41,405 bases of DNA, taken from assembly GCA_903970125.1 (NCBI GenBank), contig CAJCHW010000098.1:1-41405 (forward strand), read 5' to 3'. This document shows positions 1 through 41,405 of the stretch, piece by piece. Below the pieces are notes generated by a model. It ran no database searches. It was not told the origin of the DNA and worked only from the letters and a program-made list of their open reading frames with translations. Position 1 is the first letter of the stretch. Every line of letters begins with the position of its first letter. The position numbers and the translations under genes are program-made. Source of the stretch: Chlamydiota bacterium (GTDB lineage Bacteria; Actinomycetota; Thermoleophilia; Solirubrobacterales; Solirubrobacteraceae).

Positions 1-1339
1 CGCGCCCGCCGTACTGCGAGCCGTTTTCGAAAGCGAAACTGCGGTAGCCGGCCAGCCTGCCGAAGCGTGCGTTCAGCCGGTAGTCGCACAATTTCGAGCC
101 GTCGGTTTTGTCCGCGTCACACCAGCTGCCCGTGACTTCGCCATGCGGTATTTCAGATACTTCGCCGGCGGGAATATCGTAATAGAGGGTGAAGTCATAG
201 CCGTCGCTGCCACCACCTGCAGCGTGCAGGTTGCCGTCGATCCAGACACCCTGTTTGGAGACGGTCAAAGGCTGCGCCTCGCCGCCCAGCGGCGCCACGT
301 CTTCGATTTCGACATCCGATGCGTGGGTCTGCGCCGCGGCGAACAGCCGGCCTTGCGATCCCGAAGGCCCGAGTTCGACCGGCGTCCAGTCGAACTGGCC
401 GGATTCGCCCTTGACCCGCTTGAACAGCATGATCCCGAGGCCGCTTTCGGGACTGGCCTGGCCGAGCAGCCACATGTTCTGCGGCGAGGAGCCCGCGATC
501 CCCACGATCGTGAAGGCACCCGCGTAGCCCACTGGCAGCTGGATCGGCTCGCGCGTCCAGCTTTCGCCGTTCCAACGAGCTACAGCTTCGTCGCGAGCGC
601 GCCCGAGCACGCCGAAGAAGGCTTCCGTGCGCGCTCCGTTTTCGACCGCCGCGTCGACCACGGCCCGTGAACCTTCGTCGGTCGCGATCACCTCAGGATC
701 TGCTTCCCCGCCTTCGCCCGCTGCCATCAACACCCCGGTGGGCGGATTGGCCATTACGCCACCAACAGGCGGTTCAGGCACCATCTGGAAGCGACCGCTG
801 GGGCCGGGGTTGCGCACCAGCACGACGACGCGCTCGCCCGGCTTGCGGGTCGAGTCCTCGCCGACCAACACGCCGCCGCCGCGGGCAGTGATGCGCGCCG
901 AGAGGCGGTTCGGCTGCATGCCGCGATAAGGCTGCCCGCTTTCGCCCAGCGGCGTTTCGTAGATCGACCAATCGGGAGTGGCATCGGTGGCACGCTCGAA
1001 GACGAGCTGCCCGGATGTGCCGCTGCCGCTCGCGGTGGATGCAGAGGCCGGCACGTCAACGTCGTCCGGTAGGACCCGGTAAGCCCAGGATTCGCCGGGT
1101 TCCCCTGACGTCGCAGCACCCATCAACACCGTGCCCCGATCGGCGGTTCCAAGCACCGGTTGAGGGGTTACAGCCGACGCGCCGGCGGCGGTCGCGCTGG
1201 CGCCGCCGGCGGCCAGAGCGCCGCCGTGACCGCGGAGATGGAGTCCAAGCACGACGATGGCCCCGACGCCCACGGTCAGAGGCAGGAGCCGCACCGCCAG
1301 GCTCCTTGGCACGCGCGTGCGCATGATGGCAGCCATCAT
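1..1339 (-). CDS. Secreted beta-propeller-like protein, 3' end beyond window
   Basis: The reading frame stays open from 1339 to the left edge, giving at least 446 residues with no stop. The ATG at 1339 overlaps the TGA of the upstream gene (ATGA), so translational coupling is likely; in-frame ATGs at 1336 and 1324 are alternatives. The N-terminus is basic and then hydrophobic (residues about 14-33), consistent with a Sec signal or anchor. The body has the same flavour as its upstream neighbour: WNGESW, NMWLLG and aromatic/Gly-rich strands typical of beta-propeller blades. No catalytic motif is recognised. It is the last visible gene of the six-gene minus-strand locus. Function unknown; extracytoplasmic location is inferred. 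Confidence 0.7.
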   Translation of the reverse strand, partial: MMAAIMRTRVPRSLAVRLLPLTVGVGAIVVLGLHLRGHGGALAAGGASATAAGASAVTPQPVLGTADRGTVLMGAATSGEPGESWAYRVLPDDVDVPASASTASGSGTSGQLVFERATDATPDWSIYETPLGESGQPYRGMQPNRLSARITARGGGVLVGEDSTRKPGERVVVLVRNPGPSGRFQMVPEPPVGGVMANPPTGVLMAAGEGGEADPEVIATDEGSRAVVDAAVENGARTEAFFGVLGRARDEAVARWNGESWTREPIQLPVGYAGAFTIVGIAGSSPQNMWLLGQASPESGLGIMLFKRVKGESGQFDWTPVELGPSGSQGRLFAAAQTHASDVEIEDVAPLGGEAQPLTVSKQGVWIDGNLHAAGGGSDGYDFTLYYDIPAGEVSEIPHGEVTGSWCDADKTDGSKLCDYRLNARFGRLAGYRSFAFENGSQYGGR

Positions 1340-3225
1340 CCGGTCGCGATCGCGCCGTGGACGCCGGTCAGCCAGTGCGCGCTCGTGCTCACGACGTTGG
1401 GCCCCGTCGTCTTGCTTTCGCCCGATCCACCGGGGACAGGCACGGGCTTGGGCTTGGTCAACTCCTTGGTTTTGAAACCGAGTGCCGTGGGCCAGGAGGC
1501 ACGGGAAAACGCCAGCTGCAGATCGTGGCGGCCGGGCTTAAGCCGCCGCCGAGCCGTGCGCGCAATGACCGTGCCGTGGCGCTTGGCGACCAGCTGCACG
1601 TCAGCCAAACGCGTCAGCTTGAAATTCACAATCACCGTCAGACCGCGGCGGACAACGGTGATGTGTTCCAACAGCGCCGGAATGACCTCCCGTTCGGGCG
1701 CTTGGGACACCGCTTTGGCGACAGGTTCGACTGCGACCGGTGGCGGTGCGAACAGTTCGGCGTCATCGGGCGGCGGTATATCCGGAACAAACTGGGCAAC
1801 GGCCTCGTTGGGGCGAACCGTGATCGTGCCCGCCCAGTAGGGGTCGGTGTCTTCGGGGAGCACCGCGCCGTTGGTGTAGTGAAACACCCACCCGGCGGAC
1901 GTCACCATCCATGCTTCTTCGGGTCCGGTGCTGGCGACCAGCTGCGCAGCGCCCCGTCCGGCTCCGCTCGCAGGCAGCGTGTAGAGGCGGGGCGCGGGCC
2001 TTTCGGAGCCCGCCCCAATCAACGCCACCCTCGCCTTGCCAGTAGTGCTTCCGGTTTCGCGCAGGGCCTGATCGGCAACCCATGCCGCTGCGCGCCCCGG
2101 CACGGGAGCGACGTCGACAAAGCGGTCTTCGGAGGAGAACGGCGACGGTTCTGTCGAAAGCTGGTTTTCGAGGTCGACGAGTTCGAATTCCGACGATTCG
2201 GGCTTGTTACGGAGAACAAGGGGCGGGCTTGGCACCGATTCCGGCTGCGAGCCTTCTGTGGGCGCCGTCGGTCCCGAAGCCGCGCCGCCACCGGAGAACC
2301 AGATTTCGGTGCCTTCGGAATGGGCTGAGAGCAGCTCATCCCCTGCTTCCGGCACACCCTCCTGTTCAAGGCCCGCGAAGACCGATGCGAAGTTCACGTC
2401 GGTGAAGGTTTCGCCTTCGAGGCGGTGGATCAGGACAGGCCCGCGGGACTCGGGGGTCGCCAGCGCAACCGGGTCGCTGCGGTCGCCGGCAGCCTGACCG
2501 ACGAAGGTCGACTCGTAGAAGGTTCCGGGTTCGCCCCGGAGCGCTTCAGCGGGGGATCTGAAGAACGCGAGCGCACTCACGCCGCGACCCTGAGGTTGGT
2601 AGGAGGTGGTCAGGGTCTGACCGTTCCAGTGCAGGTGGAAGGCGCCGACGCGCTGCCCGGAAGGATCTTGGCTGCCAACGCCGGCAAACCAGCAATCGTT
2701 CGGTCCGTCACAGGCCGCGGCGTCCATGTGCTGAAAGGGATCGGAGGACTCGTAGGGGGTCGAGTAGGAGCCGACGACTTCGCCGTCCTTGAAGTGGCAC
2801 AGGGCAACCCCCGCACCGACCCGCGGCTCGCTCGGAGACGTGATCACCCAGAACTCGTCCGGGCCCGCCCAGGCGATCCGCGAGACCCCCCCGGAGCCGC
2901 CACACACGGTCGAAAGCTCGTGCCAGACGCGACCGTTCCAGAAGAACAGGCCGGCGGGCAGCAGTCCGTTGCCCTCGACGCTCATGAGGCCCTCGTTGGG
3001 AGCGTAGAACTCGAGGTCGTCAACCTTGCCGAGGGGCGCATTGAAGACCGACCCCGCGGGCGGTGGCGGCTGTTCCAACCGCCACTGCGCTGCGGCTGAA
3101 GCCGCCTCAGGCTCGATCAATGCGGCGCCCTGCGCGAGCAGCAAGGCGAGCGCGACCAGCAAGCCCACCGCAACCGCCGGGCGCGCCGACGTCAGGGTCG
3201 CCCACCAAGACAAGGGCAGATGCAT
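1336..3225 (-). CDS. Secreted protein with W-containing blade motifs and C-terminal beta-sandwich
   Basis: The start at 3225 is chosen because it puts a good signal peptide at the N-terminus (MHLPLSWWATLTS followed by a long Leu/Ala/Val core); the open frame continues to 3363 but would overlap ftsH. The product is 629 residues. Repeated short motifs of the type acid-x-W (EFWVITSP, DCWFAG, EIWFSGG, EAWMVT) suggest a beta-propeller. The last 130 residues contain a Val- and Arg-rich segment (RRGLTVIVNFKLTRLADVQL) that looks like an Ig-like beta-sandwich seen in many actinobacterial surface proteins. It lies 79 bp after ftsH and overlaps the next gene by 4 bp. It appears related to that next gene. 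Function unknown. Confidence 0.75.
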   Translation of the reverse strand: MHLPLSWWATLTSARPAVAVGLLVALALLLAQGAALIEPEAASAAAQWRLEQPPPPAGSVFNAPLGKVDDLEFYAPNEGLMSVEGNGLLPAGLFFWNGRVWHELSTVCGGSGGVSRIAWAGPDEFWVITSPSEPRVGAGVALCHFKDGEVVGSYSTPYESSDPFQHMDAAACDGPNDCWFAGVGSQDPSGQRVGAFHLHWNGQTLTTSYQPQGRGVSALAFFRSPAEALRGEPGTFYESTFVGQAAGDRSDPVALATPESRGPVLIHRLEGETFTDVNFASVFAGLEQEGVPEAGDELLSAHSEGTEIWFSGGGAASGPTAPTEGSQPESVPSPPLVLRNKPESSEFELVDLENQLSTEPSPFSSEDRFVDVAPVPGRAAAWVADQALRETGSTTGKARVALIGAGSERPAPRLYTLPASGAGRGAAQLVASTGPEEAWMVTSAGWVFHYTNGAVLPEDTDPYWAGTITVRPNEAVAQFVPDIPPPDDAELFAPPPVAVEPVAKAVSQAPEREVIPALLEHITVVRRGLTVIVNFKLTRLADVQLVAKRHGTVIARTARRRLKPGRHDLQLAFSRASWPTALGFKTKELTKPKPVPVPGGSGESKTTGPNVVSTSAHWLTGVHGAIATG

Positions 3226-3304
3226 CACTCCCGGGATCCAGACCCGTGCGCTCACCGGCGTGCACGCGCGCGCGCCCTCTCTCGTGGCCCGCTGCACATG
3301 CCCA

Positions 3305-5434
3305 TCAGGACTCAACCTCGGGATCTGGATCGGCGGCACCGTGCCGGATATCCCGTAGATCATCGAGCGTCATCTCCTCCACCGTCGACAGCACCGCATC
3401 AAGCGCGACGCCCGCGAGCGTCTCCTGCTCCAACAGCGTGCTGGCCGTCTCCTCAACCGCCTGCCAGTTGCGATCGAGGACTGCGACGGCACGTTGTTCG
3501 GCGTCCCCGACCAGACGCTCAACCTCGCGGTCGATCAGGTCGAGCGTCGAGGGACCAACCGAGCCGAGGTCCTGGAGCGAGGCGCCGAGGAACACCTCCC
3601 CGCCGCGTTCGCCGATCGTCACCGGACCGAGCGCCTCGGACATGCCGTAGGAGGTCACCATCGAGCGTGCCAACGCAGTGGCCGCATGCAGGTCGTCGCT
3701 GACGCCTGTCGAGAAGTGGCCGAACGAAATCCGCTCACCGGCCGCGCCGGCCACCATCACGACCAGTTGGATCAGCAGATCGGGCTCGGAGGCAAGAACC
3801 TGATCGCGATCGACGAGCATGTGGGCGGCGGTGCCCAGGGTGCGCCCGCGCGCCACGATCGACAGCTTGCCCGTCGAGCTGGCCTGGCCGAGCGCCCTGG
3901 CAACGACCGCGTGGGCAGACTCGTGGACCGCGATGCGCATGCGCTCGTCGTGGCTGAGCACGTGCCGCTTGGCCGGGCCGGCGACGACCCGGTCGATCGC
4001 CTCCTCAAGCGAGGCCTGGTCGATTGTGATCTCGCCGGCACGCACGCTCAGCAGCGCCGCCTCGTTGATCACGTTGGCAAGCTCGGCACCGCTGAAACCT
4101 GGCGTCTGGCGTGCGATCTCCTCAAGCGACGCATCGGGTGCCAGCGGCCGCTTGGCGCCGTGCAGCCGCAGGATCTCCAGCCGCCCGTGCAGGTCGGGGT
4201 TGTCGATGGTCACCTGGCGGTCGAACCGTCCCGGGCGCAACAGGGCGGGATCGAGGATGTCGGGACGGTTGGTGGCTCCCATCACCACCAGACCACCGTC
4301 GCCGGAGAACCCGTCCATCTCGACGAGAATCTGGTTGAGCGTCTGCTCGCGCTCGTCGTTGCCCTGACCGATGCCGGCACCGCGCTTACGTCCGGCCGCA
4401 TCGAGCTCGTCGATGAACACGATCGCGGGGGCCGCTTTGCGGGCCTTGCGAAAGAGGTCGCGCACGCGGGCAGCGCCAACCCCGACGAGCGACTCGACAA
4501 AGTCCGACCCCGACAGCGAGAAGAACGCAGCGTCGGCCTCGCCGGCCACGGCCTTGGCGATCAAAGTCTTGCCGGTGCCGGGCGGCCCGACCAGCAGCAC
4601 GCCCTTCGGCGCCGCCGCCCCCACCGCCAGATAGCGCGTGGGATCTGCGAGGTAGTCGCGTATCTCGCGCAGCTCGGCCACGGCCTCGCCGACGCCGGCC
4701 ACGTCGCCGAAGGTAACCCGGTCCGCGGTGCCCGCACCGCCGCGGCGCCCGCGGCCGGTGAACTTGGAGAACGCCGCGATCCCGCCGGCACCGCCATCGG
4801 CGCCGGCGCGCATGAACAGCGCGAACAGGCACACCAGCAGCAGGATCGGGATCAAGAACTGCACCACGATCTCGCGTGTGGGCTTGTAGCTCTGCTGGTC
4901 AACGGCGACGACCGCACCATGGCTCTCAAGCGTGGTCAAGAGCTGCTGGGTCTGCGCACCCGAGCTCGGGTAGGCGGCCCAGTACTTGGTACCAGCCGTC
5001 AGCGTGCTTCCAGCGATGGCGCCCGCGGGCGCCACACCACCGGTCGCTTCCCTGCTTTCGCCAGCTGTCGTCAGGGGCTTGACCACAAGCTGTACGCGGT
5101 CGTCGTGATCGAGCAGCGTGGCGCTCAAGACCTCCCGGTGTTCGGCCAGAACCAGTACGCGGCTGAACGGGAGTTCTGTGCCTTCGCTGGACGGACCGAT
5201 CGAGCCGAGCAGCGTAAAGAAGGCAATCGCCAAGGCGATTGCACCCACGGCAAGCAGCGTCGAGAGCAAGTCCTTCAGCAGCAGGCGGCGTAAGAAGCCA
5301 CCGAGCTCGATCAGAAACGCCCGGGTCGGATTGCGCTTGCGCGCGAGGCCCGAGCTGACCTGCGGTTCGGCGGCGGCAGCGCCGCGCCGACGGCGCGGAA
5401 CCTGCGGCCGATTGCCTGGCGCGGTACCGGGCAC
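3305..5434 (-). CDS. ftsH: FtsH-like membrane-bound AAA+ zinc metalloprotease
   Basis: A 709-residue product with full FtsH architecture. There are two membrane segments (about 53-79 and 189-209) flanking an extracytoplasmic domain, then an AAA+ module with Walker A GPPGTGKT (283-290), Walker B IVFIDE (338-343) and the second region of homology NRPDILDPALLRPGRFDR (389-406). The protease domain has HESAH (504-508), which keeps the HExxH zinc motif but differs from the usual HEAGH, and the third ligand region STGVSDDLHAAT. FtsH degrades membrane and misassembled proteins using ATP. The GTG start overlaps the TAG stop of the PstS-like gene by one base (TAGTG), so the two are probably translationally coupled. 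This is unlikely to be the only housekeeping FtsH of the genome; a dedicated role in this secretome locus is inference. Confidence 0.93.
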   Translation of the reverse strand: MPGTAPGNRPQVPRRRRGAAAAEPQVSSGLARKRNPTRAFLIELGGFLRRLLLKDLLSTLLAVGAIALAIAFFTLLGSIGPSSEGTELPFSRVLVLAEHREVLSATLLDHDDRVQLVVKPLTTAGESREATGGVAPAGAIAGSTLTAGTKYWAAYPSSGAQTQQLLTTLESHGAVVAVDQQSYKPTREIVVQFLIPILLLVCLFALFMRAGADGGAGGIAAFSKFTGRGRRGGAGTADRVTFGDVAGVGEAVAELREIRDYLADPTRYLAVGAAAPKGVLLVGPPGTGKTLIAKAVAGEADAAFFSLSGSDFVESLVGVGAARVRDLFRKARKAAPAIVFIDELDAAGRKRGAGIGQGNDEREQTLNQILVEMDGFSGDGGLVVMGATNRPDILDPALLRPGRFDRQVTIDNPDLHGRLEILRLHGAKRPLAPDASLEEIARQTPGFSGAELANVINEAALLSVRAGEITIDQASLEEAIDRVVAGPAKRHVLSHDERMRIAVHESAHAVVARALGQASSTGKLSIVARGRTLGTAAHMLVDRDQVLASEPDLLIQLVVMVAGAAGERISFGHFSTGVSDDLHAATALARSMVTSYGMSEALGPVTIGERGGEVFLGASLQDLGSVGPSTLDLIDREVERLVGDAEQRAVAVLDRNWQAVEETASTLLEQETLAGVALDAVLSTVEEMTLDDLRDIRHGAADPDPEVES

Positions 5435-7551
5435 TAGCGCTTCTTGTGGCGAGCGTGCTTGCGCTTTTTCTTGCCCTGCGCGACGCTTGCCTTGGTGAGC
5501 GTCAGCGTGACGGTCTTCTCAGCGGCCGTACCGCCGGTCGGCGTATAGGTGATCGTGATCGTGACCTTGAGCTTGCCGCTCTTGCTCTTGGTGACCTTCT
5601 TGGAGGCCGCCGCCGAGATCGGCAAATTCACCGTACCCTGGCCACCGGCAACGCTCGACGTCACGCTCGACACCGTCAGCGAACCGCTTGTTGCCTTGAT
5701 CGCGATCTCTCCAGCTTGCGGCAGCACCACGGACATCACGATGTCGCCGCCCTTGACCTTGGCGCTTGCGACCGTAAAAACGTTACTCGGCTGTACCGTC
5801 GAGGTCTGAGCGGAGGTGCTGGTGGACACGGTGGTCGTCGTGGTGTGGTGTTCTTCGGAACCTCCTCCTCCTCCACCACCACCACCGGTGGGCTTGCCTT
5901 CCTTGTCCCACCCGATCGCCGCGACCCCCTTGCGCGCGATTGCCTGCAACGTCGGCGACAGGTCGCCGTAGTTGGCAGCCAGAATATTTTCCTGTCCTTC
6001 GATGGAGGTGACAGCCGTGAGGTAGTCCTTGACCGTACGAGCCTTGCCTTCTTCTGCCTCGCTGTCTCCGTACACGGTCGCGTCGTCATCCCACGCTAGG
6101 TCGTACGTAATACCGCACGCGGGGTATGTGACATCGTTGAGGCTACCCGTCGCATAGGCTTCAAACCAGTCGCCCAGCGTCGGGTCCGCCCCGGGGGGCG
6201 CGCCGCGATAGTCGGCCCCCTCACAGTTTGCTCCAGGTTCCTTGGTTTCCGAGGCGAGATTGAGCTTGGGATTCAGTGAGGGCTCGACGTAGTTTACACC
6301 CACGCCTTCCTTACCTTCTTGGACTTCATTCGGATTGATGGTCTGAAGCGGAACCCAGTAGTAGGACTGGTCCCTGCTGGGTTCAGTTTCAGCATTGGGG
6401 TTTGGTTCCAGCGCAAACGCTTCCTTGCGTGCCGTCGCCAGATCGACGTAGCCGATCGAACCGTCCGTTGCCTTCACCGCCTTTGCGACGAATTCGTTTC
6501 CATTGGCCAGACCCGTGCAGATGTGATTTGCCGAAGCGGCGATCGTGCATTCACTCTTCGCATTAACCGGCGGTGGCGTTTCGATCTGGCTTTCGGTCAA
6601 CGGCCATTTGGTGTTGGTGCCAAACACGGGCGCTTCTTTCCAGATGTTCCCGGTGGTCTGCGCGCCCGGGAGCAGACTCAGGTACGCCTTGAAGTTGTAG
6701 GTCGTCCCGGAACCGTCAAAGCGGACGATTCGGCGCACAGGGACGTTCTTGCATTCGCTGATCCCTTCCGCGACCTCAAGCGGCGCCGTGGGCCTTTCTG
6801 CGCCGCCATCGTGCATATGAATGGTGCCACCGCTGGTTTCGACGACTTCCCCCCAGGTGGTCGGCTTTCCCCTCCAGATCCGCTCAAGCACAGCCGCGGG
6901 TATATGCACACGGAGCGTTCCTTCCTTGAAGGTGTCGTCCGTTTCCTTGCCTGTGGGATCGTTGGGACCACCGGTGGTTGTGTCACCGTTGCCACCGTGC
7001 TGTTCCGGGTTTTCCAACTCGCATCCTTCGGGGAAATGTACGACGACGGTGGCAGCGAAGGACGCCACCGGCAACACGTGCAACCTCCCCGGGTTGGGGC
7101 CGCCGGCGGCTTCCATCTCGTTCTCCTGAGTTTCGCTGGGCGGCGCGTCGGTTGCAGCAAACCGGGTCGTCGCGTTGCGCGCGCCGCCCGCTTCCTGTTC
7201 GGCCGGATTATAGGTACAACCCAGGTTGGTGCCTCCGGCTCCGAACGCGCCCAATCCACAGCTACTGCCGTCCGGGTCGTACGTCACGGTGGGCGCCGTC
7301 TGGCCTTCCCGTTCGCAGTAATTCTTAAAAGTCTGGGGGATCCAGACTTCTTGCTGAACGATCTTCTGCGCCGACGAGCCCTCGCCCCCGATGGCAGCAC
7401 CGGTGCACGGCCTGCTGAGCGCTTCAGCGAATTCCGCGTGCGCCGCGGCGGGCGCACCGGCCAGCAGCACCAAAGCGGATGCCACCACAGCTAGGCCGAG
7501 CGCGAATGGCGTGACGACGCTGGGGCGGGTCAGGGATCGGGCGAGAAGCAT
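5434..7551 (-). CDS. Large PstS-like secreted protein with poly-Gly linker and basic tail
   Basis: The start at 7551 gives a clear signal peptide (MLLARSLTRP, then a hydrophobic core ending AAAHAEF); the product is 705 residues, about twice a normal PstS. PstS-like signatures are GGEGSSAQ near the mature N-terminus, an IWRGKPTTWGEV segment matching the IFLGKVTTWNDP region of true PstS, and FDGSGTTYNF (about residues 276-285) matching the phosphate-loop RSDGSGDTYAF. A run of about nine Gly (556-564), a Thr/Ser-rich stretch, a beta-sandwich-like C-terminal domain and a strongly basic end (KKKRKHARHKKR) follow. Large insertions separate the PstS motifs. It is likely a surface-held binding protein; phosphate as ligand is inference. 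It is translationally coupled to the FtsH gene downstream. Confidence 0.75.
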   Translation of the reverse strand: MLLARSLTRPSVVTPFALGLAVVASALVLLAGAPAAAHAEFAEALSRPCTGAAIGGEGSSAQKIVQQEVWIPQTFKNYCEREGQTAPTVTYDPDGSSCGLGAFGAGGTNLGCTYNPAEQEAGGARNATTRFAATDAPPSETQENEMEAAGGPNPGRLHVLPVASFAATVVVHFPEGCELENPEQHGGNGDTTTGGPNDPTGKETDDTFKEGTLRVHIPAAVLERIWRGKPTTWGEVVETSGGTIHMHDGGAERPTAPLEVAEGISECKNVPVRRIVRFDGSGTTYNFKAYLSLLPGAQTTGNIWKEAPVFGTNTKWPLTESQIETPPPVNAKSECTIAASANHICTGLANGNEFVAKAVKATDGSIGYVDLATARKEAFALEPNPNAETEPSRDQSYYWVPLQTINPNEVQEGKEGVGVNYVEPSLNPKLNLASETKEPGANCEGADYRGAPPGADPTLGDWFEAYATGSLNDVTYPACGITYDLAWDDDATVYGDSEAEEGKARTVKDYLTAVTSIEGQENILAANYGDLSPTLQAIARKGVAAIGWDKEGKPTGGGGGGGGGSEEHHTTTTTVSTSTSAQTSTVQPSNVFTVASAKVKGGDIVMSVVLPQAGEIAIKATSGSLTVSSVTSSVAGGQGTVNLPISAAASKKVTKSKSGKLKVTITITYTPTGGTAAEKTVTLTLTKASVAQGKKKRKHARHKKR
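5860..5886 (-). repeat. Poly-glycine codon run
   Basis: Nine consecutive Gly codons (four GGT, four GGA, then GGT) sit between the PstS-like part and the C-terminal domain of the large PstS-like protein. They form a flexible linker and are a likely site of length variation between strains. Confidence 0.85.
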
Positions 7552-7692
7552 GGAGAGGAGCGGTCCTTTCTTTCGTGTCCTTGAGCGACACGGATCGCTG
7601 CGCTGACGGGTCGCGGCCGGTCGATCGTTGCCGACCACGGTCGCGTCTGACGGCCAAAGACCCTACACGCGCGAACGCCGCACGGGCACGAG

Positions 7693-7736
7693 TTCACAAC
7701 TTCGCTACAAGTCCGTGACACCGCGGTAACAACGAT
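7693..7736 (+). promoter_or_regulatory. Four-unit 11-bp tandem array, Pho-box-like
   Basis: Four consecutive 11-bp units, each carrying ACA at positions 4-6: TTCACAACTTC, GCTACAAGTCC, GTGACACCGCG, GTAACAACGAT. The period is exactly 11 bp, the spacing of PhoB/PhoP-type direct-repeat sites (in Streptomyces the unit is GTTCACC-like). It lies in the 194-bp gap between the TolB-like gene and the PstS-like gene, which has no other feature. It reads on the plus strand, opposite to the genes it sits among, and is about 140 bp upstream of the PstS-like start. Confidence 0.5.
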
Positions 7737-7745
7737 GGGCTCGCG

Positions 7746-9932
7746 TCAGCGCGACGCCCGCTTGCCGGCGCGCTGCGAAGCTGCGTAAAACGTGACCGAG
7801 GCTTCGCTTGACAGCGCTTCGCCTCCACCACGCGGACTGAAGTCGACGACGACGTTGGCGGCAATGTGGTGGGAGCGTGCGAGGCCCTTCGCGTATTGGC
7901 CGCGGAGGTGCAGGACGACGGTCGTCGTGCCCTCAGCCTGTGCGGTCGTGCTTGCGCGCGCAAGTACGACCGGGCGCTTGGGCTTGGGCTTCGATCGCTT
8001 TCGCGACACCCTGGCGATCGTCGCTACGCGGCCGGTCGCGGTCGCGGTGATCGTCCCGGGACCGGGGGTTTCCACGAGCAAAAGTGCTTCTTTGGCCCGC
8101 CCGCGCTTGGTATGCACCCCGAGGTCCGCAGATGCCGCGCCGGCCAGTGAGAAGCTTGCCGGGGTGGAGTTGGTTCCGAGCGGGAGCGGCGCGGTTCCGG
8201 CGGGCGCCTGCAGGTCGGCCGTGAAGGCATCCAGAAAACCGGCGCTGTGGGCGTCGCCGAAGAACAGGTTAGGGGCGCCGGCGACGAACGCCACCATTTC
8301 GCCGTTGGCCGTCAGCGAGGGGTTGGCTCCCACCGGCCCATCCGGTTCGCCACCACCGTAGCCGAGCAGCGCGCGTTGGAGCGTGTGCCCGCGGAGGTTG
8401 ATCACGTACAGTTCGCTGAGGTTCGGCTGCGGGCTGAACGTGCCGACCGGTACCGGTTCTGAGAGCACGAAGAGGTCGCGCGTGCTGGTAAACGCAATCG
8501 TGGACCCGTCGGAGGACAGCGCAAGCGATTCGACTGTGCCCAGCGAGCGACCCCCCGAGCCCTTCGCGGCAAGCGTCAGCTCAGAGGTCCCCGCTTTGCG
8601 CGAGACGCCGGGGCGCATCGAGGTGACGAAAACGTCCAGGCCATTGGGCTTGGCAATATCGGCGGGCCGCAAACCGCTGGAGGCGAGAAAGGCGACGGTG
8701 TAGCCGTCGGCGCTCAGTACCGGCGCCGAACCCGCGATCGACGCCGCCCGCGACTCCGGCTGGGTCAGCGGCCCGTAGCAAGGACCCGTCGCTGTCTCGC
8801 TGAGGACGTATTCCGCCTGCCTTTCGGTGGTGCATTCCGGATCATCCAGGTCCGCTATGCCCGTGATCCGCCTGGTGCCGGCGTCCGCTTCCTGCCAGCG
8901 CCGCCACAGGTAATACGGTTCTTCGGCCGTCGCGCGCTCGCCGGCGATGAAGCGGGTCTGTTGGGGTGCGTCCATGGAGACCCACGCGACCGTGGACCCA
9001 TCGCCGCTGATACTCGCAGGGCCAAGCGCCGGGCCGGAGTCGCCTTGGGGGCTTTCCGCCGGCGCTTCGGTGCCTTCTCGCCGGCTGATGAGACTCGTGG
9101 TTTGGCTTTCGGTGTCACGGACGAACAGCTGGCCTGCCGGCGTCGTGACGCTGTTTGCGTCCCGCATGTCGGATTCAGCTTCCGTGCGGAAGAGCACGTA
9201 ACGTCCGTTGGCCGATACCGACGTGTTGGGCCACAGCTGCGCGCCGGGGTTGCCGCTGGAGATCGGCGAATGGGGTGCGACAAAGCTCGCGGGTTCTTCG
9301 CGCCCGGAGGGCGATGAGACGATGCGGTAAGCGCCGTACTCGCTTGGCGACTTTTCCATGTCCCGGACGAAGACCTGCACGGCTGCTTCGTGTTCAGTCG
9401 CGGAATGCTCTGTCGGTTCGCCCGGCGCGCCGCCGGGCGCGAGTCGCTCCGCGCTTGAGAACGCCACGTAGCGTCCGTCTTCACTAATTGAGGGGTTGGC
9501 CGCGCCGCGTACGAGCACCTTGCCCTTCTCGGTCCCTTCACTGACCAGCAGGTTGCCGCCTGCGACCAGCTCCAATTGCCTTGTTTGCCGGTCGTAACGG
9601 AAGATCCCGCCTTCGCGGATCGTTCCCGGTGGTTCAGCGAGAACGCGTTCTGATTCGCTTTCGCCGTCATATTCGAAGAGGTTGGTCGCCTTGGTCTGGA
9701 AGACGACGTAGCGGCCGTCGGCTGAGATCGCGGCGTCGGTCGTTTCGGCGTTGGCCTGTTCGCCCCGCTGTTCGCCGCCGGGGCCGGAGGGTTCGTAATG
9801 GGCCGAGATCAGTTCCGCCCCGAGCCCACCACTGCCGGGCCCGTAGATCGCGTGCGCCGGGCTGGTCAACGACGCGAACGCGAAACCCAGCGCGAGCGCC
9901 ACGCACGCGGCCGGCCCCAGCACGCGAGTCAC
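7746..9932 (-). CDS. Secreted seven-motif TolB/PD40-like beta-propeller protein
   Basis: A 728-residue product starting with a GTG at 9932 that overlaps the TGA of the upstream gene (GTGA). It begins with a signal peptide (MTRVLGPAACVALALGFAFA, cleavage probably after SPAHA). Seven copies of the pattern S-x-[DN]-G-x-x-[VI]-x-[FW] are visible: SADGRYVVF, SEDGRYVAF, SANGRYVLF, SGDGSTVAW, SADGYTVAF, SSDGSTIAF, TANGEMVAF. This is the TolB/PD40 blade signature, and seven copies fit a seven-bladed propeller. A C-terminal beta-sandwich-like domain with a basic linker (SRKRSKPKPKRP) and a basic end follows. No enzymatic motif is seen. It is probably an extracellular or wall-attached binding or scaffold protein; partner unknown. 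Confidence 0.82.
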   Translation of the reverse strand: MTRVLGPAACVALALGFAFASLTSPAHAIYGPGSGGLGAELISAHYEPSGPGGEQRGEQANAETTDAAISADGRYVVFQTKATNLFEYDGESESERVLAEPPGTIREGGIFRYDRQTRQLELVAGGNLLVSEGTEKGKVLVRGAANPSISEDGRYVAFSSAERLAPGGAPGEPTEHSATEHEAAVQVFVRDMEKSPSEYGAYRIVSSPSGREEPASFVAPHSPISSGNPGAQLWPNTSVSANGRYVLFRTEAESDMRDANSVTTPAGQLFVRDTESQTTSLISRREGTEAPAESPQGDSGPALGPASISGDGSTVAWVSMDAPQQTRFIAGERATAEEPYYLWRRWQEADAGTRRITGIADLDDPECTTERQAEYVLSETATGPCYGPLTQPESRAASIAGSAPVLSADGYTVAFLASSGLRPADIAKPNGLDVFVTSMRPGVSRKAGTSELTLAAKGSGGRSLGTVESLALSSDGSTIAFTSTRDLFVLSEPVPVGTFSPQPNLSELYVINLRGHTLQRALLGYGGGEPDGPVGANPSLTANGEMVAFVAGAPNLFFGDAHSAGFLDAFTADLQAPAGTAPLPLGTNSTPASFSLAGAASADLGVHTKRGRAKEALLLVETPGPGTITATATGRVATIARVSRKRSKPKPKRPVVLARASTTAQAEGTTTVVLHLRGQYAKGLARSHHIAANVVVDFSPRGGGEALSSEASVTFYAASQRAGKRASR

Positions 9933-12067
9933 GTGACCCGCTCCCGCACCCGCACCGTGCGTTTGTTTCCTGCTTTGTCGGCGGCGGTGACCGCGACCGT
10001 GTAGACCCCGGGCCGGGCGTAGCGGTGGCTGATCCGCACGCGCCCCCGCGCGCTGTGCCCATCGCCGAAGCTCACTCGCACCGAACCGTGCGCGACGCCA
10101 GGGCTTTCGCCGCTGGGAAGGTCCAGCACGCGGATGTCCACGCTCAAGCCGCGGCTGCTCACAACGATCTTCGGTGGCGTGCGCTCAACCTTCAACGTCG
10201 CTGGAGAGCTGTCCACCACCTGGCCGACAGCGTCCGTGGCCTCGATCTGAACCGTGTGGACGCCGTTGGGGACCTCGCTCGGCGTGAGCGTGTAGTCGGG
10301 CACCGTGATGCCTTCCGCCACCTGCTGGTCATCGACGAGTACTGAATAGGTCAATTCACCGGCCCCGGCAAGCGGTCTTTCCCATGCGATCGGGATACTC
10401 GCCGCGCTCGTCCAGGTCTGTGGTGCTTCGGCGACGAATTCGCCAGGCGGCGCACGCACCGCGAGCGCAACGACCTGCGTGCTGGCCCCCTCTCCTTGGA
10501 GGAAGCCGATCAGGGCATCGCCGCGGTGCGAGCCTGCGAGGTCGAGTGCGCCAACTGCGCCGCCACTGGGGCCGGAGACGAGCACGCGGCTCGACGTGCC
10601 GTCGGCGCGTCGTTCGAGCACGGCCACGGCACCTGCGCCGTGCTCTTCCACCGACCATGCCGCGGCCAGGGCACCGTCTTCGGCGCGGGTCAGCATCGGG
10701 TTGCCGGCGACCGTGCTCGCACCATCGTCGAGGCGCACAGGTTCACCGACCGACGTTTCGCTGCCGGGCATCTCGAGGCTCTCGTCGCCGGAGCCAAAGC
10801 CCACGTCGAAGGCGCCCTTGCCGTCGACGGCGACACTCAAGGGCCCGATTGGGCCCAGCGGGCCTTCCCCGCCTCCGTCCGCGAGGCGAGCCGTGCCGAA
10901 GTACTGGCCCTTGGGGTCAAAGGTGGTCGGGATCTCGTTGACGAACACCTGCGGCCGCGTGAAGCCGGAGCCCGGTGCGGGTTCTTGCAAAAAGGCCACC
11001 GCGCCCTCGCCAAATCCTCCGACGTCGAGCGCGAGCTCAGCGGCTGCGCCGTTGAGCGGATGACCGTCGAACGTGGGTGGGCTGACCGGCAGGATGTCGC
11101 CCGCGACTGTGCCGAAGAGCCGGCGCGCATAGATGCGGTTGATGAAACTGTCGTCGGGCTCCTGCCAGGCCACCAGGCCCTGGCCCGTGACGTCAATCGC
11201 TACACGGGGCGAGTTGGCCGCCGTCGGCGCTTCCATCGCCTGCGCAGGGTTGCGGTTGATCGGCGCGCCGAGCGACGTCCAGTATTCACCGTCAAAGTGC
11301 GCCATGCGGATTTCCGAGAGCACGTAGCCGTGCGGGATTTCAGGCCGCGACGGTCCGCTCACGGCGTTGACGACGCGGTAAACGACATACGCCGCTCCCG
11401 CCCCGTCCATCGCCACCGACGGGTAGGTGCCGGTCGCCTCGCCGATGTTCAGGTCGATCGGAACCGGTGACTGAAAGCCTGAGGAACCAGGCTCCAGCGC
11501 CGCCGAGAACAGCCCGTCCGTGTTACGCGAATAGTGGTTTACCCAGACCACGACAAGACGTCCGCCTTCTCCGGCCGCGATCGCGGGAAACGAGGAGTCA
11601 AACTGCTGACCGACGTCAACGCGTTGGGGCGGATACCAGCGATCGTTTGCGTATTGCGCGGCGAACACATGGACCCGGTGCACAACGGTCTCGCGGGTCT
11701 GACCTTCAACGCGTTCAGCGACCGTTTCTTCAACGCGCTTGAGATAGACGATGCCCCCGGTGCCATCGGCAGCCATCGCCACGCCTCCGAGCGCCGTTAT
11801 TTCCGAGCTCGGCCCGTCTATCAGCGTGACTGGCGAGATCAAGCCGTCCGCCGGTGCGGCGGTGAGAAGGCCCGTGAACACGAGCGCCAGCGCCACCAGC
11901 CAGAACCGCGGCGCGCGAGCCGGCCGAGCGGCAATCACGCGCCGCGTCGTCACGCGCCGCGTCGGCTTTATGCGCGCGCCGGAGGCCTCTCCCATGCGGG
12001 CGACTGTACCGGCAGATTTCGCGCCGGCGTGCCGGTCGCGCGAGCGCCTTACACACACCGCTGCCAT
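9929..12067 (-). CDS. Secreted protein with C-terminal PKD domain
   Basis: First gene of the minus-strand locus, about 712 residues. Starts are uncertain: GTG at 12073, ATG at 12067 and ATG at 11995 all precede the signal-anchor segment (FWLVALALVFTGLLTAAPADG), and none has a strong ribosome-binding site. The central part is rich in beta-strand and Gly/Asp turns, suggesting a propeller, with phrases such as VAMDGAGAAYVVY and VAIDVTGQGLVAWQEP repeated with variation. Two Ig-like modules follow: a Big-type segment (VLVDDQQVAEGITVPDYTL) and a PKD domain with SFGDG and HRYARPGVYTVAVTAADKAG near the C-terminus. It is an extracellular protein of unknown function. Its end overlaps the next gene by 4 bp. 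Confidence 0.78.
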   Translation of the reverse strand: MAAVCVRRSRDRHAGAKSAGTVARMGEASGARIKPTRRVTTRRVIAARPARAPRFWLVALALVFTGLLTAAPADGLISPVTLIDGPSSEITALGGVAMAADGTGGIVYLKRVEETVAERVEGQTRETVVHRVHVFAAQYANDRWYPPQRVDVGQQFDSSFPAIAAGEGGRLVVVWVNHYSRNTDGLFSAALEPGSSGFQSPVPIDLNIGEATGTYPSVAMDGAGAAYVVYRVVNAVSGPSRPEIPHGYVLSEIRMAHFDGEYWTSLGAPINRNPAQAMEAPTAANSPRVAIDVTGQGLVAWQEPDDSFINRIYARRLFGTVAGDILPVSPPTFDGHPLNGAAAELALDVGGFGEGAVAFLQEPAPGSGFTRPQVFVNEIPTTFDPKGQYFGTARLADGGGEGPLGPIGPLSVAVDGKGAFDVGFGSGDESLEMPGSETSVGEPVRLDDGASTVAGNPMLTRAEDGALAAAWSVEEHGAGAVAVLERRADGTSSRVLVSGPSGGAVGALDLAGSHRGDALIGFLQGEGASTQVVALAVRAPPGEFVAEAPQTWTSAASIPIAWERPLAGAGELTYSVLVDDQQVAEGITVPDYTLTPSEVPNGVHTVQIEATDAVGQVVDSSPATLKVERTPPKIVVSSRGLSVDIRVLDLPSGESPGVAHGSVRVSFGDGHSARGRVRISHRYARPGVYTVAVTAADKAGNKRTVRVRERVT

Positions 12068-12068
12068 C

Positions 12069-12112
12069 TTCACGAGCTTTTTTCGTGATCATCACAGTTC
12101 GTTCACATCTGG
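12069..12112 (+). promoter_or_regulatory. Pho-box-like 11-bp tandem array upstream of pstS1
   Basis: Four in-register 11-bp units: TTCACGAGCTT, TTTTCGTGATC (poor), ATCACAGTTCG and TTCACATCTGG. The last two are the best matches to a TTCACA-type PhoB/PhoP direct-repeat site. The array lies between the divergent secretome locus and pstS1, 64 bp upstream of the pstS1 ATG and in the same orientation. If the upstream divergent gene really starts at 12067 or 12073, the first unit abuts or overlaps its start. Confidence 0.6.
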
Positions 12113-12176
12113 AGCCTGGCCTCTGCCGAGACTGCTGCTCCCAGCACCTTCGTGGCTCCGCGGCGGGCGAATTCTC

Positions 12177-13049
12177 ATGAGCAAATCACGCAACCTCGCA
12201 CCGGCAACCACCAAGGCACACAAGCGTCCGACCAAGGCCCTTCGCAGCGCTCTGGCCGGATGCCTGCTCGCCGCCGTGGCGCTCGCCTCTCCCGCGAGCA
12301 CCTTCGCCGGCGGGCGGGCAATCACGATCTCCGGCTCGACATCGATCTTTCCGCTGATGATCCAGCTCGCTGCGGCCTGGCACAAGGCCACGCACGAACC
12401 GACCCCGCACGTCGGCCAGGGCACCTCGGACGTCGGCATCAGCGAAGTTGCCGCCGGCCGCGTCGACATCGGTGATGTGTCACGCGATCCCGAACCAGGC
12501 GATCCCGAACACCTCGTCTTCACCAAGATCGCGCGGGACGGCATCTGCATGATCACAAACCCCAAGAACGATCTTGAAAACCTCTCCCAGGAACAGGTCC
12601 AGGCGATCTTCACCGGTCAGGTCCGTGAATGGGGCGAAGTGCCCGGAGCGGGCGTATCGGGCCCGATCGACCTCGTCGATCGCATCGCCTCGTCAGGTAC
12701 GCAAGACGCGTTCCAGAACATCTTCCTCGGCCCAACCCTGAAGATCTCCCCAAGTGCCGAGGCCGAGGAAAGCAACGGCCTGGTCCGAACCAAGGTGGAG
12801 CACGACGAAGACGCCATCGGCTTTGTCTCGTTCGCATTCACGACGGGGGTGCACACGATCAACTACCAGGGGATCCAGTGCAACCTGCGCAATGCCAAGT
12901 CCGGCCAGTACCAGGGTGTGCGTAACTTCTGGATGGTCACCAAGGGGCCACCGAAGGGCGCCACCGCCAAGTTCATCAGCTGGATCACCAGCCCCCACAA
13001 CGCCACTGCGCGCAAGATCATCTCGTCGCAGTGGATTCCGATCCACTAG
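12177..13049 (+). CDS. pstS: Phosphate ABC transporter substrate-binding protein PstS (copy 1)
   Basis: The ATG at 12177 (290 residues) is chosen over the open frame back to 11751 because it begins just before a signal peptide (basic n-region, then LAGCLLAAVALASPASTFAG) and after the regulatory array. The mature part begins ITISGSTSIFPL, and TSDVGISEVAAGRVDIGDVSR and IASSGTQDAFQ are the phosphate-binding loops of the PstS-like periplasmic-binding fold. It binds phosphate outside the membrane and delivers it to PstCA. It is the most divergent of the three true PstS copies (GSTSIFPL rather than GAGSTL.APL). The next gene, pstC, starts 39 bp later. Confidence 0.9.
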   Translation: MSKSRNLAPATTKAHKRPTKALRSALAGCLLAAVALASPASTFAGGRAITISGSTSIFPLMIQLAAAWHKATHEPTPHVGQGTSDVGISEVAAGRVDIGDVSRDPEPGDPEHLVFTKIARDGICMITNPKNDLENLSQEQVQAIFTGQVREWGEVPGAGVSGPIDLVDRIASSGTQDAFQNIFLGPTLKISPSAEAEESNGLVRTKVEHDEDAIGFVSFAFTTGVHTINYQGIQCNLRNAKSGQYQGVRNFWMVTKGPPKGATAKFISWITSPHNATARKIISSQWIPIH

Positions 13050-13088
13050 GCCTTTGAGCAGGGCCTCGGTGGGCGGGGTGCGGCGGAC

Positions 13089-14060
13089 GTGAGCCGGGGA
13101 GCGTCGGACTGGCGTGTGGAGTGGCTGCTGCGCGCAATCACGATCTCCGTGCTCGTGGTCATAGGCCTGATCGCAGCCGCGATCCTGATCGAAGCCTGGC
13201 CGTCGTTTGAGCACAACGGCATCCGCTGGTTTTTTCCGGGAGGCGATGTCGATCAGCAGCTGAAGGCAATGATCACGGGGCCGCAGGAACCGGCCCGCTA
13301 CAACTGGCACTTTCGCGGCTGGCCGTTGATATGGGGGACCATCCTGACGTCGGGCTTTGCCGTGATCTTCGCCCTGCCGCTCGCGATCCTCGCCGCGATC
13401 TTTATCGTCGAGATCGCACCGGCGCGGGTGCGACGCGTGGTCGAGCCCGCGGTCTGGCTGCTCGCCGGCGTTCCCTCGGTGGTCTACGGGCTCGTCGGTC
13501 TGCTCGTGATCGTGCCGTGGGTCGAACACGACCTGATTTCAAAAGCACAGAAGCACTCCGTCGACTACGTCGTGCAGCTGACCGGCGAAAACGTCAGCGT
13601 GGCCACCGCGATCCTGACCGTGATGATCCTGCCGATCATGATTGCCCTGATCGTGCGCGCACTGCAGACGGTGCCGCGTACGTGGACGGAGGGCTCGGTG
13701 GCGCTTGGCGTCAACCGCTGGCGCACGATCCGGCGCGTGTCGCTGCGCGCGGCCCGTCCGGCCATCATCGCGGCTGCCGTGCTGGCGATGGGTCGCGCGC
13801 TGGGCGAGTCGATCATGCTCTCGATGGTGTCGGGCTCACGTGGCTTTGCCGCCAATCCGCTCGACGGGGCGACCTTCTTCTTTGAGCCCGTGCGGCCGCT
13901 GGCGGCCACGATCATCGACTACGCGGAGGGCATCTCGGTGGCGCCACTGCGGCACACGCTGTATGCGATGGGGGCTGTGCTGCTCGTGTCCACTGCTCTG
14001 TTCTCGCTTGCCGGTTGGGCCGTCAAGCAGCCGCTGAAGCGCTACGGGATCGGAACCTGA
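13089..14060 (+). CDS. pstC: Phosphate ABC transporter permease PstC (copy 1)
   Basis: A 323-residue, six-helix membrane protein with a GTG start. The first hydrophobic helix spans roughly residues 14-36, followed by a long extracytoplasmic segment and then the permease core. PstC/PstA-family signatures are LAGVPSVVYGLVGL and the EAA cytoplasmic loop ALGVNRWRTIRRVSL (about residue 205), which contacts the ATPase. GRALGESIMLSMVSG near the end is also typical. With PstA it forms the channel for phosphate. It sits between pstS1 and pstA1 in the first pst operon. Confidence 0.93.
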   Translation: MSRGASDWRVEWLLRAITISVLVVIGLIAAAILIEAWPSFEHNGIRWFFPGGDVDQQLKAMITGPQEPARYNWHFRGWPLIWGTILTSGFAVIFALPLAILAAIFIVEIAPARVRRVVEPAVWLLAGVPSVVYGLVGLLVIVPWVEHDLISKAQKHSVDYVVQLTGENVSVATAILTVMILPIMIALIVRALQTVPRTWTEGSVALGVNRWRTIRRVSLRAARPAIIAAAVLAMGRALGESIMLSMVSGSRGFAANPLDGATFFFEPVRPLAATIIDYAEGISVAPLRHTLYAMGAVLLVSTALFSLAGWAVKQPLKRYGIGT

Positions 14061-14089
14061 GCAGGCTGGCCGCCCGCTACATCAGCACA

Positions 14090-15139
14090 ATGGAAGGCGC
14101 ACTGAACGCAACGGATTCGTCCACGCTCGGGGTCTCCGGCGCGCGCAAACCGCCTGCAACGCTGCGGCGCTCGCAACGTCCGCGCGAGCGCCTGGCCGGC
14201 TGGCCGATCGCCGACCGCGTGGCGTGGGCGGCCTGCTGGGTGGTTGGCGTTGGAGTCAGTCTGGTCACCGCGGCGATCGTGCTCTTGATGGCCGTGAAAG
14301 GCATCGCGTACCTCCATCCGGCCCTGCTCTTTGAACACCCAAGCGCCGCGGTCGCACAGAGCCAATCCGGCGGATTCCTGGACCCAATCGAGGGAACGCT
14401 GCTGCTGACCGCGGTTGGCACCGCGATCGCGGCACCTCTGGGCGTCGCGATCGCCGTGTGGCTGCACGAGTACGGCCGGCCCGCAGGCCTTGCACGGGCT
14501 ACGGAATCGGCGATTGAAATGACAGCGGGCGGGCCGAGTGTGCTGTTTGCGCTGTTCGGGCTGATTCTGTTCGCCCGTCCAGTGCTGGCCTTCCTCTCGC
14601 AGACGTCAGCCGGAGGATCGGTGTCGGGGAGGTCATTTCTCACCGCCGGTGCGGTGTCCTCGCTGCTCGCCCTACCGCTGGTAGTGGGGGCAACGCGCGA
14701 GGCCCTGGCGCAGCTTCCGGCGCGCCTGCGCGAGGCCTCACAGGCGCTGGGTAAGACAAGGGCGCGCACGATCCGCAAGGTCTTGCTGCCGTCAATCCGC
14801 CCGGGGATCGCAGCCGGCGTGGTGCTGGGTATGGGCCGGATCATCGGCGACACCGCAATCGTGATCTTCGTGTTGGGGGCAACGCTGCATCTGACCCCCG
14901 CAGGTGGTCTGCCCGGGCTGTCGGCGCTGCGCGGCGAAGGGACGACCCTCACAGCTTATGTCCGCTACAACTCGCCGGCGGGGGAAGGGCTGGCGCCGAA
15001 CAAGGCCTACGCCGCCGCGTTTGTGCTCATGCTGATCGTGGTGGCACTGAACTTTGCCGTCGTGCGGCTGGGATCCGGAAGCCGGCGAAAGCGCCCGTTC
15101 GCGCGCTGGCGACCTGCCCGCGCCGGAAGCGCGCAGTGA
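14090..15139 (+). CDS. pstA: Phosphate ABC transporter permease PstA (copy 1)
   Basis: The start at 14090 (MEGALNATDSS, 349 residues) avoids overlap with pstC; the frame is open back to 14015. A polar N-terminal stretch of about 45 residues precedes the first helix (VAWAACWVVGVGVSLVTAAI). The permease signature MTAGGPSVLFALFGL and the EAA loop ALGKTRARTIRKVLLPS are present, as is GMGRIIGDTAIVIF. The tail is basic. It pairs with PstC1. Its TGA overlaps the start of pstB1 (GTGATGA). Confidence 0.92.
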   Translation: MEGALNATDSSTLGVSGARKPPATLRRSQRPRERLAGWPIADRVAWAACWVVGVGVSLVTAAIVLLMAVKGIAYLHPALLFEHPSAAVAQSQSGGFLDPIEGTLLLTAVGTAIAAPLGVAIAVWLHEYGRPAGLARATESAIEMTAGGPSVLFALFGLILFARPVLAFLSQTSAGGSVSGRSFLTAGAVSSLLALPLVVGATREALAQLPARLREASQALGKTRARTIRKVLLPSIRPGIAAGVVLGMGRIIGDTAIVIFVLGATLHLTPAGGLPGLSALRGEGTTLTAYVRYNSPAGEGLAPNKAYAAAFVLMLIVVALNFAVVRLGSGSRRKRPFARWRPARAGSAQ

Positions 15140-16149
15140 TGAACCAAGACCCACGTTTAGCGCCGCCGGTTCGCCGCATCATCCCGCGGCAGGCGGGCAC
15201 GGTCGTCGAGCCCCGGTCGGAGCCCGCGCCGAGCGCTGCAGCGGCGGTGGCGTCCGCTGCGCAGCCGGCGGTGGAGCCGGGGGTGCAATCAGGAGCGTGG
15301 CAGGACCCGGTGGACATGCCCGCGCCGCCGCGGGCGCCCACAACTACCCACTCCAACGTGGTCGAGCGGATGCGACTTGAGTCGGTCTGGCTGGCGTACG
15401 GCGACCGCTGGGTCGTACGAGACGTCAGCCTGCCCGTGCGCCAGGGAGAGGTGCTCGCGCTCATCGGCGCATCGGGCTCCGGCAAGACCACCTTGCTGCG
15501 ATCGCTCAACCGGCTCACCGAGATCACAGCGGGTGCGGCTCGGGCGGGACACATCACGCTCGACGGCGAGGAGATCGACGGCTTGGAGGCCAACGATCTG
15601 CGCAGACGCATCTCGATGGTTTTTCAACAGCCCAACCCGTTCCCGATGAGCGTCTTCGAGAACGTGGCGTATTCACTACGCGAGGAGCGCGCGGCGCGGC
15701 GACGCAGACGCCGTGCGGGACTACCGGGCCGCGGGCCGCGCGGTGATCAGTTGCGTGCGTCGGTCGTCGAGGCGCTCCGCCGCGCCGGCCTGTACGACGA
15801 GGTCGGCGACGACCTCGACCGGCCCGCACTGGGGCTCTCGGGCGGCCAGCAGCAGCGACTCTGTATCGCACGCTCGCTGGCGGCGGGACCCGAGGTGCTT
15901 CTGCTCGACGAGCCCTGCTCGGCTTTGGACCCGATCTCAACCGCCACGATCGAGGAGTTGATCGTGGGCCTGCGCGAGAGCGTTGCCGTGGTGATCGTCA
16001 CGCACAACCTGCAGCAGGCCGTTCGCGTAGCCGATCACGTTGCCTTCATGCACCTGGGCGAGCTCGTCGAGTACGGCCCAAGCCAGCAGATCTTCGAGCA
16101 CCCGCGACAGCAGCGCACGCGCGATTATGTCAGCGGGGCATTTGGGTGA
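15139..16149 (+). CDS. pstB: Phosphate ABC transporter ATPase PstB (copy 1), N-terminally extended
   Basis: ATPase of the first Pst system, starting at ATG 15139 or GTG 15136 in the overlap with pstA. Walker A GASGSGKTT, Q-loop FQQPNPFPMSVFENV, signature [15 protein letters not shown], Walker [14 protein letters not shown] and the H-loop VTHNLQQA are intact. Two oddities stand out. An Ala/Pro-rich extension of about 75 residues precedes the ABC domain, where standard PstB has almost none. In the helical domain the usual sequence is replaced by an Arg-rich insertion (AARRRRRRAGLPGRGPRGD). It is followed without a gap by a lipoprotein gene (GTGA overlap). Confidence 0.93.
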   Translation: MNQDPRLAPPVRRIIPRQAGTVVEPRSEPAPSAAAAVASAAQPAVEPGVQSGAWQDPVDMPAPPRAPTTTHSNVVERMRLESVWLAYGDRWVVRDVSLPVRQGEVLALIGASGSGKTTLLRSLNRLTEITAGAARAGHITLDGEEIDGLEANDLRRRISMVFQQPNPFPMSVFENVAYSLREERAARRRRRRAGLPGRGPRGDQLRASVVEALRRAGLYDEVGDDLDRPALGLSGGQQQRLCIARSLAAGPEVLLLDEPCSALDPISTATIEELIVGLRESVAVVIVTHNLQQAVRVADHVAFMHLGELVEYGPSQQIFEHPRQQRTRDYVSGAFG

Positions 16150-16994
16150 GTGAGCACGGGACTCCGGGTCTTGTGGGGTCGCAGTGGTGCAAGCGCTTGG
16201 GCCGCGCAGCCAGGCGCGCGGGGGCTCACCATGCGTTGGTTGTCGCGGCGCTTGTGCCTGGACTGGCGGCGTGCGAGTCCACGCAGGAAAAGAGCGCGCA
16301 GCTGGAACGCGCAGCCAAGGCGCACCCCGCCGCCCTGGGCCACAGCGGCCTGTCGATCACAAAAGCCAGCCACGACGTCCAGGTGCTGGCCACAGCGCTC
16401 CTGGCCAATGCCGAAGCCACAGCCGCAGTGGTCATCCTGCGTGACGACTCACCGTATGCGCTGCGTGACGTTCCGATTGCCATCACCGTGCGCGACGCTC
16501 AGGGGCGCGTGCTGTACCAGAACACCGGCGCTGGACTTTCGCAGTCACTCACCTCGGCGGCCTTGCTTGAGCCCGGGCTCCAGTTCAACTGGGTCGACGA
16601 TCAGGTGCAACTGCCCACAGGTGCGGGCAACGCATCATCCGGCGGCGGCGCCCAGGCGCGCGGCCTCTCAGTCCAAGCGCGCGTGGGCGAAGCGCCGGAG
16701 GTGCACGAACCAGCAGGCGCCCTGCCAAGGCTCGAAATCTCCCAGGTCCACTCGCTCGAAGATCAAGGCCTCGGCGAAGGTGCTGCGGGCACGCTGCGCA
16801 ACGCTTCCAGCGTCAGCCAGACCAACGTCGTCGTCTACGGCGTTGCTCGCCGTGCCGGGCGCATCGTGGCGGCGGGCCGAGCCGAGCTGCCGATGCTTTC
16901 GGCAGACGCTTCTGCTCAGTTCGAACTGTTCCTTGTCGGTGACGCCAAGGGTGCGACGCTCGCCCTGAGCGCTCCGCCAAGCACGTTCGGCTAG
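16146..16994 (+). CDS. Putative lipoprotein at the end of the first pst operon
   Basis: A 282-residue product whose GTG start overlaps the pstB1 stop (GTGA), so it belongs to the pst1 operon. The N-terminus is basic then hydrophobic and ends in a lipobox (GLAAC, about residues 39-43), indicating export and lipid anchoring. The mature protein is a predicted beta-rich domain: an early stretch (VVILRDDSPYALRDVPIAIT) and a second similar half (GTLRNASSVSQTNVVVYGVA) look like a duplicated FxLyD/DUF-type beta-sandwich that recalls proteins recognising surface or envelope ligands. The two halves are joined by a Gly/Ser-rich linker. It may assist the neighbouring Pst transporter; no function is known. 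Its stop shares CTAG with the stop of the convergent gene. Confidence 0.8.
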   Translation: MSEHGTPGLVGSQWCKRLGRAARRAGAHHALVVAALVPGLAACESTQEKSAQLERAAKAHPAALGHSGLSITKASHDVQVLATALLANAEATAAVVILRDDSPYALRDVPIAITVRDAQGRVLYQNTGAGLSQSLTSAALLEPGLQFNWVDDQVQLPTGAGNASSGGGAQARGLSVQARVGEAPEVHEPAGALPRLEISQVHSLEDQGLGEGAAGTLRNASSVSQTNVVVYGVARRAGRIVAAGRAELPMLSADASAQFELFLVGDAKGATLALSAPPSTFG

Positions 16995-17617
16995 TGGTGC
17001 TGCTTGAGTGTGATCCCCTCAAGGATGTGTGCCACGCGCTCGCAAGCATCGACGGCGGCCTCCAGCGACTCGAAGATGTCCTTCCAGCGGATGATCATCA
17101 TCGGGTCGATGCCACCCGCAAACAGCGAAGCAACGGCGTCGCGCTGCAGGCGGTCGCCCTCGTTCTCAAGACGGTGGATCTCGACGAGGTGCGGGCCTAG
17201 ATCCGTGCGCGTGCGCAGGCATCGCAGGGCACCCGCGATCTGCTCCGAAGCGCCGACGAGTACGTCGGCGAATCCCATCGCCTGCTCCATTGTCGCTTCC
17301 ACGCGGTACAGGCCCATCTGCGTGCCTGCCTGCTCGGCATAGTCGACCACGTCGTCCAGGGCTGTCGCGAGCGCGTGTCCGTCGCCGCCGTCGAAGGGCG
17401 CATGAACCCGCCGGCCGGCTGCGAGGCGGTGAAAGATGTCATGGGCGATGCGGTCACCCTCCTGCTCGCAGACCTTCAGGTCGCGCTCCAAGCCCGCGTG
17501 CTCGGGGAAGTCGGTCAGCAGCTCGCGCAACACCAGGGCGGCGCGCTGGATGTTGCGCGCCGATTCCTCCAAGAGGTCGGCGAGTGTGCGGTCGATGGAA
17601 CGGGAGATGATGGGCAT
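16991..17617 (-). CDS. DUF47 / PhoU-like helical protein
   Basis: A 208-residue all-helical protein that matches the DUF47 (Pit accessory, PhoU-like) family rather than PhoU itself. It begins IDRTLADLLEESARNIQRAA and contains ALDDVVDYAEQAG and RLENEGDRLQRDAVASLF. The acidic repeats E-x-E-G-D-R are the metal-binding helices shared with PhoU. Family members usually sit beside a Pit phosphate permease and modulate it; no pit gene is seen here, only pst genes. It is transcribed against the pst1 operon and its TAG overlaps the lipoprotein TAG. The 174 bp upstream hold only the terminator of pstS2. Confidence 0.88.
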   Translation of the reverse strand: MPIISRSIDRTLADLLEESARNIQRAALVLRELLTDFPEHAGLERDLKVCEQEGDRIAHDIFHRLAAGRRVHAPFDGGDGHALATALDDVVDYAEQAGTQMGLYRVEATMEQAMGFADVLVGASEQIAGALRCLRTRTDLGPHLVEIHRLENEGDRLQRDAVASLFAGGIDPMMIIRWKDIFESLEAAVDACERVAHILEGITLKQHH

Positions 17618-17717
17618 CGACGCGCAGCCTATCGCCGCAGGTCCGCTGGGTCAGCAGAGGCACAGGCGCAGCCACCTCGCACGCCGAACAAGCGAGCGCC
17701 GCAGACGCCAAAACGCA

Positions 17718-17754
17718 AAGGCCAGGCCCCACGCTCAACGTGGGGCCTGGCCTT
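17718..17754 (-). terminator. Strong hairpin downstream of pstS2
   Basis: A perfect 16-bp inverted repeat (AAGGCCAGGCCCCACG and its complement) separated by a 5-nt loop lies 37 bp after the stop of pstS2. On the minus strand the stem is followed by a short T-rich stretch (TTTGCGTTTT), which fits a rho-independent terminator for pstS2. The stem is symmetric enough to act on the plus strand too, but no plus-strand gene ends nearby. Confidence 0.85.
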
Positions 17755-17791
17755 GATGGCGATCGCTTCTGTCTTGTCGTACTTGACCGAG

Positions 17792-18817
17792 CTACAGCGA
17801 GTTCAGCGTGCTCCGGTCGCCCTTCAAGACAACCTTCGGTAGCGGCGCAAAATCAAGTGCCGCGCCGAAACCCTGTCCGGGTCCGATTGCATATTCGATG
17901 AACTTGGTCAGTTCTTCCTTCACTGTCGTGTTCGTGGGAACAATGCAGTAGGTGAACGTCGAGATCGGGTAGGCGATCTTGTACTTCTTGGACGGGTCAA
18001 CGATGTGCTCTTCGTTGTTCGCCGGCACCTTCTTGATCTGCGACGCGGCGTTTTCGATGTTCTTGATGTTGGGATACTCGAAGTTGCCCGCGCTGTTCTC
18101 GATCGCGGCAGCTCCAAGCTGGTGCGAGACCAGGTAGGAAGCGGCGACGTAGCCGATCGCACCGTTGGTTTCAAGGATCACGCTGGTGACGCCCGAGTTG
18201 CCCTTTGCGCCGACACCGGTGGGGAAGCTCACCGCAGTGGACGTTCCCACCTTCGTCGCCCATTCCTTGCTGATGTCCGAGAGGTAGTTGGTGAACGCGT
18301 AGGTATCCCCAGACCCATCGCTGCGGTAGACGACCGTGATCGGCGTGCTCGGCAGGCGTTCCTTGGGGTTGAGCTTCGCGATCGCGGGGTTGTTCCAGGT
18401 CGTGATCTGGCCGAGGTAGATCTCAGCGAGCACAGGACCCGACAGCCGCAGGTTGCGCACGCCTTGCAAATGGAAGCCGATGCCCGTGGCGGTCAACGCC
18501 CACGGGATCTCGTCACATCCGTTGCACGCGGTCTCCTGGGTCGAGGTCAGCGGCGCGTCGGAGGCGCCGAAATCGACGGCCCGTGCCGAGATCTGCGTGA
18601 TCCCCGCGCCGGATCCGACGGAGGCATACGTGACTTCGTCGCCGGTCTTGATCTTGAATCCGCCTATCCAATAGCCTTCGAGCAAGGGCGCAATCAGTGT
18701 TGAGCCGGCGCCCGTGATCGGGGCGGCAGCGGCCACAGCCGCGCCGCTGAAGAGCCCGGCCACCAGGCATGCGACCAGGGCCGAGGCGGCGAGGAGTGGG
18801 TGAGCTTTTCGTAGCAA
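17792..18817 (-). CDS. pstS: Phosphate ABC transporter substrate-binding protein PstS (copy 2)
   Basis: The TTG at 18817 is chosen because AAGGAGG lies 4 nt upstream and the signal peptide follows directly (MLRKAHPLLAASALVACLVA); the frame is open further but with no export signal at its start. The 341-residue product has the PstS phosphate loops GAGSTLIAPL, SVGSGAGI and RSDGSGDTYAFTNYL, and ends in the PstS-typical IEYAIGPGQGFGAALDFAPL. SALVAC could be read as a lipobox, but the hydrophobic stretch continues beyond it, so secretion or lipid anchoring is undecided. It is divergent from pstC2 across 191 bp, with two Pho-box-like repeats, and ends in a strong terminator, so it is transcribed alone. 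Confidence 0.93.
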   Translation of the reverse strand: MLRKAHPLLAASALVACLVAGLFSGAAVAAAAPITGAGSTLIAPLLEGYWIGGFKIKTGDEVTYASVGSGAGITQISARAVDFGASDAPLTSTQETACNGCDEIPWALTATGIGFHLQGVRNLRLSGPVLAEIYLGQITTWNNPAIAKLNPKERLPSTPITVVYRSDGSGDTYAFTNYLSDISKEWATKVGTSTAVSFPTGVGAKGNSGVTSVILETNGAIGYVAASYLVSHQLGAAAIENSAGNFEYPNIKNIENAASQIKKVPANNEEHIVDPSKKYKIAYPISTFTYCIVPTNTTVKEELTKFIEYAIGPGQGFGAALDFAPLPKVVLKGDRSTLNSL

Positions 18818-18821
18818 GGAT

Positions 18822-18828
18822 CCTCCTT
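18822..18828 (-). promoter_or_regulatory. Ribosome-binding site deciding the TTG start of pstS2
   Basis: AAGGAGG on the minus strand, 4 nt before the TTG at 18817. A near-consensus Shine-Dalgarno here, with no ATG or GTG nearby, supports a TTG start. Confidence 0.85.
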
Positions 18829-18876
18829 GGTGGGGTGATGTAGTCCAGCGGCGCGAGCATTCCACCAGGCCCCGGG

Positions 18877-18898
18877 TGCGCTGTGACAATTTTGTGAA
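18877..18898 (-). promoter_or_regulatory. Pho-box-like tandem repeat upstream of pstS2
   Basis: Minus-strand units TTCACAAAATT and GTCACAGCGCA, 11 bp apart and oriented toward pstS2, ending about 60 bp upstream of its start. They match the TTCACA-type direct repeats found before the other pst promoters here. Confidence 0.6.
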
Positions 18899-18943
18899 CG
18901 CGGGGATAACGCCTCGAACGCCCCGCCGTGGGCCTCACGTAGA

Positions 18944-18965
18944 CGAGTTGTGAAAATGTTGTGAA
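18944..18965 (-). promoter_or_regulatory. Second Pho-box-like repeat between pstS2 and pstC2
   Basis: Minus-strand units TTCACAACATT and TTCACAACTCG, 11 bp apart, the cleanest pair in the window. It lies 43 bp upstream of the pstC2 ATG but is oriented toward pstS2. It could serve either divergent promoter or both. Confidence 0.6.
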
Positions 18966-18968
18966 AGG

Positions 18969-19007
18969 CGGCCGGGAGGGCGCCGGCACTGCTTAGACTC
19001 CCGGCCG
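18969..19007 (+). other. Inverted repeat ending next to the pstC2 start
   Basis: Arms CGGCCGGGAG (18969-18978) and CTCCCGGCCG (18998-19007) are perfectly complementary over 10 bp, with a 19-nt loop. The right arm ends one base before the pstC2 ATG. If transcribed, the stem would cover the ribosome-binding region of pstC2, which has no other obvious Shine-Dalgarno. Confidence 0.5.
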
Positions 19008-19008
19008 G

Positions 19009-20025
19009 ATGAGCGGCGGATCCGGATCTCTTTCCCCGGCGCTCGGGCCTGCCGCGGCCGCCCGCGGCCCCTGGTCGGCGGGTCGGGCTCGAGGAACCAA
19101 GACCGATCGCTTCGGCGACGCATTGCTGAAAAGCCTCTGCGCGGCGGCGTCACTACTCGCCGTCGTGATCCTCGGCGCGATCTTCTACCAGGTCCTCGAT
19201 GGCGCGAGCGCCGCCTTCTCCCAGCTTGGTATCGGCTTCCTGGTCCACGAAGTCTGGCAGCCCAACTTTGGACACTTCGGCGCGGCCACATTCATCTACG
19301 GGACCGTGGTCGTTTCGCTCGTGACGATGGTGATCGCGGTTCCACTGGCGATCTCGATAGGCCTCTACCTGAGCACGACTGCGTCGGGCCGCGTGCGCAG
19401 CGTGGTCGGCCCGCTGGTCGAGATGCTGGCGGCGATCCCCAGCGTGATCCTCGGCTTCTGGGGGCTGATCGTGCTTGCGCCCTTCCTGCAAGCTCATGCC
19501 GAGCCGTTTCTACACAGCACGCTGGGCTTCTTGCCGCTTTTCGGCAAGGGCGAAACAACCGGCCTCGGCCTCTTTACTGCCAGCCTGATCCTGACGATCA
19601 TGGTGGTCCCGATCGTCGCTGCGATCAGCCGCGATCTTTTTCTGACCGTGCCCAAGGATCTGCAGGACGGGGCGATCGCGCTCGGGGCCACGCGCTGGGA
19701 GGTGGTGCGCGGCGTGATCCTGCCCTCCGCGGCCTCCGGCGTAGTCGCTGCGGCGTTTCTGGGCCTGGGCCGTGCGCTCGGCGAGGCAATCGCGACTTTG
19801 CAGGTCATCGGCGGCGGCAACTTCATTCACGCCTCGCTGTTCGGGACTGGCGGCACCCTGGCCAGCCGGATCGCCGAAGATGCGCTTGGGACGCCCTACG
19901 CGCTGCAGCTGTCGGCGGTGTTCTACCTGGGGGCGATTCTGCTCGCCATGGAGCTTGTGTTGAACCTGGCAGCACAAGCGATCATGCGACGCTTTGACGC
20001 GTTCAGCGCCGTGGCCGCGCGATGA
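19009..20025 (+). CDS. pstC: Phosphate ABC transporter permease PstC (copy 2)
   Basis: A 338-residue permease starting at ATG 19009. A polar N-terminal region of about 40 residues precedes the first helix (AAASLLAVVILGAIF). PstC features are the extracytoplasmic segment GFLVHEVWQPNFGHFGAATF, the motif LAAIPSVILGFWGL, the EAA loop ALGATRWEVVRGVILP and GRALGEAIATLQVIGG. It resembles PstC3 far more than PstC1. It is the first gene of the pstC2-A2-B2 operon, separated from its binding-protein gene, which is divergent. Its end overlaps pstA2 by 4 bp. Confidence 0.95.
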   Translation: MSGGSGSLSPALGPAAAARGPWSAGRARGTKTDRFGDALLKSLCAAASLLAVVILGAIFYQVLDGASAAFSQLGIGFLVHEVWQPNFGHFGAATFIYGTVVVSLVTMVIAVPLAISIGLYLSTTASGRVRSVVGPLVEMLAAIPSVILGFWGLIVLAPFLQAHAEPFLHSTLGFLPLFGKGETTGLGLFTASLILTIMVVPIVAAISRDLFLTVPKDLQDGAIALGATRWEVVRGVILPSAASGVVAAAFLGLGRALGEAIATLQVIGGGNFIHASLFGTGGTLASRIAEDALGTPYALQLSAVFYLGAILLAMELVLNLAAQAIMRRFDAFSAVAAR

Positions 20026-20999
20026 CCGAGCTTCCCCATCCCCCGGCCTCGTCAGCGGCCCCGCTCCAGCCGGCGGCCGACGATGCTCCCCCATTCGACC
20101 TGCTTGCTGGTCGGAGTTTTGACCCATCCGGGCCGCTGGATCCGACCGGTCATTTGCGCGGGCGCCAGCGCCTCAGTCGGATCATGCAAGCGATTCAGAC
20201 GGGCTCGGCGATAGTTGCTCTGGCGGTGCTCGCGATCGTGATCTACTCGGTCGCGGCACACGGGGCAGGCGCGCTGAGCGTGGGGTTTTTCACCCAGAGC
20301 CCTCCGGTGAACCCGGAAGGAGCGGGCGGGGGAATCGCGCCCGAGCTTGTGGGAACCGTGTTGTTGATGATCGTTGCCACCGCCATCGCGCTGCCCACGG
20401 GAATACTGATCGCGCTCTACTTGACTGAGTTTGCGCCGCCCAAGGTCGCAAGCGCGCTGCGCCTGATTCTCGATCTGCTCAACGGCGTCCCTACGATCCT
20501 GATCGGGCTCGTGCTGTTCGGTCTGCTGGTGGCCGGGCATGGGGAGACCGGCTTCTATGCCTCGCTGGCGCTTGCGATCATCATGCTGCCGCTGATAGCA
20601 CGAGCCGCTCAGGAGATGCTGCTTTTGGTCCCCACGGGGATGCGCGAAGCTGCTGACGCGCTGGGGGTCACCCGCTGGCGCACCGTGCGCGGCGTGGTAT
20701 TGCCAAGCGCGATCGGGGGCATCTTGACGGCGACCATACTCGCGGTCGCGCGTGCAGCAGGAGAGACCGCGCCGCTGATTCTGCTTTCCGATGTATTCGG
20801 TCGCGCGGTGACGTTCGGGATTTTTGGGCAGGCCCTGCCCAACATCCCGGTCTACATCCTTGAGGCCTCCGAGCAGGCCTCACGCTACGGCTTCGCCCGT
20901 GCTTGGGGCGCGGCGTTCGTGCTGCTGGCGTTCATCGCGCTGGCCAGCCTGGGCGGACGGGTGCTGATGGCGCGAAGTCGTGCAAAGCTTGTGCAATGA
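20022..20999 (+). CDS. pstA: Phosphate ABC transporter permease PstA (copy 2)
   Basis: A 325-residue permease; its ATG overlaps the pstC2 stop (ATGA). About 55 Pro/Ala-rich residues precede the first helix ([18 protein letters not shown]). The PstA signatures [19 protein letters not shown] loop [16 protein letters not shown] and [14 protein letters not shown] are all present. It forms the membrane channel with PstC2 and overlaps pstB2 by 4 bp. Confidence 0.95.
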
Positions 21000-22051
21000 A
21001 TCCGAACGTGACGCCACCATCGCAAAGCGCTTTCGGCGCCGTCGAGGCAGAGTTCGATGCGCTCACGTCGGGCGTCGCGGCGCTCAGTGCCAATGCTGAG
21101 ACCGCAACGCCGCCCGAGACCGCGTCGGCTGACGCCACACAGACCCAGCCGCACCCGAGCGGTGGCGCCAAACCGCGCATTCGTATCGGCAGTGCGCCGG
21201 TGCACGCGTCCGCGATGCAGTCCGCTGAGAGCGCCACGGTCGATGCGCTCTCGGGCGCAGGCCGCGCGGGCGCGGCACCGGCGCGAGAGTCGATCTTCGA
21301 CGTCCGCGAGATGTCCGTCTCCTACGGCACCAACACCGCGATCTCCGGGGTCACGATGCAAATACAGCGCAACATGATCACCGCGCTGATCGGCCCGTCG
21401 GGATGTGGCAAGTCCACCTTTCTGCGCAGCCTCAACCGTATGAATGACTCGGTAAAGGGCTTCTCGATCAGCGGGCAGGTCCTCTATCACGGCCACGACG
21501 TATACGCGGGCAGCGTGGACCCGGTTGAGGTACGCCGCCGCATCGGCATGGTATTCCAGCGCCCCAACCCCTTCCCCAAGTCGATCTACGACAACATCGC
21601 GTGGGCGCCACGTAACCTGCGCATGAAGGACGACCTCGACAGGCGTGTCGAGTACGCCCTGCGCGGCGCGGCACTGTGGGACGAGGTCAAAGACCGGTTG
21701 CACGCAAGCGCGCTGGGCCTCTCCGGCGGCCAGCAGCAGCGCCTGTGCATTGCGCGGGCGATCGCAATCGAACCGGACGTGCTGCTGCTTGACGAGCCTG
21801 CGTCGGCACTGGATCCGATCGCGACGCTTTCAATCGAGCAGCTGATGCAAACGCTGAAGCACCGCTACACGATTGTGATCGTCACACACAACATGCAGCA
21901 GGCTGCGCGGATCGCCGATCGCACCGCGTTCTTCAGCCTCGAGGCGACCAGCCGTGCAGGCGTGCTCGTGGAGTACGACGACACCGATGTGATCTTTACG
22001 CGGCCGCGTGACCCGCGGACCAGCGATTACGTGACCGGCCGCTTCGGCTGA
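20996..22051 (+). CDS. pstB: Phosphate ABC transporter ATPase PstB (copy 2), N-terminally extended
   Basis: The ATG at 20996 overlaps the pstA2 stop (ATGA), giving 351 residues; the open frame begins further upstream inside pstA2. An Ala/Thr/Pro-rich extension of about 95 residues with no recognisable domain precedes a complete PstB: Walker [11 protein letters not shown]-loop [15 protein letters not shown], signature [13 protein letters not shown], Walker [14 protein letters not shown] and [13 protein letters not shown]. The C-terminal part carries a small insertion around [16 protein letters not shown]. The last gene of the pst2 operon; 23 bp separate it from the convergent zinc-ribbon gene. 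Confidence 0.95.
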
Positions 22052-22074
22052 GCCGCGCCGCGCTTGGAGCTCGG

Positions 22075-22434
22075 CTAGGCGCCGATCGCCTCGGTCGGGA
22101 CGTGGGTGAGCAACGGCCGCCCACACTGCCAGCAGAAGGCGGCGCCGCTGCTGTAAGGCGCCGCGCACGAAGGACACGCCCCGGCGCTCCTGGTTTCACC
22201 CATATGCAGGATCCGTTCGACCTCACTGAGCTCGCTGTCGGCCTCCTGCAGGGTGGCCGCTCGACTCACGAGGACATCGACGCGGACGTGGTTGCGGACG
22301 GCCATCTCGTAGGCGAGTCCGCCCAGATCCCACTGCAGCTCGGCCACGCGCGCGGTCAGCTCGTCGCGGCGACGGGCGAGGTCGAGCGTGACCGAATCGG
22401 ATGAGCTCGGGCTTGCGCCGGTAGGCGTCATCAC
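22075..22434 (-). CDS. Small coiled-coil protein with C-terminal zinc ribbon
   Basis: A 119-residue product; the GTG start overlaps the stop of the upstream gene (GTGA), with an ATG one codon in. A charged helical region (about 17-75) probably forms a coiled coil. The C-terminus is a zinc ribbon with CPSC (87-90) and CWQCG (101-105), in the spacing of its two neighbours' ribbons. No membrane segment is present, so it is probably cytoplasmic. It is cotranscribed with the membrane zinc-ribbon gene. Function unknown; an adaptor that pairs with the neighbouring ribbons is a guess. Confidence 0.75.
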   Translation of the reverse strand: MMTPTGASPSSSDSVTLDLARRRDELTARVAELQWDLGGLAYEMAVRNHVRVDVLVSRAATLQEADSELSEVERILHMGETRSAGACPSCAAPYSSGAAFCWQCGRPLLTHVPTEAIGA

Positions 22435-23210
22435 TTCTTCCCTTTGGAATTGGTGGAGCTTTCGCCGGATTCCGCTTCGTTTTCTTCACCGAAGAAGTGC
22501 CCCGTGAAGTGGCCGTGCTGGTAGCCGGCGCCGTGCCCCTTGGAGCCGATCTTCACCGTTGGGTTCGTAGGCTTTACGGCCGTCGCGGACGGCGCCTTTG
22601 AGGAACCCTTGGCGGTCGTCGTGGCGGCCTTCTTGGCCGGCGTGGCAGCGCTCGCGGCGGCCTGTTCGGTGCTCGCGGCGGCGCCGCTGCCTGCGCTTGA
22701 AACCACAGTCGGGATGTAGGTAGGGGTGGTCTTCGACGACGAGCCGTTGTCCAGCCTCCCGATCACGACCCCGACCCCCATCGCCAAAAGCAGCGTCGCG
22801 ATTCCCGCGATCAACGTGCCGTTGGGGCCGATCTGAAATCGGCTTCGCCGAGGGGGCTCCGCGGGCCCACCCGAGCCGGCCGCTGCCGGGGCACCCATGA
22901 GCACTGGGCGAGCGTGCGCGAGGCGCTGTCCACATTCCACGCAGTAGCGCTGGTCGGGAGCAGCGCCCGCCCCGCAGACAGGACAGCGATCAGCTCCCGA
23001 GGGCGCCAGCGACGGCGTGACCGTGACCGCGTGAGCCGGCGACGAGTCGGTGCCGACCACGGGCAGAGGTGCAGTCGTGCCCTCGTCGACCGCAATCCTG
23101 CCGGCGCCTTGCGCCGGAGCGCCGGTGGCGGGACCGGGCGGGATGCTCATGGGCGGGCCGGCGGAGTCCATTGTCTCGGTGGGTTTGCTCGCTTCCATTT
23201 CCTTGGGCAC
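22431..23210 (-). CDS. Zinc-ribbon membrane protein with Ser/Thr/Ala-rich outer part
   Basis: A 259-residue product with a GTG start at 23210 (ATGs at 23198 and 23171 are alternatives). A Pro-rich N-terminus is followed by a zinc ribbon, CPVC (76-79) and CVEC (90-93), then one membrane helix (about 129-151, LIAGIATLLLAMGVGVVIG). The remainder, rich in Ala, Ser, Thr and Lys with a His/Gly patch (GHGAGYQHGHFTGHFFG), is probably outside the cell. The ribbon shares DQRYCVECG with the divergent phosphoesterase-like protein, including 21 identical bases. A Pho-box-like repeat upstream is oriented toward this gene. Function unknown. Confidence 0.78.
   Translation of the reverse strand: MPKEMEASKPTETMDSAGPPMSIPPGPATGAPAQGAGRIAVDEGTTAPLPVVGTDSSPAHAVTVTPSLAPSGADRCPVCGAGAAPDQRYCVECGQRLAHARPVLMGAPAAAGSGGPAEPPRRSRFQIGPNGTLIAGIATLLLAMGVGVVIGRLDNGSSSKTTPTYIPTVVSSAGSGAAASTEQAAASAATPAKKAATTTAKGSSKAPSATAVKPTNPTVKIGSKGHGAGYQHGHFTGHFFGEENEAESGESSTNSKGKK
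22936..22956 (-). repeat. Inverted repeat shared with the divergent zinc-ribbon gene
   Basis: These 21 bp recur as an exact inverted copy at 23545-23565. Both encode the second half of a zinc ribbon (DQRYCVE) in the two divergent genes. This points to duplication of the ribbon module or gene conversion between the pair. Confidence 0.8.
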
Positions 23211-23341
23211 ACGCAGTCGTGTCCTGCTGGGTTTGCGGCTCGCGAAGGTGCGGTCGCGTGGGCACCGTAGACGGCGAAGCGTAGCAACGCCCAGGGCACG
23301 GTTGGCGTCATGTCGTGTCGAGTATCGGACGGCCGATCACT

Positions 23342-23363
23342 CCAGTTGTGAACAGACTGTTAC
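23342..23363 (-). promoter_or_regulatory. Pho-box-like repeat and dyad between divergent zinc-ribbon genes
   Basis: Minus-strand units GTAACAGTCTG and TTCACAACTGG are 11 bp apart, oriented toward the 23210 gene. The same region (23344-23367) is a near-perfect dyad: AGTTGTGAACAG, one spacer base, CTGTTACAACT, with a single extra G in the left arm. A direct-repeat regulator and a dimeric repressor would therefore read the site differently. Confidence 0.5.
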
Positions 23364-23383
23364 AACTTCGCAAAGCGGTTCGG

Positions 23384-23395
23384 TGTACCGGTACA
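23384..23395. promoter_or_regulatory. 12-bp perfect palindrome, possible operator
   Basis: TGTACCGGTACA is perfectly self-complementary and lies 24 bp before the ATG of the phosphoesterase-like gene, a normal place for an operator. No other copy was noticed in the window. Confidence 0.35.
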
Positions 23396-23419
23396 GTGCG
23401 CCGGGATACTTGGTGTGAC

Positions 23420-25204
23420 ATGGCCAGCGGTTCGAGCGTTGACAGCCCCGCGCAGGGCCAAAAGCAGTCGCAGCCGCCACCGGTGGGGAGGTCCGCCGGC
23501 GGGTTCGAGCCAAGATGCGCCAATTGCAGCGCTGCGCTCGCTCACGACCAGCGCTACTGCGTGGAGTGCGGTGCACGAACCGGACCGCTCCCGCATACCA
23601 TTGCCGAGCGCATCGCTGCCGCAACACGTCTGCGACTCACTTCGGCGGGGTCGCCCGCAAGCGACGCCGACTCAAATGCCGGGCACGTCGCTACGGAGCC
23701 GACGCGGGCTGCCTGGGCGACGCGTCTGTTGCCCGGCGGGTTGGCGCGCTTCGCGCCGTCTGCGATGGCGGTGTCGGTTATGTCGCCGCTGTGCTTCGGC
23801 GTGGTCATTGGTGCCGAGGTGAGCCCGGCGACCCAAAGCCAGGGACCAATACGGGTAGCCGTCACCGCGCCAACCACCAACTCAAATGCGCCTGCGGTGG
23901 GCGCCTCGGCGGGCGAATCCGCGACTTCCTCCGGCGTTGCGGGGAGTGGCACAGCTGAAGCTCCCGGGGCGGCCTCGAAAAACGCGGCCTCGACCGGCAA
24001 CTCGGCACCAGCCAACACCCGCAACAAGGGCTCAAAGGGCATGTCGGGCGCTGGGACCACACCGCCCGCACCAACAGCGTTGCCCCCGATCAAACACGTC
24101 TTTTTGATCGTGCTTTCCGACCAGGGCTTTCAGCAAAGCTTCGGCGCCGGCGCAACGGCGCCGTATCTGTCGCAAACCCTGCCCAAAGAGGGCGAGTTGG
24201 TTGAGTCCTATTACGCAGTCGCCGGCGGCGAGCTTGCAAATGAGGTGGCGCTCATCAGCGGTCAGGGACCAACGGCTCAACTTGAACAGGACTGCCCGAC
24301 GTACTCGGAAATCGTCCCTGGGACCCCCGCTGCTGAAGGGCAGGTGATCGGCACCGGCTGCGTGTACCCGAAGGCGACAGACAGCCTCGCCAATGAGCTC
24401 ACCAGCGCAAACGACACGTGGACCGCGTACATCGAAGGTGAGGGAGTCGGCGAAGGCGGGCCCGGCGGCTGTAGCCACCCGACCCTCGGCAGTCCCGACA
24501 GCGAACTGGCTCCGACGACCACTGACAACTATGTGACCTGGCGCAACCCCTTCGTCTACTTCCAGTCGCTGACCGAGTCCCCGGCCTGTGGCGGCAACGA
24601 CCTGGGGATCGCCGCGCTTGGCACCGATCTGACCAGCGCCGGCACAACCCCCACGTTTGCCTACATCGCACCGGACCCGTGCGACGACGGCTCCGAAGTG
24701 CCGTGCGCCGCAGGCAAGCCGGCCGGCCTCGCGCCCGCCGAAGCGTTCCTGAAGCGGATCGTGCCCGAGATCAAGTCCTCGCCGGCCTACAAGCACGGTG
24801 GGCTGATCGCGATCACCTTTGACCAGGCGCCCCAGAGCGGCCCCAACGCCGACTCCACGGGGTGCTGCATGAACGCCCCCTATCCAAACGCGCGGAGCAC
24901 GCCAACGTCGACCACATCCACAACCACGACGGCGACTGGCACGAGCCCCACCTCGTCCTCGACAACGACCACGACGGCGACTGGCACGACGGGCGTCGAA
25001 GGCGCGACGGTCGGCGGCGGGCACGTCGGTCTGCTGCTCATCTCCAAATACGTCAAGCCAGGCACACGCGCCCTCACAGGGCAGTACAACCACTTCTCAC
25101 TGCTGCGCACGATCGAGAACCTGTTCGGCCTGAAGCCACTGGGCTACGCGGGACAGCCCGGGCTTCTGGCATTCGACAAGAGCGTGTTCAACGCGTACAA
25201 GTAG
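23420..25204 (+). CDS. Zinc-ribbon membrane protein with degenerate phosphoesterase domain
   Basis: The ATG at 23420 gives 594 residues; the open frame begins at 23315. Order: zinc ribbon CANC (33-36) and CVEC (47-50), a hydrophobic segment (about 110-131), an Ala/Ser/Thr/Gly linker, then a phosphoesterase-family domain (PF04185 type: acid phosphatase/phospholipase C) from about residue 224. Family landmarks are IKHVFLIVL, EVALISGQGPT, LIAITFD, GHVGLLLIS and NHFSLLRTIENLFGL. However the metal motif, normally MENRSFD, reads LSDQGFQ, and the usual DE is DQ, so the active site is altered. A Thr/Ser-rich insertion (about 495-530) carries a 22-bp direct repeat. Location is probably membrane-anchored with the domain outside. 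Phosphate release from organic esters is possible; loss of activity is equally possible. Confidence 0.82.
   Translation: MASGSSVDSPAQGQKQSQPPPVGRSAGGFEPRCANCSAALAHDQRYCVECGARTGPLPHTIAERIAAATRLRLTSAGSPASDADSNAGHVATEPTRAAWATRLLPGGLARFAPSAMAVSVMSPLCFGVVIGAEVSPATQSQGPIRVAVTAPTTNSNAPAVGASAGESATSSGVAGSGTAEAPGAASKNAASTGNSAPANTRNKGSKGMSGAGTTPPAPTALPPIKHVFLIVLSDQGFQQSFGAGATAPYLSQTLPKEGELVESYYAVAGGELANEVALISGQGPTAQLEQDCPTYSEIVPGTPAAEGQVIGTGCVYPKATDSLANELTSANDTWTAYIEGEGVGEGGPGGCSHPTLGSPDSELAPTTTDNYVTWRNPFVYFQSLTESPACGGNDLGIAALGTDLTSAGTTPTFAYIAPDPCDDGSEVPCAAGKPAGLAPAEAFLKRIVPEIKSSPAYKHGGLIAITFDQAPQSGPNADSTGCCMNAPYPNARSTPTSTTSTTTTATGTSPTSSSTTTTTATGTTGVEGATVGGGHVGLLLISKYVKPGTRALTGQYNHFSLLRTIENLFGLKPLGYAGQPGLLAFDKSVFNAYK
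24923..24989 (+). repeat. 22-bp direct repeat in the Thr/Ser-rich insertion
   Basis: Identical 22-bp copies at 24923-24944 and 24968-24989 encode TTTATGT-like tracts in the phosphoesterase-like protein. This is a low-complexity region that could expand or contract by slippage. Confidence 0.8.
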
Positions 25205-25256
25205 GCGGGTGGCGGAGGTCGCCCGCTGAACGGGTGCCTGCGTGCGTGCGCCAACG

Positions 25257-25289
25257 TTCACAAGCTCTTCACAGGTCGATCACCAATTT
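25257..25289 (+). promoter_or_regulatory. Three-unit Pho-box-like array upstream of the orphan winged-helix gene
   Basis: Three consecutive 11-bp units, TTCACAAGCTC, TTCACAGGTCG and ATCACCAATTT, in the 229-bp gap between the phosphoesterase-like gene and the winged-helix gene, oriented toward the latter. It is among the best Pho-box candidates in the window. The rest of the gap holds several copies of GCACGCACG in both orientations (near 25241, 25302 and 25351) and nothing else recognised. Confidence 0.62.
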
Positions 25290-25433
25290 GCAACCGGGCT
25301 TGCACGCACGGGCGCAAAAATGCCCGTCCGGCGCTGATTTGCCGGCCTCCGCACGCACGCAACAGGGACGGCGACGACGATTTCCACAAGCCCCACCCAC
25401 AACGGCAACAACTCAGGCCAGGCGGGCATCCTC

Positions 25434-25730
25434 TTGGCCGGCGACCTTGAGATCTGGCCCGCCGACGGGCTCGTGCTTGCGACCGGCCACCCAATGACGC
25501 TGTCGGTGAGGGAGTTCCAGCTGCTGGTGGCAATGGCCAAGCGCGAAGGTTCGATCGCCACGCGTGAGGAACTCTACGGAGAGGCCTGGCACACCGAGCT
25601 GAAGCCCGGAGACCGCTCGGTCGACGTCTACGTAAGCCGCTTGCGGCGCAAGCTCACACGAGCCATACCGGGGCGCAGCTATATCCATACCCACCCCGGT
25701 TTCGGCTACCGCTTTCAGGCCGACGTCTAG
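25434..25730 (+). CDS. Orphan OmpR/PhoB-type winged-helix DNA-binding protein
   Basis: A 98-residue product consisting almost entirely of a Trans_reg_C winged helix: GDLEIWPADG at the start, LSVREFQLLVAM, the recognition-helix region DRSVDVYVSRLRRKL and the wing SYIHTHPGFGYRF. There is no receiver domain, and the frame has a stop at 25335 with no room upstream for one. The start is a TTG at 25434 after a GGCGGG-like site; no ATG or GTG is available in frame. The domain closely resembles that of the full response regulator at 30679 (DRSVDV.V..LR.KL, YIHTH.G.GYRF). It lies upstream of pstS3 and downstream of a three-unit Pho box. It may compete for or share Pho boxes without phosphorylation; this is inference. 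Confidence 0.85.
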   Translation: MAGDLEIWPADGLVLATGHPMTLSVREFQLLVAMAKREGSIATREELYGEAWHTELKPGDRSVDVYVSRLRRKLTRAIPGRSYIHTHPGFGYRFQADV

Positions 25731-25775
25731 ATCCCAGCGCGCGTGCAGCCGGACGGCGATACTTCGCCGCGTGCT

Positions 25776-25797
25776 TTTACAGAATGTTTACAAGCGG
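25776..25797 (+). promoter_or_regulatory. Pho-box-like tandem repeat upstream of pstS3
   Basis: Units TTTACAGAATG and TTTACAAGCGG, 11 bp apart, oriented toward pstS3 and about 113 bp upstream of its GTG. They lie directly after the winged-helix gene in the 180-bp gap. Confidence 0.58.
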
Positions 25798-25823
25798 TCC
25801 TGCGGGGCGCCGCACACTGAGCC

Positions 25824-25847
25824 TGGCGCCGGCGTCTGGCGGCGCCA
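25824..25847 (+). other. Hairpin in the pstS3 leader
   Basis: Arms TGGCGCC (25824-25830) and GGCGCCA (25841-25847) with a 10-nt loop lie between the Pho-box-like repeat and pstS3. No T-run follows, so a terminator is unlikely. It may be a leader structure or simply GC-rich chance. Confidence 0.3.
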
Positions 25848-25898
25848 TCCTGAGCGCTTGCGCCGATCGGTGAGCTCGCCGGACCTGCCCCACACCAC

Positions 25899-25905
25899 AA
25901 GGAGG
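25899..25905 (+). promoter_or_regulatory. Ribosome-binding site for the GTG start of pstS3
   Basis: AAGGAGG is 5 nt upstream of the GTG at 25911, which fixes the start at that codon. Confidence 0.85.
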
Positions 25906-25910
25906 ACGCC

Positions 25911-26942
25911 GTGCCGCATCGCAGGACCGTCTTGCTCGCCGGCCTGATCCCGCTGACCGTCGGCGCGTGCGGATCAAGCTCCAGCTCTCCCGCAACAGAC
26001 TCAAAACAGCTTGTGGGTGCGGGCAGCACGCTCGTGGCCCCGCTGCTGTCGCAGTGGCAGCCGGAATACAACAAGCAGGCGGGAGTCACCGTGGCCTACA
26101 GCGCGATTGGCTCCGGGGGGGGTATCGCCCAGATAACCGCCCGCACCATCGACTTCGGCGCCAGCGATGCACCGCTCAGCGAAGACCAGTCCAAGGAAGC
26201 AAACGGCGTGGTGCAGATCCCGTGGGCGCTGGCAGCCACCACCGTGGCCTACAACGTGCCCGGCGTGCCCACCGAACTGAAGCTCACGGGACCGCTGCTG
26301 GCCGAAATCTTTCTGGGCAAGGTGACGACGTGGAACGACCCAAGGATCGCCGCCGCCAACCCCGGCGTCACCTTGCCGGCGCTGAAGATCATCCCGGTGC
26401 ACCGCTCCGACTCAAGCGGCGACACCTACGCATTCACCAACTACCTCTCGCACGTGAGTCCTGAATGGAAGGCATCGGTGGGCACGTCGACGGAGGTCGC
26501 GTTCCCCGGCGGGATCGGCGGCAAGGGCAATTCCGGTGTCGGTGGGGCGATCGCCTCGACTCCCGGCGCAATCGGCTACATCGCGATCTCCTACGTGCTC
26601 GCCAACAAGCTCGACTTCGCGCTGATCGCCAACGCCGCCGGCAACTACCCGGTCCCGGATGTGGTGAGCATCGAAGCGGCCGCCAAGACCCTCAAAAGCG
26701 TGCCCTCCAACAACGAAGTCTCGATCGTCGATCCACCCGCCTCAGCCCCGAACGCTTACCCGATCTCGACCTTCACCTACGCGCTCGTGCCACTGAAATC
26801 ACCGAAGGCGGACACGCTCAAGGCGTTTTTGAAATGGGCAATCACGGCTGGGCAAAAGTTCGGGCCAAAGCTCGATTTCGCACCGCTGCCGGCTGAGATC
26901 CTGTCGGCGGATGAAACAACGATCGCAAGGATCGAAAACTAG
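25911..26942 (+). CDS. pstS: Phosphate-binding lipoprotein PstS (copy 3)
   Basis: A 343-residue protein with a GTG start supported by AAGGAGG 5 nt upstream. The signal peptide ends in a clear lipobox (LTVGAC), so the protein is lipid-anchored, unlike PstS1. Phosphate-loop motifs are GAGSTLVAPL, AIGSGGGI, DFGASDAPL and RSDSSGDTYAFTNYL; the loop has Ser where PstS2 has Gly (RSDGSG). The C-terminus (LKWAITAGQKFGPKLDFAPLP) is typical. It is closely similar to PstS2. First gene of the pst3 operon; pstC3 follows after 60 bp. Confidence 0.95.
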   Translation: MPHRRTVLLAGLIPLTVGACGSSSSSPATDSKQLVGAGSTLVAPLLSQWQPEYNKQAGVTVAYSAIGSGGGIAQITARTIDFGASDAPLSEDQSKEANGVVQIPWALAATTVAYNVPGVPTELKLTGPLLAEIFLGKVTTWNDPRIAAANPGVTLPALKIIPVHRSDSSGDTYAFTNYLSHVSPEWKASVGTSTEVAFPGGIGGKGNSGVGGAIASTPGAIGYIAISYVLANKLDFALIANAAGNYPVPDVVSIEAAAKTLKSVPSNNEVSIVDPPASAPNAYPISTFTYALVPLKSPKADTLKAFLKWAITAGQKFGPKLDFAPLPAEILSADETTIARIEN

Positions 26943-27002
26943 GAGGCTTGCCCCAGGCTGGGCGATCGCCGCAAGCGATCGTCGCACCTGCGGGCGCCGA
27001 AC

Positions 27003-28010
27003 ATGACCACATATTCCTCGGGTACCCCTGTCGCCGCGGTGCGCCTCTCAAGCGCGCGGCGCACTGCCGTCGACCGTGCGGGCGATCCGATCCTGCGCGG
27101 GCTGACCTGGCTGGCGTCGGCAGTGGCGATCGTGCTTTTCGTGGCCCTGGTCTACAAGGTCTGCGATCTGGCGGGCGAATCGTTCTCTCACTATGGGCTT
27201 TCGTTCATCGGACGCGAGACCTGGAACCCGAACCCGAGCACCAAGACTTACGGGTTCGGCGCCGCCGACTTCCTCTTCGGCACCGCCGTGACCTCGTTCT
27301 TTGCACTGCTGATCGCAGCTCCCACCTCGGTCGCAATCGCGCTGTTCTTGACCGAGCTTGCGCCGCGCCGGGCGCGCCGGCCGGTGGCGACGCTGGTGGA
27401 ACTGCTTGCCGCGATCCCGAGCGTCGTGCTCGGGCTCTGGGGCCTGATCGTGCTTGCGCCGATCATGAGCTCGACGATCGAGCCAGCGCTGCACGCCGTG
27501 CTCGGCTGGATCCCCCTGTTTTCGGGCACGCCGTCAAGCGTGGGCATCCTCACTGGAGTCGTGATCCTCACGATCATGACCGTGCCAATCGTTTCGGCAG
27601 TGATGCACGAGCTGTTCGGCACCGTGCCCGGGGAGCTCAAGGAGGCGGCGTTGGCACTCGGTGCGACCCGCTGGGAGATGGTGCGCATGGTGATGCTGCC
27701 GTACGCACGCTCCGGCATGGTGGGAGCGGTCATCCTCGGGCTCGGCCGCGCCCTCGGCGAGGCGATCGCGGTCGCGCTGGTGGTGGGCAACGCCGACGCA
27801 ATCCACACTTCACTGTTTGAACCGGGCTCCACGCTGGCCAGCCACATCGCCGCGGAGTACCAGGGGGCAACGACGAGCCTGCAGATCTCCTCACTTGCGT
27901 ACCTCGCTGTGATCCTGCTGGCACTCTCGGTGATCGCCAACCTGATCGCGCGGCTGATCGCGCGGCGGGCGCCCCTGCGCCTTGGCGCTGGCGTGGGAGG
28001 CCCCGAATGA
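27003..28010 (+). CDS. pstC: Phosphate ABC transporter permease PstC (copy 3)
   Basis: A 335-residue permease with an ATG start. The features parallel PstC2: SFIGRETWNPNPSTKTYGFG outside the membrane, LAAIPSVVLGLWGLIVLAP, EAA loop ALGATRWEMVRMVMLP and GRALGEAIAVALVVG. Six membrane segments are predicted after an N-terminal stretch of about 35 residues. It pairs with PstA3, whose start overlaps its stop by 4 bp. Confidence 0.95.
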   Translation: MTTYSSGTPVAAVRLSSARRTAVDRAGDPILRGLTWLASAVAIVLFVALVYKVCDLAGESFSHYGLSFIGRETWNPNPSTKTYGFGAADFLFGTAVTSFFALLIAAPTSVAIALFLTELAPRRARRPVATLVELLAAIPSVVLGLWGLIVLAPIMSSTIEPALHAVLGWIPLFSGTPSSVGILTGVVILTIMTVPIVSAVMHELFGTVPGELKEAALALGATRWEMVRMVMLPYARSGMVGAVILGLGRALGEAIAVALVVGNADAIHTSLFEPGSTLASHIAAEYQGATTSLQISSLAYLAVILLALSVIANLIARLIARRAPLRLGAGVGGPE

Positions 28011-28912
28011 GCCCTCCAGCACCAACGGCCACGCTGGCTGGTCGGCTCATGGGCGACGTGCGGCTGCGGCGGCGCAGGGCACTCAACCGCACGATGGAAA
28101 CGGTCGCAACGCTGGCGGCGGTTGCAGCGGTGGTGGTGCTCGCGGTTGTGTTCGTGTCGGTCGTGATCAAGGGCATCGGCGCGATCAACCTGGACTTTCT
28201 GATCCACTCAGAAGTGCCCTTCGGTCAAAGCGGCGGCGGCATCGCAAACGCGATCGTCGGCACGATCGTGCTCGTCGCGCTGGCAAGCGCGATGGCGATC
28301 CCCGTTGGGATCCTCGTGGGCCTCCACGCATCGGAGTTTGCCCGCCCGCGCACTGCGGCGGCGGTGCGCTTTGCGCTCGATCTGCTCAACGGCGTGCCGA
28401 CGATCGTCACGGGCATCTTCGTGTTCGGCCTGCTGGTGGTGGGACACACCCAGAGCGGCTATGCAGGCGCATTTGCGCTGGCAATCGTGATGTTGCCAAT
28501 CGTTGCCCGGGCGGCCCAAGAGGTGCTCTCGCTGGTGCCGGCCACCGTCCGCGAGGGCGCGCTCGCACTCGGAGCCACGCGCTGGCGCGCTGTCGTCCGG
28601 GTCGTACTGCCGACTGCCTCCAGCGGCCTGATCACGGGCGCCTTGCTGGCGGTGGCGCGCGCCGCCGGCGAGACAGCGCCACTGCTTTTCACGAGCTCGA
28701 TCCTGACGACGACGGGAGTCTCGACGAATCCCGGCCAGACGCTCGTCTCGATCCCGCTGCGGATATACCAACTCGCCGAAGGCACGAGCCCGTCAGAACA
28801 CTCCGAGGCGTGGGCGGCGGCGTTGCTTTTGATCCTCGCGGTGCTTGCGATCAACGTCGTTGCGCGCGCGCTCTACGGGCGCACCAGAGCGCGGATGGCC
28901 GCGATGCAGTGA
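28007..28912 (+). CDS. pstA: Phosphate ABC transporter permease PstA (copy 3)
   Basis: A 301-residue permease; ATG overlaps the pstC3 stop (ATGA). The signatures are [19 protein letters not shown] loop [16 protein letters not shown] and [15 protein letters not shown]. The N-terminal extension is shorter than that of PstA2. pstB3 starts 7 bp after its stop. Confidence 0.95.
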
Positions 28913-28919
28913 GCCGTCG

Positions 28920-29825
28920 ATGAGCCGCCGCCCTGCGATCTCACCAACGCGCAAAGACCATCCTCGCGGCGCTTGGCCGCCGAGCGGCGCGCGAGCCGGC
29001 GCGCCAGTTGTCACCATGGACGATGTGCCCGAAGCCAGCCTCAGTCCGACGCTGCCCGGCGTGCACAAGCCCGCGCCGAGCGTGCGGATCCGCGGACTGC
29101 GCGCGTACTACGGCGACGCAGAACGAGTGAAGGGCATAGACCTCGACCTCAATGCCAACGAGGTCACCGCGATCATCGGACCCTCAGGGTGCGGCAAATC
29201 GACGATGATCCGCTGTATCAATCGCATGCACGAGGAGATTCCCGGCGCCCGCAGCGAGGGCAGGGTCGTGCTCGACGACGTCAACCTTTACGACCCAAGC
29301 GTCGACGTGATCGCGGTCCGGCGAACGGTTGGCATGGTCTTTCAGCGGCCCAACCCGTTTCCCACGATGTCGATCTTCGACAATGTCGCAGCCGGCCCGC
29401 GCTTGGCCAACAGACGCCGCAGCGATCTACAGGCAGCGGTGCGCACGGCGCTGGAAGGTGCAGGTCTTTGGCAGGAAGTTGCCGATCGCCTGTCGGAGCC
29501 GGCCACCGGACTCTCCGGCGGCCAGCAACAGCGTCTGTGCATAGCGCGCTCGCTGGCCGTCGATCCCGAGGTGATTCTGATGGACGAGCCCTGCTCGGCA
29601 TTGGACCCAACGGCGAGCCTTCGCATCGAGCAGCTGATCGACGAGCTGAAGCGGCGCGTGACGATCGCCATCGTCACGCATAACATGCAACAGGCAGCAC
29701 GAGTGGCCGATCGCACCGCCTTCATGCTCGACGGCGAACTGATCGAGGTCGGCCCCACCCACCACATGTTCACGAGCCCAAGCGACCCCCGCACCGAGGA
29801 CTATGTCACCGGCAAGTTCGGCTAA
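28920..29825 (+). CDS. pstB: Phosphate ABC transporter ATPase PstB (copy 3)
   Basis: The ATG at 28920 (301 residues) begins 7 bp after pstA3; the open frame starts earlier, inside pstA3, and an ATG at 29016 would give a PstB of near-standard length. The ABC domain is complete: Walker [11 protein letters not shown]-loop [16 protein letters not shown], signature [15 protein letters not shown], Walker [14 protein letters not shown] and [13 protein letters not shown]. The end [10 protein letters not shown] is the standard PstB terminus. Its last 23 bp overlap phoU. Confidence 0.95.
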
Positions 29826-30570
29826 CGGACCCTTCGGGGCCTGGGGAGACGGGGCGCCTGCCGCGGCGGGCAGGCCCCACTTCCAGCAGCAGCTGCGCGA
29901 GCTCGAGCAGCGCGCGCTCGGGGGTCTTGACATCGTGGTCGAGCAGCTGGATCGCACGATGGAGTCGCTAGCTCACCAGGACATCGAGCTGGCGGAAATG
30001 GTCATCGCAGACGACGACCGCGTGGACGGCCGCTACATGGAAGTGCACCAAGCCATCCTCTCGCTGCTGGCGCTGCAGGCCCCAGTCGCCGGAGATCTGC
30101 GCCTGGTGGCGGCGCTCCTGCACGTGCTCAAGGCGCTTGAGCGCATGGGCGATCAATGCGTCAACATCGCCAAGGTGATCCCGCTGTCGGGGCGTGAACC
30201 ACCCGTGCGCCACGATGTGCTCGAACGCCTGCTGCGCATGGGCTCGTGCGCGCGCGCCGAGGCCGTGCAGTGCAAGGAGGCATTTGCGACCCGAGACGTC
30301 GTGCTCGCCGAGGATCTCGTGCGCCAGGATCGCGAGATCAACCGGCTCAACCGGGAGATCTTCCGCATGGCGCTTGAGATCGGCGATGATCCGGACACGC
30401 GGGAGTGGGCGATGCACATGATCCTTGTGGCACGCGCGCTCGAGCGCATCGGCGACAACGCCGTGGACATCGGCGAGCAGGTGGTATTCGTCGTCACCGG
30501 GCTCTTCAGTGAGTTCTCGGACTCCTCGCACCTGATGGGCCCGCAGGCGCGCCAGACACCGAAGCCCTGA
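29803..30570 (+). CDS. phoU: Phosphate signalling regulator PhoU
   Basis: A 255-residue helical protein with two PhoU repeats. The first is about residues 28-120 ([20 protein letters not shown] and [21 protein letters not shown]) and the second about 130-235 ([20 protein letters not shown]). The E-R-x-G-D metal-binding motifs are intact in both. PhoU links Pst transport to the phosphate sensor kinase and normally shuts off the Pho response when phosphate is plentiful. The ATG at 29803 overlaps pstB3 by 23 bp; about 25 extra N-terminal residues precede the family start. It is followed by a PhoB-like response regulator, the usual partner, but no kinase gene. Confidence 0.95.
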
Positions 30571-30617
30571 CTGCATTCGCGCGCGACGAACCCAGCAAAT
30601 CGCGGCAAAGGGCGTTT

Positions 30618-30639
30618 ACGTCTGTAAAGATCCTGTGAC
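30618..30639 (-). promoter_or_regulatory. Pho-box-like repeat upstream of the response regulator
   Basis: Minus-strand units GTCACAGGATC and TTTACAGACGT, 11 bp apart, in the gap between phoU and the response regulator. The orientation is opposite to the gene, so autoregulation is only a possibility. Confidence 0.4.
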
Positions 30640-30678
30640 CATTCGGCGCGACATCGCACGTCGGCTCAGGTTGTGCTT

Positions 30679-31593
30679 ATGCTGTGCGCAATGACGGCGG
30701 GGACGCAGGATGATGCGATCCAGGGCGCCAGCCGTGGCGCGGCATGGGGGGCTCCGGTACTGCGGGTCGCAGTTCTAGACCGCGACACCGGCTTTATCCA
30801 GGTGCTGTGCAAGCGGCTGGAGCGCATCGGCCTCGAGCATCGCGTGCTTGCCAGCCCCGTGCCGCTGGACCAGCTGGCCTCGATGCGCTTGAGCGCGCTG
30901 ATCGTCGATCTCACGGTGCTCGGCCCGCAGGCGTGGGAGTGGCTGCAGCGCGCGTGCGCCGAGTTGCCGGACCTCGGCGTGGTTGTGTGCACCGGGCCCT
31001 CGACGGTCGCCCAGCGTGTGCGCGGGCTGCGGCTGGGAGCAGACGACTGGATCTCAAAGCCGTGCCATCCCGAGGAGGTCATCGCGCGCGTCGAAGGCCT
31101 CGTCCGCCGCCGCAGCAATTCTTCCGGCAGGGCCGCAAAGGCACCTGTGAGCGCCGGCGAGCTTGAGATCCGCGGCGACCGTTTCCAGGCGTTCGTGCGG
31201 GGGCAGAGCCTGGACTTGACGCGGCGCGAGTTCGAGCTGATCGAGTTGCTTGCGGGCGCCGAAGGGCGCGTGCTTGAGCGGGAGGAGATCTATTCCCGGC
31301 TGTGGGGCTACGTGATGGTCCGCGGCGACCGCTCGGTTGACGTCTTCGTGCGCAAGCTGCGCCAAAAGCTCAAGGCAGCCTCGCCGGGCTGGCGCTACAT
31401 CCACACTCACTTTGGGATCGGGTACCGCTTTGCCGTCGAGGCAGCGGCCAAGCGCTCGGAGGCCGGCCTGCCCGAGGACATCCAGACCACGACCGACGTT
31501 CTCGCTGTCGATGTCGACGCGGTCGCCTTGGGCACGAGTCCCGAGCTCGAGGATCCCAACCTGCAGCTCGCCGGCCTAGCTCACACCGACTGA
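30679..31593 (+). CDS. PhoB-like OmpR-family response regulator
   Basis: About 304 residues; the start is uncertain (GTG 30673, ATG 30679 or ATG 30691), and 30679 is taken because CAGG lies 8 nt upstream. Receiver domain: acidic pair in VLDRDTG, phospho-acceptor Asp in ALIVDLTVLG, Thr in VVVCTG and Lys in WISKP. The output domain is a winged helix (LTRREFELIELL, DRSVDVFVRKLRQKL, YIHTHFGIGYRF). A 50-residue acidic tail follows. It lies directly after phoU and near several 11-bp repeats, so it is the best candidate for the phosphate regulator (PhoB/PhoP/RegX3 type). No histidine kinase is adjacent, as the next gene is convergent. Confidence 0.88.
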   Translation: MLCAMTAGTQDDAIQGASRGAAWGAPVLRVAVLDRDTGFIQVLCKRLERIGLEHRVLASPVPLDQLASMRLSALIVDLTVLGPQAWEWLQRACAELPDLGVVVCTGPSTVAQRVRGLRLGADDWISKPCHPEEVIARVEGLVRRRSNSSGRAAKAPVSAGELEIRGDRFQAFVRGQSLDLTRREFELIELLAGAEGRVLEREEIYSRLWGYVMVRGDRSVDVFVRKLRQKLKAASPGWRYIHTHFGIGYRFAVEAAAKRSEAGLPEDIQTTTDVLAVDVDAVALGTSPELEDPNLQLAGLAHTD

Positions 31594-31609
31594 GCCGGCG
31601 GCGGTAGCG

Positions 31610-32161
31610 TCAGACCTCGCTGAGCGCAACGCCCGCGATGTGCGCAAGCTCGCGAGGACGCGCGAGCAGCACCAGCTCGCCGGCATACCGCCCGTCACCG
31701 TCTGCGACGTGACCCGCAGCGCCGCTGGGGTTCAGCTCGTGGGCGTCAGAGACGTCGACCATCGCGATGCCGCCCTTCTTGAGCTTGATGTGAGCCCCGG
31801 TCAGTTGGCCGATCACGTCGGCGAGGCTCGGTTCGTGGCCGACCAGGAGCACGTGCGCATCAGGCGGGCGTGTCGCGAACAGCGCCAGCGCTCCGACGGC
31901 GTCAAAGCCGATCGAAAGAGGCTCCCAGATCTCGGCATGCAGGCCGTCGCCGTAGACCGCGCAGGCCAAGCGCGCGGTATCGAGCGCACGCACCCGCGGA
32001 CTTGTGAGCACGCAGTCAAGGCGTATTTCCAGCGCGCGTAATGCGGCACCGGCTGCTCGCGACTGCTGCTCGCCGCGCTCGGTCAGGGGCCGCATGGCAT
32101 CGGGTCGCTCTCCGTGAGGCTCGGCCTCCCCGTGGCGAAGCAGCCATAGTTGCTGGGCCAT
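31610..32161 (-). CDS. sixA: SixA-like phosphohistidine phosphatase
   Basis: A 183-residue histidine-phosphatase-family protein; the ATG at 32161 (MAQQLWLLRHGEAEP) is preferred over 32170. The catalytic RHGE is at residues 9-12, and the second half has LVGHEPSL with the second catalytic His. LTERGEQQSRAAG and TSPRVRALDTARL are further family motifs. SixA removes phosphate from protein histidines in two-component phosphorelay proteins. It is convergent with the response regulator (16 bp apart) and divergent from the CHAD-ppk operon across 52 bp. Confidence 0.9.
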   Translation of the reverse strand: MAQQLWLLRHGEAEPHGERPDAMRPLTERGEQQSRAAGAALRALEIRLDCVLTSPRVRALDTARLACAVYGDGLHAEIWEPLSIGFDAVGALALFATRPPDAHVLLVGHEPSLADVIGQLTGAHIKLKKGGIAMVDVSDAHELNPSGAAGHVADGDGRYAGELVLLARPRELAHIAGVALSEV

Positions 32162-32213
32162 CAACCACACAAGCTAGCACCACCTCGCGGCTGGCATTAA
32201 CCCGGTATTTGCG

Positions 32214-32777
32214 ATGCGCAGTAACGTTTTGAGCGTGGCACGAGCCCGACCGATTCCTGATCTCCACGCGCGGGACTCATACCGCAGCGTTGCCGCGAAG
32301 GTGGTGTCAGTGCGTGCCGAGGAGGTGTTCGCACGCGACGGCGAGGTGCTCGCAATCGACGACATCGACGCGCTTCACGACATGCGCGTGGCAACGCGCC
32401 GGTTGCGCGCGGCGCTTGAGATCTTCGGCCCGTGTCTGCCGCGGCGCAGCTGCGCTGCCGCGCTGGCCGAGATCAAGCAGCTCGCCGACGCACTGGGCGA
32501 GCGTCGCGACCGCGACGTCCAGATCCAGTGGCTAACTGAGTACGCGCAAGCGCGCTCGGGGGCGGAGAAGGCGGCGGTGCTGGGTCTCGTTTGGCGCCTG
32601 CGCGACGAGCAGACGACGGCGAACGAGGTTTTGGCCCGGACGCTTGCACAGGTTCATGAGTCAGACCTGCGTGGCCGTCTGCAGAAGCTCGCGCGACGGG
32701 CCGATGGCCACGCGGCCAAGCGCCGTCGTCACGGCCACGGCCACGCCGGCGCACGATCGGCGAACGGACAGCGATGA
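32214..32777 (+). CDS. CHAD-domain protein, first half-size copy
   Basis: A 187-residue helical protein with the CHAD signature ALHDMRVATRRLRAALEIFG (about residues 52-71). Its conserved His and Arg residues form the basic surface that binds polyphosphate in this family. A second motif, LGERRDRDVQIQWL, matches the CHAD RD-x-D region. The C-terminus is Lys/Arg/His-rich. CHAD domains usually contain two helical bundles in one chain of roughly 250-300 residues; here only one is present. It overlaps the next gene by 4 bp and starts the CHAD-CHAD-ppk operon. Confidence 0.88.
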   Translation: MRSNVLSVARARPIPDLHARDSYRSVAAKVVSVRAEEVFARDGEVLAIDDIDALHDMRVATRRLRAALEIFGPCLPRRSCAAALAEIKQLADALGERRDRDVQIQWLTEYAQARSGAEKAAVLGLVWRLRDEQTTANEVLARTLAQVHESDLRGRLQKLARRADGHAAKRRRHGHGHAGARSANGQR

Positions 32778-33328
32778 AGGCCAAGCGCGTGCACGGGCTG
32801 CACCCTGACGCGCCGATGTTCGTCAACGCGGCAAAGATCGTGCGCGCACGCACAGAGGAGCTCTACGCGCTGGCGCCAAACGCACTGGATGAGAGCAACG
32901 CCAAAGCGCTGCACGACATGCGCATCGCGGCCAAGCGCCTGCGCTACGTGCTCGAGCTGACAGGCTTCTGCTTTGGCCCGTATGGCGCCAAGGCGGCTCG
33001 GCGCATGCGCGAGCTACAGGACGCGATCGGTGCGGTCCACGACTGTGACGTGTTTGAGCCCCGTGTGCGCGCCGACATTGGCACGCTGCGCGCCGAGGAT
33101 GCGCGCAGGCTCGCGGCTGGAGCGCTTGCAAACGGCGGCGAACCGGCAGCGGTGCCGCGCGCTCGCCGCGCGACATACGGCGCGCTTGAGGCGCTCGCGA
33201 TCGATCAACAGGCTCGCCGGGCGATCCTCTTTGCCCAGTTTCGCAAACGCTGGGCGGCGATCGAGCGCTCCGACTTTCGCGATCGGCTGCTGGCGGCGCT
33301 TGAGCAGCCACCCACCGACGCCGCATAA
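32774..33328 (+). CDS. CHAD-domain protein, second half-size copy
   Basis: A 184-residue protein whose ATG overlaps the previous stop (ATGA). The motif ALHDMRIAAKRLRYVLELTG (about 45-64) repeats the one in the first CHAD gene, and LQDAIGAVHDCDVF is its second motif. It ends with TAATG, sharing its stop with the start of ppk. The pair looks like one full CHAD protein divided into two cistrons. Polyphosphate binding is expected from the family and from the ppk neighbour. Confidence 0.88.
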   Translation: MKAKRVHGLHPDAPMFVNAAKIVRARTEELYALAPNALDESNAKALHDMRIAAKRLRYVLELTGFCFGPYGAKAARRMRELQDAIGAVHDCDVFEPRVRADIGTLRAEDARRLAAGALANGGEPAAVPRARRATYGALEALAIDQQARRAILFAQFRKRWAAIERSDFRDRLLAALEQPPTDAA

Positions 33329-35625
33329 TGGAGCGCGTGATGGATCCCGTTTCAGCGACCGCCGCCGCGGTCATAGCGCCACCGCCAGACACTGCCGGCA
33401 CGCCGCCTGCGCCTGCGACCGAGCCGAACGCGCAGCCGACCACCGATTCGAGCCTGTCTGACCCCAAGCTCTACATCAACCGCGAGCTCTCCTGGCTTGC
33501 GTTTAACAAGCGCGTGTTGGAACTGGCCGAAGACCAGCGCGTGCCTCTGCTTGAGCGGGTGCGCTTCTGCTCGATCTACACGTCAAACCTCGACGAGTAC
33601 TACATGGTGCGCGTCGCCGGCCTCTACGATCAGATCGAGGCCGGTGTGGCCAGTGCGACCCAGGACGGCCGCAGCCCGCTCGACATCATCGCGGGCATCC
33701 GCGAGCAGGTGCTTGAGCTCTCTGACCAGCTGTGCAGCTGCTTTGCCGAGCAGCTGCTGCCGGCGCTGGAGGCGCACGACATCCACGTGGTGTCGGCTGA
33801 CAGCCTGAGCGCCGGACAGCGCGCGCACCTGGCGGAGCATTTCGGCCAGGTCATCTTCCCCGCGCTGACACCGCTGGCGGTCGCGCCGGGGCGCCCGTTT
33901 CCCTACATCTCAAACCTGTCGCTGAGCCTGGCGGTGCTGGTGCGCGACCCGGTCTCCGGCCAGAGCGTGTTCGCGCGCGTGAAGGTTCCCACGGAGAACC
34001 TGCCGCGGTTTGTCTCGATCCCGCCGGCCGCGGACGACGCCGGCGCCAAGGGGGCCGACGCAGTCACGCTGGTGGCCCTGGAGGAGGTCATCGCTGCGCA
34101 TCTCGATGCGCTGTTTCCGGGAATGGAGATCCTTGAGAGCGGCGTGTTCCGCGTCACTCGCGACGCCGACCTGGAGGTCTCCGACGACGCGGCCGACCTG
34201 CTGCAGGCGGTCGAGGACGAGCTGCGGCGGAGGCGCTTTGGCGAAGTTGTCCGCGTCGAGGTCTCCTCGGAGTGCTCGGCCGAACTGCGCCAAGAGCTCG
34301 CGGTCCAGCTGGAGGTGCGCGATGCCGAGGTCTACCCGGTGAAAGGCCTTTTGGACATGCGTGGCCTTGAGGAGATCGCGCGTCTGCCAGGACCCGCGGA
34401 CCTGCGCTACCCACCGTTTGCGGGCACCACGCCGCCGCAGCTGCTGCGCCAAGAGGACGGCAAGCCCGACGTGCTGGGGGCGATGCGTGAGGGCGACGTG
34501 CTCGTGCACCACCCCTATGACTCCTTCGCCAGCTCCGTGGAGCGGTTTGTCGAGCAGGCCGTAGCCGACCCCAATGTGCTCGCGATCAAGCAGACTGTGT
34601 ACCGCACCAGCGATGACTCACGGCTGGTGCCGGCGCTGATCGAGGCCACCGAACGCGGCAAGCAGGCCGTGGCGCTGGTCGAGCTGCAGGCGCGCTTTGA
34701 CGAGCGCCGCAACATCCAGTGGGCGCGCGCGATGGAGGACTCCGGCGTGCACGTGGTCTATGGCCAGCCGTCACTGAAGACCCACGTCAAGTGTGTGCTC
34801 GTGGTCAGGCGCGAGGGCGACGGGGTCCGTAACTACGTGCACGTGGGCACAGGCAACTACAACTCCGCCACGGCTCGCCTGTACACGGACTTCGGGCTGT
34901 TCTCCACGGACACCGAGCTCAGCGCCGACGTGGCGGACATGTTCAACTACATGACCGGCTACGGCCGCCCGCTGCACTATCGCCGCGTGCTGATGGCGCC
35001 CGGCAACCTGCGCGACGGCATCCTCGCCGAGATCGCGGCCACGGTCGCCGCGCATAGCCCCGAGCACCCTGCGAGGATCGCGATGAAGATGAACGCGCTC
35101 GTCGACGGCCGGTGCATCCGCGCGCTGTACGGGGCATCCCAGGCCGGCGTGCGGGTCGATCTCAACGTGCGCGGCATCTGCTGCTTGCGGCCGGGGATCC
35201 CGGGAGTCTCCGAGAACATCCGCGTCGTCTCAATCGTCGGACGCCTGCTTGAGCACTCTCGCGTGTACGCCTTCCAACGCAACGGCGAGGACACCGTCTA
35301 TATCGCGTCCGCCGACCTGATGCCCCGCAACCTCGATCACCGCGTGGAGATGGCGGTGCCGATCGCGCGCCCCGAGCTGCGCGCAGAGCTAATGGATGTG
35401 CTCGAACGCGCCTTTGCCGACAATCAGAGCGCGTGGGATCTGGACAGCAGTGGTGTGTGGCACCGGCTCTCACCGAGGCCAGGCACAAAACCCCGCAGCC
35501 TGCAGGGGGAGCTGCTCGAGCTACACACCAAGCGTGCCGGCGACGACCGCCCAGCCAATCGCAGCGGCGATTCCGACGCTCAGGCCGGCGCCGGCGACAC
35601 CGTGTCCAACGCGGCGCGCAGCTGA
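33328..35625 (+). CDS. ppk1: Polyphosphate kinase Ppk1
   Basis: A 765-residue enzyme that makes polyphosphate from ATP reversibly. After a disordered Pro/Ala-rich N-terminus of about 45 residues comes the N-terminal domain (YINRELSWLAFNKRVLELA, RVRFCSIYTSNLDEYYMVRV) and then the phospholipase-D-like catalytic half. The autophosphorylated His lies in LKTHVKCVLVV (about residue 485) and the second HKD-like motif in NLDHRVEMAVP (about residue 668). YHVGTGNYN-like VHVGTGNYNSATARLYTD is the classic Ppk motif. Its start overlaps the CHAD stop, so CHAD and Ppk are probably made together. Its last 46 bp overlap the convergent peroxiredoxin gene. Confidence 0.97.
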   Translation: MERVMDPVSATAAAVIAPPPDTAGTPPAPATEPNAQPTTDSSLSDPKLYINRELSWLAFNKRVLELAEDQRVPLLERVRFCSIYTSNLDEYYMVRVAGLYDQIEAGVASATQDGRSPLDIIAGIREQVLELSDQLCSCFAEQLLPALEAHDIHVVSADSLSAGQRAHLAEHFGQVIFPALTPLAVAPGRPFPYISNLSLSLAVLVRDPVSGQSVFARVKVPTENLPRFVSIPPAADDAGAKGADAVTLVALEEVIAAHLDALFPGMEILESGVFRVTRDADLEVSDDAADLLQAVEDELRRRRFGEVVRVEVSSECSAELRQELAVQLEVRDAEVYPVKGLLDMRGLEEIARLPGPADLRYPPFAGTTPPQLLRQEDGKPDVLGAMREGDVLVHHPYDSFASSVERFVEQAVADPNVLAIKQTVYRTSDDSRLVPALIEATERGKQAVALVELQARFDERRNIQWARAMEDSGVHVVYGQPSLKTHVKCVLVVRREGDGVRNYVHVGTGNYNSATARLYTDFGLFSTDTELSADVADMFNYMTGYGRPLHYRRVLMAPGNLRDGILAEIAATVAAHSPEHPARIAMKMNALVDGRCIRALYGASQAGVRVDLNVRGICCLRPGIPGVSENIRVVSIVGRLLEHSRVYAFQRNGEDTVYIASADLMPRNLDHRVEMAVPIARPELRAELMDVLERAFADNQSAWDLDSSGVWHRLSPRPGTKPRSLQGELLELHTKRAGDDRPANRSGDSDAQAGAGDTVSNAARS

Positions 35626-36056
35626 TCTACGGACTGGTAGTCCAGTCCCAGCAGATGGTCGTGGCGGTAGCGCACGATTCCCTGCTCGTCGACCACAATC
35701 ACAGCGCGCTTTGTGCCCATCCGTCCGTGCGCGCCGTAGGCCTTGGCCACCTCTGAGCCGGCGTCGGCCAGCAGCGGAACGGTGAGCGAGTTCTTTGCCA
35801 TGAACTGCTCGTGGGATCCGACGTCCTGCGCGGAGATCCCTACGACCGTTGCCTGCAGCGCGGCAAAGTCATCGGCACGGTCACGGTAGGAGCAGAACTG
35901 GCGTGTGCACACGGGCGTGTTGTCACCCGGGTAAAACAGCAGCACCACGCGCTCGCCGCGGTGATCGGACAGCCGGAACGGCCCCCCGGTGCCTGGCAAA
36001 TCGAAGTCAGGCGCGGGCTCACCGATCTGGGGCTTGGGTGCCACGCCGTCCAGCAT
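35580..36056 (-). CDS. bcp: PrxQ/Bcp-type thiol peroxiredoxin
   Basis: A 158-residue product from ATG 36056 (GTG at 36062 also possible). It opens with PQIGEPAPDFDLPGTGG, and the peroxidatic and resolving cysteines lie in TPVCTRQFC, five residues apart, the PrxQ/Bcp arrangement. FYPGDNTP is the usual active-site approach. It reduces peroxides using thioredoxin-like donors in the cytoplasm. The longer open frame back to 36320 is rejected because it would cross the start of the divergent lipoprotein gene. The 3' end overlaps ppk by 46 bp. Confidence 0.93.
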   Translation of the reverse strand: MLDGVAPKPQIGEPAPDFDLPGTGGPFRLSDHRGERVVLLFYPGDNTPVCTRQFCSYRDRADDFAALQATVVGISAQDVGSHEQFMAKNSLTVPLLADAGSEVAKAYGAHGRMGTKRAVIVVDEQGIVRYRHDHLLGLDYQSVDQLRAALDTVSPAPA

Positions 36057-36084
36057 ATCCACCAGGTGCGCTAGAACTGGACTG

Positions 36085-37599
36085 ATGCGTGCACGTCTCC
36101 AACGCGTGTCGGTGGCCTTGGTCGCGGCGACGTTCGCAAGCGCGTGCGGCACATCAAGCGCGCCGGCCAGCAGTTCTGTGGCCACGCAACCGGCCACGAG
36201 CGCCACGGGGGCGCAAGCGGCGGCCGCGCCGCAGCCGAGCCTGCTCAGCTGGCCCGAGTTCGGCCTCAATCCCCAGCGCACCGATGCCACGGGGGCGTCG
36301 ACGGGCATCACGCAAGCCAACGTGGGACACCTGCATCGGATGACACTGACGCTGCCGGGGACGGTGGACTCCTCGCCGATCTACCTCCACGAAGCTACAG
36401 TCGACGGCGCCACGCACGATGTCGTCGTCGTCACCACCACGTACGGCAAAACGCTGGCAATCGACGCGAACACGGGCAAGACCCTGTGGACCTTTACACC
36501 GCCCGGGTACGCCGGATGGGCCGGGTCGCCACAGATCACCACGGCAACTCCGGTCGCCGACCCCGACGGCCAGTTCATCTACGCGTCCTCGCCCAACGGG
36601 CTCGTGCACAAGCTGTCGCTCGCCAACGGCACCGAGGACGCAAGTGGCACCTGGCCTGCCCGAGTCACGCTCGAACCCAAGCACGAGAAGATCGCGGCGG
36701 CGCTGAACATCGATGGCCCCTACCTGCTCGTGGTCACTGGTGGCTACATCGGCGATATCCCTCCCTACCAGGGGCACGTGGCAGTGATCGACCGCTCAAG
36801 CGGCCACGTGCGCGCGATCTTCAACACGCTGTGCGCCAACCGCCACCGGCTGATCGTGCCCTCGACCTGTTCAGCCAGCGATTCCGCGATCTGGGCGCGG
36901 GCAGGCGCCGTCGTGGAGCAGGGCGGCAAGCGCATCCTCGTGGGCACTGGCAACGCCCCCTACAACGGCACCACAAACTTCGGCGATTCCTGGCTTGAGC
37001 TGACCGTGCCGCAGCTGTCGCTGCGCCAGGTGTTCACCCCCACCAACGAGGAAGAACTCAACAACGATGACGGCGATCTGGGCACCGGTGGACCGGCGCT
37101 GCTCAGCTCCCAGTTGGTGCTTGTCGGTGGCAAGGACGGGTTGCTGCGCGTGCTGGACCTCGCCCACATCGACGGACATCCGCCGTCTTCGCACCATGTC
37201 CTCGGCGGCGAACTCCAAACCCTGCCCACACCCGGCGGAGGGCAGCTGATCACCCAGCCGGCGATCTCCCATCAGGGTGGGCACACCACGGCGTTCGTGG
37301 CCGAGTCGTCGGGCACCGCCGCATACGCGCTGCGGGGCAGCCGGATCTACAAGCTTTGGGAAAACTCCACGGCGGGCACCAGCCCGGTGTTGGCGGGCGG
37401 TCTGCTCTATGTCTACGAACCGTCCGGCGGCGGGATCAACGTCTATGAGCCTGGCTCGGCGCACGCGATCGCAACGCTGCCGGGGTCCTCGGGTCACTGG
37501 AACAGCCCAATCGTGGCCGACGATCACGTGATCGAGCCCGAGGGCAACGCCAACGAACACGCCACCAGCGGCACGATCGACATCTTCTCGGTGAGCTGA
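36085..37599 (+). CDS. PQQ-type beta-propeller lipoprotein
   Basis: A 504-residue product from ATG 36085, with a signal peptide ending in a lipobox-like ASAC (about residues 18-21). PQQ-enzyme-type blade repeats are visible: DVVVVTTTYGKTLAIDANTGKTLWTF, FIYASSPNGLVHKLSLANG, and later segments such as GGLLYVYEPSGGGINVYEPG. It resembles BamB/quinoprotein-like beta-propellers, but no cofactor-binding or catalytic residues were recognised. Probably an extracellular binding or assembly protein. Only 28 bp separate it from the divergent peroxiredoxin start. Confidence 0.85.
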   Translation: MRARLQRVSVALVAATFASACGTSSAPASSSVATQPATSATGAQAAAAPQPSLLSWPEFGLNPQRTDATGASTGITQANVGHLHRMTLTLPGTVDSSPIYLHEATVDGATHDVVVVTTTYGKTLAIDANTGKTLWTFTPPGYAGWAGSPQITTATPVADPDGQFIYASSPNGLVHKLSLANGTEDASGTWPARVTLEPKHEKIAAALNIDGPYLLVVTGGYIGDIPPYQGHVAVIDRSSGHVRAIFNTLCANRHRLIVPSTCSASDSAIWARAGAVVEQGGKRILVGTGNAPYNGTTNFGDSWLELTVPQLSLRQVFTPTNEEELNNDDGDLGTGGPALLSSQLVLVGGKDGLLRVLDLAHIDGHPPSSHHVLGGELQTLPTPGGGQLITQPAISHQGGHTTAFVAESSGTAAYALRGSRIYKLWENSTAGTSPVLAGGLLYVYEPSGGGINVYEPGSAHAIATLPGSSGHWNSPIVADDHVIEPEGNANEHATSGTIDIFSVS

Positions 37600-37635
37600 A
37601 GCGCTGCGGCAGCCCGCAACCGGTGGGCAAGCTGG

Positions 37636-38109
37636 CTAATCGGCACAGTCGCGGCAGCGCCCGCGCAGCACGATCTCGTGCTCTGAGACCGCCAGCGGAA
37701 CCCGCTCGCTAAGCCCGACAATGGCCCGCTCCAGCCGCTGGTCGGAAAACGGCGTGACGGCGCCGCAGTCGTTGCACACAAGATGGTGATGGTGGTGCTC
37801 GGCGGGCCGCACGGGCTCGTACCGGACCATCGCCTGGCCGGTCGCGACGCGTTGCACGAGCCCCAGACGCTCGAGCTCGTCGAGGATCCGGTAGATGCTC
37901 GCGCGGCTGACGGGTCGTAGCGATCCCGCAGCGGATCTCGCTGAGCGCCCACCCGCGCGGCCCAGCTCCTGCTCGATCTCAATCGCGGTCAGCGCGCACG
38001 GCTGGCGGTCCAGCAACTCCAGGACCGCGCGCCTGGCGCCTCCCCGCCGGTATCCCGCGGCACCGAGTGAGCGCTCGGCGCGATCTGTCCAAGAGCCGCC
38101 GGTGTCCAC
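37636..38109 (-). CDS. zur: Fur-family metalloregulator, probably Zur
   Basis: A 157-residue Fur-family protein with a GTG start directly after the permease stop (TGAGTG). The winged helix includes RASIYRILDELERLGLVQRV. The metal-binding part carries a His run in EHHHHHLVCNDCG, and the C-terminal CRDC completes the CxxC pair of the structural zinc site. It is the last gene of a zinc/manganese ABC operon, so Zur is more likely than Fur; metal choice is inferred from context. A Gly/Ser/Arg-rich insertion (GRAGGRSARSAAGS) lies just before the recognition helix. The preceding gene gap is 0 bp. Confidence 0.85.
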   Translation of the reverse strand: MDTGGSWTDRAERSLGAAGYRRGGARRAVLELLDRQPCALTAIEIEQELGRAGGRSARSAAGSLRPVSRASIYRILDELERLGLVQRVATGQAMVRYEPVRPAEHHHHHLVCNDCGAVTPFSDQRLERAIVGLSERVPLAVSEHEIVLRGRCRDCAD

Positions 38110-38937
38110 TCAGGCACCTGCCGCAGCGGTTGTAGCGCTGACAAGCCCGCCGCCGGAGCGCCAGCCGGCAAAGCCGCGACCGACCGCATAAAGCGCCGCC
38201 GACACCGTTCCTACGAAGAAACCGACGGGGTAGTTGGTCGCGTAGGAGGCCGCAATCGCCGTCCACACGGTCAGGAGCGCGAGCGCTACCGAGAGCCACA
38301 TCGCCTGCGCCGGACGGCTCACCAGCGAGCGTGCCGCCGCCGGCGGGCCAATCATCAGACTGAAAATCAAAAGCGTGCCGACCACGGGAACGGTCATCGT
38401 GCTCGCGAGCGCGACCACCGCCAGAAACAAGAGCTCGACGCCGAAGGCGGAGATCCCGCGCGCCTCGCCGACCTCAGTCAACACGGAGGAGAGCATCATG
38501 CGCCGGTACAGCACCGCGACAGCCACCACACACAAGGCGGCAAGCGCGGCAGTCGGAATCAGCTCGTTGGTGCTGACCCCCAGCACCTCGCCGAACAGCA
38601 GCGAGTAGGTCTCCGCTGCGTACTGCGTCGTGAAGCTCAAGAACAGCCCGCCGAGCCCGAGCATGGTCACCAGCGCCAGCGCAGTGACGGCGTCGCGGCG
38701 GCCGCGGCGGCCCATGACGCCAATCGACAGCGCGCCGACGAGCGAGAACACGCCGAGGCCAAAAAGTGTGCTGATGCCCAGCAGACTGGCACCGGCAGCG
38801 CCGGCAAAGGACCCGTTGGGGACCGCGTGGGCAACGAAGGCCGAGCCGCGAAGCACGGTAAAGAAGCCGACGACCCCGGCGACGACCGCGACGATGCTCG
38901 CCACCTCCCAGGCGTTGACCATGAAGCCGCTGAACAC
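38110..38937 (-). CDS. znuB: Zinc/manganese ABC transporter permease (second)
   Basis: A membrane protein of about 275 residues in the ABC-3 permease family. The start is uncertain: GTG 38937 with GAGG upstream is used; GTG 38952 overlaps the previous gene and ATG 38922 is also possible. Hydrophobic helices span most of the protein, with FFTVLRGSAFVAHAVPNGSFAG early and FSLMIGPPAAARSLVSRP late, both typical of ZnuB/MntB proteins. It is paired with the preceding permease, so the channel may be a heterodimer. It lies immediately before zur. Confidence 0.88.
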   Translation of the reverse strand: MFSGFMVNAWEVASIVAVVAGVVGFFTVLRGSAFVAHAVPNGSFAGAAGASLLGISTLFGLGVFSLVGALSIGVMGRRGRRDAVTALALVTMLGLGGLFLSFTTQYAAETYSLLFGEVLGVSTNELIPTAALAALCVVAVAVLYRRMMLSSVLTEVGEARGISAFGVELLFLAVVALASTMTVPVVGTLLIFSLMIGPPAAARSLVSRPAQAMWLSVALALLTVWTAIAASYATNYPVGFFVGTVSAALYAVGRGFAGWRSGGGLVSATTAAAGA

Positions 38938-38938
38938 G

Positions 38939-39838
38939 TTAAGCCGCCTCACCGGCCGCGCTGCGGCGCCGCTTGCGTGCGCCCAGAGCCCTGGGCAGTC
39001 CGGATGCCAGGTAGAAGACCATCACCAGCGCCACGACAAAGAAGCTCACCGGCCAGCCGTGGCCCACCGGTGGCCAGTAGAAGCTGTCGTAGGCGAGCAG
39101 GACGCCAAGCCAGACTGCCGCCACCCCCAGCAGGCCTGCCATCAGTAGCGCGCGCACCGGCCGCGCGGTCAGGCGCATCGCGCTGGCCGCGGGCCCCACG
39201 AGCAGCCCCGTGCTCAAGATCGTGCCGATGGTCAACGACGCCAGCGCCACGGCAAGCACGAGCGCGACCAGGTACAGCACTCCGATCAGCCGCACGGGTA
39301 AGCCGCGCGCGGCCGCAAGCTCGGCGCTGGCCGAGGACAGAAGCAGGGGCCTGTAGAGCGCGAGCACCAGTGCCAGGCCGGCAACGCTGAGCGCCGCGAT
39401 CGCGGGCGTGAGCGATGCCGAGACCGTAAACAGGGACCCGAAGAGCACGGTCACGGGCGCACCGGTGGTGTCGCGGTATTCGGCAACGAGCGAGAAAAAG
39501 AGCGCCGCCAGCCCGAGGCCGGCGCCCAGCACAATGCCGGTCGCCAGGTCACGCCCGCGCGGTCGCTGCACCCCGATCAGCTCCATCGCACACGCCGCCG
39601 CGGCCCCCAGCACCAGAAACCCCCAGAGCGGACCGACGCCGACCAAAAAGGCACCGGAGCCGCCGGCGGTGCCGACGTCCGACAGTGCCTCGCCGGCAAA
39701 GGACTGGCCGCGGAGCACCGCAAAAGAGCCAACGGCTGCGGCCACGAGCGCGACGACCGTGCCGACCTCAAGCGCCACGTGCACCTGCGCGCTGGCAAAG
39801 AACCCCGGCTCAAAGACAGGACTCAGAAAGCCGCTCAC
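38939..39838 (-). CDS. znuB: Zinc/manganese ABC transporter permease (first)
   Basis: A 299-residue ABC-3 family permease with a GTG start that overlaps the stop of the ATPase gene (GTGA). Conserved features are SFAVLRGQSFAGEALSDVGTAG and LLVGPAASAMRLTARPVRA. Eight or nine hydrophobic segments are visible. It is homologous to the next gene, with which it probably forms the transmembrane channel. A basic Arg-rich tail (GARKRRRSAAGEAA) faces the cytoplasm. Confidence 0.9.
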   Translation of the reverse strand: MSGFLSPVFEPGFFASAQVHVALEVGTVVALVAAAVGSFAVLRGQSFAGEALSDVGTAGGSGAFLVGVGPLWGFLVLGAAAACAMELIGVQRPRGRDLATGIVLGAGLGLAALFFSLVAEYRDTTGAPVTVLFGSLFTVSASLTPAIAALSVAGLALVLALYRPLLLSSASAELAAARGLPVRLIGVLYLVALVLAVALASLTIGTILSTGLLVGPAASAMRLTARPVRALLMAGLLGVAAVWLGVLLAYDSFYWPPVGHGWPVSFFVVALVMVFYLASGLPRALGARKRRRSAAGEAA

Positions 39839-40680
39839 CGGAGCACCTCGCCATCGGTGATGGCGCCCTCGTGGCCGTGGAGATCCAACCCCTCACCGGC
39901 GCCCGTCACGACGAGCACGCGGCCGTGGACATGCAACACGTCGACGTGGTCGCCGTAGAGCTTTGAGAGCACGTCGGCGCGGACCACCTCGTCGGTACGT
40001 CCACTCGCGGCGCGGCCGGCGGCGACGTAGATGATGCGGTCAAGCACCGGCAGCAGCGGGTTCATCTCGTGCGCGGAGATCAAGACGGCGATGTTCTGCT
40101 CGGCGGCGATCTTGGCCAGCAGCGAGACGACTTCCTGGGTGCTCGCGGGATCGAGGTTGGCAAGCGGCTCGTCCAAGAGCAGCAGCGTGGGCTCGCTGAT
40201 CAGAGCATGGGCGATCAGCACGCGCTGCTGCTCGCCGCCGGAGAGGCGCCCGATGCGCGTGTCGGCGAACTGCAGGCCGTTGACCGCGGCGAGCATCGCC
40301 TCGACGCGCTCGCGCCGGCTGCGCGACGGCAGCGCGATCCCCCAGCGCTGCGCATCGATGCCCAGCGCCACCAGATCGCGCGCCCGCAGGGGCATGTCGG
40401 GATCAAAGACGAATTTCTGCGGCACGTACCCGATCGTGGACCGGTGGCGTCCCTCGCGGCCGCTAATCCGTACGCGTCCGCTACTCGGCGGCTGCAGGCC
40501 CAGGATCACGCGCATCAGCGTGGTCTTGCCGGCGCCGTTTGCGCCGATCAGACCGGTGAAGTCATTTGCGCCGACGGTGAAGGACACGTCGCTGAGCACC
40601 TGACGGTTGCCCAGGTGCACGTCAACGCCCTGCACCTCCAGGACCGCTTCGCGCTCATCTGCCGCCGGCGCGCCCGTCAT
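39835..40680 (-). CDS. znuC: Zinc/manganese ABC transporter ATPase ZnuC
   Basis: A 281-residue ATPase; ATG 40680 or GTG 40683 overlaps the znuA stop (GTGATGA). Walker A is GANGAGKTT, the Q-loop YVPQKFVFDP, the signature LSGGEQQRVLIAHAL, Walker B LLLLDEPLANLDP and the H-loop ISAHEMNP. It has the ZnuC/MntA form. The C-terminus carries a short His/Asp-containing tail (HVDVLHVHGRVLVVTG). It powers uptake through the two permeases that follow. Confidence 0.93.
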   Translation of the reverse strand: MTGAPAADEREAVLEVQGVDVHLGNRQVLSDVSFTVGANDFTGLIGANGAGKTTLMRVILGLQPPSSGRVRISGREGRHRSTIGYVPQKFVFDPDMPLRARDLVALGIDAQRWGIALPSRSRRERVEAMLAAVNGLQFADTRIGRLSGGEQQRVLIAHALISEPTLLLLDEPLANLDPASTQEVVSLLAKIAAEQNIAVLISAHEMNPLLPVLDRIIYVAAGRAASGRTDEVVRADVLSKLYGDHVDVLHVHGRVLVVTGAGEGLDLHGHEGAITDGEVLR

Positions 40681-41405
40681 CACAGCTTCTGCGTGGAGAC
40701 GTTTTGGGCGATCGCCGCGCGCAGGGCCCGTACCTCGGCGAGCATCCAGGATTGGTAGTCGTAGCCCGACGGCATCGTCTCGTATACGCCTACCACGGGC
40801 ACGCCCGCACTCTTGGCTGCCGACAGAAATGCTTCCGTGGTCGTGTCGACGACCTGCTGGTTGTAGACGAAGACCTTGACCAGATGGGCAGAGAACAGAT
40901 GGTCCTGGAGCGCCACGTCCTGGGGCGCGGGATCGACACCGTTCATGATGTCGGCCTGCATCGTGAAGGGCGTGCGATTGGCCGTGCCGGCGGCTTGCAA
41001 CATGTAATCGCCGACCGGCTCCGTCGTTGCCACGGGCGTTTTTGGGAAGCTTTTGCGCACTTCGGCAAGCGCCGCGTACCAGGGCGCAAGCGAGGCGTCA
41101 AAGGCGCGTGCGTTGGCCCGAAAGTAAGCGGCGTGGTCGGGCTCGAGCGCCGCCAGGCCGGCCGCGAGCGCACGCGCCACCGCGGGCATCGTGGCGGGCT
41201 CGTACCAGAGGTGCGGATTGGGCGTGGAGTCCGGCAGGCCCAAGAGCTTCTGCACTTCGATGACCTTTCGCGACGAGCTCATGTCAGCGGACTCGATCTT
41301 GTTCATGAACGTGTCATAGCCGACGCCGTTTTGCACGACGAGCTGTGCCGAGCTGACCTCCTGGGCAACGCTGGGGCTGGCCTCAAACGTGTGGGGATCC
41401 GTGTT
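40680..41405 (-). CDS. znuA: Zinc/manganese-binding protein ZnuA, 5' end beyond window
   Basis: The C-terminal 241 residues of a metal-binding (SBP-bac-9/TroA family) protein; the frame is open to the right edge, where it reads NTDPHTFEASPSVAQEV. Metal-site signatures are the early DPHTFE His, NPHLWYEP, the TTEPVGDYML region (where the family often has His) and VFVYNQQVVDTTTE. No His-rich loop is present. It captures Zn2+ or Mn2+ outside the membrane for ZnuBC. The signal peptide is outside the window. It leads the znuA-znuC-znuB-znuB-zur operon; its promoter is not visible. Confidence 0.92.
   Translation of the reverse strand, partial: NTDPHTFEASPSVAQEVSSAQLVVQNGVGYDTFMNKIESADMSSSRKVIEVQKLLGLPDSTPNPHLWYEPATMPAVARALAAGLAALEPDHAAYFRANARAFDASLAPWYAALAEVRKSFPKTPVATTEPVGDYMLQAAGTANRTPFTMQADIMNGVDPAPQDVALQDHLFSAHLVKVFVYNQQVVDTTTEAFLSAAKSAGVPVVGVYETMPSGYDYQSWMLAEVRALRAAIAQNVSTQKL

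Follow-up and report, generated by a model that had tools for sequence, protein, structure and literature searches.

A conserved trio of zinc-ribbon proteins with a pseudo-phosphoesterase as a candidate Pho-linked accessory module of Pst importers in Solirubrobacterales

The phosphate transporter Pst is one of the best-studied importers. To our knowledge, the proteins that assist it or connect it to signalling are essentially all of the PhoU type. The trio of genes described here resembles the PstSCAB-PhoU system in that it lies next to pst genes and has a PHO-box-like promoter element in common with them. It differs from this system in consisting of ribbon proteins, two of them membrane-spanning, which are linked to Pst types with non-lipidated PstS. 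No match to a PhoU domain was detected in P1, P2 or P3 in Pfam, none of the NCBIfam models matches these three proteins or the neighbouring P4, and the open-access literature yielded nothing relevant on zinc-ribbon proteins linked to Pst in Solirubrobacterales. In Gram-positive bacteria PstS is normally membrane-anchored, and the PHO box of Streptomyces consists of two 11-nt direct repeats (PMC7866108).

The window, that is the whole stretch of DNA taken into analysis (41,405 nucleotides, contig CAJCHW010000098.1 of assembly GCA_903970125.1, family Solirubrobacteraceae), contains three pst sets, designated type B, type A and classic (C), together with the trio (Table 1). A preliminary description had placed three adjacent ribbon genes at 22075-25204 between two pst operons. 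All three ORFs are present there and pst genes do flank them, but the number of operons has to be corrected to three sets. The type A set, which adjoins the trio, constitutes a PstSCAB importer according to the TIGR00975 score of its PstS and to matches with BPD_transp_1 and ABC_tran. Genes for P2 and P1 overlap by 4 bp. The likely start of P3 is the ATG at 23420 and not the GTG at 23315 that had been called earlier, since homologues begin at the former position and a PHO-box-like site lies upstream of it at 23345-23366.

Table 1. Features of the window: pst sets, trio genes and PHO-box-like elements.
Feature	Position	Strand	Remarks
PHO-box-like element	12092..12107	-	upstream of pstS-B
Type B pst set	12126-16149		
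PstS, type B	12126..13049	+	without lipobox; start approximate
PstC, PstA, PstB, type B	13089..16149	+	
P4	16146..16994	+	conserved lipoprotein with lipobox followed by CESTQEKS; next after pstB in type B operons
PhoU_div gene	16991-17617		separate from trio
Type A pst set	17792-22051		adjoins trio
PstS, type A	17792..18889	-	signal peptide without lipobox; TIGR00975 291 bits, cut-off 205
PHO-box-like direct repeats	18882-18897 and 18947-18965	+	11-bp period; between pstS-A and pstC-A
PstC, type A	19009..20025	+	
PstA, type A	20022..20999	+	
PstB, type A	20996..22051	+	ATG start; convergent with P1
P1	22075..22434	-	119 aa, predicted cytoplasmic; helical hairpin (coiled coil) and C-terminal zinc ribbon
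P2	22431..23210	-	259 aa; N-terminal zinc ribbon, one TM, Ser/Thr/Lys/Ala-rich extracytoplasmic stretch
PHO-box-like element GTTGTGAACAGACTGTTACAAC	23345..23366	+	divergent P2/P3 promoter
P3	23420..25204	+	594 aa; zinc ribbon, one TM, AcpA/PLC-fold domain with degenerate active site
PHO-box-like elements	25258..25284	-	upstream of HTH/classic pst set
Classic pstSCAB-phoU set (C)	25911..30570	+	PstS with lipobox; trio not associated
PhoU gene	29803-30570		part of classic pst set
PHO-box-like site	30623-30638		by response regulator 30673-31593
OmpR/PhoB-type response regulator	30673..31593	+	candidate binder of PHO-box-like element

The same CxxC...CxxCG module had been assigned to all three proteins. 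The motif is indeed common to them (CPSC-N11-CWQCG in P1, CPVC-N11-CVECG in P2, CANC-N11-CVECG in P3), but a single subtype is not: the ribbons of P2 and P3, each of which has one hydrophobic segment, have "DQRYCVECG" in common, and the P1 ribbon with its "SSGAAFCWQCG" belongs to a different subtype. Ribbon scores in Pfam are individually weak, since the ribbon models are only 23 residues long (P1 and P2 20-22 bits against a cut-off of 25, P3 13-17 bits; 24-25 bits for the P1 ribbon in the genome search). The four cysteines of P1 are invariant in 28 aligned homologues and are therefore no chance occurrence. The DLGG..YEM..R signature of P1 is likewise invariant over these homologues. The AF2 model of P1 (pLDDT 84.5) displays helices at 2-36 and 42-70, and the modelled hairpin and ribbon found no significant PDB match in the fold search. 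Weak matches include DksA (E 0.34-0.59, probability 0.72-0.89, TM about 0.5), with which P1 shares a predicted coiled-coil hairpin combined with a zinc ribbon or finger. P1 differs from DksA in that there is no sequence match between them and nothing indicates binding of P1 to RNA polymerase; with fold matches this weak, P1 was not favoured as a DksA homologue.

Each protein of the trio was used as query against 101 relatives, and synteny was analysed over the fetched loci. Among 92 distinct P1 sequences, 74 had at least 3 kb of flanking DNA on both sides and were counted as loci. P2 adjoins P1 at 71 of these 74 loci, a count that is not independent of the ribbon, by which P2 was partly recognised. 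A pst gene is located within 3 kb of P1 at 68 loci and P3 within 8 kb at 42. At the level of genomes, P1 and type A/B PstC are found together in 38, PstC alone in six, P1 alone in four and neither in 53 (Fisher p=6e-17). The preliminary description had named co-occurrence in relatives as its test and had suggested a link to phosphate uptake. The trio does recur in relatives, and the link is upheld by pst adjacency, by co-occurrence with type A/B pst and by a common PHO-box-like element (see below). On this evidence, an association of the trio with type A/B Pst as an accessory module is very probable. As to the six genomes with type A/B pst and no P1 match, one (G023) is 58% complete, and in another (G072) the end of the contig lies just beyond P2; three others (G024, G047 and G048) possess genuine type A pst without P1, P2 and P3, and no ribbon ORF is present near the locus.

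Gene organization at these loci follows two layouts. In type A (pstS< pstC>A>B> P1< P2< P3>), pstS is divergent from pstCAB, P1 and P2 are convergent with pstB, and P3 is divergent from P2. In type B ((P3<) pstS>C>A>B> P4> P2> P1> (P3>)), P3 either precedes pstS in divergent orientation or follows P1. Neither P1 nor P2 adjoins the type B set of the window itself. Conexibacter sp. DBS9H8 (L155/L215), a relative that can be cultured, has the type A module.

In our searches of relatives, P1 proper was confined to the order Solirubrobacterales. The rest of the class Thermoleophilia contains only a single-copy paralogue of P1 (40-65 bits); outside this class, the paralogue is almost missing from the phylum. 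In many genomes the gene after this paralogue encodes a ribbon-TM protein that contains a SPOR domain (26.2, 23.4 and 21.6 bits; cut-off 21), and SPOR or SPOR-like domains also occur in many Pst-linked type B P2s. The ancestral P2 and many type B P2s thus resemble SPOR-domain proteins (PF05036), their SPOR domain being placed after the ribbon and TM segment. Type A P2s are without this domain. The P2 of the window gave no SPOR match in Pfam and carries instead a short conserved tail, GxGPGYQKGKFTGNFFGE in relatives, which closes the Ser/Thr/Lys/Ala-rich stretch. By these comparisons, the origin of P1-P2 is a pair found throughout the class, in which P2 usually has a peptidoglycan-binding SPOR domain. 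In two genomes (L232 and L235), the P2 slot is occupied by a ribbon-TM protein that has a phosphoesterase-like region, which suggests that P2 and P3 are versions of a single architecture on which the outside head can be exchanged.

An alternative is that P1 and P2 are a general cell-wall or septum-associated scaffold of SPOR heritage, recruited to place Pst or PstS near peptidoglycan and taking no part in sensing. Both the ancestral single-copy pair across Thermoleophilia, with its frequent SPOR domain, and the SPOR-like domains retained in Pst-linked type B P2s are in favour of this possibility. We nevertheless consider it unlikely, since type A P2s, including that of the window, have no SPOR domain, and since the retained pseudo-phosphoesterase head of P3 and the PHO-box-like control described below point to a phosphate-specific role.

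When intergenic regions were compared, words of the GTTGTGA type emerged in the promoters of pst and of P2/P3. Scanning for the pattern TGTGA-N6-TGTGA (11-bp period, one mismatch allowed) detected seven repeats in the window (at 12092, 18882, 18949, 23347 in the P2/P3 promoter, 25258, 25269 and 30623), compared with 1.2 expected, and none of 100 shuffles reached seven. All seven lie within promoters of pst, trio or regulator genes. Over all loci, the density of the repeat is 0.554 per kb in intergenic DNA flanking pst or the trio versus 0.139 elsewhere. Spacing controls gave no enrichment at 10, 12 or 13 bp and a slight rise, based on small counts, at 9 bp. Taken by itself, the nonamer GTTGTGAAC shows no enrichment in the window, in contrast to the pair spaced by 11 bp. 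Half of the P2/P3 promoter regions (11 of 22) contain the repeat, with p about 1e-8 under the background rate when relatedness is ignored. From this distribution, it is probable that the trio and type A/B pst are under common Pho control.

A common promoter element would also agree with a single phosphate-starvation regulon whose members act separately and make no contact with Pst, P3 for example as a binder of wall polymer and P1-P2 in stress signalling. That P3 is sometimes distant or absent, and that type A pst without the trio exists, fits with this explanation as well. Adjacency, however, persists across both gene orders, and P2-P1 remains tightly beside or within the pst operon in many genera, which belong to several of the order's families, so that mere co-regulation of neighbours appears decidedly unlikely.

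The extracytoplasmic part of P3 matches PF04185 (35 bits, cut-off 23), a family of phosphoesterases comprising AcpA (2d1g), PLC-N/PLC-H and plant NPC, and also matches its fold. The best PDB matches of the AF2 model are AcpA, plant NPC and phospholipases C (8k3g, 2d1g, 8hav and 9gy2 with E 1e-10 to 1e-11; AcpA 2d1g E=1e-10). In contrast to these phosphoesterases, which are secreted, P3 is fused to a cytoplasmic ribbon and one TM segment, and its catalytic residues are replaced. Active members of PF04185 were recognised by Glu-Asn metal ligands after strand 1, a His-x-Ser nucleophile motif, Asp-Gly-His and Asp-Glu. A stand-alone relative encoded in the same genome (G000:C55, L101:4162-5748), which has a signal peptide, contains VLENESE, HASLDNY, CYDGHE and FDEA motifs; the matching segments of the window's P3 are VLSDQGF, GGELANE, CDDGSE and FDQA, and the six active-site positions are occupied by S268 and D269, G304 and E306, S460, and Q504. 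In a profile alignment with P3, the QENNSFD motif of AcpA (2d1g), whose residues we take to be metal-binding, falls on the same place. Among 51 aligned proteins, all six active-site positions are kept in 11 of 11 stand-alone relatives versus none of 40 P3-type proteins, and the Glu-Asn pair is kept in none of the 40 either. By this alignment P3 is a pseudo-phosphoesterase, with the PF04185 fold kept and the catalytic residues lost, and it probably binds rather than cuts. In five type A trios of the same genus (L009, L010, L012, L013 and L014) P3 has no ribbon, which is thus dispensable there.

That P3 is an active surface phosphoesterase freeing phosphate from organic esters for the adjoining Pst pumps, as the phosphoesterase face postulated on the outside had implied, would agree with the PF04185 match above cut-off, the AcpA/PLC-like fold, the pst neighbours and the PHO-box-like promoter, but this was discarded as highly improbable on the active-site comparison, in which the six catalytic positions are lost or variable and the metal-binding and nucleophile positions are lost in all 40 P3-type homologues.

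Analysis of PstS N-termini revealed no lipobox in types A and B (82 ORFs, duplicate loci and a few cut N-termini included); classic PstS at the same loci has one. This absence of a lipobox hints at a possible docking role for P2/P3 or for P4. The idea that the trio is a strict requirement for non-lipidated PstS is weakened by the trio-less type A sets mentioned above, whose PstS is non-lipidated as well; such a PstS can evidently occur without the module. In type B operons, the P4 lipoprotein could do the docking instead.

We propose that the trio may be a membrane-spanning module, accessory to a lineage-specific Pst importer and under Pho control, and that it would act by binding and not by catalysis; we hold this general reading with evenly balanced confidence. 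P1 would be a soluble cytoplasmic hub beside PstB, and its helical hairpin and ribbon would bind the cytoplasmic ribbon of P2, and that of P3 where present. P2 and P3 would each cross the membrane once with their N-terminus inside. On the outside, P2 would expose a tail towards the wall (in many relatives a SPOR domain), and the phosphoesterase-fold domain of P3 would bind, without any cleavage, a phosphate ester, a phosphate polymer of the wall or PstS. Non-lipidated PstS would be held or docked by the module at the PstCA permease, and/or its loading would be signalled to PstB inside, a task for which PhoU would not serve here. As P3 is without catalytic residues, the set is more likely to sense, hold or pass on phosphate than to release it.

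Parts of this reading differ in strength. Assembly of the whole trio through ribbons, as in the preliminary description, is doubtful in view of the P3s that have no ribbon. Contact between P1 and P2 through their ribbons is plausible, and the chances that P1 forms a physical complex with P2 (and P3) seem about equal either way. The specific role of PstS dock or loading sensor is offered tentatively, as one possibility that we favour less than the general reading. Similarly tentative is the picture of a non-PhoU membrane-spanning Pst complex, in which the dead phosphoesterase might serve as an outside receptor of phosphate esters or PstS and the ribbon/coiled-coil P1 as a signal or tether to the ATPase. 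Trio-less type A sets, ribbon-less P3s, the presence of P3 near only 42 of 74 P1 loci, the P4 lipoprotein of type B operons and the lack of P1 and P2 beside the window's type B set are observations that run against an accessory module.

What is new here is a conserved, Pho-linked module made of unnamed ribbon proteins and a pseudo-phosphoesterase, tied to Pst types without a lipid anchor on PstS. A "phosphoesterase family" label on P3-type proteins in soil metagenomes should not be read as marking phosphate-scavenging enzymes. The module also raises a testable question, namely how a cell of the Gram-positive type retains, and reads, a binding protein that has no lipid anchor.

Three distinct pst sets lie in a 20-kb part of the window (12126-31593). 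One of them is accompanied by PhoU and a response regulator, another by a PhoU_div gene, and a solitary OmpR-type domain gene adjoins the classic set, as it also adjoins classic pst sets in relatives (loci L117, L128, L130 and L135). In type B operons, pstB is followed by the conserved lipoprotein P4, which is reduced to about 65 aa in family f3 genomes (loci L252, L253, L256-L258). Searches of Pfam and NCBIfam with P4 gave no match in either.

Further cassettes are found elsewhere in the same genome, G000. The second, of type B, has its own P1, P2 and P3 (contig C2, locus L098); the third is partial and lies on the short contig C116 (L099), where the P1 match is devoid of the ribbon end. In two genomes, the P2 slot beside P1 is taken by a ribbon-TM protein with phosphoesterase-like C-terminal region, and two others, with type A pst and no trio, have a small low-complexity lipoprotein beside pstB.

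Coordinates of the features (window unless a locus is named)
Feature	Position	Remark
P4	16146-16994	3' of pstB; lipobox, then CESTQEKS-like sequence
P4, examples	L226:6937-7674; L244:9690-10421
PhoU_div gene	16991-17617
Solitary OmpR-type DNA-binding domain	25434-25730	without receiver; just upstream of classic pstS
P2-slot variants	L232:9796-11502; L235:8466-10076
Small lipoproteins	L304:13080-13580; L305:5053-5487
CHAD-domain protein, polyphosphate kinase	32774-35625	after pst region
Fur-family regulator, ABC-3 type metal importer	37636-41405	further downstream

The substrate of the ABC-3 type importer is probably zinc or manganese. Genes for a CHAD-domain protein and polyphosphate kinase widen the pst region to a phosphate/polyphosphate cluster.
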